This document shows positions 1 to 64,000 of a stretch of DNA of 64,000 nt, one piece after another (within the stretch, counting starts at the first letter, position 1; every line of letters begins with the position of its first letter). Position numbers and translations under genes: made by a program. The notes below the pieces were generated by a model. It had not been told where the DNA came from. It ran no database searches and saw only the letters and a program-made list of their open reading frames with translations. The DNA is from Candidatus Proruminimicrobium quisquiliarum (GTDB lineage: Bacteria > Elusimicrobiota > Endomicrobiia > Endomicrobiales > Endomicrobiaceae): the NCBI GenBank assembly GCA_018433245.1, contig JAHDRN010000023.1:1-64000 (forward strand). The letters are read 5' to 3'.

Positions 1-369
1 TATAAAATAAATATTGAAAATGCCTAAAATCGGCGAAAAATTAAATCAATCCCTGTAAATTGCCTGTTATCAGGGAATTTGCTATAATTTAACCAAGAGA
101 GTTGGGCTGCCGGAACTGCTTACACCGTTCATTTCTTTTTTAAAGAAACAAATCAACATTAATATTTTGGCTACAATTTTGTATTTCAAAAGCTTATGTA
201 CCGTTTCACTTTTTGTACACCTCACTTTTGAAATATTTCATTTCGCCTAAAATCTTAATGTTTCAAATGACAAAAATAGTCTCAATATCCTTTATAACGA
301 GATAGTCAGCACAAGCTCATGTTTAGCCAAAATCAAAAAAACTTGGCAAAAAGTGGTTTTTGAGTTTTT
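1..369. other. Gene-free left edge
   Basis: No coding region is supported here. Frames are short and interrupted, and the DNA is very AT-rich. A small hairpin can be drawn around 51-77 (ccctg ... caggg). The stretch looks like decayed sequence running into a dispersed repeat at about 370. Confidence 0.5.
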
Positions 370-533
370 TTATTCTTTGGCCTTGCTACCGCTCGGCTCT
401 GCTTGATATACCTTGTCCAAAAATAATCAAAAATCATCTTAAAATACTTCGTAAAATATAATGCGTTCCAATTTGCTCTCAGTCGCCTTGTCTAAAATCA
501 AAATACTTTGTAAAATTATATGCAGTTTTTTTC
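370..533 (-). repeat. Dispersed mosaic repeat, inverted copy
   Basis: Read on the minus strand, this stretch carries the same ordered blocks as the repeats at 15544-15828 and 17326-17548. The blocks are a 'tattttgattttagacaagg'-like block, a 'ttttaagatgatttttgat' block, a 'ttggacaaggtata' block and a 'gccgagcggtagc' block. It is more diverged than those copies and is the only copy seen in reverse orientation. No open frame is conserved among copies, so it is probably a non-coding element or a decayed mobile element. Confidence 0.7.
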
Positions 534-656
534 TTGTCAATGATTGTTTTTCTAAATAAATCATATAAGACTTTTCACTTTGAGTCTGCAGCAAAGATTA
601 CTTCACGTTTTTCAGTTTTAATGATTATAAAAAACGCACAGCGAAAATGGGGGGCG

Positions 657-1523
657 ATGATGAGAAAAAAGAATTTGCAGAAAATAAAAACAATTCTTTA
701 TCAGATATTTCTGCTGACATTGGGAAACGCATTATGCGTTTTTGCGGTTCTTGCTATTCTTGTTCCGCATAAATTTCTCTCTGGCGGGCTGACCGGATTG
801 TCACTGATAATCTACTATAAAAGCCAGATATTGCCTGTAGGACTGCTCTATCTTTTAATTAATATTCCCATATTTCTGACTAGTTTAAAATTGTTGGGCG
901 TGAGGTTTGTTGTTTATACGGGGATTAGTATTTTGATTTATTCAACAATGCTTTTGATACCGCTGTTTCCTTTGCCAATTACGGATAAATTTTTGGCGGC
1001 AGTAACTGCCGGCATACTTTGCGGAGTCGGAGGCGCAATTATGATGCGTTCCTACGGTTCTCCCGGAGGGTCAGACATTATCAGCGTCTTGTTGTATAAA
1101 TATGCAGGTATTTCCGTCGGGGTGGCATCCGTTATTTTTAACGCCGTTATTCTGGCTGTATCCGTATTTATATTTCCGCTTGAAAATATACTCTATACAT
1201 TTATTTTTATCGTAGTCAGCGCAAAAGTCCTGGATATGATTTTTCACGGTTTAAGTAAGAGAAAAGCATTCATTATTATATCGGTTCACTGGAAAGATAT
1301 TATTGATGAAATAAACAGTAAAACACAAATTGGGGCGACACTGCTTCAGGGAAAGGGCAGTTTTAACGGCGGTGAGAATCAAATCATATATTCAATAGTT
1401 AGCAAAAAAGATGTAATGGCACTTAAAAAAATGATTATGAAAAAGGATCCGTGCGCATTCATTGCTATTATGGAAGCCTCGGATGTTGTTAGCGATAATG
1501 TTGGCAATCAGCCTCATTGGTAA
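657..1523 (+). CDS. YitT family membrane protein
   Basis: Polytopic inner-membrane protein of the YitT/DUF161 family, with a C-terminal DUF2179 domain. The transported substrate of this family is unknown. About five hydrophobic segments fill the first 200 residues, and the soluble tail (about 205-288) has the family pattern of a GATLLQGKG-like motif followed by a DPxAFI motif. An upstream in-frame start at 534 exists, but ATG 657 (or 660) directly follows a G-rich 'tggggggcg' that can act as ribosome-binding site, and it gives the usual length of about 288 aa. The gene stands alone ahead of the PerR-like regulator. Confidence 0.85.
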   Translation: MMRKKNLQKIKTILYQIFLLTLGNALCVFAVLAILVPHKFLSGGLTGLSLIIYYKSQILPVGLLYLLINIPIFLTSLKLLGVRFVVYTGISILIYSTMLLIPLFPLPITDKFLAAVTAGILCGVGGAIMMRSYGSPGGSDIISVLLYKYAGISVGVASVIFNAVILAVSVFIFPLENILYTFIFIVVSAKVLDMIFHGLSKRKAFIIISVHWKDIIDEINSKTQIGATLLQGKGSFNGGENQIIYSIVSKKDVMALKKMIMKKDPCAFIAIMEASDVVSDNVGNQPHW

Positions 1524-1573
1524 TAAAGTGCCGATTCCATTAATTATTTTTAATTTCAATTTAAAAAGCACTA

Positions 1574-1602
1574 TTGACAAATAGTAATGATTATTATATA
1601 GT
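1574..1602 (+). promoter_or_regulatory. Promoter with embedded Per-box-like operator
   Basis: TTGACA (1574-1579), a 17-nt spacer and TATAGT (1597-1602) form a near-consensus sigma-70 promoter. Inside the spacer, 1582-1596 (TAGTAATGATTATTA) matches 11 of the 14 fixed positions of the Bacillus Per box TTATAATNATTATAA. The expected transcription start falls at about 1608-1610, on the ATG of the downstream regulator gene. This suggests autorepression and a leaderless or nearly leaderless mRNA. Confidence 0.65.
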
Positions 1603-1608
1603 AATTAT

Positions 1609-2040
1609 ATGCAAAAAGAAAAAAACAAAAAAAATCTTGCCGAAAAATTTTTAAAGCACGGTTTAAGAATTACGCCTCAGCGTTCTCTTATTTTTGAAGA
1701 ACTTTCTAAGGCTAAAGATCACCCTACGGCAGATGCAATATACAGGCGCGTTCGCAGGAAGATGCCCAACATTTCATTTGACACTGTTTATAGAACACTT
1801 CTTTCATTTGCTGAGACAGAAATGGTTTCTCTTGTAGAAGGTTATGGTGAACAGAAACGCTTTGAGCCTAATGTTAACAATCATCATCATTGCCGGTGTA
1901 TAAAATGTCATGCCATTATAGATTTCTCCAATGCTTTATATGATTCAATTCAGATTCCGGAAGCGGTAGCTAAAGAATTTCAGGTTCTTAATAAAAGGGT
2001 AGTATTGGAAGGTATTTGTTCAAAGTGTAAGCGAAAGTAA
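1609..2040 (+). CDS. Fur-family regulator, PerR-like
   Basis: Metal-dependent winged-helix repressor of the Fur superfamily, 143 aa. The N-terminal DNA-binding domain (about 10-85) has the 'LRITPQR' and 'VYRTL' signatures. The dimerisation domain has a His cluster (NHHHC), a CxxC pair (CIKC) followed by IIDF, and a second CxxC (CSKC) at the C-terminus for structural zinc. The Asp in IIDF matches PerR, where Fur usually has Glu, so a peroxide-sensing role is favoured. The promoter carries a Per-box-like palindrome, which supports autoregulation. No ribosome-binding site precedes the ATG. Subfamily assignment is inference. Confidence 0.85.
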   Translation: MQKEKNKKNLAEKFLKHGLRITPQRSLIFEELSKAKDHPTADAIYRRVRRKMPNISFDTVYRTLLSFAETEMVSLVEGYGEQKRFEPNVNNHHHCRCIKCHAIIDFSNALYDSIQIPEAVAKEFQVLNKRVVLEGICSKCKRK

Positions 2041-2059
2041 TATTTTTTGCCATTGTCTG

Positions 2060-2070
2060 GTAATAATTAC
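2060..2070. promoter_or_regulatory. Possible Per-box-like operator
   Basis: A perfect 5-1-5 palindrome (GTAATAATTAC) sits 90 nt upstream of the QueD-like gene. In its 15-bp context it matches about 10 of 14 fixed Per-box positions. In such AT-rich DNA this could arise by chance. Confidence 0.3.
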
Positions 2071-2160
2071 GAATTAGTAAATAAATGCAATATATTGAGT
2101 AAATTATGGATTAATGGCAGTATGCAGTAATGTTGATATTAAAAAAAGGAGGAAATTATT

Positions 2161-2652
2161 ATGTCAAACGCAAAGTACAGATCAATCGTAAAACTTGACT
2201 TCCAGTATGCGCACAGATTTATGAATTATCCCGGAGAAGCAAGCTATCTTCACGGACATTCGGGATTACTAACGATCGAAATTGAAGGTGATTTAAATGA
2301 ACACAATTATGCCTATCCGGTAAAAGAGGCACAAAAATTAGCATGGGCAGTAGCCGACAACTTCATGCATGCAACAATTTTTCAAGAAGGGGATCCTTTA
2401 CTTGACTTAGTGTTGCAGGGATATGAAAAAACAGGAATGAAGGGCACAACAAATAGATTCGGGACGCCTGCAAAAGCTCTCAACCATGAATTGGTAAAAT
2501 CATTTCCTGAAAGCAGAGTGGCTGTAAGTAAAGGGCCTTCAACTTGTGAATGGTTCTGTACGGTATTCTATGAATTGTTGAAAGACAAGTTGAATATTAA
2601 AAAAATAGAATTCCGTTCTTCTTCGTTGAACTGTGCATCAAGAGAGTTTTAA
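2161..2652 (+). CDS. QueD/6-pyruvoyltetrahydropterin synthase-like protein
   Basis: Member of the PTPS/QueD fold family (163 aa), whose typical members make 6-carboxytetrahydropterin or tetrahydropterin. Three zinc-binding His are visible: His in YAHRF and the two in LHGHSG. A characteristic 'EG.LN' strand and an 'F.HATIF' segment follow. The catalytic Cys normally just before the LHGH motif is missing (YPGEASYLHGH), and the later 'PTxEN' motif is altered to STCEW. It may therefore be a non-canonical paralogue rather than true QueD. A very strong ribosome-binding site (aaaggagg, 2147-2154) implies high expression. It lies between the PerR-like and Fur-like genes, which hints at a stress-linked pterin function. 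Confidence 0.7.
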   Translation: MSNAKYRSIVKLDFQYAHRFMNYPGEASYLHGHSGLLTIEIEGDLNEHNYAYPVKEAQKLAWAVADNFMHATIFQEGDPLLDLVLQGYEKTGMKGTTNRFGTPAKALNHELVKSFPESRVAVSKGPSTCEWFCTVFYELLKDKLNIKKIEFRSSSLNCASREF

Positions 2653-2674
2653 TAAAAAAATACGTATAAAAAAT

Positions 2675-2705
2675 ATCCGCCGGTTTATCTACGGCGGATG
2701 TTTTT
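2675..2705 (+). terminator. Rho-independent terminator after QueD-like gene
   Basis: A perfect 8-bp stem (atccgccg / cggcggat) with a 9-nt loop is followed by G and T5. It lies 22 nt past the stop codon. Confidence 0.85.
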
Positions 2706-2976
2706 ATTAAGCGCATAAAACTTGTAGGTAATCTCGGCGAGATAACAAACGGAGTCGGAGCCGAAGTCGGATTTAAAGGACACAAGAAAATGAGATATGA
2801 TTTTCATACCCAGTGGCATCAGCTGTTAAAATTGGATAAAGCTATTGAGTTGCAGGCCCCTCTGTCCGTGCGACAAGAAGAGTCCTTTTGATTTTGCTAT
2901 GTATGACAAATCGCTCGGCAGTATGCTGTCTGCCGTTATCGGCGGATTCAAAGCAGGTTTGGCCGCTGCGGAATAG
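2706..2976 (+). pseudogene. Decayed gene fragment, function unknown
   Basis: One frame stays open from the terminator to a TGA near 2889-2891 and contains 'GNLGEITNGVGAEVGFKGHK'. About 30 nt before that stop, the frame shifted by one nucleotide continues open with SPFDFAMYDKSLGSMLS and ends in LAAAE-stop at 2974-2976. The codon choice in both parts looks gene-like, and joining them gives a continuous C-terminal half of about 90 residues. There is no start or ribosome-binding site. I do not recognise the family. Confidence 0.45.
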
Positions 2977-3076
2977 CAGTACAGATTAATTTAATATTAT
3001 ATTTTCTTTCCGTACCGTTGATGATATCTGTTATCGGTACGGAAAGAAATTCTTGTTAAAAAATCAGTATATTCTG

Positions 3077-3128
3077 TTGACATGTTTTATAAAAAATCAT
3101 ATACTCTTATTGAAAATGATTTTCATTA
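3077..3128 (+). promoter_or_regulatory. fur promoter with Fur box
   Basis: TTGACA (3077-3082), a 17-nt spacer and TATACT (3100-3105) form a strong promoter. Immediately after the -10 box lies the perfect palindrome TGAAAAT-G-ATTTTCA (3111-3125), a classic Fur box covering the predicted transcription start. The layout predicts iron-dependent autorepression. Confidence 0.85.
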
Positions 3129-3138
3129 AGGAGTTGGT

Positions 3139-3594
3139 ATGCACGGAAGAAGATGCGGATGGCACGGCCGGTTAAGGGAAAGTGGATACAGGCTTACTGA
3201 AGGAAGAAAAGAAATAATAAATATCTTAACCGATACAAAAGAACATTTAAGCGCTGAAGAAATTTATTTCAGAGTTCATAAAAATTATCCCGCTATAGGA
3301 TTGACAAGCGTGTACAGAACTCTTGATGTTTTGGTTAACATGGGAGTGATTCAAAAATTTGATTTCGGCGATGGAAGATTCCGTTATGAAATTATTAACG
3401 GAGAAAATAAAGGACACCGTCATTTGATATGCACAAATTGTAAAAAAATAATAAATTACAACAACTTTATTGAGGAAGAAACGGAATTGCTTAAAAAAAC
3501 GGAAAAAGAGTTGTCGGAAAAATATAAATTTGAAATCAACAGCAATTTGATACAATTTTACGGATTATGTCCCGAATGCAGGCAGAAGAAATAG
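3139..3594 (+). CDS. fur: Ferric uptake regulator, Fur-like
   Basis: Fur-family repressor of 151 aa. The N-terminal winged helix (about 12-85) has GYRLTEGR and SVYRTLDVL signatures. The C-terminal half has a metal-binding 'GHRHLIC' motif, a CxxC (CTNC) and a terminal CPEC zinc pair. Unlike the paralogue at 1609-2040, the residue after 'II' is Asn rather than Asp. An unusual N-terminal extension rich in His, Arg and Cys (HGRRCGWHG) may add a metal ligand. Two near-perfect Fur boxes flank the gene, at its own promoter and in front of the next gene, so it is probably the iron-responsive Fur. The start follows an aaggag ribosome-binding site. Confidence 0.87.
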   Translation: MHGRRCGWHGRLRESGYRLTEGRKEIINILTDTKEHLSAEEIYFRVHKNYPAIGLTSVYRTLDVLVNMGVIQKFDFGDGRFRYEIINGENKGHRHLICTNCKKIINYNNFIEEETELLKKTEKELSEKYKFEINSNLIQFYGLCPECRQKK

Positions 3595-3620
3595 CGTTAT
3601 ATTTTTTTGTCGTTTTTATA

Positions 3621-3639
3621 AATGAAAATGATTTTCATT
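3621..3639. promoter_or_regulatory. Fur box upstream of DUF5320 gene
   Basis: Perfect 9-1-9 palindrome AATGAAAATGATTTTCATT. It matches the Escherichia coli Fur consensus GATAATGATAATCATTATC at most positions. It lies 39 nt before the DUF5320 start codon, implying iron repression of that gene. Confidence 0.85.
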
Positions 3640-3678
3640 ATCATCAAGATTATTGAAAAATAAAAAAAGGAGGATGTT

Positions 3679-3966
3679 ATGCCAAGATTAGACGGAACAG
3701 GTCCTAACGGACAAGGCTCAATGACAGGCAGAGGAATGGGGAACTGCGGAACGCCTAAAGGAGAAGGCGGACAGTATTACGGAATGGGTAGAGGCGGAAA
3801 AGGTTTAGGGAGAGGACTTTGCAGAGGGCTCGGTTTTTTGTTCGGAAGAGGACGAAGCATACAGTATGGAAATAACATTGATTTACTCAAAGCACAGGCC
3901 GAAAATTTAAAGAGCAGACTGGAAGAACTCAATAAAATAATAGATTCCGAAAAAAATAAAGAGTAA
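3679..3966 (+). CDS. DUF5320 family protein
   Basis: Small protein (95 aa) with the hallmark N-terminus MPRLDGTGPNGQG followed by a long Gly/Arg-rich segment with two Cys (to about residue 60). It ends in a short charged helix (about 68-95) likely to form a coiled coil. DUF5320 members are common in anaerobes, often near NifX/NifB-type cofactor proteins, but their function is unknown. A strong ribosome-binding site (aaaggagg) and the Fur box at 3621-3639 indicate high, iron-regulated expression. A terminator follows directly, so it is monocistronic or shares a transcript only with fur. Confidence 0.85.
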   Translation: MPRLDGTGPNGQGSMTGRGMGNCGTPKGEGGQYYGMGRGGKGLGRGLCRGLGFLFGRGRSIQYGNNIDLLKAQAENLKSRLEELNKIIDSEKNKE

Positions 3967-3988
3967 ATTTCCATTTATGCCCAAAAAT

Positions 3989-4033
3989 AAAACGGCATAT
4001 AAACTTTTATATAAGATATATATGCCGTTTTTT
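3989..4033 (+). terminator. Terminator after DUF5320 gene
   Basis: A stem of about 13 bp (aaaacggcatata / tatatgccgtttt) with a 17-nt loop is followed by T-rich sequence. Confidence 0.8.
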
Positions 4034-4116
4034 ATTTATTTGAAAAAATTGAATAAAAATGTTATAAATTTTTTTGATTTGCCGGTTGTAAAAAGTTTTT
4101 TTCAATAGGATATTTT

Positions 4117-4806
4117 ATGAAAAACAGATTTAAAGAAATTAAAAAACATTTTGAAAAAGAAGCGAAATTTTTTGATAGTTTTTTTTATAAAATAGTTCCT
4201 CAATACAGGCAGATGCTTGAAATTCTTGTTCAGTCTATGCCTTTTGAAAAAAATAAAAAATTAAAAGTAATAGATCTCGGATGCGGAACTGGTAATCTTG
4301 GCTTAAAAGCAAAAGAATATTATCCGCATGCCCATCTTACATGTGTTGATATGTCCGAAAATATGATAAAAATGGCTAAAACAAAATTTGAAAAATATCC
4401 CGATACGGTTTTTTGGCACGGAGATATAAGAAAATTTGATTATTCAAAAAAATATGACGCCGTAATATCTTCTATGGTTTTGCATCACGTTGAAGGAGCC
4501 GAGAAAATAAAATTTTATAAAAAACTGCATAAGGCTCTTAAAACCGGCGGAATTTTTCTGAATATAGATATATTTATAACAAAAGATGCCGTTCTTCAAA
4601 AGTTTTATACTGATAAATGGATTTCTTTTATGAGTGAAAACGGGCTTGCTTTAAATAAAGTAAAAGAAATGCTTTTACGTCATAAAAAAGAGGACAGGCC
4701 GGTGGTTATAGATTGGGAACTTTCGGCTTTAAAAAAAGCGGGATTTAAAAGTTCCGATATAATATTTAAAAATTTTAATTTTGCGGGTTATACGGCAAAA
4801 AAATGA
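4117..4806 (+). CDS. Class I SAM-dependent methyltransferase
   Basis: Rossmann-fold methyltransferase of 229 aa. Motif I is VIDLGCGTGN (51-60), the SAM-ribose acidic residue is in CVDMSENM (about 76-83), and motif IV-like 'VISSMVLHHV' follows. The substrate cannot be inferred. Its stop overlaps the start of the next methyltransferase (ATGA at 4803-4806), so the two are translationally coupled and may act together. Confidence 0.85.
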   Translation: MKNRFKEIKKHFEKEAKFFDSFFYKIVPQYRQMLEILVQSMPFEKNKKLKVIDLGCGTGNLGLKAKEYYPHAHLTCVDMSENMIKMAKTKFEKYPDTVFWHGDIRKFDYSKKYDAVISSMVLHHVEGAEKIKFYKKLHKALKTGGIFLNIDIFITKDAVLQKFYTDKWISFMSENGLALNKVKEMLLRHKKEDRPVVIDWELSALKKAGFKSSDIIFKNFNFAGYTAKK

Positions 4807-5462
4807 AAAAAGAAACTTTAAAAATCAAAGATTTTAATAAGGAACCCGGGCTTTTGAAAGATAAACCCGATAGAATTAAAAGGACGAATGCCATAGCCTG
4901 CGCCCTTTTTAAAGAAGTACCGGTTGATTCCTCTATGAAAGTTGTGGATTTTGGATGCGGAACGGGTTTGCTTTCTATTGCCGTAAGTTCAAAAGCAAAA
5001 TCGGTTACCGGCATGGATACTTCCGAAAAGATGATAGAAGTTTTTAACGAAAAAATAAAAAAAGATAATTTAAAAAACGTAAAAACATGCCATATATGCG
5101 GATTTGACGCTGAGTATGTTCCGGATATTGACTGCGGGCTTGTTATGTCGGCAATGACGATGCACCACATACCTTTTGAGGACATAAAAAAATACGTTAA
5201 AAAATTTTTTGACATGCTTATCCCGGGCGGATATATCGCCGTTGCCGATCTTGATGAGGAAAAAGGAAATTTTCATTCCGATAACGACGGCGTTTTTCAT
5301 TTAGGATTTGTGCGTAAAGATTTTAAAAAGATTATTTCGGATTGCGGATTTGAAAATGTAAAAGACGTTACGGCTACCCGTGTTTTTAAGGCAGATAAAA
5401 ATACCGGACAGGGAAATGAGTTTAGCGTATTTTTGATAACGGCAAAAAAACCTGCTGCATAG
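4803..5462 (+). CDS. Class I SAM-dependent methyltransferase
   Basis: Second Rossmann-fold methyltransferase (219 aa), with motif I VVDFGCGTGLLS (48-59), GMDTSEKM for ribose binding and MSAMTMHHIP as the post-II/IV region. It is homologous to UbiE/small-molecule methyltransferases and is only distantly similar to its upstream partner. The substrate is unknown. Coupled translation and shared strand suggest one operon with the preceding gene and, originally, the broken DUF1330 gene 8 nt downstream. Confidence 0.83.
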   Translation: MKKETLKIKDFNKEPGLLKDKPDRIKRTNAIACALFKEVPVDSSMKVVDFGCGTGLLSIAVSSKAKSVTGMDTSEKMIEVFNEKIKKDNLKNVKTCHICGFDAEYVPDIDCGLVMSAMTMHHIPFEDIKKYVKKFFDMLIPGGYIAVADLDEEKGNFHSDNDGVFHLGFVRKDFKKIISDCGFENVKDVTATRVFKADKNTGQGNEFSVFLITAKKPAA

Positions 5463-5470
5463 GAGAAAAA

Positions 5471-5723
5471 ATGCCGGTTTATTTTATGGAATACGTTTCA
5501 AAGGTTCCGGCTATCGTTGAAAAATTCGGCGGCAAATATATTGTGCGCTGCGGAAAAGAGGACAACGGTTACAGGCGGCTGGAATCCTATGCGTTTGACA
5601 ATTATTGAATTTGAAAATGTTGAAAAATTTAACGCATGGTGGCATTCGCCGGAATACAGAGCGGTCGCTCCTCTCAGAGAACAGTCTGCAAAAACAAATG
5701 CAATAGTTGCCGACGGCTTTTAG
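5471..5723 (+). pseudogene. DUF1330 protein, frameshifted and internally deleted
   Basis: A good ribosome-binding site (taggag) precedes ATG 5471, which encodes MPVYFMEYVSKVPAIVEKFG then GGKYIVRCGKED before losing the family pattern. The rest continues in another frame from about 5560 as TGGWNPMRLTIIEF, then SPEYRAVAPLR, to the stop at 5723. Joined, these give the DUF1330 order (GGxYxxRxG, W-P-RL-I-EF, SPEY, LR). About ten codons of the usual N-terminus are also missing between MPVYF and MEYV. With two lesions it is most likely a pseudogene; a sequencing error could explain only the shift. Confidence 0.75.
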
Positions 5724-5763
5724 ATGTAAAAATATTTTAAAAATTAACGGATGAGTATCTAAA

Positions 5764-6687
5764 ATGGAAAATAAAAGCCACAACCACAGCTGCAGCCATA
5801 ATCATGCGCATGATTATACGGGATTGTCAGGCTCAAAATATCTGGGAGTAATTATTTTAAACGGTTGTATTACGCTTGCTGAAATAATCGGCGGAATAAT
5901 GTCGGGAAGCCTTTCTCTGTTATCCGATGCCGTTCATAATTTCAGCGATACTGTTTCAATGGTTTTTAGTTATTGTGCATGGAAAATCGCAGGCAGAAAA
6001 AAAGATGAAAAAAGAACATACGGATATAAAAGAGCGGAAATCATAGCTGCTTTTATTAATGCATCCGTGTTGCTGGTAATTTGTTTATTTTTAATATTTG
6101 AAGCAGTAAAACGTTTTCAAAACCCCGAAACAATTAACGGCACTATTATGTTTGTTATCGCAACAGTAGGTCTTTTGGCGAATTTTATTTCAATGCTTCT
6201 ATTGAAAAAAGAATCACACAATAATATGAATATAAAATCGAGTTATCTTCATATTTTGGGGGATACTCTTTCGTCGGTAGGCGTCGTGCTGGGAAGCATT
6301 GCGATTTCAGTCTGGCATATCTTTTGGATAGATCCCGTTATTACTTTGGTAATAGCAGTTTATATTATGATAGAAAGCTGGAAAATAGTTAAAAAAACGG
6401 TTGATATTCTTATGCAGTCTTCTGCCGATCTGGATTATGCGGCGATTCAAAAAGATATTGAAAATTTTGAGGAAGTCCGTAGCATACACCATGTCCATAC
6501 TTGGATGTCAAACGAGAATACCGTTTATTTTGAGGCTCATGTTGATATTACAGATTGTATGCTGTCGCAGGCTTGTTCTATCGCCGGAAAAATTGAGCAG
6601 CTGCTTAAAGAAAAATACAAAATTGACCATGTAACGCTTCAGATTGAAACTGACAGATGTTCGCAAAAAGATTTTTTTAAAAAATAA
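5764..6687 (+). CDS. Cation diffusion facilitator (CzcD/ZitB type)
   Basis: CDF-family proton-coupled exporter of zinc or similar divalent metals, 307 aa. The His-rich N-terminus (HNHSCSHNHAHD, about 5-16) is a metal-binding tail. Six membrane segments follow, with the HxxxD-type site in LLSDAVHNFSD (about 57-67) and HILGDTLSS in helix V (about 160-168). A cytoplasmic C-terminal domain has VHHVHTW-like residues. It is followed at 14 nt by the arsenate reductase, forming a metal/metalloid resistance pair. Confidence 0.9.
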   Translation: MENKSHNHSCSHNHAHDYTGLSGSKYLGVIILNGCITLAEIIGGIMSGSLSLLSDAVHNFSDTVSMVFSYCAWKIAGRKKDEKRTYGYKRAEIIAAFINASVLLVICLFLIFEAVKRFQNPETINGTIMFVIATVGLLANFISMLLLKKESHNNMNIKSSYLHILGDTLSSVGVVLGSIAISVWHIFWIDPVITLVIAVYIMIESWKIVKKTVDILMQSSADLDYAAIQKDIENFEEVRSIHHVHTWMSNENTVYFEAHVDITDCMLSQACSIAGKIEQLLKEKYKIDHVTLQIETDRCSQKDFFKK

Positions 6688-6701
6688 GACAAGAGGCACG
6701 G

Positions 6702-7133
6702 ATGGATAAAATTAAAGTTCTTTTTGTATGCGTTCACAATTCTGCAAGAAGCCAGATGGCTGAAGCATTTTTGAAAAAACACGGCGGTGATAAATTTGAA
6801 GTTACAAGCGCAGGGATTGAACCGGGTACTCTTAATGCCATAGTCGTTGAAGTTATGAAAGAAATCGGGATAGATATTTCAAACAATAAAACGAAAAGCG
6901 TTTTTGATTTTTATAAAAACGGCAGTTTTTTTAATTATGTTATTACCGTCTGCGACGAATCCCAGTCTGAAACATGCCCAATTTTCCCGGGTGTCGTAAA
7001 ACAAATCCACTGGAGTTTTGCCGATCCGTCTTCTTTTAAAGATAATCTTGAAGAAAAGAAAGCGAAAACAAGAATAGTCAGAGACGAAATAGAGTCAAAA
7101 ATCAAACAATGGATAAAAGAAATAAATATATAA
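6702..7133 (+). CDS. arsC: Arsenate reductase, low-molecular-weight phosphatase type
   Basis: Reduces arsenate to arsenite using a phosphatase-like fold and, in this class, thioredoxin. The CX5R P-loop is CVHNSARSQ (about 10-18). The two further redox Cys are present in TVCDESQSETCPIF (about 82-95), which marks the thioredoxin-coupled class. The length of 143 aa is typical. No arsenite pump is next to it. The thioredoxin-like gene 2.3 kb downstream is broken, so the reductant must be encoded elsewhere. Confidence 0.88.
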   Translation: MDKIKVLFVCVHNSARSQMAEAFLKKHGGDKFEVTSAGIEPGTLNAIVVEVMKEIGIDISNNKTKSVFDFYKNGSFFNYVITVCDESQSETCPIFPGVVKQIHWSFADPSSFKDNLEEKKAKTRIVRDEIESKIKQWIKEINI

Positions 7134-7141
7134 TTTTTTAA

Positions 7142-7747
7142 TTAAAAAATTTCGGCAAGTTTCGCTGCTTTTTCAACAGCCGTATTAATAATTTGTTTTA
7201 TGTCGGCGCCCATTATATCAACGCCGTCTGCAAATATTGCACTATAGTTTACAACTCCTAAAAAATTTAGAATTGTTTTTATGTAGCGTTCGCCGAATTC
7301 AAAGTTTGACATCGGTTCAGTATCATATTTGCCGCCTCGGGCAGATACATACAGCGCACTTTTATTTTTTAATAATCCGACGGGTCCTTCGGCTGTATAT
7401 TTAAATGAAATATCTTTTACGGTTATATAATCAAAGTATGCTTTTAATATTGAAGGGACTCCCAGATTCCAAAGAGGCGCGGCAATGACGTATTTGTCGG
7501 CTTTGGCAAAAGTATAAGCATAAGAAAGCAGAGGATTGTTTTTACTGCTTTCATCTTTTGGTCCGAAAATTTGCTGTATTGATTCTATAGTCAAAAAATT
7601 AATGTTTTCTTTGTATAAGTCTAACGTTATTATTTTATCCTGAGGATTTTTTTTACTGTAGCTTTCAATAAATTTTTCTGAAATTTGGAACGTTCTGGAA
7701 AGTTCGTTTGGTTTCGGGTTTGCTTTTACATATAAAATAGTTTTCAT
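7142..7747 (-). CDS. azoR: FMN-dependent NADH-azoreductase
   Basis: Flavodoxin-fold quinone/azo reductase of the AzoR family, 201 aa. The N-terminal strand ILYVKANPKP and the P-x-WN motif APLWNLGVPS (about 89-98) bind FMN, and GGKYDTEPM plus the FGERYIK region are as in AzoR. It probably reduces quinones or nitro/azo compounds in the cytosol. The gene converges with arsC (9-nt gap). Its start has a gggagg ribosome-binding site, and a TTGACA-type -35 box is seen on the minus strand near 7797-7802. Confidence 0.85.
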   Translation of the reverse strand: MKTILYVKANPKPNELSRTFQISEKFIESYSKKNPQDKIITLDLYKENINFLTIESIQQIFGPKDESSKNNPLLSYAYTFAKADKYVIAAPLWNLGVPSILKAYFDYITVKDISFKYTAEGPVGLLKNKSALYVSARGGKYDTEPMSNFEFGERYIKTILNFLGVVNYSAIFADGVDIMGADIKQIINTAVEKAAKLAEIF

Positions 7748-7862
7748 TTTAATATTCCTCCCTTTAGTTTACTTAAATTATTAAATAAAATAATAAATGT
7801 CAAAGTTTTAAAAAAATGTTAAAATAGGTTATCAAAAATATTTTTGTTTAAAAAGGAAATTA

Positions 7863-9320
7863 ATGTCATTTGAGTTTTGGTTGTTTTTAATTTCGCTTCT
7901 AATATTTATAAGCGTTCTCTCAAGCAAGGTTTTAGACAGGTTTGCAGTTCCGGTTCTTCTTATTTTTTTGGGTATAGGGATACTTGCAGGTTCTGAAGGT
8001 ATCGGACGCATTTATTTTGATAATGCCGTGCTTGCCAAATCTATAGGAACAGTCGCTTTGATATTTATTATTTTTTCAGGCGGCCTTGATACCGACTGGA
8101 AAGAAACAAAACCTGTTATTTTACCGGGAATAATACTTTCAACTTTAGGCGTTTTGATTACAGCGCTCGTTACAGGATTTTTTGCCGTTTATATTTTAAA
8201 TTTTTCTATTCTTGAAGGAATGCTGCTCGGTTCTATTGTATCCTCAACAGATGCGGCCGCTGTTTTTACAACGTTAAGGTCAAGAAAAATAAGTCTTAAA
8301 AAACCGCTTAAACCTCTTCTTGAATTTGAATCGGGAAGCAACGATCCGATGGCTGTTTTTCTTACAATCGGCGTGATAAGCCTTATAACTGTTCAGGGGA
8401 CAAAATTTATTTCTCTTATCCCGAGTTTTATTATAGATATGGGGATGGGTTTGGCAGTCGGTTATATAATGGCAAAGTTCAGTTTATTTTTGATTAAAAG
8501 GCTTAATCTTGAATACGAAGGTCTTTATCCCGTTATAATGATTTCGCTTGTTCTTCTCACTTTTACAATTGCCGGTTTTGTAAAAGGAAACGGATTTTTA
8601 GCCGTTTACGTCGCAGGGCTTATGCTCGGCAAATTTGAATTTCAGAATAAAAGAATGATAAAAAAATTCCATGACGGAATAGCATGGCTTATGCAGATAG
8701 TCATGTTTGTTACGCTCGGTCTTTTGGTATTCCCGTCTCAGGTTCTTCCATATATATGGAAAGGACTTCTTATAACGGTTTTGCTTATGGTTGTAGCAAG
8801 ACCGGCCGGAGTTTTAATAAGCCTTCTTCCGTTTAAAATGAAATTTGCAAAAAAGATTATGATTTCATGGGTGGGATTGAGAGGCTCCGTTCCGATTATT
8901 CTTGCTACTTTTCCTCTGACAGCAGGAATAGATCAGGCGAACGTAATTTTTAATATCGTGTTTTTTGTAGTTGCAATTTCAGTATTTATACAGGGAACAT
9001 CAATACCGTTAGTTTCAAAACTTCTCGGGCTGGACGCTCCGATAGATAAAAAAATACATTATCCAATACAGTTTGAAAAAATGGACGGAATGGACGCGGA
9101 GCTTACAGATGTTCCCGTTCCTTATGAATCCCCGGCAGTAGGCAAAACAATAGCAGAACTGGGAGTGCCGAAAAAACTGCTTATAGTTTTAATTTCCCGT
9201 CAGGGCCAGTTTATCGTGCCGTCAGGTTCAACAGTCATAGAACAAGCCGATATATTGTTAGTCCTTGCCAACGATGAAGATATCACCGAACTCCAAAAAA
9301 TTATTTCTGCAATTAAATAG
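7863..9320 (+). CDS. nhaP2: K+/H+ antiporter NhaP2 with C-terminal RCK_C domain
   Basis: CPA1-family antiporter of 485 aa, expected to exchange potassium or sodium for protons across the inner membrane. About twelve hydrophobic segments fill residues 1-385. Signature residues include SSTDAAAVF (about 126-134) and the ESGSNDPMA pair (about 156-164). The tail (about 405-485) is a TrkA-C/RCK_C ligand-binding domain. Start ATG 7863 has an aaaaggaaa ribosome-binding site. The DNA encoding the last 70 residues is present again at 11263-11483 and 12974-13123, with a trace at 13277-13312. Confidence 0.9.
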   Translation: MSFEFWLFLISLLIFISVLSSKVLDRFAVPVLLIFLGIGILAGSEGIGRIYFDNAVLAKSIGTVALIFIIFSGGLDTDWKETKPVILPGIILSTLGVLITALVTGFFAVYILNFSILEGMLLGSIVSSTDAAAVFTTLRSRKISLKKPLKPLLEFESGSNDPMAVFLTIGVISLITVQGTKFISLIPSFIIDMGMGLAVGYIMAKFSLFLIKRLNLEYEGLYPVIMISLVLLTFTIAGFVKGNGFLAVYVAGLMLGKFEFQNKRMIKKFHDGIAWLMQIVMFVTLGLLVFPSQVLPYIWKGLLITVLLMVVARPAGVLISLLPFKMKFAKKIMISWVGLRGSVPIILATFPLTAGIDQANVIFNIVFFVVAISVFIQGTSIPLVSKLLGLDAPIDKKIHYPIQFEKMDGMDAELTDVPVPYESPAVGKTIAELGVPKKLLIVLISRQGQFIVPSGSTVIEQADILLVLANDEDITELQKIISAIK

Positions 9321-9449
9321 AAAACAACGATGATGTACAATTTTATAAAAGGCAAATAATTGATTTTATGTAAAATTTTATACCCAAAACAAAATTATCC
9401 AAACAACAATCATATCAGGTTCGTTTTGAAAATTCGGTAAATAAAATTT

Positions 9450-9694
9450 TCAATGCAACTTTTAATGATACAAATTTTAAAACTAAATGATACATCCGGT
9501 GCTTGGGCGCTTTGCGGAGAAATTTGCGAGTAAAGTAAAAGGGCAAAAGTTGATGTTTCGGTTCAAAAGCAAGCGAGTACGGCATAAGAAGCATGCCGAC
9601 GCTTATGATTTTTAATGATGGAAAAGTTGTTGAGACAATGTTGGGCTCCAACTCAAAAAGAAGAACTTAAATCGGCAGTTTTAAAATATTGACA
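9450..9694 (+). pseudogene. Thioredoxin, decayed
   Basis: Three frames together spell most of a thioredoxin. Near 9455 the N-terminal-like TFNDTNF is seen. Then EKFASKVKG and KVDVSVQKQA appear. After another shift comes YGIRSMPTLMIFNDGKVVE followed by TMLGSNSK, and after a last shift KEELKSAVLKY and a stop. The cis-Pro motif (SMPT) is present, but the WCGPC redox motif is absent and an in-frame TGA lies in that area. The gene has at least three lesions and is non-functional. It lies directly after nhaP2 at the left edge of the island. Confidence 0.75.
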
Positions 9695-9734
9695 AAAGAA
9701 AAACGGGACATATAATTATTGCGCTTGTAGGATA

Positions 9735-11144
9735 TTAATCTGATAATCCTTTATAAATTTTATCAATATCAATATTAAAATTTTTTAATATGCGGCTATG
9801 ATTAATAATCTCTTGAGGCAATACCATATCATTTAATGCTATTTTACAATTATAATCGGGTTTTAACATTATGGAATTCATAATTACAGATAATATAAGT
9901 ATATATTTATTTTTAGCCGAATATTTTATCTTAAATTCATTTATATCTATTAAATCGTGTGTTTGCATATAGTGCTTTATTTTTAAATTGTGATTATATA
10001 TTGTTTTTGCATATCCTATTGAAGATATAAATATAGATAATATCATTATTATATTAATAAATTTTATAAATTTATAATTTATATAAATGTTAAATTTAAG
10101 TACAAATATCAAAAAAATCATAAATAAAAAAGTTATATAGCAAGCAAGTATTCTGGCGTTAAATCCTGCCGAATAGGATGTTTTTGTTACAATAATTCCG
10201 ATTATAACTGCAAATAGAATTAAAAGTATTGTCATAAGAATGTTATTTTTTTTAAACATTGAGATTGTTAAAATTAAAATTACGGATAGTATAAGATATA
10301 GATTAAAATCTTGCAGAGATTCCAAGGAATAAAAATCAGGCATTGTTCCCACAGAATTGAAAGTATAAAACATATTAAAGATCCAGGCAATAAACAATAA
10401 AAACAAACTGCATACTAATATAATATTTTTTGATTCTGATAATTTTTTGATTCCTAAAAAAAACAAAATAGGAATGATAATAACAACGATAGGATGACTG
10501 CTTATTAAAAGAAAAGAAAATGATAATATTATTATTGAATCAAACAAAGATAATTTATTAAAGTTTTTGTATAAATAAAAATTAAATATTGCCCATGAAA
10601 ATAGTGCGGTTAAAATAGTTTCTGTCAACAGATAATATCGTAAATATACCATATATGTTAAAAAAGATAAGAGAATTATTTCAAAAGTTTCTTTTTTAGG
10701 GAGCAGCAAATATATTATAAGTAAAAATATTATCGGTGTGAAATGAAGAGAGAATGTAAAAATTTTCAATAAAACATTAACGTCATTTACAGAAAATAAA
10801 AAGTGTGGGATAGTAACCGATAAGTGAGGTAAGATATTTGTAAAATAACGGGAAATACAAGGAAAAGCTTCATAACAACCATTTTCAAAATATATTTGGT
10901 TATAAAATAATGCTGCGAATATTTTATCAACATCATTTTTAACAGTTCTAGGCGTAAAAGCCATTCGGGATGTTCCGATAAAAATATTATCGGTTTTTAG
11001 AGCGATTACAAAGCTTTCAATGGAATCTGTATCAGGATTTAATTCAACATACATAAGAGAGTTTAGTAAAGCAATTGCAAGAAATACTGAAACAGTAATA
11101 ATAATAGATGAATGCTTTCGGAAGATTAGGAATAAAGTTTTCAT
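9735..11144 (-). CDS. Polytopic membrane protein, unknown
   Basis: Protein of 469 aa with about ten to eleven hydrophobic helices and a short soluble C-terminus. A positively charged N-terminus precedes the first helix, and the first outer loop contains an NPDTDS acidic motif. That position resembles the DxD of GT-C glycosyltransferases, but the similarity is too weak for a call. The codon usage is more AT-rich than in the surrounding core genes. It is flanked by the nhaP2 gene and a partial nhaP2 3'-end copy, suggesting an inserted cargo gene. Confidence 0.6.
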   Translation of the reverse strand: MKTLFLIFRKHSSIIITVSVFLAIALLNSLMYVELNPDTDSIESFVIALKTDNIFIGTSRMAFTPRTVKNDVDKIFAALFYNQIYFENGCYEAFPCISRYFTNILPHLSVTIPHFLFSVNDVNVLLKIFTFSLHFTPIIFLLIIYLLLPKKETFEIILLSFLTYMVYLRYYLLTETILTALFSWAIFNFYLYKNFNKLSLFDSIIILSFSFLLISSHPIVVIIIPILFFLGIKKLSESKNIILVCSLFLLFIAWIFNMFYTFNSVGTMPDFYSLESLQDFNLYLILSVILILTISMFKKNNILMTILLILFAVIIGIIVTKTSYSAGFNARILACYITFLFMIFLIFVLKFNIYINYKFIKFINIIMILSIFISSIGYAKTIYNHNLKIKHYMQTHDLIDINEFKIKYSAKNKYILILSVIMNSIMLKPDYNCKIALNDMVLPQEIINHSRILKNFNIDIDKIYKGLSD

Positions 11145-11262
11145 AAATGCAATATCACGGATAGTAAATTTTTGTTATTATACTGAAAAAATTATATTAT
11201 TACAAATATTGATATGTTACTGAACAATTAGGCTGGTGTTGATTGTTTAAGGGCGTAACTCG

Positions 11263-11483
11263 CAGACATTCCCGTTCCTTACGAATCCCCGGCAGTAGGC
11301 AAAACAATAGCAGAACTGGGAGTGCCGGAAAAACTGCTTATAGCCTTAATTTCCCGTAAGGGCCAGTTTATAGTCCCGTCCGGCTCAACGGTCATAGAAC
11401 AAGCCGATATATTGTTAGTCCTTGCCAACGATGAAGATATCGGTATTTTACAAAATATAATTTTCACATCTAAAAAAATATAA
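11263..11483 (+). pseudogene. Second copy of the nhaP2 3' end (RCK_C)
   Basis: The frame beginning in ADIPVPYESPAVGKT matches the last 70 residues of the antiporter (9105-9320) and remains open to TAA 11481-11483. The first 185 nt differ from nhaP2 at roughly a dozen positions, mostly synonymous, with a few replacements (V to I, K to E, V to A, Q to K). After 'NDEDI' the tail is different (GILQNIIFTSKKI). A TAA lies just upstream in frame and no start codon is present, so it is a truncated gene end. Confidence 0.85.
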
Positions 11484-11559
11484 CAGAAAATAAAATACAA
11501 TATCAATAAAAATATATTTTCATTGTTTTTTTTGACAGATATAATAAATAATTTATGAT

Positions 11560-12899
11560 TTAATCAGTTAAAGATAGAATGGACTTTCCTATATTGATTG
11601 CTATCAGCTCATTTCCCTTATCAGTACAATGTCCAAAGATTCCTGCAAAACTATCGTTAAATAAATCATAATATGACGTATTCTTTAATTCTTTTTCAAA
11701 ATTTGTTTGGTTTTGAATAAATATTATTTTTTCTCGCAAGTCAGAGTTCTTAAAAATATTTTTTAATTGAGATATTGGGATTCTCGGATATCCCATACAA
11801 AAATAAGTTATGTTGTGTTCTTCAAGTTTTTCTGCAAAATTTAAGTATATTTTCTGCACATATTCATTTTGAAAAGATATTACTGGTATGTATTTTTTAG
11901 GTTTGTTTTTAACAGGTATATTATGTCTTTGACAGTATTGATATACTGTGCTGACAGCTTCTGCAGAACAATTATAACTTAATAATAAATCATAAAACAA
12001 AATGAGCTTATCATCAGGAGAATTTATAAAACCACCTGATATTTGATTTATAAAGTTATTTTTTTCAAATTTTGTTATGTTATTGTTTGATAAGATATTT
12101 GAAATAAGATTGAGAGCCTCAGAATATTTTTCTTGATGAATATAAGTATAACAAATAGAACTTGCAATTATCATAAATTTATGTGATAAAACATGTTCTA
12201 AATTTGAATAAATCTTAAAATATTTTTCTGTGTTTGCAAAATCATTTCTGTCGTTATATAATATAATCAAATTTGCGAGTATCATTAGATTGTCCGGCTC
12301 TTTTTTCAATAAATCTAGTAGTTTTTTAGGAGGTTTTTTAAAATCAGAGTAATATTCTTCAGCAATTTTTTTGAATTTTACAAAACCATCAAAGTCATAA
12401 TGATTAAAAATAGGTTCTTTAAACATAATATGTAATTTTAACAATTCTAATAATTCAATTGTTTTAAGTTGATGTTTTATATATGTGAGATTGCCTCTTG
12501 GTATATCATTAATCCCCATCATGGAAATTATGATATCAGGATTATATTTTTTTAATTGCATGTCTAGATTTTTGAGTATTAAATCAAGATTTGTTGCGGG
12601 AATACCACAATCTACGACTTGATAATTTACGGATGATTTGTTTCTATTAAGATACATCTGTAATTGAATCGGCCATTGTTTATAGGTTGTTGATTCTCCA
12701 ATACAAAGAATTGTTAATGTGTTTTTGTTTTTTTTGAAATTAGCATTGGCAATTTGCGATTCTAAAGATTTATTTTGCGCAGATATAACAATTTTTGTTA
12801 TAAAAGAAGCTGTTTGTAAAACAAATTCTAATAAAAAAATGAAAAAATAAAGCCTAAAAAAATAAGCAAGATCTTTTTTAATAAATATTCATATTTCAT
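11560..12899 (-). pseudogene. SGNH/GDSL hydrolase-like protein, frameshifted
   Basis: The minus-strand ATG at 12897-12899 starts MKYEYLLKKILLIFLGFIF, a signal-anchor like those of the proteins at 31387 and 32742. The frame breaks at a seven-A run (12833-12839 on the plus strand). One nucleotide off, it continues as LLEFVLQTASF, then the GEST nucleophile motif (LCIGESTTY), VDCGIP and MMGIND blocks, and a C-terminal IFGH. The paralogues have DFGH there, so the Asp of the DxxH catalytic motif is lost. An open frame of 365 aa from 12657 lacks the anchor and the nucleophile Ser. It is a pseudogene or a switchable gene. Confidence 0.75.
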
Positions 12900-12973
12900 T
12901 AAAGTAATTATACTTTTTTTAAGGACAAACAAAAAATATTAAAAAAAAAGATAGAGAGGTTTGGAGTACATAC

Positions 12974-13123
12974 AAACTGCTTATAGTCTTAATTTCCCGT
13001 CAGGGCCAGTTTATAGTGCCGTCCGGCTCAACAGTCATAGAACAAGCCGATATATTGTTAGTCCTTGCCAACGATGAAGATATTCTCGCTCTCCAAAAAC
13101 TCATCTCCACTCAAAAGATTTAG
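12974..13123 (+). pseudogene. Third copy of the nhaP2 3' end
   Basis: From KLLIVLISRQG onward it matches the nhaP2 tail. In the first 110 nt I count four differences, all synonymous. The frame is open to TAG 13121-13123, and the last dozen residues again differ (LALQKLISTQKI). There is no start codon and no upstream part of the gene. Confidence 0.85.
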
Positions 13124-13151
13124 AAATAGAAATTAAAATTTTATAAGAGCA

Positions 13152-13275
13152 ATTTTATGCAGTATTTTTATTTTAGACGAGGCGACAAAATGCGGACTGT
13201 CGGGCGGATTTGCAAAGCAAACCGAAGAGTATACTGTGAACGAGCGGAGCCGAAAGTCCCCAAGCATCCAAACTC
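13152..13275 (+). repeat. Dispersed mosaic repeat, partial copy
   Basis: Begins with the shared 'ttttatgcagtatttttatt' block and 'agacgaggcgacaaaatgcg'. It then carries a hairpin block (gggcggaTTTGC-aaa-GCAAAccgaaga, 13203-13228), the 'gtatactgtgaac' block and a 'gcggagccgaaag' block. It sits between two nhaP2 tail copies. The hairpin block recurs at about 22901-22934 and 50279-50303. Confidence 0.75.
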
Positions 13276-13276
13276 A

Positions 13277-13312
13277 GCGCACCCAAAAAACTGCTTATAG
13301 TTTTGATTTTTT
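13277..13312 (+). repeat. Short fourth trace of the nhaP2 3' end
   Basis: The bases 'aaaaaactgcttatagtttt' here match nhaP2 codons for KKLLIVL at about 9170-9190. The match ends after about 30 bp. It lies directly after the mosaic repeat. Being short, it might be chance, but the neighbouring copies make common origin likely. Confidence 0.6.
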
Positions 13313-13371
13313 GCTAAAAAACTTAAAAATTAATCATTGCAAAAATACATGTTATCTGTGGGCTGTTTTTT

Positions 13372-14649
13372 TTAGATATTATTAGTATTTTCAATAACTG
13401 TATTGGCTATGGCTGCTTTTATCTGATTTGTGTAAAGACCACCCCTTAAGTTAAATACTTTTGTTTTTTTATCTATATTGTGTATTGCCCGCCAAGAAAC
13501 TGAATGTGATACGTAATCTATTGCCACAAACAGGAAATCGATTTGCTTGACTTTTGACAAATTAAAATGCGTATCGCCTGCCTGAATTAGAGTTATATTT
13601 TTTATATTTGACAAATGTGAAAAAATAGGCATTTCTATATTAAATCCTACAACCGCTATCTTGAAATTTAATGCTATATCCTGTAAATTTTTTTTTGGGT
13701 TCTTTGTATAAAAATTTTCATTTATTTGTAATTTTTCAATATCAAATTTATTTATTTTGCCTTTTAAATCATTATTTTCTTGGGAAAGTTTCTTATTTTT
13801 TATTTCCAGTTCAAAAATTCGTTTATTTCTTTTTTCTATTTCGTAATGTGTAGAATATTTTTTAATTGTTTCCTCAAGAGTCTGGATTTTTAAATTTAAT
13901 TTATCGATTTGGTCGTCTTGTTCTATTATATGTTCATAAGGCTGTATATATTTTTCTATATTATTAATATACGGTAAAATATCCGTAAAAGATTCTATTT
14001 CTATGATGTTTTTAATATTTTTTAAATCTTTATGGGGATTTATGCAAAAACTTAAAGGTGCAATTTTTGCTATTTCAATATCATTTTTATCATCGCCGAC
14101 AAAAACCCAGTCCGTTTTTATATTTAATTTTAAGTTTTTTAAATTGATTTTTAAAAAATCAATTTTCCCTTTGAAATCAGAAGGGTGTAATTCATGCAAT
14201 TTATCGAGATATCCGTTTTGATCAAATATATATTCGCAGGCACCATACCCCATGCTGATATCAAGATGTTCTTCTGCTTTATGTATAAGATTTTGAAACC
14301 CGCCTGATATTAGCACCGTGGCCCATTTTTCCCTGTCTAAATTTTCAAAGAAATTTTCAACGCCCTTATTGTAAACGGTATTATCTATTACTGAGTCAAA
14401 TTGTTCTTTCTTAAGGCCGTATTTTTTATGCATGCGATAAGAAGCTTTGACCCATTCGGTATAATTTTCAAATTCTCCGTTCTGCCACTTTTTATGATTT
14501 TCTTTTTCTTCTGCTATCGCATTTTCGCCAAGTATTTTTGCCAGTGATTGCCAACAATTGGAAGAGATATCAGTGCCTTCAATTTTATTCGGAATAAAAA
14601 GAGTTCCGTCAACGCCGCAAACAAAAAGTTTTTTTTTGAATTTAGGCAT
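13372..14649 (-). CDS. HAD-like / coiled-coil / DUF2325-like fusion protein
   Basis: Protein of 425 aa in three parts. Residues 1-225 resemble a phosphoserine-phosphatase-type HAD domain, with motif II in VLISGGF and motif IV as VFVGDDKNDIE. Residues about 240-305 are a charged coiled coil. Residues about 320-425 resemble DUF2325, with the characteristic VAIDYVSHSV segment. The HAD nucleophile is absent: motif I reads GVDGT instead of DxDGT (residues 12-16), so phosphatase activity is doubtful. It lies 19 nt downstream of the YdjM-like gene on the same strand, forming a two-gene cassette bounded by mosaic repeats. The function is unknown. Confidence 0.7.
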   Translation of the reverse strand: MPKFKKKLFVCGVDGTLFIPNKIEGTDISSNCWQSLAKILGENAIAEEKENHKKWQNGEFENYTEWVKASYRMHKKYGLKKEQFDSVIDNTVYNKGVENFFENLDREKWATVLISGGFQNLIHKAEEHLDISMGYGACEYIFDQNGYLDKLHELHPSDFKGKIDFLKINLKNLKLNIKTDWVFVGDDKNDIEIAKIAPLSFCINPHKDLKNIKNIIEIESFTDILPYINNIEKYIQPYEHIIEQDDQIDKLNLKIQTLEETIKKYSTHYEIEKRNKRIFELEIKNKKLSQENNDLKGKINKFDIEKLQINENFYTKNPKKNLQDIALNFKIAVVGFNIEMPIFSHLSNIKNITLIQAGDTHFNLSKVKQIDFLFVAIDYVSHSVSWRAIHNIDKKTKVFNLRGGLYTNQIKAAIANTVIENTNNI

Positions 14650-14668
14650 TTCTACTCCTTTTTAACTG

Positions 14669-15433
14669 TTATTTTGTATTTTTATTAGCGGTATCAATTC
14701 CTTCTGCCATTGCGTTTATTTCAAATAGAGCCTGATGAGCTTCCATAGGCATAGAAACGGGCAAGTCTTTATATGGAGCAGTTTGCAAAGAACCATCTAT
14801 CGCTAAGTGATATGCGATTCCTGCACTTATACCCATGCTGAATTTTTGTAAAATATCGTTTTTTTGTTCCGATAATTTATCCCAGAACACTGAATGATTG
14901 TCAGGCATTTTTTCTATTATAATATCTGAAAAATTTGCAACGGCCAAAATACAAAATTCAACAATTGTTCCGGCTATGATTGAATGAGTTAAAATTGATC
15001 TGTGGTCTTCTATGCCGAACAGATGAATATCTTGGTCAGGGATTCCGCCGTTAGCGTCTATTCCGCCTGAACCTATAATTGCTCCGAGTGCGACTGCTAA
15101 CAAGCCCGGTAAATATTTTTTAGGATTTTTAACGGTTAATTGAAGTAATTTTTTACATATGTTTAAACCGTATGTCACTTTTAAAGATATAAATTTTAAT
15201 CGTTCTTTGGCGTGTGAAGTTAATCTTTTATTGAAATAGGCCTTAATAAATCCGAAAGTTTCTTGCATTCCGAGCTTTCCAAGTTTTAATAAAGTTTTGC
15301 ATAAATTTTTAACTCGTCTTGCAAAAAGTTTAGGTAAAACTGGCAACATTTTTTTTGCCCAGGCAGAAATTTCTTGGCTTGTTGTTTTTTCTAAAGCAAA
15401 ATTTAATTCTTGATAAAGCTTATTGTATCCCAT
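14669..15433 (-). CDS. YdjM/DUF457-like metal-dependent hydrolase-like membrane protein
   Basis: Protein of 254 aa. The basic N-terminal half (1-105) is predicted helical and soluble. Then follow a hydrophobic segment (about 108-122) and the motif series GGIPDQDIHLF, EDHRSILTHS and, later, AGIAYHLAIDG. The PDxD / HRxxTHS / H-x-x-x-D pattern is that of YdjM/DUF457 membrane proteins, whose biochemical role is poorly defined. It heads the two-gene operon with the HAD/DUF2325 protein. The long basic N-terminal extension is unusual for the family. Confidence 0.6.
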   Translation of the reverse strand: MGYNKLYQELNFALEKTTSQEISAWAKKMLPVLPKLFARRVKNLCKTLLKLGKLGMQETFGFIKAYFNKRLTSHAKERLKFISLKVTYGLNICKKLLQLTVKNPKKYLPGLLAVALGAIIGSGGIDANGGIPDQDIHLFGIEDHRSILTHSIIAGTIVEFCILAVANFSDIIIEKMPDNHSVFWDKLSEQKNDILQKFSMGISAGIAYHLAIDGSLQTAPYKDLPVSMPMEAHQALFEINAMAEGIDTANKNTK

Positions 15434-15543
15434 TGCTCCACCAACGGTTAAATTCTAATATATCGATAAAGTTATATTATATTTTTTTGCTCTTCTTTAC
15501 AATATATTTCTGTAATTTCTATTTTTTTTAATTAGACAAGAGA

Positions 15544-15828
15544 CACCCGAACGACGCAGTATAAACAAAAAAGCCGATCCCGCAAATTGCTTTGCGTACC
15601 GGCAATGTTATTATAATAATTTTAATATAAATATGCTAGGGTGTGAAATAAATATAAAACACAGCAATTTTATGCGGTATTTTTATTTTAGATGAGGCGA
15701 CAAAATGCGAGTGTATACTGTGAACAGCGGAGTGGTATGATGCGTTATTTTTTACTATGGATTTTAAGATGATTTTTAATTTTCTTTTGGACGAGGTATA
15801 CCTAGCAGAGCCGAGCGGTAGCGAGAAG
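15544..15828 (+). repeat. Dispersed mosaic repeat, long copy
   Basis: Contains, in order: a block shared with 23034-23072 (acccgaacgacgcagtataa...aagccga), a hairpin block (CGCAAA-ttgc-TTTGCG, 15581-15596) with its 'accggcaatg' flank shared with about 22760-22830, and the 'tatgcggtatttttatttta' to 'gccgagcggtagcgagaag' block shared with 17326-17488. The last block is nearly identical between the two copies over about 150 bp. Confidence 0.85.
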
Positions 15829-15882
15829 AAAACTTGAAATTGTAAGTATTAGCACATTTATCTATTTTATACATGGATGTCT

Positions 15883-17271
15883 TTATTTTTTGACAAATTT
15901 TGTTATTATATAAATTAGATACACTATTAATAAAAATCCTGCAAAGAAGTCTATTGTTTGCCATGTATCACGGTGAAAATGCAACTGTATTATTGGATTA
16001 AATAAGACTGCTGTTGCCAGCAATAAATAAAAGAAAATATTTTTTTTAATAAATTCTAAATAGATAATATAACAGCTTGTTGTTGTTACAGTTATTCTTA
16101 GTAATGTATAAAAGCCTGCTGAAAACTTACCATCACTAGCAATAGCCAAAAACAAAAATAATAAAGATGAAGAAATTAATATTAACAAATTTTTATGTTC
16201 TTTTAAAAAAGTTTTTAATAATGTTAATGATATAAATATTTTATATGCGGATGTTTTTATCATTGTAATTATAAATAGAATTAAAAGTATTGATAATATA
16301 CTGAAATCGATTAGATCTGCTTTGTTTTGTTTAATAAAATTTTTAATTTTAAAACTTAGCTTTTTGTTCTCTTGTTGAATAATTTTAATTTCTAGATCAT
16401 TAAGTTGTTTTAATGTTTTTTGAATATAGCCTATTTCTTGTAGTGTTGGCTCATCTTCACTTAAGTTTAATTTATGTTCTAGTAATTGTTTTTTGCAAAA
16501 TTTTAATCTAGTCCTTAGAGATTGTAAATTTTGTTGATTTGAATTTTTTAATTTTATAAGTATATTTAGATATTTATCAATGCTATCCAATCTTAAAATT
16601 AATTTATTTTTTTTAAATTCAATTTCTTGCAATTGTTTATTATCATTGAGAGTATCAGGTATCGTTATATCTTCCAATTCTGCGGGCATTGCATTTTTTG
16701 TTTGTTGAATATTATCGGCAAAAAATCCAAGTTTATTAAATTTTATATAGATTTGAGATATTAATTTTTTAGCATCTCTATCATCGTCCGGGAAAACAGT
16801 ATCATCAAAATTTATTTCATTTTTGTCAGCATCAATTATTCTTTCAAGTTTTTCTCCTGTGAGGGCAATATCAGCATCATCATCGTTTGGAAAAACAATA
16901 CCGTCAAAATTATATTTTTTAGTAGGTTGAGCCGTTATAGTATTATGTTCATTTATCTTATAATCATTTGGTGCAACAGTGTTGTCAGAAAGTAGTTTTT
17001 CTTTGTTTGTATCTTTGTTTACTTCTTGTATGAGTTGTTGTTTAAAATAATTGCGGACTTGTTGTTTTATTTTATTTTTTTGTATTTGCAATAATCCTAA
17101 GGACAACATAACAAGCACAAAAATAAAAAGTACTTTTATGATTTTTGGTATTTTGTTCAAATCTTCGGTGTTGGTTTTTTGTTTTATATCATTAAAAGGT
17201 TGTTTGCAGTTTGTGCAAAACGAATTTATATCATTATTTTTTGTATTGCAATTTTTACAAATTTTCATCAA
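15883..17271 (-). CDS. Zinc-ribbon membrane protein, unknown
   Basis: Protein of 462 aa. A zinc ribbon at the N-terminus has CxxC pairs at 5/8 and 19/22 (CKNC and CTNC). One membrane helix follows (about 42-62). A soluble part contains two related acidic motifs, FDGIVFPNDDDADI and FDDTVFPDDDRDA. Then come a long coiled coil (about 210-310) and four to five C-terminal membrane helices. No family beyond the zinc ribbon is recognised. The gene is AT-rich and lies alone between two nearly identical mosaic repeats. The second Met (17268) is equally plausible as start. Confidence 0.65.
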   Translation of the reverse strand: MMKICKNCNTKNNDINSFCTNCKQPFNDIKQKTNTEDLNKIPKIIKVLFIFVLVMLSLGLLQIQKNKIKQQVRNYFKQQLIQEVNKDTNKEKLLSDNTVAPNDYKINEHNTITAQPTKKYNFDGIVFPNDDDADIALTGEKLERIIDADKNEINFDDTVFPDDDRDAKKLISQIYIKFNKLGFFADNIQQTKNAMPAELEDITIPDTLNDNKQLQEIEFKKNKLILRLDSIDKYLNILIKLKNSNQQNLQSLRTRLKFCKKQLLEHKLNLSEDEPTLQEIGYIQKTLKQLNDLEIKIIQQENKKLSFKIKNFIKQNKADLIDFSILSILLILFIITMIKTSAYKIFISLTLLKTFLKEHKNLLILISSSLLFLFLAIASDGKFSAGFYTLLRITVTTTSCYIIYLEFIKKNIFFYLLLATAVLFNPIIQLHFHRDTWQTIDFFAGFLLIVYLIYIITKFVKK

Positions 17272-17325
17272 AACCTCTTATTTTTTATAAATTATACATT
17301 TTCTTGATGTTATTTGATATTAAAG

Positions 17326-17548
17326 TTTTATGCAGTATTTTTATTTTAGACGAGGCGGCAAAATGCGAGAGTATACTGTGAACAGCGGAGTGGTATGATG
17401 CGTTATTTTTTACTATGGATTTTAAGATGATTTTTGATTTTCTTTTGGACGAGGTATACCTAGCACAGCCGAGCGGTAGCGAGAAGGGTATCCGAAGTTC
17501 AAAAAAAATCAAAAAGGGCTTAAAAGCCGAAGTAAAAAAACTCCGAGA
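17326..17548 (+). repeat. Dispersed mosaic repeat with tRNA-Gln 3'-end block
   Basis: The first 160 bp nearly repeat 15668-15828. After a short spacer it ends in 'aaaagccgaagtaaaaaaa' followed by 'ctccgaga' (17522-17548). This last block recurs at 23063-23090, where ctccgaga is the 3' end of the tRNA-Gln gene. Confidence 0.85.
17522..17548 (-). repeat. Attachment-site-like direct repeat of tRNA-Gln end
   Basis: This 27-bp segment matches 23063-23090 with a single-A length difference. It includes 8 bp of the tRNA acceptor end plus 19-20 bp of downstream flank. It brackets the 5.5-kb segment holding the five-gene exported-protein operon. No integrase gene is visible between the copies. Confidence 0.6.
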
Positions 17549-17666
17549 TTAATACAGAATTTGAACAAATTATATCAAATTGTTATTCTGAGCTGTTAGA
17601 ATTTCATGCTAATATTTCAGCCTTAGAACGACTAATAGCGGAAATTAAACTGACAAATCATATTTA

Positions 17667-17710
17667 CTATACATTATCATGTATAGATTTATAAATAAAT
17701 AATGATTATT
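17667..17710. promoter_or_regulatory. Palindromic operator candidates
   Basis: A perfect inverted repeat CTATACA-N6-TGTATAG (17667-17686) is followed by a Fur/Per-box-like palindrome AATAAT-G-ATTATT (17698-17710). Both lie 50-95 nt upstream of the -35 box of the downstream operon. The remaining DNA between 17549 and 17760 shows no gene. Confidence 0.45.
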
Positions 17711-17759
17711 TTACATACAAATAAGTCCAATATAATATATTGTTGCTTATTATGATAAT

Positions 17760-17788
17760 TTGACAATATCACTGGGATTTAATAGAAT
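17760..17788 (+). promoter_or_regulatory. Promoter of the exported-protein operon
   Basis: TTGACA (17760-17765), 17-nt spacer, TAGAAT (17783-17788). The predicted transcription start is at about 17795, just ahead of the first gene. Confidence 0.65.
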
Positions 17789-17821
17789 CCTTCTAAAAGA
17801 TAGAGTGGATTTAATTAATTT

Positions 17822-18955
17822 TTGCATAGAGGCCTCGTGTTTTCTTTGGAAAATTTTGGAGTAAAAAACTTCTTTGTTTTTGTGTTAATGGTATTTTCTG
17901 CATCGGCATTATTTGCATCTCAAGATGTTAAATATGCCGGTTTTGCTTTTGTAGGGGATTTTGGAGATATAGCAACCCGCTTTAAATATACAAATATTTT
18001 GAATTCAAATAAAGATGAAGATGGCCGGTCAATTTTTGATAAAGAAGTTCAAATTTTTTTTCAAGATAATGCTTCCTTAATGCAAGGGATTAATCTAACA
18101 ATTGGAGAAGATTCTAACACCAAAATTGCTATGGCATTAGCAATAACACGCGAAAATATTAGCATAGTGAATATAGATGATTTTTATAAAGTAGTTGTTA
18201 ATTTATCGTGCAACTTGACATTTCTCAATTTTGACGGAATGAAAGTGGTTGCGACATATCCTATTTATCTTGAGTATATAGACGTGAGAAAAACTTTGCC
18301 GGATGAAGAGTATAAAACAAAGTTAATAGAGCAATTGTTTTTTTCTGAAGATTTTAGTGTTTTGCAAACTTTGAAGGGTCGAATGCAAAATATAACATTG
18401 AAAAATGACGCTTTTCTGAATATGAAAGTATTGAATGTTATTGTTGAAGATGAGGCCAAGTTAAACCTGCAAGAATATCAAGATAACCTTAGTATGTTTG
18501 AGAGTATTATTGCCCAGCGTTTTGCCGATACGTTATCTAATAGGTTAAATATTTCATTTCTTCCGTATTCAAAGGATTATTTAGGCGGTAAAATGTCTTT
18601 GGTTTTTTCAGATGCCAAAGTTCAAGATTTTCAGATTCCGGATGCGAGTTATGGTATAGATTTAATCATACGTAAATTAGTAAAAAATCTTTATAAAGAA
18701 GGGATAGGAGAAGATGCTTTTCTATATGGCATATATATAACAGTAAAAGTTTATGATCCGGAGCTTAATAGAATTTATTGGGATGAGAAAATTAAATTTG
18801 GTGCTGTAAAAAATATTCCAAAATTACAAAAAACATTTGATGATTTTGCTGTTTTTGATGAAATGACAGGAATCATTATGGTAGAAGCAACAAAAAAGAT
18901 TAAAGAGGATAAAAAATTTTATACGGAGGTAATTACGCGATGTTTAAACAAGTAA
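17822..18955 (+). CDS. Exported protein, first gene of FlgT/CsgG-like operon
   Basis: Protein of 377 aa or slightly less. The hydrophobic stretch FFVFVLMVFSASALFAS looks like a signal peptide cleaved before QDVKYAG. The mature part is mixed alpha/beta with no membrane helix, and I do not recognise its family. The start is uncertain: TTG 17822, GTG 17837 (after agagg) and TTG 17846 are all in frame ahead of the signal sequence, and no ATG lies upstream of it. The gene ends 16 nt inside the next one, so translation is coupled. It is probably a periplasmic or outer-membrane-associated partner of the downstream proteins. Confidence 0.7.
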   Translation: MHRGLVFSLENFGVKNFFVFVLMVFSASALFASQDVKYAGFAFVGDFGDIATRFKYTNILNSNKDEDGRSIFDKEVQIFFQDNASLMQGINLTIGEDSNTKIAMALAITRENISIVNIDDFYKVVVNLSCNLTFLNFDGMKVVATYPIYLEYIDVRKTLPDEEYKTKLIEQLFFSEDFSVLQTLKGRMQNITLKNDAFLNMKVLNVIVEDEAKLNLQEYQDNLSMFESIIAQRFADTLSNRLNISFLPYSKDYLGGKMSLVFSDAKVQDFQIPDASYGIDLIIRKLVKNLYKEGIGEDAFLYGIYITVKVYDPELNRIYWDEKIKFGAVKNIPKLQKTFDDFAVFDEMTGIIMVEATKKIKEDKKFYTEVITRCLNK

Positions 18956-19998
18956 CATTTTTAATATGTGGCATTATATTAGCAACAATGGTTGGTACTG
19001 TACAAGCTGAATATAAAAAAATTAAAGTTTTAGGTCAAGTTGAAACAAAAATAACCAAAACAGCAACTACTAATCAGAAAAAACGTGCTCTTGAAGATGC
19101 TCGCACGAAAGCTCTTAATAAATATATTGCCGGGCTTGATTCTCAGAGAGTCAGAATTTTAAATAATATTATAGATCAACTCAAAAATAATATTACAGTT
19201 TATGTACCTGATGTTGTTGCTCTTGATGATGGCAGCTGGAGTAATGGATATTGGACTATAGGGGTTGAAGCATCTATAAATGAGGCACAAATTGAGGAAA
19301 TAATAAATCAGAACATTCAATCAGCAAGTAAGAAAAAAGGTGAAGAAATTTATTTGTCTTTTGTTTTTGTTGCGCGTGAAACTGATAGCGTAAGAAAATT
19401 TGAAGATAAAAAAACAGAAATAACTTCTGAATCTGAGGCAGTCAATATATCTGAATCTGAAGATGGATTATCCGGACAAAACGAAAGAGTAATGGAAAAA
19501 ACTTCAGGCGGTTCAACAGAAAAAAAAGCCGACAAGTTTTCGTATAGAAGTTATATTCCTGAAGATATAGGAAGTAAAGTTTCAGAAGTTTTTAATAAAG
19601 CTGAATATTCCGTTGTCGAACCTTTTGAAGCAAATATTGATACTAAAAGTTTTATTTCTGATTTTGTTGAAGGAGATGAAATTTCAGATGTTACAAAAAA
19701 AACTGCTACTTCAGCTGCAAGGTCAGCCGGTTTAAATTATCTTGCAGTTGCCACATTAGATGTTGGCGAACAGATGGTTGACCAAGCAACAGGTATGAAA
19801 AAAGTTTATGTTAGGGTAAATGGATATATTTGGGATCTTGAAGGCAAATTTGTAAGAAAGGTGTGCAGTGTTGGCCCTGTTCAGTACAGTGGTCTTGGCG
19901 AAGATTTTAAGGTGGCAAAAACAAATGCTTTAATAAATGCTGCTTCGTCCGCAGCTAAAGATCTTGTTGATCAATTAAGGCTTAAACAAAGCAGGTAA
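18940..19998 (+). CDS. FlgT-N/LPP20-like exported protein
   Basis: Protein of 352 aa with a signal peptide cleaved after VQA (about residue 23). Residues about 25-140 have the pattern of FlgT N-terminal/LPP20-type domains: 'KIKVLGQVE', then a helix with ALEDARTKALNKYI, then a strand 'GYWTIGVEASINEAQI'. A Ser/Glu-rich low-complexity linker (about 155-190) leads to a second domain with DALIN-like helices (KTNALINAASSAAKDLV). Such domains occur in proteins that assemble on the outer membrane. The start has a ggagg ribosome-binding site and overlaps the preceding stop. The family call is by pattern only. Confidence 0.6.
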   Translation: MFKQVTFLICGIILATMVGTVQAEYKKIKVLGQVETKITKTATTNQKKRALEDARTKALNKYIAGLDSQRVRILNNIIDQLKNNITVYVPDVVALDDGSWSNGYWTIGVEASINEAQIEEIINQNIQSASKKKGEEIYLSFVFVARETDSVRKFEDKKTEITSESEAVNISESEDGLSGQNERVMEKTSGGSTEKKADKFSYRSYIPEDIGSKVSEVFNKAEYSVVEPFEANIDTKSFISDFVEGDEISDVTKKTATSAARSAGLNYLAVATLDVGEQMVDQATGMKKVYVRVNGYIWDLEGKFVRKVCSVGPVQYSGLGEDFKVAKTNALINAASSAAKDLVDQLRLKQSR

Positions 19999-20022
19999 TT
20001 TAACAAAGGCTAAGGAGAGAAA

Positions 20023-20703
20023 ATGAAAAAGTCAGCTTTATTTGTTGTAGTTGCTGTTATGTTTTTTGTAACCAATTCGGTATTTGCTGGATTTGGTGGG
20101 TTAGGAAAAACTCTGTCTGGTGCAACTGGTGGTGGTAGCGGAGCAAGTTCATCAGACTTAAGTGCTTCTAAAGACAGTGCTGTTAAATCTTATTTAGCAA
20201 CTACTCAAGAGTTAATTGCGAGTTTGGAAAAATCAGGTGAGGCATTTGGTGTAAAAAAAGAAGTTCTTGAAAAATTGGCGGCTGTTAACTCACTAAAAGA
20301 AGGAAATATTAATGCTGGCAATGTTGATAAAGCTCAACAAGCATCTAAAGAAGCAGTAGAAGTGATTGAAAAACAAATGGCTGATAAAAAGGAGTTAAGT
20401 GCTGAATCTCAAGCATTGTTGGGGCAGAGCATGGGGCATTTAGCAAAAGCCATTGTGATGGAAACAGAACTTGTTGGAACTGTACAGACATTATCTACTC
20501 AGGCGCAGTCAGCCGTTTCTAGTGCTTCTCCTATGGATGTTGCGAAATTAAAAGGTATTGCAGATGTCTCATTGACTTTAGCTAAAGCACTCCCTACGGA
20601 TTTAAAACTCTCTAAAGATATTTTAGGTTCGTATATGTCATATGCGAAATCTAAAAATATTTCTGTTCCAAAAGATGCAACAGCTTTGCTTGGTGGCGAA
20701 TAA
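20023..20703 (+). CDS. Exported helical protein, unknown
   Basis: Protein of 226 aa with a clear signal peptide (cleavage after VFA, about residue 23). A Gly/Ser-rich stretch (FGGLGKTLSGATGGGSGASS) is followed by an almost entirely helical mature part. No family is recognised. It has an aaggagag ribosome-binding site. Its place between the FlgT-N-like and CsgG-like genes suggests a soluble or secreted component or client of that system. Confidence 0.65.
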   Translation: MKKSALFVVVAVMFFVTNSVFAGFGGLGKTLSGATGGGSGASSSDLSASKDSAVKSYLATTQELIASLEKSGEAFGVKKEVLEKLAAVNSLKEGNINAGNVDKAQQASKEAVEVIEKQMADKKELSAESQALLGQSMGHLAKAIVMETELVGTVQTLSTQAQSAVSSASPMDVAKLKGIADVSLTLAKALPTDLKLSKDILGSYMSYAKSKNISVPKDATALLGGE

Positions 20704-20708
20704 TCAAT

Positions 20709-21713
20709 ATGTTTAAAAAAAAACTGTTGCTTATAACTGTTCTTTTTTGTTTTCTTTTTACCGGTAGGGCTTATACTGAAAATAGTTTGAGTGTTACTGG
20801 TCAAAAAGATATACCGCTGGCTATTGCAATATTTACAAATAATAACACTAACAATCCAAATTATGATAAATATGGGGATATGCTCTGTTCTGCAATAGCT
20901 AGTCAAATAACCGGGAAATTTACAGTTATAAATAAAAATGATGTTATAAATGTTTTTAGACAAGAGAATATCAAAAGCAGTTTCAAAATATCAAATTTTA
21001 GGGATTATTTGCAATTGCTTTCTGTATTAAAACAAGAAGAAAATAAATCAAATAAAGAAGATGCTGTTGATAAAAAAACAATTGAACAAAAGGCTTCTGC
21101 TTTGAGAATTTCTCAAGCAATAGGGGCCAAATATTTGCTTATTGCTGATATAGAAGACATAGTTGTTAATAATATTACAGATACAGTTTATAACAATCAA
21201 ATTAATGATTTAAAAATAACAGCCGACATTGCCGTTAAAATTCTAAATGGTGTAAATGCTGGAACAATTTTAGCAGAGAATATTCGTGTTCAAAAGAGAG
21301 TTCATGGGAATCAACAAAGTAATTTTACATTCGCAGATATTGAACAATCTTTACCAATTCTCATTAATCAAGCCTCTAAAGATATTTCCGTAAAAATTCT
21401 AGACAATATTGACACTGTCAAAACTTCAAAAGCTGATATAGAAAGTGTTAGATTTAATGTAAAAACTAATGTTTCTGATGCAACAGTTGAATTAGACGGA
21501 ATTCTTATAGAAACTGTAGACGGAGAATTTTTTGCAATGCCAGGCTTACATAGATTAAGAGTTACAAGAGATGGATACCGCACTTTTGAAAGAGATATTA
21601 ATGTAATAGCCAATGCGGAGTTTATAGTAAATTTAAAAGAAATCGAAAAGCCACTAGATATACAAGAACAAAATACAAAATTAGAATCAAAAGTAAGCGA
21701 AAAACAAAAGTAA
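20709..21713 (+). CDS. CsgG/TolB-N-like exported protein with PEGA domain
   Basis: Protein of 334 aa with an N-terminal signal sequence ending near TGRAYTE. Residues about 35-200 follow the CsgG/TolB N-terminal scheme: a strand IPLAIAIFTN, a helix GDMLCSAIASQI, FTVINKNDV, and a helix ALRISQAIGAKYLLIADIE. Residues about 245-315 resemble a PEGA domain (VSDATVELDGI, then GLHRLRVTRDGYRTFERDI). PEGA-type domains are associated with cell-surface proteins. It follows the previous gene by 5 nt without a strong ribosome-binding site, so translation is probably coupled. Confidence 0.65.
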   Translation: MFKKKLLLITVLFCFLFTGRAYTENSLSVTGQKDIPLAIAIFTNNNTNNPNYDKYGDMLCSAIASQITGKFTVINKNDVINVFRQENIKSSFKISNFRDYLQLLSVLKQEENKSNKEDAVDKKTIEQKASALRISQAIGAKYLLIADIEDIVVNNITDTVYNNQINDLKITADIAVKILNGVNAGTILAENIRVQKRVHGNQQSNFTFADIEQSLPILINQASKDISVKILDNIDTVKTSKADIESVRFNVKTNVSDATVELDGILIETVDGEFFAMPGLHRLRVTRDGYRTFERDINVIANAEFIVNLKEIEKPLDIQEQNTKLESKVSEKQK

Positions 21714-21775
21714 TTTTAACTTAATGATAGTTTATGTAAGACTGTAGTTTATGATTGATAAAGAGGTATATTAAT

Positions 21776-22693
21776 ATGCATAGGTTAAAGTTTTTATTTT
21801 TTGTATGTATAGCTTATTTTTGTGTTATATCAACAACATATGCAGAGAAGATAAAAATAGGTTTTATTGAAGAAATAGATACATCTGTAGATGTTCCGAG
21901 CGTAATTCAACAAAATCTCAAAGAAAGTATTAGGCATGCTTTGGTAAACTCGGGAAAATTTGATGTGTTTGATAGAAATCAAAAAGATCTTAGCCGTCTT
22001 TTTGAAGAAATGAAGTTTTCAGATGAACGACTCGGCCAAGTTGATATAAATGATTCTAAAAAAGCAGAATTTGGCAAAATATCCGGCATAGAATATATTG
22101 TTCTTTTAGGGATTAATGATTTTCTTGTTGGCCAAGAGAAATCTAAATTTCAAAAACCTCTTGCTGATGAGAAAAGTTTTATTCGGTTAGGAGTTAGTTT
22201 AAGACTGCTCAATTCATCTACCGGTAAAATTCAACTAGAGAAAAATATAATTGAAAAACAATATTCTTTAATAAAATTAACAAATGAAGAATTTGATATA
22301 GTATTGTCAAATAAAACAATAAATCTATTAACAAGAAAAATCACCCGTCAAATTATTGAAGAATTGTATCCGATTTTAATACTTGAAAAAACAGGTACTA
22401 GTGCTTTTATTAATTGTGGAAAAGATGCAGGTATTGTAGTTGGCGAAGAATTTGAAGTTTATGCTACAAAAAATGTCCTAGATGATGGAACTCTTAATAA
22501 TCTTGCAATTGAAAAATCAGTTGGAAAAGTAAAAGTGATTCGAATATCTCCCAAAACTTCGGAAGTTGAGATTATAGAAGATTTTGGTATAGATAAAGGA
22601 TGTATAATCAGATCTCAAGACAATGAAAATCAACCTGTGAAAAAAAATATCTCAGAAAACATTCAAAAGAAAAAGAATACTGACGATTGGTAA
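21776..22693 (+). CDS. CsgG-like exported protein with FlgT-C-like tail
   Basis: Start ATG 21776 follows aaagagg; an upstream in-frame TTG at 21755 is unlikely. The product of about 305 aa begins with a signal peptide cleaved near TYA (about residue 20). The mature N-terminal part has IKIGFIEE, KFDVFDRNQKDL and KISGIEYIVLLGI, matching the CsgG scheme. The C-terminal part (about 205-285) has INCGKDAGIVVGEEFEVY and GKVKVIRISPKTSEVEI, like FlgT C-terminal domains. It ends in a Lys-rich tail. It is the last gene of the operon. Confidence 0.65.
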   Translation: MHRLKFLFFVCIAYFCVISTTYAEKIKIGFIEEIDTSVDVPSVIQQNLKESIRHALVNSGKFDVFDRNQKDLSRLFEEMKFSDERLGQVDINDSKKAEFGKISGIEYIVLLGINDFLVGQEKSKFQKPLADEKSFIRLGVSLRLLNSSTGKIQLEKNIIEKQYSLIKLTNEEFDIVLSNKTINLLTRKITRQIIEELYPILILEKTGTSAFINCGKDAGIVVGEEFEVYATKNVLDDGTLNNLAIEKSVGKVKVIRISPKTSEVEIIEDFGIDKGCIIRSQDNENQPVKKNISENIQKKKNTDDW

Positions 22694-22756
22694 GAGAATA
22701 ATTGCATTTTATCAAAATCAAAAAACCCGAAACACATATAAAGTTTGAAAATATAT

Positions 22757-23082
22757 CCAACAAATTGCTTTGCGTACCGGCAATGATATTATAATAATTT
22801 TAATATAAATATGCTATGGAGTGAAATATAGAGAACAACAATTTAATGCGAGAGAAAAATGTTTTGCCTTGCGATTTTTACGAAGGATTTTAGGCTGTTT
22901 GGCGGATTTATCAATTCTATTGATAAACCGAAGATGATTTTCTTTTGGACGACAAATTTTTACAAGTATTTTTTGGTTAGACGAGAAGTGAGGATGTGAG
23001 CGTGTACTGTGAACAGGCGGAGCCGGAGGTACCCGAACATCCGAACGACGCAGTATAAACAAAAAAGCCGAAGTAAAAAAAA
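22757..23082 (+). repeat. Dispersed mosaic repeat, composite copy
   Basis: Shares a 'caaattgctttgcgtaccgg' block with 15583-15602 and its AT-rich continuation. It then has a hairpin block with enlarged stem (TTTATCAAT-tct-ATTGATAAA, 22907-22927) flanked by the same ggcgga/ccgaaga as at 13203-13228. Next come a 'tgtactgtgaacaggcggagccg' block and the 'acccgaac...gacgcagtataaac' block shared with 15544-15577. It abuts the tRNA-Gln 3' end. No coding region is seen between 22694 and 23082. Confidence 0.8.
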
Positions 23083-23153
23083 CTCCGAGACTAGGATTCG
23101 AACCTAGACAAAGAGATCCAAATTCTCTTGTGCTGCCATTACACCATCTCGGA
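23083..23153 (-). tRNA. tRNA-Gln (anticodon UUG)
   Basis: The minus strand folds as a cloverleaf. A 7-bp acceptor stem is formed by tccgaga/tctcgga, with discriminator G. A D-arm and an anticodon stem agaga/tctct follow, with loop ATTTGGA giving anticodon TTG. The T-arm is tctagGTTCGAATcctag-like. CCA is not encoded. The gene lies between the island and spoVG and is probably co-transcribed with spoVG. Confidence 0.93.
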
Positions 23154-23172
23154 ATTGAAAATTTGCGTATTT

Positions 23173-23445
23173 TTATATTTTAGGAGGTTCTTCCGCTAAC
23201 TTTTTATCGTAAGCGGCGAGAACTATTTTTTCAAGTTCGCCTCTGAATTCGTTTGTTATAGGATGGGCTATGTCCTTAAACGTTCCGTCGTTTTTCTTTC
23301 TGGACGGCATGCAGACCATCAGACCTTTTTCGCCTTTGACGATCCTTAAATTGTGAACAACAAAAACATTGTCAAAAGTTACAGCAGCATACGCCTTCAA
23401 TTTTTCCTCGTTTTTCGGGAAAATCCTGACTTCGGTTATAACCAT
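23173..23445 (-). CDS. spoVG: SpoVG family regulator
   Basis: Small nucleic-acid-binding regulator of 90 aa, with the family start MVITEVRIFP, central VVHNLRIVKGEKG and MPSRK motif. SpoVG proteins bind DNA and RNA in many bacteria, including non-sporulating ones. It lies 3 nt downstream of ispE, the same neighbourhood as in Bacillus, and is probably expressed from the same transcript. Confidence 0.93.
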   Translation of the reverse strand: MVITEVRIFPKNEEKLKAYAAVTFDNVFVVHNLRIVKGEKGLMVCMPSRKKNDGTFKDIAHPITNEFRGELEKIVLAAYDKKLAEEPPKI

Positions 23446-23448
23446 GTT

Positions 23449-24318
23449 CTACACCCCCGCATTATCATGCAATTCACATGAGCTGACAGCCCAAGTATTC
23501 CATTTATATATGCTTAACCGCTTAACTATCTCCTCGGATTTCTCCCGAGACGACGTTAAAGCGAATACTGTAGCTCCCGAACCGGACATTAAACTGGCGC
23601 AACCGAAACTTTGAAGCATTGTTTTAATTTTTTCTATCTCCGGGAATTCAGGAAAAACGAATTCCTCAAATCTGTTAAATAGCAAATCTTTAGCTGCTTC
23701 CGACGTAAAAGAACTTTTTGTTAAGACGTCCGTAATTTTATGAATTTTGCGTTGATTTGTCAACGGGAATTTTATTTTTGAATAAGCTAAAACAGTTGAA
23801 ACTCCGAAATCGGGTTTTACAAGAACGGCGTGTAATTTTACGTCTGAAGGAATTTTTGTAACCTTTTCGCCGATTCCTTCAATTTTTGCGGTTCCGCCTG
23901 TCAGAAAAAAAGGGACGTCGGCTCCGATTGTTTTTGCAAACGATTCCAGTTCTTCTTTTGAAGCGTTAATATTCCATAATTGATTCAGCGCTTTTATTAC
24001 CGCCGCAGAATCGGAAGAACCTCCTCCGAGACCGGCTCCCATCGGAATATTTTTATGAAGATGGATTTTTATCCCGCGTGTTACGCCGTATTTTTCCTGC
24101 ATTTTTTTTGCGGTTTTGTAAACAATGTTGGATGAATCGGCGGGCAGGTATTTGTTGCTGCATGTAAGTTCAATATTTGCATCTGTAGTTGGTAAAAATT
24201 CAAGAGTGTCAAAAAGGCTTACCGTATGCATTATGGATTCTATGTTATGGTACCCGTCGGATCTTTTATTTATGATTTCAAGATACAGATTAATTTTTGC
24301 CGGCGCTTTGAGTATCAT
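23449..24318 (-). CDS. ispE: 4-diphosphocytidyl-2-C-methyl-D-erythritol kinase
   Basis: GHMP kinase of the non-mevalonate (MEP) isoprenoid pathway, 289 aa from ATG 24318. An in-frame TTG at 24339 exists, but ATG 24318 follows an aggggacagg ribosome-binding site and starts with MILKAPAKINLYL as expected. The ATP-binding loop PMGAGLGGGSSDSAA (about 90-104) and the C-terminal LMSGSGATVFAL motif are intact. The start lies inside the end of the upstream TPR gene, so the genes are translationally coupled. Confidence 0.95.
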   Translation of the reverse strand: MILKAPAKINLYLEIINKRSDGYHNIESIMHTVSLFDTLEFLPTTDANIELTCSNKYLPADSSNIVYKTAKKMQEKYGVTRGIKIHLHKNIPMGAGLGGGSSDSAAVIKALNQLWNINASKEELESFAKTIGADVPFFLTGGTAKIEGIGEKVTKIPSDVKLHAVLVKPDFGVSTVLAYSKIKFPLTNQRKIHKITDVLTKSSFTSEAAKDLLFNRFEEFVFPEFPEIEKIKTMLQSFGCASLMSGSGATVFALTSSREKSEEIVKRLSIYKWNTWAVSSCELHDNAGV

Positions 24319-26455
24319 CCTGTCCCCTGAAATTTTCAAAATCTTTATTTACGGGAAATGCCGAATTTTTTAATTTTATTACACATTTGAATTTTGTTTT
24401 TTGAGACGTAAATACTAATTCGTCGGGAATTTTTGATATTTTATTAAAATTTTTGTAAGAAGAAATTTTTAAAACAAATAAATCTTTTTTTGCCAGTTCC
24501 GTAAATAATCCTGTTTTTTTGTTTATTTTTACGGATACGCCGTCGTTTGAATAAGTTATTATGTTCCCTTTTTCCGAAACGGATGATTTGTTCAGCATCA
24601 GAGCAAAATCTTTTGAAAATACAAAATTGATAAAATTCAGCATTTCCGTTATTTCAGGCGCGACGGAATCTCCGATCGCTTTCGGCGAAAAAATGATTCC
24701 GTTTTTATCAAATAAAACGCTGAACTCAGGCATTGTCAATTTTTGCGGAAAATTTGCTTTTATGCCGTATCTGTCGTTGTACAGTACGTTCATATACATA
24801 TTTGTTTTAATTACCGGAGTTTGGGTTTTTACCGCATATCCTGCTTTAAGGGATATGACTCTTAAAAAATTATGAACGGCTCTTTCATACAGAATTTTAT
24901 TTATGCCTTCGGCGGAAGCTTTTTTTGCGACGATTTTCATTTTGTTTTTTGCGATATCCGAACCCATGTCGGCGGCAACGGCGTAACACAGCCATGCCTG
25001 AGGCAGTTTGTTTAGTTCAACGCTGATATCGCCCAAGTGTTCGTAAAGAGTTTTATCAAAAAATTTCGGTTCGGTGTTGACGGCCATAAGCATATATTTT
25101 TCGGCCTCTTTGTATTTTCCCGTTCTATAGTACATCCATGCGAGAGAATCCAAAAAAGCCGGTTCGTTTGGAGAAAGTTCAACGACGCGGATTAATAATT
25201 TTTCAGCTTCATCCAGTTTTATGTTTCTGTCGGCGTAAAAATACCCGAGATAATTCATGGCTTTTACGTCGTCCGGATTTGAAACAAGAATGTCTTTTAA
25301 CAGTTCTTCGGTTTTATCGTAATGCCCCAGTTTTTCATTGGCAAGCGCCATATAAAATTTTGCGTCGTTAAAATCCGGTTTCAAAAAGAGAGTTTTTTCA
25401 AGTTCTTTTACGGCGTTTTCATAATCTTTCATATCCATAAAGTTAAGGCTTGCTATATAATGGAACTCGGGATTGAGAGGTTCCATTTCAACGGCCTGTT
25501 TAAACTTCATCTGAGCCGTTTTAAAATCCTGTTTTAACGCGTAATAAAAACCAAGCCTTGCGACGGCCTGAGGAGTCGGTTCGTTTTTTACTATAAATTC
25601 AAAAGCTTCTATGGCTTCTTCAAGATTTGATTGTTTTTCATAAGTCATTCCCAGCAGATAATGCAGAGGAATGTTGTTCGGTGCGATATTTTTTGCTTTA
25701 AGAAGAATGCTTTCGGCGTCATTGTATCTCTGTTCTTCAAGATAGCATTTGCCCAAATATAAAAGTATGGAGATGTTATCCGGAAAAACAGTTATATATT
25801 TTTCATATTCGTTTATTGCAAGTTTAAACTCTTTCTGTGTTTCGTAAATTCTGGCTCTCGAAAGATATGCTTCTCTTGCTTCCGGTTTTAATTCGTTGAC
25901 CTTTTTGTAAGACTTCAGCGCTTCTTCAAGAAGCCCGAGTTTTTCCTGCACAAGTCCGAGCTGAAAATAACCTTCGGAAGATTCGGGTTTTTCCTGTAAA
26001 AATTTATTCCAGTAATCGGCAGATTCTTTTAATTTATTGTCGGAATAATAATAAGCGGCAAGATAAACCGTAGCTGTTTCGTTTTTCGGATCAATTTGTA
26101 AAATTTTTTCCCAGCATTGTTTTGCCAGATCCATTTCGTTTACGGAAAGGTAAAATGTGCCCAGAAACATATTGGTCTTAACGGTTTCGCCGTCCAGTTC
26201 GCGGACTTTTTGCGCCGTTTCAAGCGCTTTTTTGCCGTCGCCTTTCTGCCAGTATATGAGAGCAAGATCTTTATAAACAGAAACGGCTCCGCTGTCATGG
26301 GATATTACATTTTCAAATTCGCGCACAGTCGTTTCAATATTGCCCTTTTTTAAAGCCAATAATCCGGAGATATATGATTTATATCCTTCATAGTTGGCAT
26401 AAGATAAATTTGAGAATAATGACAGTGAAATCAGGCAAACGATTGTTTTTTTCAT
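24290..26455 (-). CDS. Exported tetratricopeptide-repeat protein
   Basis: Protein of 721 aa with a signal peptide (MKKTIVCLISLSLFSNLSYA). About fourteen TPR units run from residue 25 to about 520, with the usual A-x-x-x-Y-x-x-A spacing and Pro-bounded units (PNNIPLHYLLG, PDDVKAMNYLG). The last 200 residues form a different mixed domain (PEFSVLFDKNGIIF...). TPR arrays mediate protein-protein contacts, so it is likely a periplasmic assembly or scaffold protein. It heads the minus-strand operon with ispE and spoVG. Confidence 0.88.
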   Translation of the reverse strand: MKKTIVCLISLSLFSNLSYANYEGYKSYISGLLALKKGNIETTVREFENVISHDSGAVSVYKDLALIYWQKGDGKKALETAQKVRELDGETVKTNMFLGTFYLSVNEMDLAKQCWEKILQIDPKNETATVYLAAYYYSDNKLKESADYWNKFLQEKPESSEGYFQLGLVQEKLGLLEEALKSYKKVNELKPEAREAYLSRARIYETQKEFKLAINEYEKYITVFPDNISILLYLGKCYLEEQRYNDAESILLKAKNIAPNNIPLHYLLGMTYEKQSNLEEAIEAFEFIVKNEPTPQAVARLGFYYALKQDFKTAQMKFKQAVEMEPLNPEFHYIASLNFMDMKDYENAVKELEKTLFLKPDFNDAKFYMALANEKLGHYDKTEELLKDILVSNPDDVKAMNYLGYFYADRNIKLDEAEKLLIRVVELSPNEPAFLDSLAWMYYRTGKYKEAEKYMLMAVNTEPKFFDKTLYEHLGDISVELNKLPQAWLCYAVAADMGSDIAKNKMKIVAKKASAEGINKILYERAVHNFLRVISLKAGYAVKTQTPVIKTNMYMNVLYNDRYGIKANFPQKLTMPEFSVLFDKNGIIFSPKAIGDSVAPEITEMLNFINFVFSKDFALMLNKSSVSEKGNIITYSNDGVSVKINKKTGLFTELAKKDLFVLKISSYKNFNKISKIPDELVFTSQKTKFKCVIKLKNSAFPVNKDFENFRGQDDTQSAGKN

Positions 26456-26525
26456 TTTTGTCTCTTTTAAAATTTAATGAGATTATTATAGCAAAATATA
26501 TTGGATTTTCATTTATTTTAAATAA

Positions 26526-26554
26526 TTGTTATTTTCTTGTAAAAAAACTATAAT
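26526..26554 (+). promoter_or_regulatory. Promoter of the SIMPL-met operon
   Basis: TTGTTA (26526-26531), 17-nt spacer, TATAAT (26549-26554). It lies 39 nt upstream of the first gene. No S-box, SAM riboswitch or T-box is visible in the short leader. Confidence 0.6.
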
Positions 26555-26592
26555 GTTAAAATGTTGTAAAAGCGTGTAGCGGAGAGTAAAAA

Positions 26593-27294
26593 ATGAATTC
26601 AAAACCGGCGTTTATTTTGGCAGTTGGATTGATAATATCATCAATTTTATTCGGTATGTTTGTTGTTGCTGCAAAACAACAGGACAAATCAATAAGAGTT
26701 GTCGGGCTTGGCACGAAAAACGTGGTGTCTGATACCGCAAAATGGACAATTACTCTCGGACAAAATACCGGAATTAATAACCAGCAGGACGGATATAGAT
26801 TATTACAGAAAGATTTGAAAAAATTAGTTAATTTTTTAAAAAATAACGCTGTTGAGGATAAGGATATCATCATTGAACCGGTAAATTCGTATCCGAACTA
26901 CGGAACTAACGGGATATCCGGATATGTTTTTACCCAAAGAGTTTCTGTCAGAGTGAATGATATTTCAAAACTTGAAAATATAGCATTAAATACCGATGCA
27001 ATAAGCGATGCGGGACTTGTTTTTCAAAATTCCACAATGGAATATTTTATTTCAAATTTGTCGGAGCTGAAATCAGAAATACTTGCGATAGCGACAAAAG
27101 ACGCGAAGCTCAGAGCCGAGGAAATTGCAAAAAGTTCAGGTAATAAGGTTGAAGGCTTGATTTCTGCAAGATCCGGAGTTTTTCAGATAAGGCAGCCGTT
27201 ATCTACGGAAGTTTCAGATTACGGGATTTATGATACTTTTTCAAAAGAAAAAGAAGTTGCCGTTACGGTTACGGCAGTATTTAAGTTAAGATAA
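26593..27294 (+). CDS. SIMPL domain (DUF541) protein
   Basis: Protein of 233 aa with an N-terminal signal anchor (FILAVGLIISSILFGMFVVAA). A DUF541/SIMPL domain follows, recognisable by IRVVGLGTKNV, the central YPNYG and SGYVFTQRVSVRV strands and the C-terminal VAVTVTAVFKL. SIMPL proteins are periplasmic or membrane-associated and of unclear role. It leads an operon whose other genes make methionine and cysteine, 10 nt before metY; a functional link is not known. Confidence 0.85.
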   Translation: MNSKPAFILAVGLIISSILFGMFVVAAKQQDKSIRVVGLGTKNVVSDTAKWTITLGQNTGINNQQDGYRLLQKDLKKLVNFLKNNAVEDKDIIIEPVNSYPNYGTNGISGYVFTQRVSVRVNDISKLENIALNTDAISDAGLVFQNSTMEYFISNLSELKSEILAIATKDAKLRAEEIAKSSGNKVEGLISARSGVFQIRQPLSTEVSDYGIYDTFSKEKEVAVTVTAVFKLR

Positions 27295-27304
27295 GAGGTA
27301 TTTT

Positions 27305-28603
27305 ATGTCAAAAATAGATAAAAAATTAAAACCGGAATCAATACTTGTCCACGGCGGACAAGAACCGGACCCGAATACGGGCTCTGTTGCCGTACCTATA
27401 CATCAAACGACGGCATATAAATTTAACAGTACAAAACATGCCGCGGATTTATTTGCATTAAAAGAGTTTGGCAACATTTATGTCAGATTACAAAATCCAA
27501 CGACTGACGTATTTGAAAAAAGAATGGCATTGCTTGACGGCGGAGTCGGTGCGCTTGCAACATCAAGCGGAATGTCTGCAATATCAATTGCTATGTTAAA
27601 TATTGCCCAATGCGGAGACGAAATAGTTTCTACGGACAGTCTTTACGGCGGAACTTATACTTTATTTTCAAATACTTTTAAAAATTTCGGCATCAAAGTA
27701 AATATGGTTAAAGCTAAAGATTTGGACGGTATTCAAAAAGCGATTAATGAAAAAACTAAAGCGCTGTATACCGAAACTCTGGGTAATCCCAAGTTAGATG
27801 TGGCAGACATTGAAGCGTTGGCAAAACTTGCCCACAAAAACAATATACCGTTAGTAATAGACAATACTTTAACACCTTACATAGTAAAACCGATAGAACA
27901 CGGCGCGGACATTGTTGTTTATTCGGCAACAAAATTTTTATGCGGGCACGGAACTTCGCTTGGCGGAATAATTGTTGATTCCGGTAAATTTAACTGGGAT
28001 AACGGAAAATTTCCGGTAATCAGCGCTCCCGACAAATCATATCACGGATTAAAATTTATAGAAGCATTTAAAGAATTTGGCAATATTGCCTATATTGTAA
28101 AGGCCAGAGTCAATTTACTCAGAGACTTAGGGTCGGCAATATCGCCTTTTAATTCTTTTTTATTTTTACAGGGGCTTGAAACACTGCATTTAAGAATGCC
28201 GAGACATTGTGAAAATGCTTTAAAAGTTGCCGAGTATTTGAAATTAAATAAAAATGTTGCATGGGTAAATTATCCGGGACTTAAAGATAATTCCGAATAT
28301 GCCAAAACAAAAAAATACTTTAAAAATTCTGCGGGTTCTATTATCGGATTTGGCATAAAGGGCGGAATCAATGCCGGCAGAAAATTCATAGAATCTTTAG
28401 AGCTTGTGTCTCATGTGGTAAATTTAGGAGATGCAAAAAGTCTGGCGGTTCATCCTGCAACTACTACGCACCAACAGTTGTCTCAAGAGGAGCAACTTGC
28501 GACCGGAGTATCGGAAGATTTCATAAGATTATCAATAGGTATAGAGAATGATGAAGATATAATTGAAGATATAGAGCAGGCATTGGTAAAATCGCAAAAG
28601 TAA
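27305..28603 (+). CDS. metY: O-acetylhomoserine sulfhydrylase
   Basis: PLP enzyme of the Cys/Met-metabolism family (432 aa). It makes homocysteine from O-acetylhomoserine and sulfide. The PLP Lys lies in VVYSATKFLCGHGTS (about 205-219). Other family landmarks are QNPTTDVFEKRMA, LYGGTY and the C-terminal GDAKSLAVHPATTTHQQL. It belongs to an operon with cysK, metX and metW, so acetylation plus direct sulfhydrylation is the predicted methionine route. Start ATG has an agaggt ribosome-binding site. Confidence 0.93.
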   Translation: MSKIDKKLKPESILVHGGQEPDPNTGSVAVPIHQTTAYKFNSTKHAADLFALKEFGNIYVRLQNPTTDVFEKRMALLDGGVGALATSSGMSAISIAMLNIAQCGDEIVSTDSLYGGTYTLFSNTFKNFGIKVNMVKAKDLDGIQKAINEKTKALYTETLGNPKLDVADIEALAKLAHKNNIPLVIDNTLTPYIVKPIEHGADIVVYSATKFLCGHGTSLGGIIVDSGKFNWDNGKFPVISAPDKSYHGLKFIEAFKEFGNIAYIVKARVNLLRDLGSAISPFNSFLFLQGLETLHLRMPRHCENALKVAEYLKLNKNVAWVNYPGLKDNSEYAKTKKYFKNSAGSIIGFGIKGGINAGRKFIESLELVSHVVNLGDAKSLAVHPATTTHQQLSQEEQLATGVSEDFIRLSIGIENDEDIIEDIEQALVKSQK

Positions 28604-28612
28604 GGACGCGCA

Positions 28613-29545
28613 ATGGTAAAGTATTTTAACCACATTACGGAAAAAGTCGGCAATACGCCTATTATCAAACTTAATAAAATTGCAAAGGATTTGCCCGCAA
28701 ACGTTTTTGTGAAAGTTGAAAGTTTTAATCCTCTTTCAAGCATAAAAGACAGAGTCGGCGCAGCTTTAATTGAAGACGGAGAAAAAAAAGGTTTTATAAA
28801 ACAAGGAACGACGATAATAGAACCTACAAGCGGCAACACAGGCATAGCTTTGGCGTTTGTGTGCGCAGTCAAAGGATATAAACTTATTTTGACAATGCCC
28901 GAATCAATGAGCATAGAAAGAAGAAGATTATTAAAAGCTTTGGGAGCCGAAGTTGAACTGACGCAGGGTTCAAAAAGTATGGCCGGAGCAATAGAAAAAG
29001 CTTATGAACTTAAAGAGACGATAAAAAATAGTTATATTCCCGGTCAGTTTACAAATCCGGCAAACTCAATGGTTCATAAAAAGACGACAGCAGTTGAAAT
29101 ATGGAACGATATGGAAGGGCGCGTTGATTGTTTTGTCTGCGGAGTAGGAACCGGCGGAACGATTACCGGAGTAGGTGAATTTCTTAAAGGGCAAAATGAA
29201 AATATAAAAGTAGCGGCGGTTGAACCGGAAGAATCCGCGGTTTTATCCGGTAAAAAAGCAGGTCCTCATTCTATTCAGGGGATAGGAGCCGGATTTGTTC
29301 CGGAAATATTGAATGCCGCAATTATTGACGAATATATAGCTGTTTCGGGCGATGATGCCGGCAATGCAGCAAGAGCCCTTGCCGTTCAGGAAGGGATTTT
29401 CGGTGGAATTTCGTCGGGCGCAAATTTATGGGCAGCTTTAAAAATAGCGAAAAGAAAAGAGAATAAAAACAAAAACATAGTAACGGTAATAGCGGATACG
29501 GGAGAAAGATATCTTTCAACATGGCTGTTTATGGGCGGAATATGA
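28613..29545 (+). CDS. cysK: Cysteine synthase A
   Basis: O-acetylserine sulfhydrylase of 310 aa, a fold-type II PLP enzyme. The PLP Lys is in NPLSSIKDRVG (about 37-47), the substrate loop is EPTSGNTGIALA (about 66-77), and the phosphate-binding loop is GVGTGGTITGVG. Its stop overlaps the metX start (ATGA at 29542-29545). Together with metY it gives two sulfide-assimilating enzymes in one operon. Confidence 0.93.
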   Translation: MVKYFNHITEKVGNTPIIKLNKIAKDLPANVFVKVESFNPLSSIKDRVGAALIEDGEKKGFIKQGTTIIEPTSGNTGIALAFVCAVKGYKLILTMPESMSIERRRLLKALGAEVELTQGSKSMAGAIEKAYELKETIKNSYIPGQFTNPANSMVHKKTTAVEIWNDMEGRVDCFVCGVGTGGTITGVGEFLKGQNENIKVAAVEPEESAVLSGKKAGPHSIQGIGAGFVPEILNAAIIDEYIAVSGDDAGNAARALAVQEGIFGGISSGANLWAALKIAKRKENKNKNIVTVIADTGERYLSTWLFMGGI

Positions 29546-30666
29546 ACTCTGAAAAATGGATAACGGAAACAAAATACTTCACTTTTGACAAGCTTATTCT
29601 TGATAATAAAGAAGAACTTAAAGAAGTTACGATAGCTTATGAAACTTACGGGCGGTTAAACGCTCAACAAAGCAACGCTATTCTTATAACGCACGCTTTT
29701 ACGGGCGACGCTCACTGCGCCGGATATCATGAAGGAGATGAAAAACCTGGCTGGTGGGATAATATGGTCGGCCCGGGAAAAACTTTTGATACTGAAAAAT
29801 ATTTTATTGTTTGTTCAAATATTTTGGGAGGATGCCAGGGTTCTACCGGACCCTCTTCAATAAATCCCAAAACCGGCAAAGAATACGGATTGGATTTTCC
29901 CGCAATATCAATATCGGATATGGTAAGGGCTCAAAAAAAACTTATTGATTTTCTCGGCATAGAAAAATTATTTTCAATAGTCGGCGGATCAATGGGAGGC
30001 ATGCAGGTTCTTCAATGGGCAAACGATTATCCGGATAAAATGTTATCGGCGATACCTATTGCTACTACTATGAGGCATACTCCTCAGCAGATTGCTTTTA
30101 ACGAGGTTGGAAGACAATCCGTAATGGCTGATATTGCATGGAACGGCGGACACTATTACAGCACCGGAAATCCGGAAAGAGGTCTTTCGGTAGCCAGAAT
30201 GTTGGGGCATATCACGTATATGAGCGATATATCAATGAAAGAAAAATTCCCCATAGAAAAAGATAAAGAAAGAAAAGCAAAATTTAATTTTAACGCCGAT
30301 TTTGAAGTTGAGGAATATCTCAGGCACAGAGGAAGCACATTTGTAAAAAGATTTGACGCGAACTCGTATTTGTATATATCAAAAGCCATGGATCATTTTG
30401 ACGTCAACAACGATGATTTTCTGAAAGATAAAAATATAAACATAAAATTTTTGGTATTGTCTTTCAAATCGGACTGGCTGTATCCGGCGGAACAATCCGA
30501 AGATATAGTTAAAAGTTTAAAATTAAGAGGTCAAAAAGTTACATACTGTAACATAGATTCAACTTACGGCCACGATGCTTTTTTGCTTGAAAAAGAAGAC
30601 GAGGGAAAAATAATAACCTCTTTTTTAAATAATCTGGAAGGCGGAGTTATAAGTGGAAAAAAATAA
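29542..30666 (+). CDS. metX: Homoserine O-acetyltransferase
   Basis: Alpha/beta-hydrolase-fold enzyme that acetylates homoserine, 374 aa from ATG 29542. An earlier in-frame start at 29521 lies inside cysK and is unlikely. The nucleophile Ser is in VGGSMGGMQ, the conserved loop is NILGGCQGSTGP, and the catalytic Asp/His occur in SDWLYP and YGHDAFL near the C-terminus. It provides the substrate of MetY. The end overlaps the start of metW, a common fusion-like arrangement. Confidence 0.94.
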   Translation: MNSEKWITETKYFTFDKLILDNKEELKEVTIAYETYGRLNAQQSNAILITHAFTGDAHCAGYHEGDEKPGWWDNMVGPGKTFDTEKYFIVCSNILGGCQGSTGPSSINPKTGKEYGLDFPAISISDMVRAQKKLIDFLGIEKLFSIVGGSMGGMQVLQWANDYPDKMLSAIPIATTMRHTPQQIAFNEVGRQSVMADIAWNGGHYYSTGNPERGLSVARMLGHITYMSDISMKEKFPIEKDKERKAKFNFNADFEVEEYLRHRGSTFVKRFDANSYLYISKAMDHFDVNNDDFLKDKNINIKFLVLSFKSDWLYPAEQSEDIVKSLKLRGQKVTYCNIDSTYGHDAFLLEKEDEGKIITSFLNNLEGGVISGKK

Positions 30667-31246
30667 AATTTCTTTTGAACATCTTAAAATAGCGGAATTC
30701 GTGGAACAGAATTCAAAAGTTTTGGATCTCGGCTGCGGGAACGGAACTCTTATGGAATATTTGGAAAAAACGAAAAATGTAAACGTACAAGGGATAGAAA
30801 TATCCGAAGATTATATATACGAATGCGTTGAACGCGGACTTTGTGTTTTGCATACAGATTTTAATAAAGGGCTTGACGCTTATAATGACGGCAGTTTTGA
30901 TTTTGTAATATTGAGCCAAAGTTTGCAGCAGGTAAAAAATATTGATACGGTTTTGGACGAAGCTTTAAGAGTAGGCAGAAAAGTCATTATAGGGTTTCCT
31001 AATTTTGCGCATTTTTCCCTCAGGGTTGATATGCTTATAAACGGAAGAGCGCCTGTTACGGATTGTCTGCCTGAAAACTGGAATAATACGCCGAATATAA
31101 GATTTTTAAGCATAAAAGATTTTGAAAATTTTTGTAAAAACAAAAAATATAAAATAATTGCTAAAAGTTTTATTAGTAATGGTAAAAATATTTGTTGTTT
31201 TGCCAATCTGTTAGCCAAACAGGCTATTTTTGTTATTTCCCGGTAG
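30653..31246 (+). CDS. metW: Methionine biosynthesis protein MetW
   Basis: SAM-methyltransferase-fold protein of 197 aa. In many bacteria MetW partners MetX. Motif I is VLDLGCGNGTL (about 23-33) and the MetW signature is FPNFAHFSLRV (about 119-129). The start is GTG 30653, overlapping metX by 14 nt, which implies coupling. It closes the operon; no terminator hairpin is evident in the next 140 nt. Confidence 0.92.
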   Translation: MEKNKISFEHLKIAEFVEQNSKVLDLGCGNGTLMEYLEKTKNVNVQGIEISEDYIYECVERGLCVLHTDFNKGLDAYNDGSFDFVILSQSLQQVKNIDTVLDEALRVGRKVIIGFPNFAHFSLRVDMLINGRAPVTDCLPENWNNTPNIRFLSIKDFENFCKNKKYKIIAKSFISNGKNICCFANLLAKQAIFVISR

Positions 31247-31386
31247 CCGTGAAATCATATTTTATTTACTGGCAGACTATTTTCGTTTGTGATATCTTTA
31301 TCAACTTCGCGTACGGCAGTTTTTTGGCATCAAAATTACAAAGGCAAAAACGAGATAATGATTAGAAGGATGTTTTAATTTTATAA

Positions 31387-32733
31387 ATGAAAATTATACA
31401 AAAAATACTGCTTATTATTTCAGGGATATTGATAGCTCTAATAATATTGGAGTTGTCTCTTCAGACCGCTGGTTTTGTTGCATCAAGTTATCAAAGATAC
31501 AGGAACAATCAAGCTTTAAAAAATAAATCCGAATACAAGATAATGTGTTTGGGCGAATCAACCACGTATGGCGGATATCCTAAAGAATTACAGAATATGT
31601 TAAATCAAAAATATCCCAATAAATTTACAGTAATTGACTGTGGTGTTCCTGGAAATAATTTGGACAATATTTTATCGCAATTGGATATAAATATTGCAAA
31701 ATATAATCCGGATTTTGCAATATGCATGATGGGAATAAATGATGGATTTATTTCATTGTCAACTAATAAGCCAGAGCTAGAAACAAAGCCAGAGCCAGAG
31801 CCAGAGAGAAAAAAAATTAGTTATTTAAAAACTTATGAACTGTATCACTTATTAAGAAAACACATAATATTAATTTTACAAACAAATTTTGATGCGTATT
31901 ATGTTCTTAAATTATATTGCCAAAAAAAATATTCATATGCGGAACTAGTTTGTGAAAAAATTTTAGAAAGCCCTCAAAATGATTATTCGCTAGCTTCTTT
32001 TTTAGCCATGGTACAGTATGACCATTTAGACAAAAGAGATTGTGCTTACAGAGCGGCGTCCGATATAATTGAAAACAATAAAAAACTCGATAATCGTTCG
32101 AAAAACATTGTATATAGAATAGTAATAGATTATAACTTGCAAAATAAGAATAATGCATTAATGCAAAAATATATAGACAAATTGATCAATGATGACAATG
32201 TTTTTTTTGATGCAAAGCTGTATGGGGTTATAAAAGATTTTATAAATTTAAACCAAAAAAAAGAATTTTTCAATAAAATGGCTAAATTTGAAGAAAGTCT
32301 TGACCAATGTTACGGAATTCGTGCAATTGAAAGCATGGACAAAAAAGATTACTCAAAAGCCGAAGAATATTTTGCAAAGGCAGAAGAGGTCAGATTAAAA
32401 TATCCGAGAGAACAAACATATAATTTGTATAAATTGATAGTGGATAAATTAGTTGACAATAATATAAAAGTGTTGAGTATGCAGTATCCCGTAAGAAGTA
32501 TTAAACCGCTTAAGCAAATGTTAAAAAACGAAGAATATTACGATAGAATAATTTTTATAAATAATGAAAATAATTTTAAAGATTTGTTAAAAACCAAACA
32601 ATTTAAAGAAGTGTTTGAGGATCAATTTGCTGGTGATTTCGGACATTATAAGCAAGATGGCTCAGTTTTAATCGCAGAAAATGTGATAGCCCGTTTGGAA
32701 AAAATTATAATCAATAATGGACAGAATATTTAA
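31387..32733 (+). CDS. SGNH hydrolase-like membrane-anchored protein
   Basis: Protein of 448 aa with an N-terminal signal anchor (about 5-30). The SGNH-type blocks are MCLGESTTYGG (Ser about 58), DCGVPGNN, MMGINDG, and C-terminal GDFGHYK supplying a DxxH pair. A TPR-like helical insert fills residues about 165-370. The fold suggests an esterase or acyltransferase on the cell surface, but the substrate is unknown. It is a tandem paralogue of the next gene and related to the frameshifted gene at 11560-12899. A Pro-Glu linker (about 137-143) is encoded by a ccagag tandem repeat. Confidence 0.72.
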   Translation: MKIIQKILLIISGILIALIILELSLQTAGFVASSYQRYRNNQALKNKSEYKIMCLGESTTYGGYPKELQNMLNQKYPNKFTVIDCGVPGNNLDNILSQLDINIAKYNPDFAICMMGINDGFISLSTNKPELETKPEPEPERKKISYLKTYELYHLLRKHIILILQTNFDAYYVLKLYCQKKYSYAELVCEKILESPQNDYSLASFLAMVQYDHLDKRDCAYRAASDIIENNKKLDNRSKNIVYRIVIDYNLQNKNNALMQKYIDKLINDDNVFFDAKLYGVIKDFINLNQKKEFFNKMAKFEESLDQCYGIRAIESMDKKDYSKAEEYFAKAEEVRLKYPREQTYNLYKLIVDKLVDNNIKVLSMQYPVRSIKPLKQMLKNEEYYDRIIFINNENNFKDLLKTKQFKEVFEDQFAGDFGHYKQDGSVLIAENVIARLEKIIINNGQNI

Positions 32734-32741
32734 TTCGATAA

Positions 32742-34073
32742 ATGAAAATTATAAAGAAAATATCACTTGTTTTTTTAGGGTTGTTGTGTTCATTGATAAT
32801 ATTAGAATTGTCAATGCAAACAGCAGGTTTTTTTATATCAAGTTATCAGGATTATAAAAATAATAAAGCATTAAAAAATAAATCCCAATATACGATAATG
32901 TGTATCGGTGAATCGACGACATTCAGAGGATATCCTAAATTTTTTCAGGAAGAACTGAATAAAAAATATCCTAATAAGTTTTCAGTAATTGATTGTGGAG
33001 TTCCGGGTATAAATTTGGAGAATATATTAAAAAATTTGGATGAGAATATTGCCAAATATAAACCTGATTTTGCGGTATGCATGATGGGTATTAATAATGG
33101 ATTCATATCATTATCTGCTGATAATCAAAAGAACAAAAATGAAAAATACGTATATCTAAAACTCTACAAATTGTATAAGTTGCTTAAGAGCCATATAGCA
33201 TCAATATTAAAAACAAAAGAAGTGTATGCGGATAACATTAATTATTTGAATATGAGTTATGTTTATGAATTATATAGTCAAAAAAAATATTCAGATGCAG
33301 AACGGGTTTGTGTGACAATACTTAAAACAAAACAGAATGATTATCAAGCGTATGCTTATTTGGCAATGTTATATTATTATCATTTAAATAAAAAAAATAT
33401 TGCTTATGAAATAGCACTAAATATAATAGAAACAAATAAAGCAGTTTCAGAATCATGGAAACAGGTTATGTATGAAATAATAATAGATTACAACATAAAA
33501 AATAATAAAATAGAATTAGTCAGACAATATACTGAAAAACTGCTCAAAGATGACAAGATTATTCTTAATGCAAGAATGTATTGGTTCGTGAAAGATATTA
33601 TGACTGAGGAACAGAAAAAAATTTTTTTAAAAAAAATGTCTTATGATAAAGAAGGTCTTGACAGCTATTACGGGCTTCTTGCAATTGAAAATATGGAAAA
33701 AAAGGATTATGAAAAAGCAGAAGAGTATTTTAGAATTGCTGAAAATTTAAGATTAGAGCATCCGAATAAACATACTAATGAAATTTATAGATTGATATTA
33801 AAAAAATTAACAGATAAAAATATAAAGGTAATATGCATGCAATATCCGGTTAGAAGTGTCGAGCTGTTGAAAAACATACTGAAAAACGAACAATATTATA
33901 ATAAGATAGAATTTATAAGCAATGAAAATAATTTTAAAGATTTATTAAAAAAGAAAAAATTTAACGAGATATTTACCGATCAGTTTGCAGGCGATTTTGG
34001 GCATTACAAAAAAGAAGGCGGCACTTTAATAGCTGAAAATCTTGTTGAAAGGTTGAGTAAATTGGTACAATAA
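32742..34073 (+). CDS. SGNH hydrolase-like membrane-anchored protein, tandem paralogue
   Basis: Protein of 443 aa with the same layout as its neighbour: signal anchor, MCIGESTTF nucleophile block, DCGVPGIN, a helical TPR-like insert, and GDFGHYK at the C-terminus. The block III motif is MMGINNG, with Asn in place of the usual Asp after Asn. Similarity over the full length, with the same N- and C-terminal ends, indicates a tandem duplication. It starts 8 nt after the previous stop and is AT-richer than the surrounding core genes. Confidence 0.72.
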   Translation: MKIIKKISLVFLGLLCSLIILELSMQTAGFFISSYQDYKNNKALKNKSQYTIMCIGESTTFRGYPKFFQEELNKKYPNKFSVIDCGVPGINLENILKNLDENIAKYKPDFAVCMMGINNGFISLSADNQKNKNEKYVYLKLYKLYKLLKSHIASILKTKEVYADNINYLNMSYVYELYSQKKYSDAERVCVTILKTKQNDYQAYAYLAMLYYYHLNKKNIAYEIALNIIETNKAVSESWKQVMYEIIIDYNIKNNKIELVRQYTEKLLKDDKIILNARMYWFVKDIMTEEQKKIFLKKMSYDKEGLDSYYGLLAIENMEKKDYEKAEEYFRIAENLRLEHPNKHTNEIYRLILKKLTDKNIKVICMQYPVRSVELLKNILKNEQYYNKIEFISNENNFKDLLKKKKFNEIFTDQFAGDFGHYKKEGGTLIAENLVERLSKLVQ

Positions 34074-34128
34074 CTACATGTGTTCAAAATATGTAAAATT
34101 ATAATTTAATTACTGCAGAGGTATTGAA

Positions 34129-36846
34129 ATGACAGAGAAAAAAAGTTGGCATAACATTGAATATGATGAAATTATAAAGGATTTCGGGAGCAATGCTGAA
34201 TTAGGGCTTCATCCGGATGAAATCCATGTTTTTCAGGCTAAGTACGGCAAAAATATACTGACGCCCAAAAAAACAGACGGGCCGGTCAAAAGATTTCTAT
34301 TGCAATTTAACCAGCCTTTACTATATATACTTATAATTGCGGGATTTGTTACTTTATTTCTGAAAGAATTTGCGGATTCTTCGGTTATTTTCGGAGTTGT
34401 TATAATAAATGCGATAGTGGGATTTATACAGGAAGCTAAAGCTTTAAAGTCTTTAGAAGCTCTTGCAAAGTCAATGACTACCCAGGCGGTAGTTATCAGA
34501 GACGGAAAAAAAATGCATATTGATTCTTCTCAGGTTGTGCCGGGAGATATTGTATTTTTTATTTCGGGAGATAAAGTTGCCGCCGACGTCAGGCTCATAA
34601 CTTCTCGTGATTTGCAGGTAAACGAATCAGCTTTAACGGGTGAATCAACACCGGTTGAAAAAAAAGTTGAAGTGCTTCCGGAATCTACTGTGCTTGCCGA
34701 CAGGAAAAATATGCTGTATGCTTCAACGCTTATAACTTACGGAAGCGCAAAAGGAATAGTTGTTGCAACAGGCGATAATACTGAAGTAGGTAAAATATCA
34801 CAGTTGATTTCAAAGGCAGACTCTTTGGATACTCCCCTTACAGTAAAGATATCAAAATTCAGCATATTTTTGTTGTGGTTAATTTTGATCGCTGCGGCAA
34901 TTGCATTTGCTGTTGGTGTATTTAACGGACAACCTGCAAAATTAATGTTTTTGGCCGCAATCAGTTTGGCAGTTGCCGCAATTCCGGAAGGATTGCCGGC
35001 TGCGATGACAATAACTCTTGCAATAGGCGTTTCCAGAATGGTGAAAAGAAAAGCAATAATAAGAAAACTGCCTGCGGTTGAAACTCTCGGAAGCACTACG
35101 GTTATTTGTTCAGATAAAACCGGGACATTAACCGAAAACCAGATGACGGTTATGGAAATTTTTGCAGGCGGCAAAAAATTCAACGTATTCGGCAGCGGGT
35201 ATAATACCGACGGAGAAATTCAATATATGAATAAAACAGTCAATATTGATTTTTCCAAGGCGTTCAGATCGTGCATTAAGATTGGATATTCATGTAATGA
35301 CTCAAAATTATTGTATACCGATGGAAGATATACTGTACAGGGCGATCCTACCGAAGGCGCTTTGATAGTAGTAGCGTTAAAAGCTGATCTTGACGAAAAT
35401 TTGGTTCTCAAGCAAAGGCCGCGGCTTGATACAATTCCTTTTGAATCGGAATACCAATATATGGCAACATTGCATAAAACGGAGAAACTGCCGATAATAG
35501 CAGTTAAAGGCGCGGTTGAAAAAATCACATCAATGTGTTCAAGTATGATTGATGAGAACGATAATATCGTAACTTTTGACAAACAATCGGTCATATCCGT
35601 TGCTGAAGAAATGGCGTCAAGAGGATTAAGAGTTTTGGCTTTTGCTTTTAAGGGATATGAACAGAATTCTACCCAGATTCACCATTCGGACGTTGAAGAC
35701 GGTTTAATTTTTGTTGGACTTCAGGCAATGATAGATCCGCCCAGATCGGAAGTTATAGACGCCGTAAGAAAATGCCATAGCGCCGGAATAAAAATAAAAA
35801 TGATAACCGGAGATCACGCTCTTACCGCTTCAGCCATTGCAAGAACTATAGGTATAGTAAAAGGCGAAAATCCCAATTACAAAGCAATAGCCGGTAAAGA
35901 ACTTGAAAATTATAATGACGAGCAGTTAAAAGATATTGTTGAAAATTTTTCGGTTTTCGCAAGAGTAACGCCTGAACAAAAATTAAGGCTTGTCAAAGCC
36001 CTTCAGGCAAGAGGAAATATTTGTGCAATGACAGGCGACGGAGTAAACGACGCTCCGGCTCTGAAACAGGCAAATATAGGTATTGCCATGGGTATTACAG
36101 GCACGGAAGTTGCAAAAGAATCGGCAGATATGGTTTTAACCGACGATAATTTTGCTTCAATAGTTGCCGCCGTTGAAGAAGGAAGAGGTGTTTTTGATAA
36201 TATTAAAAAATTTATTTTATGGACGTTGCCGACAAATGTTGCTCAGGGGCTTGTAATGATGGTAGCTATATTTTTGAACAGGGAAATTTTGCCTATTTTA
36301 CCTGCACAGATTCTTTGGATAAATATGTCAACAGCCATTTTATTGGGATTAATGCTTGCATTTGAACCTAAAGAAACCGGCATAATGGAAAGACAACCTA
36401 TAGATCCGAAAATGACGATTATAGATAATCTCCTTATTTACAGAAACATAATGTTCGGCACTATTATGGCAGTTGCCGTTTTGTTCTTGTTTGATTATGA
36501 AATTGCGCTGGGGGCTTCACTGGAAGAGGCAAGAGGAGTAGCGGTATCAATATTTATAGTTTCTCAAAGTTTCTATCTTCTAAATTGCAGATCTTCATGC
36601 CATTCATTATGTAAGCTTGGCATATTTTCCAATCCGTTTATATGGCTTGGTATCACTTTAATGTTTCTTTCACAGTTAATATTTTTGTATGTGTCACCGG
36701 TAAACAAATTTTTTAAAGTTGCCGGAATGACTTCCGATTCGTTCATAAGACTTCTTATATTGGGACTGTTTATTTATTTTATAGTAGAAATCGAAAAATT
36801 TATTAGAAAAAAAATTAACAAAGAAAGTGCGGGCAAATGTTATTAG
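34129..36846 (+). CDS. P2-type cation-transporting ATPase
   Basis: P-type ATPase of 905 aa with an N-terminal cation-ATPase domain. The actuator motif is ALTGESTPVEK, the membrane motif is IPEGLPAAMT, the phosphorylation site is SDKTGTLTENQ, and the hinge is TGDGVNDAPALKQ. Ten membrane helices are expected. The PEGLP motif and overall layout fit P2A/P2-type pumps for calcium or related cations (PacL-like). Its stop overlaps the start of the DUF1646 transporter, so the two probably act in the same ion-homeostasis unit. Confidence 0.92.
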   Translation: MTEKKSWHNIEYDEIIKDFGSNAELGLHPDEIHVFQAKYGKNILTPKKTDGPVKRFLLQFNQPLLYILIIAGFVTLFLKEFADSSVIFGVVIINAIVGFIQEAKALKSLEALAKSMTTQAVVIRDGKKMHIDSSQVVPGDIVFFISGDKVAADVRLITSRDLQVNESALTGESTPVEKKVEVLPESTVLADRKNMLYASTLITYGSAKGIVVATGDNTEVGKISQLISKADSLDTPLTVKISKFSIFLLWLILIAAAIAFAVGVFNGQPAKLMFLAAISLAVAAIPEGLPAAMTITLAIGVSRMVKRKAIIRKLPAVETLGSTTVICSDKTGTLTENQMTVMEIFAGGKKFNVFGSGYNTDGEIQYMNKTVNIDFSKAFRSCIKIGYSCNDSKLLYTDGRYTVQGDPTEGALIVVALKADLDENLVLKQRPRLDTIPFESEYQYMATLHKTEKLPIIAVKGAVEKITSMCSSMIDENDNIVTFDKQSVISVAEEMASRGLRVLAFAFKGYEQNSTQIHHSDVEDGLIFVGLQAMIDPPRSEVIDAVRKCHSAGIKIKMITGDHALTASAIARTIGIVKGENPNYKAIAGKELENYNDEQLKDIVENFSVFARVTPEQKLRLVKALQARGNICAMTGDGVNDAPALKQANIGIAMGITGTEVAKESADMVLTDDNFASIVAAVEEGRGVFDNIKKFILWTLPTNVAQGLVMMVAIFLNREILPILPAQILWINMSTAILLGLMLAFEPKETGIMERQPIDPKMTIIDNLLIYRNIMFGTIMAVAVLFLFDYEIALGASLEEARGVAVSIFIVSQSFYLLNCRSSCHSLCKLGIFSNPFIWLGITLMFLSQLIFLYVSPVNKFFKVAGMTSDSFIRLLILGLFIYFIVEIEKFIRKKINKESAGKCY

Positions 36847-37877
36847 ATTTTTTATTGGCTTTCATCGTTGTTATTGTTATTGTGATGCCTCTTATAAATA
36901 AATATGTTGAAGAAAATCTTGAAATATTTATCTTAATAACAGGTCTTTTAGCGGCCACAATTTCAAATATATGGGATTGGAATCTTGTTAAAATAACTTT
37001 GGAACATCCTATAATGATTTCCCTTACGGTTTTGATTATGGGGATATTATTTAAAATTTTTAACAGACAGATAATTATTTTTATAAACAAAGTTGTCAAA
37101 ACTATAGGAGTTCGCTGGACGCTTGCGCTGTCAACGTTTATTTTAGGTTTAATTTCAAGCGTTATAACGGCAATAGTAGCTTCTTTAATTTTATCTGAAA
37201 TAGCATCCGTTATAAATTTAAAAAGACAGGAAAAAATAAAATTTATAGTTTATGCCTGTTTTGCTATAGGAATAGGCGCCGTTTTAACACCGGTCGGAGA
37301 ACCGCTTGGAACAATAATTATAAGCAAACTGTCAGGCGCTCCTCATAATGCGGACTTCTTTTTTATGATAGATTTGTTGTGGGTGTACATTTTGTCCGCA
37401 AATCTGTTTTTGTCGGTTCTTTCATATAAAATCATTAAAAAAGAAAGTGTTTTTGAAGAACATATTATTAAAAATAAAGCAGACACAAAAAACAGGGAAA
37501 TACTTTACAGGTTTATAAAAGTTTATGCTTTTGTCGCAGGATTAATATTATTAGGCGACGGGTTAAAGCCTTTGGCATATAAAACAGTCGGGCATTTGGG
37601 CGGAATGGAGCTTTACTGGATAAATATTTTATCGGCAGTTTTAGATAATGCAACTTTGGCCGCCATAGAAATTGTGCCGGAAATGTCAGTTGTCACGTTA
37701 AAGTACCTGATAGTCAGTTTGATTATCAGCGGAGGAATGATGATTCCCGGCAATATTCCGAATATAATATGTGCGTCAAAATTAAAAATCACAAGCAAAG
37801 AGTGGATAAAAGTGGGATTTCCGCTTGGTATGATAATGCTTGTTTTCTATTTTTTGTTTATAAGATTTATTAATTAA
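36837..37877 (+). CDS. DUF1646 predicted cation transporter
   Basis: Polytopic membrane protein of 346 aa, about nine to ten helices, of the DUF1646 family of predicted cation transporters. Conserved-looking features are GAVLTPVGEPLGT (about 152-164) and LSAVLDNATLAAIE (about 262-275), the second resembling ion-translocating helix breaks of IT-superfamily carriers. The start overlaps the ATPase gene by 10 nt. thiM follows 26 nt downstream on the same strand. Confidence 0.82.
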   Translation: MLLDFLLAFIVVIVIVMPLINKYVEENLEIFILITGLLAATISNIWDWNLVKITLEHPIMISLTVLIMGILFKIFNRQIIIFINKVVKTIGVRWTLALSTFILGLISSVITAIVASLILSEIASVINLKRQEKIKFIVYACFAIGIGAVLTPVGEPLGTIIISKLSGAPHNADFFFMIDLLWVYILSANLFLSVLSYKIIKKESVFEEHIIKNKADTKNREILYRFIKVYAFVAGLILLGDGLKPLAYKTVGHLGGMELYWINILSAVLDNATLAAIEIVPEMSVVTLKYLIVSLIISGGMMIPGNIPNIICASKLKITSKEWIKVGFPLGMIMLVFYFLFIRFIN

Positions 37878-37903
37878 TTAATATATTTTAAGGAGTTTTG
37901 AGT

Positions 37904-38698
37904 ATGGAAAAAATTTTTGAAAGATTGGAAAAAGTAAGAAGAACGTCTCCTCTTGTGCACCACATTACCAATTATGTAACGGTGGAAAACTGCGCCGGAA
38001 TAACAAAGTTTTTCGGCGGATCTCCGGTTATGTCCGACGCCAAAGAAGAAGTCGCCGATATGGTTCAACTTGCCGGTTCGCTTGTTTTAAACATCGGCAC
38101 TTTGAATCAGACTCAGATAGAATCAATGAAAATCGCCGGTCAGACGGCCAATAAAAAAGGAATTCCGGTTATACTTGACGTTTGCGGCGCCGGGGCTACA
38201 ACATACAGAAACCAGGCGTGCAAAGAATTATTATCGTCATTTAAAGTTTCTGTCGTTAAAGGTAATGTTTCAGAAATAGCGGCAGTAGCGGGATTGAACG
38301 TACAGACAAAAGGCGTTGATTCCGGAGACGTAAACGCCGATAAATATGAACTTGCAAAAAAATTGGCCGGTTCATTAAAAGCTGTTATAGTAATTACGGG
38401 AGCCGAAGATGTTGTTTCCGACGGTAAAGACACATACTCAATTAAAAACGGAGTCCCCATAATGGGTAAAATCGTCGGGACAGGATGTATGGCCGCTTCC
38501 GTTATAGGAGTATTTTGCGCTGTAGAAAAAAATTATGCCATTGCCTGCGCTTCGGCGCTAGTTTGTTATGAAATAGCCGCGGAAAACGCCGATAAAACAT
38601 CCGACGGTCCCGGAACATTCGTCGGCAATTTTTTTGACAAAATACTGATGTTAAGCGAAATTTCAGTAAATAAAATGAAACAAATTTCAAAAATATAG
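37904..38698 (+). CDS. thiM: Hydroxyethylthiazole kinase
   Basis: Phosphorylates the thiazole alcohol of thiamine, 264 aa. ATG 37904 is preferred over TTG 37898 because of aaggag at 37890-37895. Family landmarks are PLVHHITNYV, GGSPVMSDA, PVILDVCGAGAT, the VVKGN motif and the anion-hole KIVGTGCMAAS with catalytic Cys. There is no TPP riboswitch in the 26-nt gap upstream, so expression depends on the ion-transport genes' promoter. It serves salvage together with thiE and thiC at 60-62 kb. Confidence 0.93.
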   Translation: MEKIFERLEKVRRTSPLVHHITNYVTVENCAGITKFFGGSPVMSDAKEEVADMVQLAGSLVLNIGTLNQTQIESMKIAGQTANKKGIPVILDVCGAGATTYRNQACKELLSSFKVSVVKGNVSEIAAVAGLNVQTKGVDSGDVNADKYELAKKLAGSLKAVIVITGAEDVVSDGKDTYSIKNGVPIMGKIVGTGCMAASVIGVFCAVEKNYAIACASALVCYEIAAENADKTSDGPGTFVGNFFDKILMLSEISVNKMKQISKI

Positions 38699-38719
38699 TG
38701 AAAATTCCAGAGGGTTTTA

Positions 38720-39817
38720 ATGCCGGAACATTTTTTTAAATACGAATTTGTTTATATTTTTTTGTTTTGCAGTTTTATATTTTTAATCTGTTCGGCATTT
38801 ATAAAAAATAAAAAGATTAAGTTGTTATTTAGTTTATTTTTTTCGGTATTTTTTGGGTTAGGATTGTTTGAATTTGTATTAAATGACGCTCAATTTGTTG
38901 CAAAACTCAATAAACCACAAAAATTTGATAACAGAAAAAAAATATTGCAAGATAATATTGTTAATGTAACAAGACAGGTATATTCAAAAGATAAATATAA
39001 TAAATATACATTTAGAAATTATCCTGATCGGTTTAAAAAATTAAATGTAAATAAAGAAAATAACAGAATTATATATGATGTATGCTATTCTTTACTGCCA
39101 AATAAATTCAGGTATACGAAATGCAACAAAAATTCTGATAATATTTATGTTTTTCTAGGATGTTCTTTTACTTTTGGAAGCGGATTAGAAGATAATGAAA
39201 CATTGCCATATTATTTTTCAAAATTAATGAATTTTGAAAATAATGTTTTAAACTGTGCATTGCCTTCAAAAGGAAGTGTCAGTGCACTTAATATTTTAAA
39301 CAATGATATTGTAGATAGATTTACAGGTAAAAAACATATTAAATATTTTATTTACAGCCTTATTCATGGACATCTAGATAGAAATTTCAATGTTTTAGAT
39401 TATGAAGCAAACGATAATTGGATTTGTAAAAATAATAAATGGCAGAGAATAAAACAACCTTTTGAAATAATTAAAATTGTTTTATCAAGAAGTTATATAT
39501 TTAGAAAAATATTTTTACCTAAAATAGAAAATTACAATAAAACTTTTTATGAAGACTATCTGTTTAATAATTTAAAAGAGATGGATATAATTGTGCGAGA
39601 AAAATATAATTCAAAGCTGATAATAATTGTTTGGCCTGATATTTTACAAAGCAAACGCTTTTATGATAAGCTGAAAAGAACAAATTTTGATATGATAATG
39701 CTGCCAAGTTATATTATGGATGGAAAATATAGAATAATTAATGACAGACATCCTAATTCATTAGCGAATGAAATAATAGCTAATCTTTTAAAAAAGCATA
39801 CAGATAATATAATATGA
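38720..39817 (+). CDS. SGNH hydrolase-like membrane protein
   Basis: Protein of 365 aa. Two hydrophobic segments lie at the N-terminus (about 9-25 and 34-54). A GDSL-like block follows, VFLGCSFTFGSGLEDNETLP, in which Ser is the likely nucleophile, then the Gly block (CALPSKGS) and a C-terminal DRHPNSLANEIIA giving a DxxH pair. It is a different SGNH subgroup from the 31-34 kb pair, without TPR-like insert. AT-rich codon usage suggests later acquisition. The substrate is unknown. Confidence 0.7.
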   Translation: MPEHFFKYEFVYIFLFCSFIFLICSAFIKNKKIKLLFSLFFSVFFGLGLFEFVLNDAQFVAKLNKPQKFDNRKKILQDNIVNVTRQVYSKDKYNKYTFRNYPDRFKKLNVNKENNRIIYDVCYSLLPNKFRYTKCNKNSDNIYVFLGCSFTFGSGLEDNETLPYYFSKLMNFENNVLNCALPSKGSVSALNILNNDIVDRFTGKKHIKYFIYSLIHGHLDRNFNVLDYEANDNWICKNNKWQRIKQPFEIIKIVLSRSYIFRKIFLPKIENYNKTFYEDYLFNNLKEMDIIVREKYNSKLIIIVWPDILQSKRFYDKLKRTNFDMIMLPSYIMDGKYRIINDRHPNSLANEIIANLLKKHTDNII

Positions 39818-39883
39818 TTTGGTACTAGTAATTATACCGGATATTTTTTTCGTTAAAATATTATTTTATATATAAAAATTAAT

Positions 39884-40801
39884 TTGGAAAATGAAATGAA
39901 TAATCAACTGACGGAAAAAATCAAAGAATTAAAAAAACAAAGAAACGCGCTGATACTGGTTCACAATTACCAGCGGCAGGAAGTTCAGGATATTGCCGAT
40001 TTTAAGGGAGATTCTTTGGAGCTCAGCAGAAAAGCCGCGGCAACCGACGCTGATGTGATAGTATTTTGCGGAGTTCATTTTATGGCCGAAACCGCAAGCA
40101 TTTTAAGCCCTCAAAAAAAAGTGCTTCTGCCGGATTTGGAATCGGGATGTCCGATGGCCGATATGATTACAAGAGAGCAGTTGATTCAATTTAAGAAAAA
40201 AAATCCGGGCGCAACGGTCGTAACATATATAAATTCAACGGCCGAAGTGAAAGCCGAAACCGATATATGCTGCACTTCTTCAAACGCGGTCAAAGTCGTT
40301 AAAAGTATTCATAATGATAAAATAATATTTTGTCCGGACAGAAATTTAGGTTCTTATGTGCAGAAAGTTTTAAATAAAAAACTTATTTTATGGCAGGGTT
40401 TTTGTCCGACGCATATGAGAATGCTGCCTGAATATGTTATTGAAAAAAAACGAAAATATCCCAAAGCCGTAGTTTTAGTTCATCCGGAATGCCAGCCGGA
40501 AACAGTCGCGCTTGCCGACGAAGTTTTATCTACCACGGGCATTATGAATTACGTTAAATCAAGCGGCGCCGATGAATTTATTATAGGCACGGAAAATGAA
40601 ATAACGTTTGTTCTCAGAAGAATGTATCCGGATAAAATATTTCATACGGTTTCCGATATTGCCTTATGCCCCAATATGAAAAAAAATACGCTTGAAAAAG
40701 TTTTATGGACTCTGCAGGATATGAAAAATGAGATCAGAGTGCCGGAAAATATAAGAGAAAAAGCGTACAAACCGATTAAAAGAATGCTTGACATTTTTTA
40801 A
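39884..40801 (+). CDS. nadA: Quinolinate synthase A
   Basis: [4Fe-4S] enzyme that condenses iminoaspartate with dihydroxyacetone phosphate to quinolinate for NAD synthesis. Length is 305 aa from TTG 39884 or 301 aa from ATG 39896; neither has a strong ribosome-binding site. Motifs are LVHNYQ, FMAETASIL, PDLESGCPMADM, WQGFCPTHMR and VHPECQPE, which include the three cluster Cys. nadB and nadC are not in the window. Confidence 0.93.
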   Translation: MENEMNNQLTEKIKELKKQRNALILVHNYQRQEVQDIADFKGDSLELSRKAAATDADVIVFCGVHFMAETASILSPQKKVLLPDLESGCPMADMITREQLIQFKKKNPGATVVTYINSTAEVKAETDICCTSSNAVKVVKSIHNDKIIFCPDRNLGSYVQKVLNKKLILWQGFCPTHMRMLPEYVIEKKRKYPKAVVLVHPECQPETVALADEVLSTTGIMNYVKSSGADEFIIGTENEITFVLRRMYPDKIFHTVSDIALCPNMKKNTLEKVLWTLQDMKNEIRVPENIREKAYKPIKRMLDIF

Positions 40802-40834
40802 GTACGCGCAATTGCGCTTAAAGAGGATATAAAA

Positions 40835-41545
40835 ATGAACGAATCTTTGGGAAATTTTCCGATAATCGCCAGTTTTTTTGCCGGTCTGTTTACTTTTATC
40901 AGTCCTTGCGTACTGCCGCTTATACCTGCATATATTACGTTTATAACCGGAATAGCGCTTGAACGGTTAAATGATTCAAAAAATATGAAACAAATTTTAA
41001 TCAGCTCTTTAATTTTTGTTTCCGGCTTTTCAATCGTTTTTGTTTTGCTCGGACTTACCGCCACGTTTATAGGATCTTTTCTGTTGACGAATTTAAATAT
41101 TCTTAAATATATAGGCGGTTCGATAATAATAATTTTCGGACTTCATCTTTGCGGCGCATTTAAAATACCTTTTTTATATAAGCAGGTATCCTTAAAGGTC
41201 GCAGATAAAAGAATAGGATATATTACCAGTTTCTTTGTTGGCTGCGCGTTTGCTTTTGCGTGGACTCCGTGCGTAGGCCCTATTTTATCTTCAATACTTA
41301 TTCTTGCTTCAACACAGGGACAGACAAAAGACGGGGCGATACTGCTGAGTTTTTATTCGCTGGGACTTGCGATTCCGTTTATACTTACGGCGCTTTTTAT
41401 AAATAAATTTCTTGTATTTTTCAATAAAATAAAAAAATATTACCGCTATATAGAAATATTCTGCGGCGTTCTTCTTATATTTATAGGGATAATGATAATG
41501 GCCGGTTCCTTTAATAAGATAAGCTTATTATTTTCCGGAAGTTAA
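40835..41545 (+). CDS. ccdA: Cytochrome c biogenesis protein CcdA
   Basis: Six-helix membrane electron carrier of 236 aa that passes reducing power across the membrane to thiol proteins. The two redox Cys are in SPCVLPL (helix 1) and WTPCVGP (helix 4), both with the typical Pro. The tail converges with the anti-sigma gene, overlapping by 4 nt. No cytochrome c genes are nearby, so it may serve periplasmic disulfide reduction. Confidence 0.9.
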   Translation: MNESLGNFPIIASFFAGLFTFISPCVLPLIPAYITFITGIALERLNDSKNMKQILISSLIFVSGFSIVFVLLGLTATFIGSFLLTNLNILKYIGGSIIIIFGLHLCGAFKIPFLYKQVSLKVADKRIGYITSFFVGCAFAFAWTPCVGPILSSILILASTQGQTKDGAILLSFYSLGLAIPFILTALFINKFLVFFNKIKKYYRYIEIFCGVLLIFIGIMIMAGSFNKISLLFSGS

Positions 41546-41991
41546 ACATTTAAAATAAACGATTCAATTGAATTTGTTGAAGATGATTCGTAAGCTGTTT
41601 CCTGCCCGATATCATAATACCAGCTAAAGTCGTAAGCGATATGATTTTTCTTAATTTTTACAACCGTAAATAAGGCAGCCGAAGAAATAACTATAAATAA
41701 AAAACCTGCAGCCGCCGTGATAATTCTCTTTTTAAAATTCGGATATATAATGCGGGCCGGAGCTGATTTATCCGAATTTTTAATTTTCGCCATTACTTTA
41801 TTTTCAAAATCCGGACTTACAGTAATATTATTGCCTGAGGCCAGAAGCGATTTAAGGTCAAGAAAATCTTTGTATGTCTGCCTGCATCCGGGACATTCTT
41901 CAAAATGTTCCAGTAATTCCGCGATTTCCGCGTCGTTTAAACGATTGTCGGCATGTAATGATATTAAAAATTCCATTTCACCGCATTTCAT
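41542..41991 (-). CDS. Anti-sigma factor, zinc-finger type
   Basis: Protein of 149 aa. The N-terminal ZAS domain has the HxxxCxxC motif in HFEECPGC (about 29-36), and one membrane helix lies at about residues 88-110. A short outer tail follows. It is expected to hold the upstream-encoded ECF sigma factor inactive at the membrane. Its start overlaps the sigma stop (ATGA at 41988-41991), the usual coupled arrangement. Confidence 0.87.
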   Translation of the reverse strand: MKCGEMEFLISLHADNRLNDAEIAELLEHFEECPGCRQTYKDFLDLKSLLASGNNITVSPDFENKVMAKIKNSDKSAPARIIYPNFKKRIITAAAGFLFIVISSAALFTVVKIKKNHIAYDFSWYYDIGQETAYESSSTNSIESFILNV

Positions 41992-42557
41992 AACAAATTT
42001 CCTTTTTTTATAACTTCTCTTAACTGCTGTCTTGCCCTAAAAAGCCAGACTTTTACTTTGTCAAGCGAAATATCCATCACTTCGGCGATTTCGTCATAAG
42101 ACAAATCTTCAATATCTTTCAGTATTAAAATCGTTCTGTAGTTTTCTTTTAAAGTTAATATCGCTTTTTGTATTAAATCCTGAGTTTCTTTTTTTACAAG
42201 ATTATCTTCTACGCCGTCTTTTAAATCCGGAAGAATGTCAACAAGCTCAATATCTTCATCGTCTCCTACTTTTTCATTGATTGAAATTGCGTTATTTTTT
42301 GTTTTTTTAGAAAAAGTGATACTTTCATTTATCGCTATTTTATAAAGCCATGTCGTAAAAGAAGAATCAAATCTGAATTTATTTAAAGAGCAAAATATCT
42401 TAACAAAAACATTCTGGGCGATATCTTCATAATCACAGTTGGCTCCGCAGAAAGAATATATAATAGAAACGAGCCTGCCTTTATGCTTTGTTACCAAAAG
42501 TTTAAATAAATGTTCCTGACCCGCAAGTATCTTTTCTATGATTTCTCTGTCGTTCAT
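41988..42557 (-). CDS. ECF-type RNA polymerase sigma factor
   Basis: Group 4 sigma-70 factor of 189 aa. Region 2 (about 20-90) has DYEDIAQNVFVKIF and FTTWLYKIAINE. Region 4 (about 125-185) has YRTILILKDIEDLSYDEIAE and VKVWLFRARQQLRE. It is paired with the zinc-finger anti-sigma factor downstream. The regulon and signal are unknown. Confidence 0.93.
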   Translation of the reverse strand: MNDREIIEKILAGQEHLFKLLVTKHKGRLVSIIYSFCGANCDYEDIAQNVFVKIFCSLNKFRFDSSFTTWLYKIAINESITFSKKTKNNAISINEKVGDDEDIELVDILPDLKDGVEDNLVKKETQDLIQKAILTLKENYRTILILKDIEDLSYDEIAEVMDISLDKVKVWLFRARQQLREVIKKGNLL

Positions 42558-42632
42558 TTAGTATACCTGTTAGACTGAATATTTTAAAAAAAGTTACGCT
42601 GAGAGTTATTCCGGCATTAATATAACGAATTA

Positions 42633-43895
42633 TTATTTTTTCTTTTTAGTCGTTGAACTTGATTTAACCGTATATTTTTTTGTTGCGGTGTGCGTTGATT
42701 TTTTTACGGCTGAGGTTTGTTTTTTATTTTGCGTGACGGCTCTTTTTTTCATAGCATGGTCAACATTTTCTTTTTTCAGATAATTATCAATAATTTCTTT
42801 TGAACTCTTTTTATAAGTATTTGACTCTGATTTCGCTTTAAGGCCGTTCTTCGTGTATTTACAGGCGGCGTTCCAGAGCATCCATGTTTCCACTCCGGAG
42901 TCAAAACATGCCTGAATCTGTTCTTGTATCTGTTTGGGGCCGTATTTTACGCCTTTCATCGAAAAATCCTGCAGCCACGGTCTTAATTTTTCAACCGGCA
43001 GTCTTTTTTTTGCTCCCTGAAGCGCTATATAGACTGTTCTGTAAGGTTCTTTATTCGGATCGGGGATTCCGTATTCTCCTTTATTATAATGAGACGGATA
43101 TATCATCGGGCTTACATAATCTACATGTTCAGTCATTTCAACGATTTTTTGGCCGATTCCCATATCTGTTGTTTCAGTTGTTGTTAATCCGAAAACATCT
43201 ATTGATGTTTTGATTCCTTTTGGAGCAAGTCTTTCTTTTGCCTGTTTTAAAAAATCAATTATTTCCAGATAAGCCGTTTCCGTCGAACGCGGAACCTGAT
43301 ATCTGCACATTTTTGTATTGCCGTCTGAAGGAAAACGAATATAATCAAACTGGATTTCGTCAAATCCTATATCGGCTGTTTTTTCAGCTATGTCCAAAAT
43401 ATAATCCTTGGCTTTTTGGTTGTAAGGGTCAAGCCATGTTATTTCCTTGCGGTCTTGCCATAATCCGCCTTCCGGAGTTTTTACCGCTAAATCGGGACGT
43501 TTGCGCGGCATTGTGTTGTCTCTGAAAACGACGATACGGGCTATTGTATAAATATTTTTTTCTTTCAAATGTTTAATATATTCTTCAGGATTGGGAAGCG
43601 ATTTTGAAAAAGCCAAATCGCCCGAAATTCCCTTTATTCCTATTGCTCCGTCAATTTCTTTAACGTCTATGACAACCGCGTTTAATTCCGTATCTTGCAG
43701 AAGAGCATCAAAATACGCTCTTCTATTTTGTGAACCTACAACAAAAGATGTTAAATGTATTCCTTTTGCGGTTACCGAAAGTTTTGGCTGAACAATATTT
43801 GCCTGCGGCTGTTGCGAATCCCCGTTTTCGGAAAAACACGGCTGGTATAAAAAAGCGGAAAAGACGATAAATGCAAAAAATATTGTTTTTTTCAT
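42633..43895 (-). CDS. DUF4015 putative glycoside hydrolase, exported
   Basis: Protein of 420 aa with a signal peptide (MKKTIFFAFIVFSAFLYQPCFS). It has a TIM-barrel-like DUF4015 domain from about 45 to 345, with GIHLTSFVVGS, AVVIDVKEIDG, IARIVVFRD, GFDEIQFDYIRFPSDG and YVSPMIYPSHY. The acidic residues in DEIQFDYIRFP are likely catalytic. The tail (about 370-420) is Lys/Ser/Thr-rich and may bind cell wall or nucleic acid. It lies 74 nt downstream of coaE on the same strand. The substrate is unknown. Confidence 0.85.
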   Translation of the reverse strand: MKKTIFFAFIVFSAFLYQPCFSENGDSQQPQANIVQPKLSVTAKGIHLTSFVVGSQNRRAYFDALLQDTELNAVVIDVKEIDGAIGIKGISGDLAFSKSLPNPEEYIKHLKEKNIYTIARIVVFRDNTMPRKRPDLAVKTPEGGLWQDRKEITWLDPYNQKAKDYILDIAEKTADIGFDEIQFDYIRFPSDGNTKMCRYQVPRSTETAYLEIIDFLKQAKERLAPKGIKTSIDVFGLTTTETTDMGIGQKIVEMTEHVDYVSPMIYPSHYNKGEYGIPDPNKEPYRTVYIALQGAKKRLPVEKLRPWLQDFSMKGVKYGPKQIQEQIQACFDSGVETWMLWNAACKYTKNGLKAKSESNTYKKSSKEIIDNYLKKENVDHAMKKRAVTQNKKQTSAVKKSTHTATKKYTVKSSSTTKKKK

Positions 43896-43968
43896 AATGC
43901 GTTAATTGTAAATTAAATCATGGTTTTTGTCAATAAAATTAATCAATACAATTGGTTTATATGTTGTA

Positions 43969-44559
43969 TTAACGGTCGGATTTGAAACAGGAATAGATGC
44001 GTTTGATGTTTTTTTCAAGATCTTTAAGCGAGGAAGAGTTGTCAATTACAACCGTGGCAAGCATCATTTTTTCTTCTATAGGCATCTGTACTGCTATTCT
44101 TTTTTTCGCTTCTTCTTTTGAAAGTCTGTCTCGTTTCATAAATCTTTTAATCTGCAGGCTGTGTTTTGCGTAAATTACAACCACTTTTTCGCAGATTCTG
44201 TCCAACCCTACTTCAAAAAGAAGCGGAGCGTCTATAATAATGTCGGCATCTTTATATTTTTTTGCCGCGATTTCGTTTATTTTTTTTATTATGTATACGT
44301 GCAGAATTCGTTCAAGCTGCAATTTTGCGCCTTTATCGTTAAAAATAAGATTTGCAAGTTTTTTTCTGTTTAAAGTTTTTTTTGACGTAAGAATGCCGTT
44401 TCCGAAAGATTCTTCTATTTTTTTTAAAACATCCGAGCCTTTGGAAGTTAATTGTTTTGAAATTTTATCGGCGTCAATTATATAACATCCGAGCTTTTTA
44501 AAAATTTTTGCCGCTTCGCTTTTCCCGGTTGCTATACCGCCTGTCAGTCCTATTATCAT
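43969..44559 (-). CDS. coaE: Dephospho-CoA kinase
   Basis: Last step of coenzyme A synthesis. P-loop kinase of 196 aa with GLTGGIATGKSEA (about 4-16), the DADKI acidic motif, and IIDAPLLFEVGLD; the lid region carries RFMKRDRLSKEEA. Its start overlaps the polA stop (44556-44559), the frequent polA-coaE pairing. Confidence 0.94.
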   Translation of the reverse strand: MIIGLTGGIATGKSEAAKIFKKLGCYIIDADKISKQLTSKGSDVLKKIEESFGNGILTSKKTLNRKKLANLIFNDKGAKLQLERILHVYIIKKINEIAAKKYKDADIIIDAPLLFEVGLDRICEKVVVIYAKHSLQIKRFMKRDRLSKEEAKKRIAVQMPIEEKMMLATVVIDNSSSLKDLEKNIKRIYSCFKSDR

Positions 44560-47300
44560 ATCTTATCCATTTCCGCCCAGTTTATTCCTGCTTTCATGTC
44601 CACCGCCAGAGGAACTTTTAATTCCATGGCGTGTTCCATTTCGTATTTTATCATTTTTATCATTATATTTTCTTCTTCTTCCGGCGCTTCAAACAGCAAA
44701 TCGTCATGAACCTGCAGTAATAATTTTGAGTTTAAGTTTTGTTCTTTTATTTTATTGGAAATATTTATCATCGCAAATTTAATTATATCGGCGGAAGTGC
44801 CCTGAACGGGAGTATTTAAAGCCATTCTTTCGCCGAAAGACACCGTTTGTTTGTTTGATGAATTTATCTCCGGAATATATCTTATTCTGCCTGATAAAGT
44901 TTTAACGAAACCTGTTTTTTTCGCCTGTTCCGTAATATCAAAAGCCCATTGTTTAACGCCGCTGTATTTTTTAAAGTAATTGTCTATATATTCTTTAGCC
45001 TGTTGGACTGGTATCCCGAGTTGTTTGGAAAGTCCGAAAGGCGAAATGCCGTATACTATCCCGAAATTTATTGACTTTGCGGCAGAACGCATCTGGGGAG
45101 TCACGTCCCGTTCGGCCGGCGCCGAAAATATTTCCATAGCGGTAGCCGTATGGATGTCTCTGCCGTTGTTAAAAGCGTCAATAAGAGTTTTGTCGCCGGA
45201 TATGTGAGCAAGAGCTCTTAAATCTATCTGCGAGTAATCGGCCGATATGAATATTTTGCCGATATCCGCTATAAAAGCCCGCCGTATTTGTCTTCCGTAA
45301 TCTGTTCTTACGGGAATATTCTGAAGATTCGGTTCGGATGACGAAAGCCTGCCGGTTGTAGTTACGGCCTGATTTAATATGGTATGTATTCTGCACCCTT
45401 CAGAGCTGCAGTATCTCAGCATCGAATCAATGTAAGTCGTTTTTATTTTTTGGAGTTCCCTGTATTTTAATATTTCATTTGCTATTTCATAGCCGCTTAA
45501 TTCGCTTAGAACGGATTCGTCGGTTGAATAACCGGTTTTTGTTTTTTTGACGGCCGGCAGATTCATTTTTTCAAAAAGAATTTCGGCAAGCTGTTTCGGG
45601 GAATTGATGTTAAACTCAATTTGCGAAATTTTAAATATTTTATTTTCGGATTCTGAAATTTCTTTCGTTATTTTTTCGTCAAATGTTTTTAAAAAAGATT
45701 CGTCAATTTTAATTCCTGTTTCTTCCATTTCCGTAAGTACGGAAAGTACCGGCATTTCCATTTCAAAAAAAAGTTTATCAAGATTTTTGAATTTTAATTC
45801 CTTTAAAAATTTATCGGCAAGCCTGTTGATTAAATATACTTTTGTTCCGGAATATTTTGCAAGAGTATCAATGCCGAGAATATCAGGAGTTATTTTTTTT
45901 GAGCCTTTTCCGAGAAGCGATTCTTCGGAATCAATTTTAAAAGACAATATCGTTTCCGCAAGGCTTTCAAAATCGTGCCTGCGCGACGGATCAATACAGT
46001 AAGATGCTATCATTACGTCGCAGAATGAATTTTTTAAGGTAATGCCGAGGTTTTTAAGGATATGTTTTACAAATTTTAAATCATATCCCGTAAATTTTAT
46101 TTTATCCGATTCAAACAAGCCGCCGAAAACATTTTTTAAATCTTCAGCCGGCAGTTGTTTTAAAGTAAAATCGCTGTGATTTACCGGGACGTAATATACG
46201 GAGTCCTGTCCGTAAAAAAAAGAAATGCCTACAAGAAAACTGCTTGTAAAATCATAGCCGTTTGTTTCAACGCTTATTGTTATATTATCTTTTGTTTCAA
46301 GAATTTTTTTAAGTTCCAGAGCTGATTCAACGGAGTCTGCGATTTTTACACCCGGTATATTTATAGGTATATGAGGTTCTGAATCTTCCGGTCTTTTTAT
46401 TTGAGGAGTAAGTTCTTTTACTTTTTCTGTTTTTTCAGTTATTTTAAAAACATTTTGAAAATGATCATGTTTTAAAAAACTGTGAAATTCATATTTCTTA
46501 AGAAAATCAGCCGCGTTTGCGAAAAGATTATCGTCAAATTTCATATCGTCAATTGAGTAATCTATCGGAGCGTTAAGTTCAAGCTGAACCAGTTTTTTGC
46601 TTAAAATCGCCGATTCGGCTCCCTCTTTTACGGTTTGGGCTAGTTTGCCTTTTAAAGAAGCGGCGTTTTCTATTATATTTTCAAGCGTTTTATATTCCTG
46701 AAGAAGTTTTACCGCTGTCTTTTCGCCTATGCCTTTAATGCCCGTAATGTTATCGCAGGCGTCACCCATAAGAGCAAGCATATCAACAATCTGTTCGGGA
46801 TAAATGGCGTATTTTTCGTAAACTTTTTGTCTGTCAAACATAATGTTTTTAGATTCGTTCCATATTTGTATGTTATCGTCAACCAGCTGAAATAAATCTT
46901 TATCGCCCGTTACTATTACCGTAAATATGCCTTGTTCTTCGGCTTTTTTGGCAAGCGTTCCGATTAAATCGTCGGCTTCAAACCCGCTTTTTTCAAGAAG
47001 ATGCAGGTTCATCGCTTTAACGGCTTCCCTTGCTATGGGCATTTGTTTTATCAGATCAACGTCTATTTCCATTCTGTTCGCCTTATACTGCGGAGAAAGT
47101 TCATGCCTGAAATTTTTTGACGGATGGTCAAAACATACGGCAATATAATCGGGCTTTTTTTCATTTTTAATTTTGTTTATAAGTTTTATAAATCCGTAAA
47201 CGGCGTTTGTCGGAGTACCGTCCGAAGCCGTAAGAGGCCGGATTGCGTGATAAGCTCTGTGTATGTAGGCGCTTGCGTCAATAATATATAGTTTTTTCAT
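44556..47300 (-). CDS. polA: DNA polymerase I
   Basis: Family A polymerase of 914 aa. The N-terminal 5' nuclease domain (about 1-290) has YIIDASAYIHRAYHAI and MGDACDNITGIKGIGEKTA. The C-terminal polymerase domain has motif A DYSQIDLRALAH, motif B with RSAAKSINFGIVYG, and motif C QVHDDLLFE. The middle 3'-5' exonuclease domain looks inactive: exo I reads SVETNG rather than DTETD, exo II GYDLKFVKH lacks the second Asp, and exo III SGTKVY lacks Asp. It first transcribes the minus-strand run polA-coaE-DUF4015. Confidence 0.95.
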   Translation of the reverse strand: MKKLYIIDASAYIHRAYHAIRPLTASDGTPTNAVYGFIKLINKIKNEKKPDYIAVCFDHPSKNFRHELSPQYKANRMEIDVDLIKQMPIAREAVKAMNLHLLEKSGFEADDLIGTLAKKAEEQGIFTVIVTGDKDLFQLVDDNIQIWNESKNIMFDRQKVYEKYAIYPEQIVDMLALMGDACDNITGIKGIGEKTAVKLLQEYKTLENIIENAASLKGKLAQTVKEGAESAILSKKLVQLELNAPIDYSIDDMKFDDNLFANAADFLKKYEFHSFLKHDHFQNVFKITEKTEKVKELTPQIKRPEDSEPHIPINIPGVKIADSVESALELKKILETKDNITISVETNGYDFTSSFLVGISFFYGQDSVYYVPVNHSDFTLKQLPAEDLKNVFGGLFESDKIKFTGYDLKFVKHILKNLGITLKNSFCDVMIASYCIDPSRRHDFESLAETILSFKIDSEESLLGKGSKKITPDILGIDTLAKYSGTKVYLINRLADKFLKELKFKNLDKLFFEMEMPVLSVLTEMEETGIKIDESFLKTFDEKITKEISESENKIFKISQIEFNINSPKQLAEILFEKMNLPAVKKTKTGYSTDESVLSELSGYEIANEILKYRELQKIKTTYIDSMLRYCSSEGCRIHTILNQAVTTTGRLSSSEPNLQNIPVRTDYGRQIRRAFIADIGKIFISADYSQIDLRALAHISGDKTLIDAFNNGRDIHTATAMEIFSAPAERDVTPQMRSAAKSINFGIVYGISPFGLSKQLGIPVQQAKEYIDNYFKKYSGVKQWAFDITEQAKKTGFVKTLSGRIRYIPEINSSNKQTVSFGERMALNTPVQGTSADIIKFAMINISNKIKEQNLNSKLLLQVHDDLLFEAPEEEENIMIKMIKYEMEHAMELKVPLAVDMKAGINWAEMDKI

Positions 47301-47394
47301 ACAGCAATGATTATATAAAGTTTATAGTTTAATTACAAAGCAGTTATAAAAAACGCGGCGGGTTTTTATTTTGAAGTAAACCGGCATTGTTTTA

Positions 47395-47423
47395 TTGACT
47401 TTTTAATTGATTTTTAATATATT
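47395..47423 (+). promoter_or_regulatory. Promoter of the HU gene
   Basis: TTGACT (47395-47400), 17-nt spacer, TATATT (47418-47423), followed by a uttttggagga-type ribosome-binding site before ATG 47469. Confidence 0.6.
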
Positions 47424-47468
47424 TTTCAAATAAGAAGATTAAAGCTTATGATATTTTTGGAGGATTGG

Positions 47469-47744
47469 ATGAAAAAACCTGATGTAATAAAACAAATAGC
47501 TGATGTTTCCGGATTGACGCAGTCGGATATTAATATCGCGATAAAAGCGCTGGTTAAAGTTATTCAGAATAATCTGAAAAACGGAGAATCGGTTTCTCTT
47601 TCCGGGCTTGGTTCTTTTAAATCAAAAGACAGAAAGGCAAGGCAGGGCCGCAATCCTAAAACCGGAGCTATTGTGCCCGTACCCGCGGGCAAGAAAGTTT
47701 CGTTTAAACCGACAACTACTTTGAGAAAATTAATTCAAAAATAA
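47469..47744 (+). CDS. HU/IHF family DNA-binding protein
   Basis: Nucleoid protein of 91 aa from ATG 47469, chosen for tggaggattgg directly upstream instead of the earlier in-frame ATG at 47448. It has the helical dimer part (KPDVIKQIADVSGLTQSD), LSGLGSFKSKDRKAR and the DNA-wrapping arm RNPKTGAIVPVPAGKKVSF. The arm Pro that intercalates DNA is present. It bends or compacts DNA. Confidence 0.94.
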   Translation: MKKPDVIKQIADVSGLTQSDINIAIKALVKVIQNNLKNGESVSLSGLGSFKSKDRKARQGRNPKTGAIVPVPAGKKVSFKPTTTLRKLIQK

Positions 47745-47773
47745 AGAAATTTAAAATTAAACAACAAATAACT

Positions 47774-48964
47774 ATGATAAAAATAAAACCGTCAAAAAAG
47801 TTAGATTCATTGCCGCCTTATTTATTTACAAAGATAAATCATCTGAAACTGGAAGCTTATGCAAAAAATCTGGATGTTATAGATTTAAGCATGGGTAATC
47901 CCGATATGCCGACTCCGCACCATGTAGTTGACGTTATGTGCGATACCGTAAAAAATCACACTAAAACCCACAGGTATCCGCAGGCAAAAGGAATGCCTAA
48001 ATACAGAAAAGTAATTACCGAATGGATGGGCAGAAGATTCGGAGTTGAGCTTGATTATCAGACAGAAGTTCTTTCGCTTGTCGGTTCAAAAGAAGGAATA
48101 GCCCATTTATGCATGTCATATCTTAATCCGGGCGATTATGTTTTAGTATGCGATCCTGCATATCCCGTACATTTTAACGGAGTTATACTTGCAGGCGGCA
48201 AAATACATTCAATGCCTCTTTTGATTGAAAATAATTTCCTGCCTGATTTTTCAAAAATACCCGCGGCGGTTGCCAGAAAAGCCAAAATAATGTTTTTAAA
48301 TTATCCCAATAATCCTACGGCGGCCTGCGTAGAAGATAACAATTTTTGGAAAGAAGCGATAAAGTTCTGTAAAAAATACAATATTCTTCTTGTTTCTGAC
48401 AATGCATATTCCGAAGTTACTTTCGGGGATTATGTCGCTCCGTCTATTTTTGAGTTTGCCGGAGCTAAAGATGTTGCTTTGGAATTTCATTCTTTTTCAA
48501 AGACGTTTAATATGGCCGGATGGCGAATCGGCTGGGTTTGCGGAGCAAAACAATTATTGTATCCGCTTGAAAAATTTAAATCTTTTCTGGATTACGGAGT
48601 TCCAACTTTTATTCAGCTGGGAGCCGTTGCGGCTTTAAACGGTTCGCAGAAATGCGTAAGAGAACAGGCGGCAATATATGAAAGAAGAATGATCAAGATG
48701 GTTGACGGCCTTAATAAAATCGGCTGGAAGACAAGGCAGACGAAAGGAACTATGTACGTCTGGGCCGCTCTGCCTGAAAATCTGAAAAAAGAAGGTTCTC
48801 TTTCCGTTGCGGAAAGATTATTGCAGGAAACCGGCGTGGTTGTTTCTCCCGGAGTCGGTTTTGGCTCTTGCGGTGAAGGGTATATCAGAATAGCGCTTGT
48901 AACGCACGATAAGAGATTTCACGATGCGCTTTTAAGGTTTAAACAATTTACAAAAGGCAAATGA
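47774..48964 (+). CDS. Class I aminotransferase, AlaC/aspartate aminotransferase-like
   Basis: Fold-type I PLP enzyme of 396 aa. The PLP Lys lies in FHSFSKTFNMAGWRIGW (about 238-254), with LSMGNPDMPTP, GSKEGIAHL, FLNYPNNPTA and the C-terminal Arg in GEGYIRIALV. It resembles alanine/LL-diaminopimelate-type enzymes of the YfdZ/AlaC group. It lies 12 nt upstream of homoserine dehydrogenase, so a role in aspartate-family amino acid metabolism is likely. Confidence 0.88.
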   Translation: MIKIKPSKKLDSLPPYLFTKINHLKLEAYAKNLDVIDLSMGNPDMPTPHHVVDVMCDTVKNHTKTHRYPQAKGMPKYRKVITEWMGRRFGVELDYQTEVLSLVGSKEGIAHLCMSYLNPGDYVLVCDPAYPVHFNGVILAGGKIHSMPLLIENNFLPDFSKIPAAVARKAKIMFLNYPNNPTAACVEDNNFWKEAIKFCKKYNILLVSDNAYSEVTFGDYVAPSIFEFAGAKDVALEFHSFSKTFNMAGWRIGWVCGAKQLLYPLEKFKSFLDYGVPTFIQLGAVAALNGSQKCVREQAAIYERRMIKMVDGLNKIGWKTRQTKGTMYVWAALPENLKKEGSLSVAERLLQETGVVVSPGVGFGSCGEGYIRIALVTHDKRFHDALLRFKQFTKGK

Positions 48965-48976
48965 GGTTTATAATTT

Positions 48977-50257
48977 ATGAAAAAAATTTTAAATATAGGA
49001 ATAATAGGATACGGAACAGTCGGCAGAGGCGTTTTAAAAATACTTGAAAAAAACCAGCTGATTGCCATAAGAAAGTCCGGAGTAAAAATAAAAATAAAAT
49101 CTATATGCGATATAAGACCTATAGATAAACCGGATTTATACGTTGATAATTACAAAACGGTTATCAAAGATCCCGAAATAGATATTATAGTTGAACTCAT
49201 CGGAGGATACGAGCCGGCAAGGACGGTTATTACCGAAGCACTAAAAAACGGCAAAAATATTGTTACTGCAAATAAGGCTGTTCTTGCAAAATACTGGGAT
49301 GAAATATTTTCGCTTGCCCAAGAGAAAAAGAAACTTGTTTATTTTGAGGCCTCCGTAGGCGGTGTAATCCCCGTGATACAGGGATTGAATGAAGGGCTTG
49401 CAGCAAACGAAATAAAAAAAATAAAAGGGATTCTTAACGGAACCACAAATTTTATTTTAAGTAAAATGACAAATGAAGATATGACTTACGAAGATGCTCT
49501 GAAAGACGCGCAAAAAGCAGGATTTGCAGAGGCAAATCCGTCTGCCGACGTTAAAGGGCTTGATACCGCCAATAAACTTGCGATTTTATCTTCAATAGCG
49601 TGGGGAAGCTGGATAAAAGTAAAAGATATAAGAGTCAAAGGTATTGATAAATTATCAGTTGAAGACGTTAAAATAGCTTCCGATTTCGGGTATGTGGTAA
49701 AACTTTTAGGATCTGCGGTAAAGACCGATAACGGCGTTGATCTTTGGGTTGAACCTTGTCTTATTGACCATCATCATTTTTTTGCGACAGTTCATAACGA
49801 ATATAATGCCGTAATGATAGAAGGCGACGCGTCGGACGATGTTGTTTTTTACGGAAAAGGAGCAGGCCAGCTTCCGGCTGCTTCGGCGGTAGTCTCGGAT
49901 ATAATTGATCTTGCAAAATTTATAGCGACCGAAACCGCGGGCGAAGTGCAGAATGTAATTTATTCAAAAAAGAAAAATATAAAATTTCTGCCTCACGGCA
50001 AAAGCAAAAGCGATTATTATCTTAGATTCAGCGTTGTTGACAGACCGGGGGTACTTGCAAAGATATCGGGTATTTTGGGCGAATACGGAGTATCAATAGC
50101 AAGTCTTTACCAGAAAGATAGAAATAAAGATAAAAAAGTTTCTATAATAATAACTACTCACAGAGCGGTCAGTGAAAAAGTCGCTCAGGCTCTGGAAGCT
50201 ATAGACAAACTGCCTATAATAAAAGCAAAAACTGTAAAATTAAGAATAGAAGGATAA
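48977..50257 (+). CDS. hom: Homoserine dehydrogenase
   Basis: NAD(P)H-dependent reductase of aspartate semialdehyde to homoserine, 426 aa. The N-terminal Rossmann motif is IGIIGYGTVGRGVL (about 6-19). The catalytic domain has VTANKAVLAKYW, GILNGTTNFILSKM and GLDTANKLAIL. A C-terminal ACT domain (about 350-425, starting YYLRFSVVDRPGVLAKISGI) implies feedback control by an amino acid such as threonine. Its product feeds thrB and metX, both in this window. Confidence 0.95.
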   Translation: MKKILNIGIIGYGTVGRGVLKILEKNQLIAIRKSGVKIKIKSICDIRPIDKPDLYVDNYKTVIKDPEIDIIVELIGGYEPARTVITEALKNGKNIVTANKAVLAKYWDEIFSLAQEKKKLVYFEASVGGVIPVIQGLNEGLAANEIKKIKGILNGTTNFILSKMTNEDMTYEDALKDAQKAGFAEANPSADVKGLDTANKLAILSSIAWGSWIKVKDIRVKGIDKLSVEDVKIASDFGYVVKLLGSAVKTDNGVDLWVEPCLIDHHHFFATVHNEYNAVMIEGDASDDVVFYGKGAGQLPAASAVVSDIIDLAKFIATETAGEVQNVIYSKKKNIKFLPHGKSKSDYYLRFSVVDRPGVLAKISGILGEYGVSIASLYQKDRNKDKKVSIIITTHRAVSEKVAQALEAIDKLPIIKAKTVKLRIEG

Positions 50258-50273
50258 TATAGAAAGCTCTGTT

Positions 50274-50320
50274 GTTGGGCGGATTTGCAAAGCAAAACGA
50301 AGAAGTTTGGGAACCGGGAA
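50274..50320 (+). repeat. Hairpin block of the mosaic repeat
   Basis: Contains gggcggaTTTGC-aaa-GCAAAacgaaga, almost identical to 13203-13228. It lies just after hom, where it could act as a 3'-end hairpin, but no T run follows. The rest of 50258-50409 has no gene. Confidence 0.6.
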
Positions 50321-50409
50321 GTTTTGCATAGCAGAAAATTGATAAGTTTTTGTTGTTAATTTTTAATAAGCCTTAAAGCTTCTAATCTTCTGTGAAGTGC
50401 GGAGATTTT

Positions 50410-50685
50410 ATGAGCGGATTGATCACTGTTTTCTTTTCGGTTTTTCTTGCTGAATTAGGCGACAAAACTCAGATAGCGACGCTGTTGTTTGCTGCAAATT
50501 CAAAACTTTCGCCGTGGATGATTTTTCTTGCATCCGCGGGGGCTTTGGTTTTATCTTCGGCAATCGCCGTTCTAGCCGGAACGTGCGCAAAAACATATTT
50601 ACAGAATATTCCTCTTAAATTTATAGCCGGAGTTGTTTTTATTTTAATAGGCGTTTGGACTTTATACGAATTTTATAAAGGATAA
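50410..50685 (+). CDS. Half-size GDT1/TMEM165-family transporter
   Basis: Membrane protein of 91 aa from ATG 50410, which follows gcggag; ATG 50392 is in frame but lacks a ribosome-binding site. It has one UPF0016 repeat with the signature AELGDKTQIATLL (about 15-27) and two further hydrophobic segments. Eukaryotic members with two such repeats move manganese or calcium. In bacteria half-size forms may pair; no second half-gene is adjacent, so a homodimer is likely. The next gene starts 2 nt downstream. Confidence 0.85.
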   Translation: MSGLITVFFSVFLAELGDKTQIATLLFAANSKLSPWMIFLASAGALVLSSAIAVLAGTCAKTYLQNIPLKFIAGVVFILIGVWTLYEFYKG

Positions 50686-50687
50686 TT

Positions 50688-51436
50688 ATGAAAAAAATCA
50701 TTTTTTTTGCGGTTGCCGCAGGTTTTATGTTTTATTTTGCAGAAACTTCCGCTTATGCCGAGACAGTTATTTTGAAAGACGGTACGGAGTATAAGGGCAA
50801 TATCCCGCATCAGGATTCCCAGGCAGTTTACGTTATTCAGGGGATGGAACTTATAAAGATAAAAGCGGAAGATATAAAAGAAATCAAAAAAGATGAAGAA
50901 ATAAAAAAAAAAGTGAAGATTTAAATTTTGACGATACGGCCCTAAAAGTTATTAAAAACAACGAACTTGTTTTAAAAGTGGTTTATGATTTTAACGGCAG
51001 ATACGAAATCAAAGGGAGTTCTCAGTCTTCTACCGCCGGCATAGGTTTGGCAGCCGAGTATTATCATTATATATCCGATTCGTTCGGAGCCGGCTGCGGT
51101 TTGCTTGTTCAAAATCAAAGAAGCGCAGGCGATATCGCCGGCAGTTTTTCATTCATTCCCGCCTATCTTTCCTTAAAAATACGTTCCACGCCTACGGTTC
51201 CTTATAAATACGGATATGCGGTTGCCCAATTAGGCTATAATATTTTTTCGTGCTCTTGCGACGAACTGTCGGATACGACGGGCGGAGTATATTATGCCGC
51301 AGGATTCGGTTTTGTTTATAATCAGTTTGTTTTTGAACTTTTGTGGTCTGTCAACAGAGCCAAAGGGAAATACGGCAATGCCGATTACGATATAGAATAT
51401 TCAAAATATGCTTTTTCGGCGGGATATGCGTTTTAA
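50688..51436 (+). pseudogene. Exported outer-membrane-barrel-like protein split at a ten-A tract
   Basis: The first frame encodes a signal peptide (cleaved after AYA) and a domain TVILKDGTEYKGNIP, then VKEIKKDEE-like Lys/Glu residues, and stops at 50924. From the run of ten A (50903-50912), the frame offset by -1 stays open as EDLNFDDTALKVIKNNE and continues through a glycine- and aromatic-rich 150-residue domain to TAA 51436 (KYAFSAGYAF end, typical of a barrel). Eleven or eight A in the mRNA would restore a single protein of about 249 aa. Either the gene is broken or slippage at the A tract makes the full product. The start ATG 50688 is 2 nt after the GDT1 stop. Confidence 0.75.
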
Positions 51437-51463
51437 ATGCCGGCCGTATAAGCAAAAGAAAAA

Positions 51464-53563
51464 ATGAATTTATATTCCGAAGTAAAATATCTTAAAGGTA
51501 TCGGCCCGAAGAGAGCGTCGCTGCTTTCTAATCTCGGAATTAATACGGTTGAAGACCTTATCACGTTTTTCCCGAGAAGTTATCAGGACAGAACGCAGAT
51601 TGTCTCTTCCGATAAGATTTTTTTTACCGGACATTACTGCGTTTTCGGAAAAATTACAGGTGCGTATGAAAAAAATATTGCAAGAGGACTTGCTATTTTT
51701 TGCGCGGACGTAGCCGACGATACAGGAATAATATCCGTAAAGTTTTTCAGAAAGTTCAATCCTTACTCAAAATATGACGTTTTTTCAACGATACGAAAAC
51801 AGTTTGTAAAAGACAGATATGTTTATGTATACGGAACATGCGAAATTCAGGCCGGGCAAAAACAGATAAGTGCCGAAGATTACGAATTTGTTGAAAACGC
51901 AAACGATATCCCGGAATTTTTTAAAAGATTGATCCCGGTATACGATTTAACGGCCGGCATAACGCAAAAGTTTTTACTGTCAGTTATAAAAAACGCTGTT
52001 AAAAATTTTTCCGGTTTTTATCCCGATATTCTTGCCGGCATAGAATCGCTTAAAAATAAAAAATTTATGCCTATGCAGCAAGCCGTTAAAAAAATACATT
52101 ATCCGCAAACGGAGTCAGAAGCGGAATTTGCGCGGCAATCGTTTGCCATGCAGGAGTTTTTGCTGTTGCAGATTGCGCTTCAAACGGCTAAAAATAAAAT
52201 ACGCAGACAAAATAAAATTCAAAAATATGAAATCAAAAAAACTTTGCTGTCTGCGTTCAAAAACAGGCTTACTTTTGAATTTACCAAAGCCCAAAAAAGA
52301 GTCATTAATGAAATATTTGCCGATATGACAAGCGCGCTGTCAATGAACAGAATGCTGATGGGAGACGTCGGATCGGGTAAAACAATAGTGGCTTTAAGCG
52401 CCATTTTGCTTGCGGTTGAAAATAATTATCAGGCGGCGATTATTGCGCCTACCGAAATTTTAGCCGAACAGCATTATCTTACTTTTAAAAATATTTTAAA
52501 AGACATAAACGTAAATATAGCGCTTTTAACTTCGTCAGTTTTAAAATCCAAAAAAAACAGGGAAGATATTTTAAAGTCAGTTGCCGACGGTACGGTAAAT
52601 ATAATAATAGGCACCCATTCGGTAATGGAAGAAAGAGTTAAATTTAAAAACGTAAGCCTGCTTGTCGTAGACGAACAGCACAGATTCGGAGTTATGCAGA
52701 AAGTTTCGGCTCTGTCCAAAGGACTTACTCCGGATATTTTAATGATGACGGCAACTCCCATACCGAGAGGGCTTGCTATGACAATTTACGGCGAGATGGC
52801 CGTGAGCGTCATTGACGAACTTCCGCCGATGAGAACTCCGGTTGAAACAGTATGTTCCGACGAACAAAACGCGTACGAGAAAGTTTTATCGGAAATAAAA
52901 AACGGCGGACAGGCGTATATAGTTTATCCGCTTGTCGACGAATCGGATAAAATTGAATTAAAATCCGCGGTTGCCGAAGCCGAAAAATTATCGCAGACCG
53001 CGTTTAAAAATGTCAGAGTAGGTCTTCTTCACGGCAAGATGAAGCCTAAAGAAAAAAATGAAATAATGACGGATTTTAAAGATAAAAAGTTTGACGTGCT
53101 TATAGCCACTACGGTAATAGAAGTCGGAATTGACGTTCCGAATGCCACAATGATTGTTGTCCAGCATGCCGACAGGTTCGGTCTTGCAACGCTGCACCAG
53201 TTAAGAGGCCGCGTAGGAAGAGGCGCAAAAAAGTCGTACTGTTTTTTAATTTCAGATTCCAAAGGGCAGAACGCGAAACAAAGGCTGGCGATAATGACGG
53301 CAACGACCGACGGTTTTAAAATCGCTTCCGCCGATTTGGATATGAGAGGTCCCGGAGATTTTATGGGCACAAGCCAGCACGGATTTCCGGAATTTAAAGC
53401 CGGAGATATTATAAAAGACATAAAACTTATTGAACTTGCGAAAGAAACGGCCGCTGCAATAATATCGGAAGATAAAGAATTAAAAATGGAAAAATACGAA
53501 AAACTGAAAACGATTTTTAACGGAACGGGTTCTCATATATCAAAAATAATAAGAGTAGGATAA
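51464..53563 (+). CDS. recG: ATP-dependent DNA helicase RecG
   Basis: Branch-migration helicase of 699 aa for stalled forks and recombination. The N-terminal wedge/OB domain (about 1-200) starts with YLKGIGPKRASLL. The helicase core has Walker A MGDVGSGKTIVALSA, the DEQH box VVDEQHRFGV, MTATPIPR, and motif VI LHQLRGRVGRGAKKSYC. It converges with the next gene (9-nt gap). Confidence 0.95.
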   Translation: MNLYSEVKYLKGIGPKRASLLSNLGINTVEDLITFFPRSYQDRTQIVSSDKIFFTGHYCVFGKITGAYEKNIARGLAIFCADVADDTGIISVKFFRKFNPYSKYDVFSTIRKQFVKDRYVYVYGTCEIQAGQKQISAEDYEFVENANDIPEFFKRLIPVYDLTAGITQKFLLSVIKNAVKNFSGFYPDILAGIESLKNKKFMPMQQAVKKIHYPQTESEAEFARQSFAMQEFLLLQIALQTAKNKIRRQNKIQKYEIKKTLLSAFKNRLTFEFTKAQKRVINEIFADMTSALSMNRMLMGDVGSGKTIVALSAILLAVENNYQAAIIAPTEILAEQHYLTFKNILKDINVNIALLTSSVLKSKKNREDILKSVADGTVNIIIGTHSVMEERVKFKNVSLLVVDEQHRFGVMQKVSALSKGLTPDILMMTATPIPRGLAMTIYGEMAVSVIDELPPMRTPVETVCSDEQNAYEKVLSEIKNGGQAYIVYPLVDESDKIELKSAVAEAEKLSQTAFKNVRVGLLHGKMKPKEKNEIMTDFKDKKFDVLIATTVIEVGIDVPNATMIVVQHADRFGLATLHQLRGRVGRGAKKSYCFLISDSKGQNAKQRLAIMTATTDGFKIASADLDMRGPGDFMGTSQHGFPEFKAGDIIKDIKLIELAKETAAAIISEDKELKMEKYEKLKTIFNGTGSHISKIIRVG

Positions 53564-53571
53564 AAAATTTA

Positions 53572-54882
53572 TTATTGTTGCGTACTTTGCGCCTGTTTAT
53601 TTATTTCGTCAAATTTCGTTGATTGTCCGGATTGAGAAACGGCAGCCGAAGATTTCTTCAGGTATTGCGGCTGGCCTCCCGGAGGCGCGAATGTTTCTTT
53701 TTGCCAGTCCAAAGATCTGTTAAACGAAAGATAAATCAAAAATCCGGCCGCAACTATTGCCAGAAACATCAAAACTTTTTTTAAAACGGCGTTTGAATAT
53801 CCGTACAGCAGGACAACAGCTTCCGCAAAAATATAAAACAAACCTATATAGGCAAGATAAGCGTATCTGTCCGCCACGGGCGCAATTCCCATCGGCAGTA
53901 TCCCGCTTGACGGCATCAATACGATAATAAAAAATAAAAATCCGAAAAATATTTTTTTTGTTTTTTTCAAACTTAAAAACGCCAATAAAATCATTGAGTA
54001 AACTATAAGCGGCGAAACGAATATATACCAAGGCGGCGTTGTTGCCGGATTGTAAAAAAGAGGATACATACAGTATAATTTTACCGGAAGCAAAAATTTA
54101 TAAATATAAAAAAGCACATGAAAATGAGCGTTTAAAATGTTTTGCATAAGAGTAAAAAACGCGAAAGGAGAATCGGGTTCGTGTCTGTAATGAGACCATA
54201 TTCCGACTGCTATGAATATTGCCGTGATTAAAAAATAAGCGGTATATTTTTTAAAGTTTTTCTTTGAAAAATTTCCGGTAAAATAATCGGTTAAAATTAA
54301 CACAAAAGGAAGAGTGACAGCCATTGCTTTTGAAAGACACGCAAACAGAAAAAATAAAACCGAAACCGCCGTAAGTAATTTTTTATTTTTACCGTCGTAT
54401 GCTTTTATGTAAAAAAGAAAAGACAAGAGATAAAAAGCGGAGTATAAAGTGTCTTTTCGCGCGCTTATCCAGGCGACCACTTCAACATGCACGGGATGGA
54501 CGGCAAAAAGAAAAGATATTATGTAAGTTGCGGCAAATGATTTTGTAAGTCTTGCAAAAATAAGAAAAACAAGAATCGTATTTAAAATATGAAGAAGCAT
54601 ATTGTCAAAGTGAAAGAATGCCGGAACCATTCCGAAAAAATAGCGTTCAACCGCAAATGAAAGAGTTACAAGAGGATGATAAAGACCGATGTAATCCGTT
54701 TTAAAAACGGCAAAAATATTTGACGCGCTAAGATTATAAGCTTTATTAGCGCCGGCCAGCAGAGTAGCGTCGTCAAGGCTTGCAAATCCCGCCGTCATAG
54801 CCGGGAAATACGTAAAAAAAGCCGCGGCAAAAAGCGCAAAAATTAAAACTATCTGGTGTTTTTTTAAAGTATCCATTTGCAT
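53572..54882 (-). CDS. TMTC-like membrane protein, putative protein O-glycosyltransferase
   Basis: Protein of 436 aa with about ten hydrophobic helices, similar in pattern to the membrane part of TMTC/DUF1736-type O-mannosyltransferases. Characteristic pieces are FASLDDATLL in the first loop (acidic DD), YHPLVTLSFAVE, HFDNMLLHILNTIL and AVHPVHVEVVAWISARKD. TMTC-like proteins usually carry C-terminal TPR units; here the protein ends in a short Gln/Ser-rich tail, so it is either a short form or lost the repeats. It is monocistronic. Confidence 0.75.
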   Translation of the reverse strand: MQMDTLKKHQIVLIFALFAAAFFTYFPAMTAGFASLDDATLLAGANKAYNLSASNIFAVFKTDYIGLYHPLVTLSFAVERYFFGMVPAFFHFDNMLLHILNTILVFLIFARLTKSFAATYIISFLFAVHPVHVEVVAWISARKDTLYSAFYLLSFLFYIKAYDGKNKKLLTAVSVLFFLFACLSKAMAVTLPFVLILTDYFTGNFSKKNFKKYTAYFLITAIFIAVGIWSHYRHEPDSPFAFFTLMQNILNAHFHVLFYIYKFLLPVKLYCMYPLFYNPATTPPWYIFVSPLIVYSMILLAFLSLKKTKKIFFGFLFFIIVLMPSSGILPMGIAPVADRYAYLAYIGLFYIFAEAVVLLYGYSNAVLKKVLMFLAIVAAGFLIYLSFNRSLDWQKETFAPPGGQPQYLKKSSAAVSQSGQSTKFDEINKQAQSTQQ

Positions 54883-54930
54883 GTAATATATTACATTTTG
54901 GCATTTTTATTCAAGCGGGCAAAAAACGCA

Positions 54931-54959
54931 TTGATATTTTTTTGGTTATCAACTATACT
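54931..54959 (+). promoter_or_regulatory. Promoter of the large surface-protein gene
   Basis: TTGATA (54931-54936), 17-nt spacer, TATACT (54954-54959). The predicted leader is about 130 nt long and otherwise featureless. Confidence 0.65.
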
Positions 54960-55097
54960 TAAAACGTGAGAAATGTTTAAAAAAACAATGTGAAAAATTC
55001 ACAAAAATTTCACAAGAAGTTCTAGAATTTTTTTAAGCAAAGAACTACAATATTAATGCAAGAAGTGGGAGTTAAATAAATTTAGGAGGTGGCAGCC

Positions 55098-57638
55098 ATG
55101 AACAAAAAAACAGTTTCTTTTGTCTTGGCAATGGTATTAAGTATCGGTCTTGGTTTTGGAAGTGTCTCGTCAGTTTCTGCTTCAAACGAATGGGCTTCAA
55201 CAATGGCAACGCAGAATATGCCGGAATACACGGTAAACGCAAGTTCCGCAAGCACGGGCATAGGATCTCAGGCTGGAGCAAATCAGGCGGTTTACAAATT
55301 GTCCGCGGTTTTTAATTATGTGGCGGGCATAATGACAAGTTCAATGGACGCTAACAGAAACATTACTCTTATGTCCATGAATCAGGTTAAGGCTATGTTG
55401 GTTTATGATGATGCTACAAATTCATGGACGCCGGCAAGCATGAATATTTCCGGCACGGATTGGGCTGAAATATCAAAAACAGAAGTTTCTCAGGAAGTTC
55501 TTGCTAAGTTTACTGCGGCTTTTCCCGGAAAATCTGCGGATGAAGTAAGAGAAATGGCTCAGTTGTATCAGTTCTTACTCAACGCCGGAGTACCGGAAGC
55601 AAGTTTAACCGTATCTTCTAATACGAGTTCCGGACATAATCAGGACATTCAGGTAGTGTCGGCTTGGTTCGGTCAGGCGGTTGAAGAACTTAAAAAAGGA
55701 GTAAGCCATTCCATCAGTTTAAATTTTACGGCGACCGGCGGTTCAACGTGCACGGTATCGGAATACGGCAAACCTCAGGCAACTTTAGGGTCCGAATATA
55801 CTACGGACGGCAAGGCTTTGGTTGTTGAAGCGTATATATACGATGCCGACGGAAAAAATGACGGTCTTTTGGACGCGGTTTACAGAATAAACTATGAAGC
55901 TAAAGAAAGAGTAGATTCATCTGGAAATCCTGTAAAAGACGCCGAAGGCAACACTGTTATTGATTTAATAAAGAAGTATACGGTTGAAATATACAACGAT
56001 TATATGCAGTCTTCAACCACAATCAGTATGGGCGCAGGTAATTTTAACGATTTGGTTGCAGGCAATCTTTCTATTTCACAAATACAGCAGCAAGCGGCCG
56101 CAGGCGGAACGGACAACGATTTCAAAGTTATTTCGAAAACGGACTTTAACAATGACGGAAGCGTTGCAAAAGTTACCGACGGCGACGGCAATTATACTGT
56201 TTATGCCGGTTCAGTAAAAATAACATATAATAAAGAAGGTACTGTTACAGGAAGAACCGAAGATTTGGGTAACGGATATACCATATCTGAAAATTACGGA
56301 GACGGAGTTGTTGAGTCAAGAACGTATGTTCATTTCGGCAGAGTTCTTTACACTGAGAAATTTTCGACAGAATCTCCGTCGACAGCTTTGCTTAGCAATG
56401 CCAGTGCCGCAAACAGCGCAGCACTTGCAGCTGCTCAGCAGGCTGCGCAGACATACAATGAATTCCGCAGCATTTTGGTTGCAGGCGGTTCAAATGTTAA
56501 AGAGCAACTTGGCCAATGGCGTAACAGTCATTCAAACATAACAGACGTTGCTCTTTATGGTTCTACGCTTGCGAGGATGGATGAATATTCTTTGAAAGCG
56601 GTATTTAACTTGCAAGCAGGTCAGAGTTACACAGCCTTTAAAGCTAAACTTTTGGCTATGGACAACGGAGTTTCTCAGGTTGCATCGCTTTCATTCAAGA
56701 CTATAACTGCCAGTACGACTACAAATGTCTATGCTCCTAACGGAACAAATATAAATGGGACATTCTACCCGCATGGGGCAACTGTAAGTGTTGGAGGCAC
56801 CGACGGAGTTCAGGTTGAAACAACAGTATGTGACAGAGGAATGTCTTACATGAAATTCCAAGCTGTAAAGCTTATTGAGGCGGTAGCAACTGTTTCGGCA
56901 AGAGTAGACCCTGCTGTTGACGGAACTTTGGCCGGTCCTAAATTGTCAGATGCGGAAATTGAAAAATTATTTGGCTTGGATCCGGGTTCGGTTAAAGACG
57001 GAGTATATACTGATCCTAAAACGGGCGAACAAATATCTCTTTTTGACAAAGAAGAAGGATATGTAAATCCTAAAGATAAAAATCAGACGTTTAAAGACGG
57101 TTATCTTACCGTAGTTGACGAAGAAGGAAATGTAACAAAATATGCTGTTGTAAAAGACGCAACGGTTAACTTACTTAACGGCGAGGGTGAGGGCGAAGTC
57201 GAAGACGGAAGCAATGGCATTTTTGAATCCGCAGCAGGAGAACTTATACTTGTTGATGTTACGGAAATGAAAGAGGAAGCTCTCCCTAGAGCAGGTCAAA
57301 GAGCATTGTTTATGGGTAACGTAAGAGACGATATTAACGGCAATATGACAATGGCTGTTGATACTGCTTACAGCGGCGGCGTAGTATTAGATCCGACGGT
57401 AATAGAAGAGATAAAAACCGAAATAGTCGCAGGTCTGTCAAGTAATCTTGAATGGGTAAGGAACAATACTGCCCGGAATATGGATGAGATTGCAAAACGA
57501 GGCGCGACCGGTCAGGCTTGGAATGTTCAGTGGGCTGCTCTTATGGAAGCGGCGGGATTTACTCCTCCTGAAGAAGAACAGCAGATACTTGACCAGTTGA
57601 AAAAGTTGAAAGAAGGTCAGATTGACGTTAATTTTTAG
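55098..57638 (+). CDS. Large exported protein, unknown
   Basis: Protein of 846 aa from ATG 55098, chosen for the perfect taggagg 8 nt upstream; GTG 55089 is less likely. The signal peptide (KTVSFVLAMVLSIGLGFGSV) ends near SASN. The mature part is Ser/Thr/Ala-rich and poor in Cys, with acidic turns resembling calcium-binding or adhesin repeats (DADGKNDGLLD, DFNNDGSVAKVTDGDGNY). Strong promoter, ribosome-binding site and terminator suggest an abundant surface or secreted protein. No known family is recognised. Confidence 0.8.
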   Translation: MNKKTVSFVLAMVLSIGLGFGSVSSVSASNEWASTMATQNMPEYTVNASSASTGIGSQAGANQAVYKLSAVFNYVAGIMTSSMDANRNITLMSMNQVKAMLVYDDATNSWTPASMNISGTDWAEISKTEVSQEVLAKFTAAFPGKSADEVREMAQLYQFLLNAGVPEASLTVSSNTSSGHNQDIQVVSAWFGQAVEELKKGVSHSISLNFTATGGSTCTVSEYGKPQATLGSEYTTDGKALVVEAYIYDADGKNDGLLDAVYRINYEAKERVDSSGNPVKDAEGNTVIDLIKKYTVEIYNDYMQSSTTISMGAGNFNDLVAGNLSISQIQQQAAAGGTDNDFKVISKTDFNNDGSVAKVTDGDGNYTVYAGSVKITYNKEGTVTGRTEDLGNGYTISENYGDGVVESRTYVHFGRVLYTEKFSTESPSTALLSNASAANSAALAAAQQAAQTYNEFRSILVAGGSNVKEQLGQWRNSHSNITDVALYGSTLARMDEYSLKAVFNLQAGQSYTAFKAKLLAMDNGVSQVASLSFKTITASTTTNVYAPNGTNINGTFYPHGATVSVGGTDGVQVETTVCDRGMSYMKFQAVKLIEAVATVSARVDPAVDGTLAGPKLSDAEIEKLFGLDPGSVKDGVYTDPKTGEQISLFDKEEGYVNPKDKNQTFKDGYLTVVDEEGNVTKYAVVKDATVNLLNGEGEGEVEDGSNGIFESAAGELILVDVTEMKEEALPRAGQRALFMGNVRDDINGNMTMAVDTAYSGGVVLDPTVIEEIKTEIVAGLSSNLEWVRNNTARNMDEIAKRGATGQAWNVQWAALMEAAGFTPPEEEQQILDQLKKLKEGQIDVNF

Positions 57639-57660
57639 TTTTTGATTTTGAGCTGTACAA

Positions 57661-57698
57661 AAGAGAGACGGGTATATTTAACCCGTCTCTCTTTTTTT
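57661..57698 (+). terminator. Strong terminator after large exported protein
   Basis: Perfect 13-bp stem (aagagagacgggt / acccgtctctctt) with a 7-nt loop and a T7 tail. Confidence 0.92.
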
Positions 57699-57710
57699 AT
57701 GCGTAATATT

Positions 57711-57741
57711 TTGTAAATAGTTTACAATAATCTATTTACAA
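57711..57741. promoter_or_regulatory. Operator-like palindrome upstream of NifU-like operon
   Basis: Perfect palindrome TTGTAAA-TAG-TTTACAA (57711-57727) followed by a further TTTACAA half-site (57735-57741). The cognate repressor is unknown; the arms resemble BirA half-sites (TTGTAAAC), but the CC/GG ends and spacing do not fit. Confidence 0.55.
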
Positions 57742-57822
57742 TAATTACACATTTTAGTAAAATATCTCTGTTTTAAATTTAAATACGGGTTGAATATAAA
57801 ATTAAGTTATAGAGGTGGCAAA

Positions 57823-58521
57823 ATGAGTTGTAATTGTTCGGAAGAAGTAAAACACATGTGTGTTGTCGCAAAGGGCGCAAAACACGGTCCGGCGCCTATT
57901 CCCGAAGAAGGTAAATGGGTAAAAGCAAAGGAAATTACTGATATAAGCGGCTTGACTCACGGCGTAGGGTGGTGCGCTCCTCAGCAGGGTGCCTGCAAAC
58001 TTACGTTGAATGTAAAAAAGGGAATAATTGAAGAAGCTCTTGTTGAGACTCTGGGCTGTTCCGGGATGACGCATTCGGCTGCTATGGCTGCTGAAGTTTT
58101 ATCGGGCAAAACAATTCTTGAAGCTTTAAACTCAGATTTGGTATGCGATGCGATAAATACTGCGATGAGAGAACTTTTTTTGCAGATAGTTTACGGCAGA
58201 ACGCAGACTGCTTTTTCGGAAAACGGACTTCCGATAGGCGCAGGTCTTGAAGACCTCGGAAAAGGCTTGAGATCGCAGGTCGGCACGATGTACAGCACAA
58301 AAGAAAAGGGCGTACGCTATCTTGAAATGGCGGAAGGTTATGTTTTGGAAATAGGGCTTGATAAAAATTCCGAAGTAATCGGTTATAAATATGTCCACAT
58401 AGGCAAAATGATGGAACAGATTGCCAAAGGGACAGATCCTAAAACGGCTTTTGAAAAAAACGTCGGCACTTACGGAAGATTTGCCGAAGCAGAAACAAAA
58501 ATAGATCCGAGACATAAATAG
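57823..58521 (+). CDS. NifU-like iron-sulfur scaffold family protein
   Basis: Protein of 232 aa from ATG 57823 (agaggtgg upstream). The N-terminus is Cys-rich (MSCNCSEEVKHMC). The core resembles the NifU/IscU scaffold fold, with VGWCAPQQGAC, a LGCSGMTHSAAM Cys loop and an NTAMRELFLQ helix. In anaerobes it is found next to GGGtGRT proteins, as here (12 nt upstream of the next gene). The pair is presumed to act together in metal or iron-sulfur chemistry, but its function is uncharacterised. Confidence 0.8.
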   Translation: MSCNCSEEVKHMCVVAKGAKHGPAPIPEEGKWVKAKEITDISGLTHGVGWCAPQQGACKLTLNVKKGIIEEALVETLGCSGMTHSAAMAAEVLSGKTILEALNSDLVCDAINTAMRELFLQIVYGRTQTAFSENGLPIGAGLEDLGKGLRSQVGTMYSTKEKGVRYLEMAEGYVLEIGLDKNSEVIGYKYVHIGKMMEQIAKGTDPKTAFEKNVGTYGRFAEAETKIDPRHK

Positions 58522-58533
58522 AGGAGTATTATC

Positions 58534-59529
58534 ATGGTAAAATTTGAAGGTTATGAAAGAAGAATAGAGAAAATAAACGCTTGTCTTAAAGAATATGGAA
58601 TGAAAGATTTGGAAGATGCAAAAGCGGTATGCGACGCGAAAGGCATAAATGTTGACGAAATAGTAAAAGGTGTTCAGAAAATAGCGTTTGAAAATGCAGT
58701 TTGGGCATACACATTAGGCGCGGCGATTGCAATAAAAAAAGGCGCAAAAACGGCGGCTCAGGCGGCAGAACTTATAGGTGTAGGACTTCAGGCTTTCTGT
58801 ATACCCGGCTCAGTTGCAGACCAAAGGCTTGTAGGCCTCGGTCACGGCAATCTTGCGGCTATGCTTTTAAGAGAAGAAACAAAATGTTTCTGCTTTTTGG
58901 CAGGTCATGAATCTTTTGCAGCCGCAGAAGGCGCAATCGGCATTGCAAGAACGGCCAATAAAGTAAGAAAAGAACCTTTGAGAGTTATACTTAACGGATT
59001 AGGTAAAGATGCCGCTTACGTAATTTCAAGAATTAACGGATTTACGCATGTTGAAACAGAATATGATTATTCGACAGGTAAGTTAAATATAACTAAAGAA
59101 ACTTCTTTTTCAGACGGTGATAAAGCAAAAGTTAAAGTTTACGGAGCAGACGATGTTTCCGAAGGCGTGGCTATAATGATAAAAGAAGGAGTTGACGTTT
59201 CCATTACAGGAAATTCAACAAATCCTACAAGATTCCAGCATCCGGTTGCCGGCACTTATAAAAAATGGGCAGGCGAAAACGGTAAAAAATATTTCTCCGT
59301 AGCTTCAGGCGGCGGAACGGGAAGAACTCTTCATCCTGACAATATGGCTGCAGGGCCTGCTTCTTACGGTATGACTGACACTATGGGAAGAATGCACGGC
59401 GATGCGCAGTTTGCGGGTTCTTCATCGGTGCCGGCTCACGTTGAAATGATGGGTCTTATAGGAATGGGCAATAATCCGATGGTAGGCGCATCGGTTGCTG
59501 TTGCTGTTGCGATAGAACAGGCTAAGTAA
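58534..59529 (+). CDS. GGGtGRT family protein
   Basis: Protein of 331 aa named for the conserved motif SGGGTGRTLHPDN (about 253-265), present intact. Further Gly-rich segments (GLGHGNLAAMLLREE) suggest a nucleotide- or phosphate-binding site. It is always near a NifU-like scaffold protein in genomes I recall. The function is unknown. A terminator follows 20 nt downstream. Ribosome-binding site: gaggag. Confidence 0.9.
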   Translation: MVKFEGYERRIEKINACLKEYGMKDLEDAKAVCDAKGINVDEIVKGVQKIAFENAVWAYTLGAAIAIKKGAKTAAQAAELIGVGLQAFCIPGSVADQRLVGLGHGNLAAMLLREETKCFCFLAGHESFAAAEGAIGIARTANKVRKEPLRVILNGLGKDAAYVISRINGFTHVETEYDYSTGKLNITKETSFSDGDKAKVKVYGADDVSEGVAIMIKEGVDVSITGNSTNPTRFQHPVAGTYKKWAGENGKKYFSVASGGGTGRTLHPDNMAAGPASYGMTDTMGRMHGDAQFAGSSSVPAHVEMMGLIGMGNNPMVGASVAVAVAIEQAK

Positions 59530-59546
59530 ATATAAATTTATTCAAA

Positions 59547-59585
59547 GAAAAAATCCAAAGAGAACAAACTCTTTGGATTTTTTTT
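59547..59585 (+). terminator. Terminator after GGGtGRT gene
   Basis: 12-bp stem (aaatccaaagag / ctctttggattt) with a 6-nt loop and T tail. Confidence 0.9.
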
Positions 59586-59635
59586 ACAGGTGAAAATTAT
59601 TGTTTTATTTATTTGAAAAATATAATATATTAAAA

Positions 59636-60010
59636 ATGAAAAGAAATGTTTTTTTTATAACTGCCGCGGCATTGATTTTTATTCTAAGCGGCGCCTGTTA
59701 TGCTCAGGAAGAATTATCATATAAAACCGTTTATTCTTCGGAATCAAAAGATATAATAAAAACAGAAAAAAATATAATAATTTTAGACGTAAGGAGCGAA
59801 TCTGAATATGCCGGCGGGCATATAAAAGAGGCGCTTTCACTTCCATATACCGATATAAGTGAAAAAGCGGAGCAGTTCATACCTGACAAACAAACCAAAA
59901 TTTTAGTTTACTGCCAAAACGGCGGCCGCAGCATAATAGCCGCAAGAAAGCTTGTTCGGCTTGGATATTCAAATGTTTATAATTGCGGCGCGATAACGAA
60001 TTTAGAATAG
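59636..60010 (+). CDS. Exported rhodanese-like protein
   Basis: Protein of 124 aa from ATG 59636, giving a signal peptide (NVFFITAAALIFILSGACYA). The single rhodanese domain has IILDVRSESEYAGGHI and the active-site loop VYCQNGGRS with catalytic Cys. A periplasmic sulfur-transfer or thiol role is likely. There is no clear ribosome-binding site, and the upstream in-frame ATG 59600 would place hydrophilic residues ahead of the signal. Confidence 0.82.
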   Translation: MKRNVFFITAAALIFILSGACYAQEELSYKTVYSSESKDIIKTEKNIIILDVRSESEYAGGHIKEALSLPYTDISEKAEQFIPDKQTKILVYCQNGGRSIIAARKLVRLGYSNVYNCGAITNLE

Positions 60011-60093
60011 AAACCGGTAAATAATATGCTTGATTTTTACAGTCCCAGTTGATATAATCTGCTTTAATATTTTAATGCCGGAAAAGGTTCAAA

Positions 60094-60759
60094 ATGTTAT
60101 TGAAAAAAATAAAACTTTTGTGTATTACATGCCCGAGACATGACGTTACGTATGAGGAACAGGTTGAACTTGCGTGTTCAGGCGGCGCAGATATGATACA
60201 ATTCCGTGATAAAACAATGTCAGACAGGCAGCTTTTTGAAATGTCGCTTAAACTTAAAGAAATCTGTAAAAGTCACCATGTCTATTTTACGTTAAATAAC
60301 AGCGTCGACGTGGCTTATGCGGCCGATGCTCACGGAATACACGTCGGACAGAGCGATTTGCCGGTAAAATACGTAAGACAAATTATGGGACCTTCAAGAA
60401 TCATAGGACTGTCGGCTTCAAGTTACATGGAGGCTATGGGCTGCATAAATCAAAAAGTTGATTATATAGGATTCGGAGCCGTTTATCCGACCGGAACAAA
60501 ACCGGAAGCTCATACAACAGGACTTGAAGCTTTGTCTTTGGTCAGAAGCAGAATCGATATGCCTTTGATAGCGATAGGCGGCATAAATGAAACAAATATA
60601 GAAGAAGTTATTCTTGCAGGCGCGGACGGCGTTGCGGTAGTTCAGGCCGTATGCGGAGCAAAAGATATAAAAAAATCAGCCCAAAATATTAAAAATTTAA
60701 TAATGCGGGCTGAAATAAAAAAGGAAAAAATAAAAAATGTCATTAATGGAAAATGCTGA
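60094..60759 (+). CDS. thiE: Thiamine phosphate synthase
   Basis: TIM-barrel enzyme of 221 aa joining HMP-PP and thiazole phosphate. Motifs are MIQFRDKTMSDRQ, FTLNNSVDVA, GIHVGQSDLPV, GLSAS, YIGFGAVYPTGTK and AIGGINETNI. The end overlaps the thiC start by 23 nt. No TPP riboswitch is seen in the 83 nt between the rhodanese gene and thiE. Confidence 0.93.
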   Translation: MLLKKIKLLCITCPRHDVTYEEQVELACSGGADMIQFRDKTMSDRQLFEMSLKLKEICKSHHVYFTLNNSVDVAYAADAHGIHVGQSDLPVKYVRQIMGPSRIIGLSASSYMEAMGCINQKVDYIGFGAVYPTGTKPEAHTTGLEALSLVRSRIDMPLIAIGGINETNIEEVILAGADGVAVVQAVCGAKDIKKSAQNIKNLIMRAEIKKEKIKNVINGKC

Positions 60760-62005
60760 AAAAAATATAGTAACCGGCGAAATTAAAGAGGTTTCTACAT
60801 ACGAAGGAATTTCGACGGATGAGATAATCAAAGGGATCTGCGACGGAACAATCGTAATCCCAAAGAATAAAAACAGAATTTTAAAACGGGCCGTCGCCGT
60901 AGGCAAAGGGCTTAAAACAAAAGTAAACGCCAATATCGGCACGTCGCCGGATCATATAAGCATTGAAGAAGAAATAGAAAAAATGGAAGTTGCCGTAAAA
61001 GCCGGCGCCGACGCCGTTATGGACTTGTCAATCGGCGGTAATTTAAAAGCAATAAGAAAAGAAATTCTTGCGAGATGTCCGGTTTGCGTCGGAACGGTTC
61101 CGATCTATGAGGCAGCCTGTGAAACCGTAAGAAACGGCAAAAAAATATCTCAAATGGACGGCGAATTTATGTTTGACGTGATTGAACAGCAGGCGGAAGA
61201 AGGCGTTGATTTTATGACTATCCACTGCGGAATTACAAAACAGACCGTCGATGTTTTAACAAGGCAGCCCAGGCACATCGGAGTAGTCAGCAGAGGAGGT
61301 TCTTTCTTGGTAAAGTGGATAAACGCCAACAAAAAAGAAAATCCTTATTACGAACAGTACGACAGACTTTTAAAAATAGCAAAAAAATATGACGTAACTT
61401 TAAGTCTCGGCGACGGATTCAGACCCGGCTGCACAGCCGACGCTTCCGACGGCCCGCAGATTGCGGAGTTATCGGTGCTTGGCGAACTTGTTTTGCGCGC
61501 AAGAAAAGCAGGCGTGCAGACCATGATAGAAGGACCGGGGCATGTTCCGTTAAACCAGATAGAAACAAACGTGATGCTTGCAAAAAGACTGGCACATAAC
61601 GCTCCTTTATATTTTTTAGGTCCGCTTGTCACTGATATAGCTCCGGGATATGACCATATAACTTCTGCAATCGGCGGAGCGATGGCCGCAAGTTACGGAG
61701 TTGATTTTATATGTTATGTAACTCCGGCCGAACATTTAAGACTGCCGGATAAACGGGACGTGCATGACGGAGTAATGGCCGCAAGAATAGCCGGGCACGC
61801 AGCCGATATCGTTAAAAACGTCAAAGGCGCAAAAGAGCAGGATTTTGAAATGTCAAAATACAGAAAAGACAGAAACTGGGATAAACAGAAAGAGCTTTCA
61901 ATAGATCCTGAAAAGTTTGAAAAAGAAAGAGCGAAACTATTGCCAAAACAAGAAGATGTTTGTACAATGTGCGGAGAATTCTGTTCAATGAAGGAAGAAC
62001 TATGA
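60737..62005 (+). CDS. thiC: Phosphomethylpyrimidine synthase
   Basis: Radical-SAM-type enzyme making the HMP moiety from aminoimidazole ribotide, 422 aa (the short form seen in anaerobes). The C-terminal cluster motif is CTMCGEFC (CxxCxxxC). Other landmarks are SIGGNLKAIR, IHCGITKQT, FRPGCTADASDG, EGPGHVPLNQIE and FICYVTPAEHL. It overlaps thiE at its start, and its stop overlaps the thrB start (ATGA at 62002-62005), so thiE, thiC and thrB are co-translated. Confidence 0.95.
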   Translation: MSLMENAEKNIVTGEIKEVSTYEGISTDEIIKGICDGTIVIPKNKNRILKRAVAVGKGLKTKVNANIGTSPDHISIEEEIEKMEVAVKAGADAVMDLSIGGNLKAIRKEILARCPVCVGTVPIYEAACETVRNGKKISQMDGEFMFDVIEQQAEEGVDFMTIHCGITKQTVDVLTRQPRHIGVVSRGGSFLVKWINANKKENPYYEQYDRLLKIAKKYDVTLSLGDGFRPGCTADASDGPQIAELSVLGELVLRARKAGVQTMIEGPGHVPLNQIETNVMLAKRLAHNAPLYFLGPLVTDIAPGYDHITSAIGGAMAASYGVDFICYVTPAEHLRLPDKRDVHDGVMAARIAGHAADIVKNVKGAKEQDFEMSKYRKDRNWDKQKELSIDPEKFEKERAKLLPKQEDVCTMCGEFCSMKEEL

Positions 62006-62925
62006 AAAAGGTAAAAGTAAGAGTACCTGCGACTACTGCAAATTTAGGACCCGGTTTTGATATTTTAGGGGCGTCACTTTCTATGTATAATGAAGTTGAA
62101 ATTACGCCGGCTAAAAATTCGTCCGGTAAGTTTACGATATTGGGCGAAGGCAAAACCATACTGCCCAAAAATGAAAAAAATATTTTATGGAAAGCCATGG
62201 ATGCGGTATTCGGGCTTTTGGATATAAGAGACAAGTACAAATTATCCGATTTTAATATAAAATTAAAAAATGATATACCTTTAAGTTCGGGACTCGGCTC
62301 ATCTTCGGCAGCAAGAGCCGCCGGAATAATGGCGGCAAACGAAATATGCGGCGATAAACTGTCAATCGGCGAAATGGTTGATTTAGGCATCAGACTTGAA
62401 AGTCACCCGGATAATATAGTTCCGGCTTTTTACGGAGGGATATGTATATCCGTTCAGGGGCCGGGAAATGAGTTTTTCGTAGAAAAACTTCCGGTTGCAA
62501 AAAAAATGAAGGTCGTAGTATGTACGCCGGGATTTGAACTTGCTACCGAAAGATCAAGGAATATTCTCCCTTTAAAATATGCCAGAAAAGACGTTGTTTT
62601 TAATTCTTCAAGAATCGCTCTTTTAACAAAGGCGTTTTGTACGAACGATTTTTCAAATCTTTCAAAAGCAATGCAGGATAAACTGCACCAGCCTTACAGA
62701 GCAAAACTTATCCCGGTTATGGAAGAAATAATAGAGGCCGCCGAAAAAGCCGGCGCATACGGAGCGTGTCTGTCGGGCTCAGGTCCGTCAATGGTTGCGT
62801 TTTGCGGCGATAAAAAAGCCAAAGAAGTATTGGCGGTTATGACGAAAATATGGAAAAAAGAAACTGTTCCGGTAAAACAATTTATTTTGGATTTTGAAAG
62901 TAACGGCGCAAAGATAATAAAATAG
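62002..62925 (+). CDS. thrB: Homoserine kinase
   Basis: GHMP kinase of 307 aa from ATG 62002; the in-frame ATG 61960 inside thiC is unlikely. It has VPATTANLGPGFD, the ATP loop IPLSSGLGSSSAA (about 91-103), and GACLSGSGPSM near the C-terminus. It supplies O-phosphohomoserine for threonine. It lies between thiC and lysC, linking thiamine and aspartate-family genes in one operon. Confidence 0.94.
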   Translation: MKKVKVRVPATTANLGPGFDILGASLSMYNEVEITPAKNSSGKFTILGEGKTILPKNEKNILWKAMDAVFGLLDIRDKYKLSDFNIKLKNDIPLSSGLGSSSAARAAGIMAANEICGDKLSIGEMVDLGIRLESHPDNIVPAFYGGICISVQGPGNEFFVEKLPVAKKMKVVVCTPGFELATERSRNILPLKYARKDVVFNSSRIALLTKAFCTNDFSNLSKAMQDKLHQPYRAKLIPVMEEIIEAAEKAGAYGACLSGSGPSMVAFCGDKKAKEVLAVMTKIWKKETVPVKQFILDFESNGAKIIK

Positions 62926-62940
62926 CTGGAGAATAAGATT

Positions 62941-64000
62941 ATGGCATTAGTAGTTATGAAATTCGGCGGTTCGTCGGTGGCAGACAGCGATAAAATGAAG
63001 CTGGTCGCAAGCAGGGTAATTGACAAAAAAAAGAAAGGAAATAAAGTTGTTGTCGTCGTTTCGGCTCCCGGAGATACGACCGACGATTTGATTACGATGT
63101 CGGAAAAGATTACGTCCAATCCCAATCCGAGAGAAATGGATATGCTTCTTGCGACAGGCGAACAGGTTTCAATATCTTTGCTTGCCATGACAATACAGTC
63201 TCAGGGAGAAAATGCGATAGCTTTAACAGGTCCGCAGGCGGGTATTTATGCGGATTTAGACCATTCAAAAGCAAGAGTGACAAAAATTGTGCCCAAAAGA
63301 ATATTTTCTTTTTTAGATAAAGGCAATATTGTGATAGTAGCCGGCTTTCAGGGAATAAATCCGAAAGGAGACATTGCTACGCTGGGAAGAGGCGGTTCTG
63401 ATTTAACTGCCGTAGCTTTGGCGGCCGCAATGAAAGCCGAAGTATGTGAGATTTATACGGATGTTGACGGAGTTTATACGACAGACCCGAGAGTTGAAAA
63501 AGAAGCGAGAAAAATAGATCTTATATCTTATGAAGAAATGCTTGAAATGGCAGGTTCCGGCGCTCAGGTTATGCAGGCAAGAAGCATTGAAGTCGCGATG
63601 AAATACGGCATAGAAATACACGTAAGATCAACTTTTTCCGGCAAAGACGGGACATATATAGTCAGTGAAGAAAAAATAGGGAGAAAAAAAATGGAAGCAT
63701 TAATGGTTTCAGCGGTAACATTTGACAAAAATCAAGTAAAATTCTCGCTTATAGACGTTCCGGACGTTCCGGGCATTGCCGCAAAAGTTTTTGGGAGTCT
63801 TGCAAAATTGGGGATCAACGTTGATATGATTATACAGTCGGCGGCTTTAGACAAGAAAAACGATATTTCATTTACGGTCAGCAAAGCCGATTTGAAAAGA
63901 ACGCAGTCTAAAATTGAAGAACTGGCAAAGGAATTAAAAGCAAGTTCTCTGTCCTGCGACGAACATGTCGCTAAGGTATCTGTTGTCGGCGTAGGAATGA
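62941..64000 (+). CDS. lysC: Aspartate kinase, cut by window edge
   Basis: First step of the aspartate pathway. The first 353 codons are visible and remain open to the window end; the usual length is about 400-410. It starts ATG 62941 with MALVVMKFGGSSVAD. The amino acid kinase domain has GRGGSDLTAVALAAA and YTDVDGVYTTDPR. The first ACT domain begins near residue 270 (VKFSLIDVPDVPGIAAKVF), and the second has just begun. It lies 15 nt after thrB. Confidence 0.95.
   Translation, partial: MALVVMKFGGSSVADSDKMKLVASRVIDKKKKGNKVVVVVSAPGDTTDDLITMSEKITSNPNPREMDMLLATGEQVSISLLAMTIQSQGENAIALTGPQAGIYADLDHSKARVTKIVPKRIFSFLDKGNIVIVAGFQGINPKGDIATLGRGGSDLTAVALAAAMKAEVCEIYTDVDGVYTTDPRVEKEARKIDLISYEEMLEMAGSGAQVMQARSIEVAMKYGIEIHVRSTFSGKDGTYIVSEEKIGRKKMEALMVSAVTFDKNQVKFSLIDVPDVPGIAAKVFGSLAKLGINVDMIIQSAALDKKNDISFTVSKADLKRTQSKIEELAKELKASSLSCDEHVAKVSVVGVGM

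What the first reader, a model, noticed from the sequence alone, without database searches (positions are those of the whole stretch)
9105..13312. Array of diverged nhaP2 3'-end copies with cargo genes between them
The coding end of the antiporter (RCK_C domain) recurs at 11263-11483 and 12974-13123, with a short trace at 13277-13312, always in the same orientation. Differences in the shared part are mostly synonymous (all four in the first 110 nt of the third copy), the frames are open to distinct stops, and each copy has its own last dozen residues. Two readings are possible. A tandem array of paralogues may have been eroded by insertions. Or the 3' end may act as a recombination site that gives the antiporter alternative regulatory tails, while accumulating cargo genes on the opposite strand.
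Basis: partly seen in the sequence, partly recalled or inferred. Interest (0 to 1): 0.8.

Follow-up and report, generated by a model that had tools for sequence, protein, structure and literature searches.

The report
Displaced antiporter gene ends between cargo
Downstream of an ordinary sodium/proton antiporter gene in an Endomicrobia-type bacterium lie cut-off copies of the gene's own end, each with a different last dozen codons and with low-GC genes between them; the pattern looks like repeated recombination with related foreign DNA, as known for bacterial Rhs toxin genes, rather than a working tail-switching device.

Summary
The antiporter (7863-9320) is followed by 5'-truncated, same-orientation copies of its RCK_C end at 11263-11483 and 12974-13123, and by a trace at 13268-13309 most like another genus's version. 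A further copy lies on contig C31, also beside an SGNH/GDSL-type gene. The copies are mosaics: the shared part is 92-95% identical and ends in an exact 50-56 nt run; the last 35 coding bases are only 49-54% identical. Copy 3's end groups with the C31 copy and relative G020; copy 2's end leans, weakly, to same-genus G001. The antiporter and its flavodoxin neighbour look foreign (antiporter 89% to another genus, 76% within the genus), while LMWPc and PolA do not. Best explanation: related foreign DNA entered repeatedly by recombination anchored in the gene's conserved 3' end, each time giving a new end, adding a low-GC passenger gene and pushing the old end downstream, as in Rhs "C-terminal displacement". 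Functional tail switching is not supported: ends are short homologous stretches, the copies keep only internal start codons, and 75 other family genomes gave no fragments. No donor arrangement was found, so order and mechanism are inferred. New variant of a known kind.

The parts
7863..9320 (+).
   Evidence: Pfam Na_H_Exchanger 8.2e-50 and TrkA_C 3.9e-17; 89% aa identical to G011 and G020, 76% to same-genus G001
9106..9284 (+). Shared part of the tail in the intact gene; its last 51-56 nt are an exact run shared with copy 2 (9234-9284) and copy 3 (9228-9283)
9285..9320 (+). Variable 3' end of the intact gene
   Evidence: 19/35 identical to each of copies 2 and 3
9485..9691 (+). Decayed 3' part of a thioredoxin gene (frame broken)
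   Evidence: 73% nt to the thioredoxin-like gene at L006 8845-9058; score 591 against a maximum of 342 in 300 shuffles
9735..11144 (-). Cargo 1: 469-aa integral-membrane-type protein, GC 22-25%
   Evidence: No Pfam or NCBIfam family; relatives at 27-40% aa in 4 of 76 family genomes, own genome included, at E <= 1e-8
11263..11483 (+). Copy 2: 5'-truncated antiporter tail; own 3' end leaning to that of G001
   Evidence: 93% over 11263-11441; end 24/35 to G001
11560..12657 (-). Cargo 2: SGNH/GDSL-like protein; homology continues to about 12894 with a frame break near the N-terminus
   Evidence: Paralogue relation; GDSL match below cut-off, its window paralogue 31387-32733 just over it; frame break
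12974..13123 (+). Copy 3: 5'-truncated antiporter tail; 3' end like the C31 copy and G020
   Evidence: 91%; end 28/35 to G020, 27/35 to C31
13131..13194 (+). Dispersed repeat directly after copy 3, also directly after the C31 copy
13268..13309 (+). Trace of a further antiporter tail, like G011's version
   Evidence: 87.5% over 40 nt to L110; 0 of 1000 shuffles
6702..7133 (+). LMWPc-family gene, native-like; in G001 it directly precedes the antiporter
   Evidence: Pfam LMWPc; 84% to G001, 62% to G011; layout
7142..7747 (-). Flavodoxin-fold gene, adjacent to the antiporter in G011 too
   Evidence: Pfam Flavodoxin_2; 80% to G011; layout

Best explanation
The region is a displacement array. DNA from related bacteria entered several times by homologous recombination anchored in the conserved 3' part of the antiporter gene, either as a circle by a single crossover or as a linear piece joined illegitimately at its other end. 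Each entry gave the gene (or the tail then in front) a new last dozen codons and a low-GC passenger gene, and pushed the older, 5'-truncated tail with its older end downstream. Shown: truncated direct copies, mosaic break, foreign-like antiporter body, low-GC passengers, a second locus (C31) with the same kinds of neighbours. Inferred: the order of events, circular or linear DNA, and that tail and passenger arrived together. No function of the downstream tails is needed; what the passengers do is unknown, and a cell-envelope role is a guess from the membrane and SGNH-like character.
For: Ragged 5' starts (gene positions 9106 and 9174, and a trace that starts near 9154) but one common break after an exact 50-56 nt run ending at 9283/9284. 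Shared part 92-95% identical, ends 49-54% (Fisher p 2e-7, 2e-7 and 7e-9). The drop exceeds what the fast-evolving end explains if its rate ratio is the largest of three orthologue pairs (3.33): P 0.0015, 6e-5, 3e-6. Sites siding with the other source against the intact gene flip at the break: copy 3 with C31, 1:7 then 9:1 (p 0.003); with G020, 2:9 then 10:1 (p 0.002); copy 2 with G001, 3:27 then 8:3 (p 0.0002). Foreign-like body: antiporter 89% to g11 and 76% to G001, flavodoxin 80% to G011, against PolA 76% G001 and 67-69% g11, LMWPc 84% G001 and 62% G011. Excess of synonymous differences (p 0.016 and 0.0009), so the copies diverged mostly while in working genes. GC 22-25% in the cargo genes against about 37% at 8001-9000. 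The C31 copy sits about 30 nt after an SGNH remnant, with an intact SGNH gene and a thioredoxin gene within about 2.3 kb, and is followed by the same repeat as copy 3. Rhs arrays show a similar anatomy (PMC2935791, passages).
Against: No genome seen carries a donor arrangement (intact antiporter followed by the same end and passenger): G011, G020 and G001 have other genes there (the last two on contigs of 5-6 kb). The affinity of copy 2's end to G001 is weak when tested alone (8 against 3 sites, p 0.23). Break position and nearest relatives were chosen after seeing the alignment; the four other copy-relative pairings (copy 2 with G020 and G011, copy 3 with G001 and G011) show no significant preference for the relative over the intact gene in the end. 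With an assumed end/shared rate ratio of 6, intact vs copy 2 is no longer exceptional (P 0.12). Low GC is not confined to the array: 16001-16500 has 21% and 21001-23000 has 28-30%. Whether passenger paralogues elsewhere sit beside gene stubs was not tested; the frame maps (110 codons or more) could not show stubs. The trace has no end, and copy 3's upstream junction is undefined.
Confidence: 0.6

Rival explanations
1. Tandem or dispersed antiporter paralogues decayed to 3' stubs by deletion and insertion of other genes, and the stubs were later homogenised by gene conversion from the intact gene up to the point where the ends are too different.
For: The region is decayed: broken thioredoxin stub, frame-broken SGNH gene. 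Conversion also predicts an exact run ending at the break.
Against: Needs several full-length antiporters of different ancestry; of the 9 of 76 family genomes with a tail, the 8 others show one tail each. Needs conversion in addition.
Confidence: 0.2
2. Assembly or strain-mixing artefact: tails of different strains were joined at the 50-56 nt exact run.
For: The break lies exactly at the end of an exact shared run; the genome is in 35 contigs. Read type and coverage are unknown to me.
Against: 50-56 nt is shorter than ordinary reads (recalled); the flanks differ and are kilobases long; the C31 locus repeats the same kinds of neighbours on another contig; contamination is listed as 0.4.
Confidence: 0.08
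3. Site-specific integration of mobile elements into the antiporter 3' end, as phages do at icd or tRNA genes (recalled).
For: Same orientation, 3'-end target, cargo between the copies.
Against: Neither of the two long frames between the tails matches a recombinase family in Pfam or NCBIfam (the genome as a whole was not searched for recombinases). The copies start at different places and are alike on the 5' side of the break, not on the 3' side. No match in plasmid or phage records. No unusual hairpin.
Confidence: 0.05
4. A selected tail-exchange system in which downstream copies serve as silent donors of alternative antiporter C-termini.
For: Downstream copies differ from the expressed gene just where tails would vary.
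Against: Ends are short homologous stretches; no fragments found in relatives; copy 2 has four amino-acid-changing codons in the shared part.
Confidence: 0.04

Closest known systems
Rhs C-terminal displacement arrays (Jackson et al. 2009, PMC2935791; passages read)
   Same: Intact gene followed by fragments with partial cores of varying length, cores nearly identical to the local gene, distinct ends, and a low-GC trough of several kb.
   Different: Rhs tips are variable domains not homologous to each other (toxins with immunity genes, recalled and in listings). Here the ends are about 12 residues of homologous sequence, the gene is an ion antiporter, and passengers are on the opposite strand.
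Vibrio cholerae T6SS effector-immunity arrays by sequential displacement (Kirchberger et al. 2017, PMC5361080; passages read)
   Same: Proposed one-sided homology anchor plus illegitimate joining; older pieces shifted downstream; alleles from different strains in one array.
   Different: Retained pieces there are immunity genes with a proposed benefit; here the retained pieces are gene stubs.
Homology-facilitated illegitimate recombination (PMC3240628, abstract and outline read)
   Same: Insertion of foreign DNA anchored by homology on one side.
   Different: The illegitimate junction cannot be seen here without the donor.
Neisseria pilE/pilS silent cassettes (recalled, no call)
   Same: 5'-truncated silent copies of an expressed gene.
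   Different: No hypervariable expressed region and no evidence of donation back to the gene.

Membership tests
Rhs/CDI C-terminal displacement array | Partial-core fragments of varying length downstream, same strand | tested here: met
Rhs/CDI C-terminal displacement array | Core of fragments nearly identical to the local gene, ends distinct | tested here: met
   92-95% against 49-54%
Rhs/CDI C-terminal displacement array | Low-GC stretch downstream of the core gene | tested here: met
   22-25% in the cargo against about 37% at 8001-9000; other low-GC stretches exist in the window
Rhs/CDI C-terminal displacement array | Tips non-homologous toxin domains with immunity genes | tested here: not met
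   Ends are alignable, 11-13 residues; no Pfam or NCBIfam toxin or immunity family in cargo 1 and 2 (PADLOC and PHROGs not searched)
Rhs/CDI C-terminal displacement array | Same ends seen attached to the gene in other strains | tested here: inconclusive
   copy 3 end 28/35 to G020, copy 2 end 24/35 to G001
Homology-facilitated illegitimate recombination | Homologous junction on one side, illegitimate junction on the other | not testable with these tools
   No donor or empty-site sequence found
Site-specific integration into a gene 3' end | Recombinase gene in the insert | tested here: not met
   Two long frames between the tails, no recombinase match in Pfam or NCBIfam
Site-specific integration into a gene 3' end | Duplicated stretch starts at one fixed core | tested here: not met
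   Starts at gene positions 9106, 9174 and about 9154
Integron cassette array | attC-like folded recombination site | tested here: not met
   Tail and break region only: fold z-scores -0.46, -0.53, 1.58; integron integrase not searched
Silent-cassette antigenic variation (pilS type) | Expressed gene varies between cells or strains by donation from silent copies | not testable with these tools
   One genome held per species; two in the genus
CPA-type antiporter with RCK_C | Exchanger domain plus C-terminal TrkA_C | tested here: met

The most novel reading that the evidence does not exclude
In Endomicrobia the conserved 3' end of an ordinary transporter gene acts as an integrase-free landing pad: small modules made of a gene end plus a passenger gene (perhaps for the cell envelope) circulate between species and stack up behind the gene by Rhs-like displacement, so that displacement arrays are a general outcome of homologous recombination and not a speciality of toxin genes.
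Probability: 0.13. Interest if true: 0.7.

Novelty: new variant of a known kind. Interest (0 to 1): 0.42.

Why it matters
Arrays of displaced gene ends are mostly discussed for toxin and immunity genes. If the same anatomy arises behind a housekeeping-type antiporter, the mechanism is a general by-product of recombination with related DNA, and such stubs become a readable record of past gene transfer at a locus.

Tried and rejected
Functional alternative tails: rejected for lack of novelty in the ends and absence of fragments in the relatives searched. Mobile-element origin: no match in 72,556 plasmid and 50,697 phage records with 9096-13320. attC-like hairpin at the break: none. Right-flank synteny: protein 18940-19995 found no match in six genomes, which without a positive control shows nothing. 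ComEC-family gene present, but the same family rings in 10 of 14 control genomes, so it says little about competence. Promoter and terminator scan of 9000-13500: 45 promoter-like sites against 30.7 (sd 6.2) in shuffles, 2 terminator-like against 1.6; not used. Structure models of cargo 1 and cargo 2 had mean pLDDT 44.5 and 55.1; they were not used and no fold search was run. Paper searches for a non-toxin case: 'C-terminal displacement' gave 68 papers, 25 of them seen as titles and abstract starts; others (15 of 42 listed; 1 of 1; 10 of 90; 8 of 4,340; 2 of 2; none) showed no such case in what was listed. This is no proof that none is in print.
Full report
What is there. The window lies in a 1.94 Mb genome of 35 contigs. 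Its nearest named relatives by the antiporter are an Endomicrobiaceae MAG and Candidatus Praeruminimicrobium purgamenti, both 89%; the contig lengths 5050 and 123608 show that these are G020 and G011. Gene 7863-9320 is a Na+/H+ antiporter with an RCK_C domain. Downstream, in direct orientation, lie 5'-truncated copies of its end: copy 2 (11263-11483), copy 3 (12974-13123) and a trace (13268-13309). Between them, on the opposite strand, are a 469-aa membrane-type protein without any Pfam or NCBIfam match and an SGNH/GDSL-like protein whose N-terminal part is out of frame. Behind the intact gene is a broken 3' part of a thioredoxin gene (9485-9691). The cargo genes have a GC of 22-25%, against about 37% at 8001-9000; low-GC stretches also occur elsewhere in the window.

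A second place. The genome search found one more tail, on contig C31 (44996-45087, 85%). It follows, by about 30 nt, a remnant of an SGNH gene on the same strand. An intact SGNH gene and a thioredoxin gene lie within about 2.3 kb, and the tail is followed by the same dispersed repeat that follows copy 3. Both places that hold tail stubs thus also hold an SGNH gene and a thioredoxin 3' end. The search for SGNH relatives gave 12 match rows: besides these two places, they lie at 31-34 kb of the window, on C6, on C21 and at another place on C31.

The copies are mosaics. In the alignment the intact gene and copies 2 and 3 are 92-95% identical over columns 87-198, but only 49-54% over the next 35 columns (Fisher p 7e-9 to 2e-7). 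The end also drifts fast between orthologues: G020-G011 falls from 80% to 51%. So the raw drop is not enough. With the largest rate ratio among the three orthologue pairs (3.33) the observed end differences have P 0.0015, 6e-5 and 3e-6; with a ratio of 6 they have P 0.12, 0.016 and 0.002. A second test asks with whom each copy sides at informative sites on the two sides of the break: copy 3 with C31, 1:7 then 9:1; with G020, 2:9 then 10:1 (columns 131-198 against 199-233); copy 2 with G001, 3:27 then 8:3 (columns 87-198 against 199-233) (Fisher p 0.003, 0.002, 0.0002). Break and relatives were picked after seeing the alignment. One search ran seven copy-relative pairings on slightly different columns; three were carried into. 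The four others gave no significant preference for the relative in the end (copy 2 with G020 5:4, with G011 0:4; copy 3 with G001 4:6, with G011 3:3). Alone, copy 2's end does not prefer G001 significantly (8:3, p 0.23). The exact shared run is 50-56 nt and ends at 9283/9284 in the pairs with the intact gene, a length that would suit a homologous anchor (minimal lengths for recombination recalled, no call).

Foreign-like body. PolA is closest to the same-genus genome G001 (76%; g11 genomes 67-69%), and LMWPc just upstream agrees (84% G001, 62% G011). The antiporter reverses this (89% g11, 76% G001), and the flavodoxin gene between LMWPc and the antiporter is 80% identical to G011's and sits beside the antiporter there. 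In G001 the LMWPc gene directly precedes the antiporter. The simplest reading is that a g11-like flavodoxin-antiporter segment replaced or overlaid the native antiporter, and that copy 2's end may be the native one. The last point is a suggestion only. The baseline rests on two genes.

Timing. Intact vs copy 3 differ at five sites in 37 codons, all synonymous (p 0.0009); intact vs copy 2 at 12 sites in 59 codons, 7 synonymous (p 0.016). Stubs that had drifted freely since duplication would show mostly amino-acid changes. The differences therefore mostly arose in working genes, before the copies were brought together. Copy 2's four amino-acid-changing codons allow some later drift.

Distribution. 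Of 76 family genomes (31 of them at least 90% complete and at most 5% contaminated), 9 hold the tail at E <= 0.001, and only the window's genome holds fragments. Of 80 antiporter loci from named genomes, 77 gave a tail hit by protein search and none gave two; a DNA self-search of the 77 gave one extra match, an 18-nt inverted one in L050. The same two searches find copies 2 and 3 in the window. Ten of the 80 loci are shorter than 10 kb. In about 145 kb of held own-genome sequence a self-comparison listed paralogues and short dispersed repeats besides the antiporter and thioredoxin stubs; I did not examine each of those matches, and the stretches were chosen around related genes, not at random.

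Mechanism. Jackson et al. proposed for rhs genes that a circle carrying a partial core, a tip and intervening genes recombines by a single crossover with the core and shunts the old tip downstream (passages read). Kirchberger et al. proposed a one-sided homology anchor with illegitimate joining for T6SS arrays (passages read). Either reproduces the features seen here: ragged 5' starts, a common break, distinct ends, same orientation, passengers between. I cannot tell circle from linear DNA. Gene conversion among decayed tandem copies remains the main rival (0.2). An assembly artefact is less likely, but only long reads exclude it. A published survey of Endomicrobiaceae (PMC11257099) names competence and transformation among the functions in which free-living and endosymbiotic lineages did not notably differ (passage read); a ComEC-family gene is present here, but the family is widespread.

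Verdict. Observation confirmed; the recombination-site idea is supported as history, and the alternative-tail idea is not supported. It works like an Rhs-type displacement array without being one: the toxin-tip feature was tested and not met.

Noticed in passing
15668-15828 and 17326-17486: 161-nt direct repeats (96% identical) flank the DUF6804 gene 15883-17271; shorter relatives lie at 13148-13194, inverted at 357-464 and on C31. The genes further downstream are thus also separated by direct repeats.
   Followed up: partly
G000:C25:78663-78817: Part of the repeat after copy 3 recurs here four times, in part at spacings of 31 nt or multiples.
   Followed up: no
15543-15676: Pieces of the stretch beside the tRNA-Gln gene (22755-22850 and 23037-23071) recur here at 86% and 97%.
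   Followed up: no
31387-34073: Two tandem SGNH/GDSL-like genes of 448 and 443 aa, paralogues of cargo 2, members of a family with matches on four contigs.
   Followed up: partly
22957-23106: 87% identical to L006 6676-6826 on C31, next to a tRNA-Asn-like sequence as I read it: related sequence lies beside two tRNA genes.
   Followed up: no
9689-9716 and 11532-11559: On the + strand, a 12-of-12 and an 11-of-12 sigma-70-type promoter match lie after the thioredoxin stub and after copy 2, each pointing into the 3' end of the cargo gene; chance matches are common in this AT-rich DNA.
   Followed up: no

Follow-up and report, generated by a model that had tools for sequence, protein, structure and literature searches.

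A conserved cassette of exported FlgT- and CsgG-type proteins in Candidatus Proruminimicrobium quisquiliarum, a candidate non-flagellar envelope scaffold

To our knowledge, nearly all known modules of the FlgT, FlgP and FlgO type are additions to the flagellar motor. An operon with such modules was found in Candidatus Proruminimicrobium quisquiliarum, a bacterium that appears to have no flagellum. The window analyzed here is a stretch of 64,000 nt (assembly GCA_018433245.1, contig JAHDRN010000023.1, positions 1–64,000), and the operon occupies positions 17822–22693 on its plus strand. It consists of five tightly packed genes, all judged to be real, with one promoter-like sequence ahead of them:

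17760–17788, plus strand: sigma-70-like promoter, TTGACA-N17-TAGAAT, a consensus match only
17822–18955, plus strand: p1, exported protein with a predicted repeated FlgT_M/CsgG/LptE-type fold and a conserved near-terminal Cys
18940–19998, plus strand: p2, exported protein with a FlgT_N-like domain, a predicted CsgG/FlgT_M-type fold and a disordered insert (residues 157–195)
20023–20703, plus strand: p3, exported protein of 226 aa, rich in Ala, Ser and Gly, probably helical, of an unnamed family
20709–21713, plus strand: p4, exported accessory protein with a PEGA domain and a weakly CsgG-like N-terminal part
21755–22693, plus strand: p5, exported protein with CsgG/FlgT_M-type and FlgT_C modules, ending in TDDW

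The p1 and p2 genes overlap by 16 nt, and gaps of 24 and 5 nt separate p2 from p3 and p3 from p4. For p5, an ATG at 21776 is likely to be the start rather than position 21755, which leaves about 62 nt behind p4; p1 may begin at a GTG (17837, with AGAGG just upstream) instead of the TTG at 17822. As originally predicted, all five products were found to carry N-terminal Sec-type signal sequences when read by eye, that of p4 being the weakest; no lipobox was seen in p1–p5 of the window by the same reading. The consensus promoter with which the operon had been credited was found as a near-consensus sequence: TTGACA-N17-TAGAAT was the only 11/12 sigma-70 match in 17250–23100 and lies just ahead of p1, while the number of promoter-like sites in the region was at chance level (32 observed vs. 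28 ± 5 by chance). Two upstream palindromes that had been listed as a feature carry no weight as evidence, because their arms are 8 nt long in AT-rich DNA and one of them lies inside a dispersed genomic repeat. Positions 17340–17560 belong to a dispersed repeat family, for which about 20 significant genomic matches were counted. The GC3 of the operon was 0.16–0.24 compared to 0.31–0.39 in those core genes of the window for which it was determined, although some other window genes were equally low, and an Rfam scan of the locus found nothing besides tRNA.

The modules could be assigned most directly in p5, which showed both predicted parts just above the Pfam cut-offs: FlgT_C with 30.2 bits (cut-off 27) and CsgG with 21.3 bits (cut-off 20.8). 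CsgG reached 31–42 bits in the p5 homologues of loci L079, L081, and L082, and FlgT_C 28.2 bits in that of L081. Among PDB sequences, the p5-family profile matched TsaP (3jc8, E = 6e-5, in the FlgT_C-type part) and Escherichia coli CsgG. The proteobacterial homologues contain an extra N-terminal domain, with sub-threshold LPP20 matches in L082 and L083, and in homologues with this extra segment FlgT_M and FlgT_C were below the Pfam cut-off or absent. Window p5 is not a full FlgT with FlgT_N, FlgT_M, and FlgT_C in one protein, as it has no N domain, and by sequence comparison this layout is one variant within the family. Its signal sequence ends in a site of the signal-peptidase-I type (TTYA/EK, by eye), and reading by eye revealed a lipobox in a number of FlgT-like homologues (L084, L086, L088, L090, and L094). 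For p4, predicted to combine PEGA and CsgG-like parts, the PEGA domain was found (23.7 bits, cut-off 20.8; 41.7 bits in the L081 copy), but the CsgG-like part is weak, with an hhalign P-value of 2.4e-4 and a probability of 44% against the p5 family.

No significant Pfam match was obtained for p1, p2, or p3, and NCBIfam assigned none of the five proteins to a family. Structures predicted by AlphaFold2 from family alignments had a mean pLDDT of 86.5 for p1 and 78 for p2. In Foldseek searches against PDB, p1 matched the Vibrio LPHT flagellar ring best (8z5n, 7.5e-7), followed by FlgT (3w1e, 2.8e-5) and then HpaA, CsgG, and LptE. The best match of p2 was also 8z5n (6.8e-7), next to FlgT 3w1e (8.6e-7), then CT253, GNA1162, TolB, and PelC, with weak matches to Lpp20 and HP1454. 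The predicted kinship with CsgG and FlgT was thus seen at the level of fold class and not as close similarity or a particular oligomeric form, the TM-scores being 0.2–0.3 over whole chains and 0.4–0.56 for single-domain targets. On the basis of these models p1, hitherto unrecognized like p3, is placed in the FlgT_M/CsgG/LptE fold group, and its predicted secondary structure looks like two copies of the fold in tandem; neither Pfam nor the PDB sequences yielded a convincing relative of p3. The N-terminal part of p2 matched Desulfobacterota proteins of about 400 aa, two of which (L122 and L119) scored above the FlgT_N cut-off, and the FlgT-like profile retrieved the same proteins. The FlgT_N/LPP20-like character predicted for p2 is therefore supported transitively and by fold, not by a direct Pfam match. 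No significant sequence link between p1 or p2 and the p5 family was found by hhalign. The idea that FlgT and CsgG modules are spread over separate proteins of the operon agrees with the Pfam matches of p5, the transitive and fold matches of p2, and the fold of p1.

Homologous loci were searched for in plasmids, phages, viral contigs, and genomes. A tblastn search of plasmids with p1 and p2 detected neighboring homologues of both in Cupriavidus metallidurans CH34 and Caballeronia, and these seeded the alignments and a productive genome scan, which was followed by profile searches including further Burkholderiales genomes. The scan yielded 14 loci from Omnitrophota, Desulfobacteraceae, Geobacter, Burkholderiales, Dyella, Nevskiaceae, and relatives of Alteromonas. 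A scan of genome contigs with p2 as a single protein gave no match, and nothing useful came from tblastn searches of plasmids with p3, p4, and p5 or of phages with p2, or from the p2 profile against viral contigs.

Including the window, 23 loci were readable (the 22 homologous ones comprise two near-identical Pandoraea loci), from beta- and gamma-Proteobacteria, Desulfobacterota, and one Omnitrophota metagenome-assembled genome. The genes p1, p2, and p3 were contiguous and co-directional in all 23. A p5 or FlgT-like gene was next to them or nearby in 21: in 18 it lies downstream, behind p4 in the case of the window and L081, and in the other three it lies two genes upstream. No recognizable FlgT-like gene was present at two Alteromonadales loci from Alteromonas relatives, which do have p1–p3. 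Conserved co-occurrence thus holds for p1–p3 and largely for the FlgT-like gene, but not for all five genes, since no locus other than the window and L081 contained p4; from this distribution p4 is a lineage-specific extra and not a core member of the cassette. Two more divergent loci from the order Burkholderiales (L150 and L152) contained p1 and p2 homologues without a detectable p3. As the gene set is conserved in other phyla, it is not a product of chance.

The cassette is rare. The full set was found in 7/300 genomes of the order Burkholderiales, and full-length p2 in 1/297 Desulfobacterota genomes; for Omnitrophota the count was 1/237. None of 99 other genomes related to the window genome, from the same genus to the same phylum, contained p2, and no convincing full-length match to p1, p3, or p4 was found in 198 such genomes. 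Proteins with CsgG and FlgT_C resembling p5 occurred, in differing settings, in 17 of 149 other related genomes. The absence of p1–p4 from these relatives (99–198 searched) suggests that the cassette was probably acquired horizontally. Its nearest relative is L081, a 5.4-kb Omnitrophota contig with all five genes (54–74% identical), although its placement in Omnitrophota may be a binning error. Repeats lie on both sides of the L081 cassette, and the start of a transposase-like gene was seen by eye downstream. Integration at a tRNA-Gln gene in the window was considered and rejected, as the flanking direct repeats (17522–17551 and 23063–23093) belong to the dispersed genomic repeat; as to an empty site, the contig of the sole congener stops just past the tRNA, and unrelated genes follow tRNA-Gln in four other members of the family.

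Besides gene order, two C-terminal ends were conserved. In 20 of the 21 loci with a readable end, the last residue of the FlgT-like protein or p5 is Trp or Tyr, with Asp, Asn, Lys, or Glu directly before it in an acidic stretch; in the window, L081, and L082, the protein has no Trp besides this one. Of 14 aligned p1 proteins, 12 end in Cys-[Lys/Arg/Met] or, for the window and L081 copies, in Cys-Leu-Asn-Lys, and seven further loci show such an end as well; this Cys is often the only one outside the signal sequence. Both ends look like docking or cross-linking tails. A vicinal Cys-Cys pair was observed in a conserved strand of the C domain of the FlgT-like proteins of L079, L084, L086, L088, L090, and L094, not in the window copy.

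The reading that we favor, and to which we give an even chance, is that the operon specifies a periplasmic scaffold of FlgT-type modules that is associated with the outer membrane and is not flagellar. In the Vibrio polar flagellum, FlgO, FlgP, and FlgT make up the H-ring, which has a role in outer-membrane penetration (PMC7990780; PMC6375700), and FlgP, Lpp20, and FlgT have related folds and form rings (PMC12222027; PMC11756786). By analogy, p1 with its repeated M-type fold, p2 with N and M, and p5 with M and C would co-assemble under the outer membrane, probably as a ring or another oligomer. In Proteobacteria, the part of p5 would fall to a longer protein that is N+M+C-like and in many cases a lipoprotein. 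We infer that the secreted p3, for which a role as client or plug had been suggested, would be a structural subunit or a component positioned by the scaffold, that the flexible p5 tail may dock a partner through its terminal acidic-Trp motif, and that p4 may serve in this lineage as a tether through its PEGA domain. Counting against such a scaffold, M-type domains also resemble LptE, HpaA, PelC, TolB, and GNA1162, which are proteins with different jobs; no conserved flanking gene points to a client, and the two Alteromonadales loci have no FlgT-like gene.

The closest known system is the Vibrio H-ring itself, which shares FlgT-type modules on exported proteins and gives the best fold matches of p1 and p2. 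It differs in the distribution of its modules, window p5 having no N domain, and the cassette has p1 and p3 as extra conserved members. That the cassette is a true motor accessory of H-ring type is nevertheless extremely improbable: FlhA was present in 10 of the 14 cassette-bearing genomes checked, which fits such a role, as does the FlgT_C module of p5, but the window genome is 100% complete and has no FlhA (PF00771), which makes a flagellar role unlikely in this genome. Three further genomes with the cassette, whose completeness is not known, have no FlhA either, and no flagellar genes flanked the cassettes when the ORF tables were read by eye. An envelope pore, which had originally been suggested beside an assembly complex, would be a CsgG-type lipoprotein barrel of p5, perhaps with p4, that secretes p3 through the outer membrane, with p1 and p2 as periplasmic gating or assembly factors. 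The CsgG core in p5 and its homologues and the small exported p3 that is always encoded alongside are in line with it. However, alignment of the p5 family with E. coli CsgG showed that the constriction loop is missing, that the first hairpin segment is shorter and charged and is deleted in L085 and L089, and that the second is reduced; window p5, read by eye, has no lipobox for an N-terminal lipidated Cys. These features at the sequence level make a CsgG-type barrel distinctly unlikely, and the suggested pore is not supported. Furthermore, the FlgT_C and LPP20/FlgT_N modules indicate FlgT rather than CsgG, and no curli partner genes were recognized in the operon.

Two other roles in the envelope were weighed. 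The cassette might support the secretin of a type IV or Tad pilus in the manner of TsaP, with which the p5 family shares the FlgT_C-type region. A genome from the order of the window genome has a Tad pilus locus (L042, 2757–11214) with secretin and TadE genes, in which the gene for a CsgG+FlgT_C protein is flanked by those for RcpC/CpaB and a Tad-type ATPase. Together with the TsaP match, this indicates that FlgT_C/CsgG modules also serve non-flagellar outer-membrane machines, which speaks for the favored scaffold. The TsaP entries in PDB are LysM proteins, whereas no Pfam LysM match was found in p1–p5, and no pilus or secretin gene was seen by eye near the cassette at any locus, so that a pilus anchor is very unlikely. 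It is unlikely, too, that the proteins are accessory factors like Lpo, TolB, or PelC, which would control peptidoglycan synthases or a polysaccharide exporter by binding to them, with p3 as a helical regulatory partner. The p2 matches to GNA1162, TolB, and PelC and weak LpoB matches throughout the p5 family would agree with this, but the latter reached only 13.8 bits (window p5) to 22 bits (L090) against an NCBIfam cut-off of 110.55, and genes for penicillin-binding proteins or polysaccharides do not adjoin the cassette in any consistent way. A defense function against phages was rejected, as PADLOC recognized no family among nine proteins.

Helicobacter Lpp20 (HP1456) and HP1454, encoded in one operon, and Campylobacter FlgP, which forms basal-disk rings (PMC11756786; PMC12222027), are likewise exported proteins of the LPP20/SHS2 type. 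No CsgG/FlgT_C module is described there, and the gene content is unlike that of the cassette. In Omnitrophota, adjacent genes for LPP20 repeats, a FlgT_N-like N+M-like protein, and a CsgG+FlgT_C-like protein were found in L098 (6894–10334) and L099 (23–3329), but no p1 or p3 was found there and the p2-profile matches cover only part of the profile. The cassette is thus a conserved and previously unnamed combination of known modules. It was correctly regarded as undescribed as a system, as Pfam, NCBIfam, and PADLOC gave no match to it; a search for literature on this gene set or on non-flagellar systems with FlgT-like or LPP20 domains, which covered few subscription journals, gave nothing relevant.

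A bolder version of the scaffold, which we consider doubtful, is a horizontally spread envelope machine, non-flagellar and patchily distributed over several phyla, in which a periplasmic ring of p1, p2, and the FlgT-like protein would export or display p3 and the acidic-Trp C-terminus would be a docking signal. A conserved four-gene cassette that brings such modules into a genome without FlhA, with three families that have no Pfam or NCBIfam match, would point to a wider part for H-ring-type modules in the diderm envelope, and it is a compact gene set open to testing, e.g., in C. metallidurans CH34.

Flanking genes common to the loci in general were not found, and none revealed a client. Some were shared by smaller groups of loci. 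A DUF6844 protein is encoded behind the cassette in both Desulfobacteraceae (L082, 11145–12476, with a Pfam match; L083, 11157–12506). In the two Alteromonas relatives without a FlgT-like gene, a gene for a papain-family protease is divergent from the cassette (L092, 5251–6633; L093, 5396–6700). In the Caballeronia/Burkholderia loci L080 (6789–7935), L085 (5167–6292), and L089 (5368–6559), the interval from the FlgT-like gene to p1 encodes two more conserved small, exported-looking proteins.
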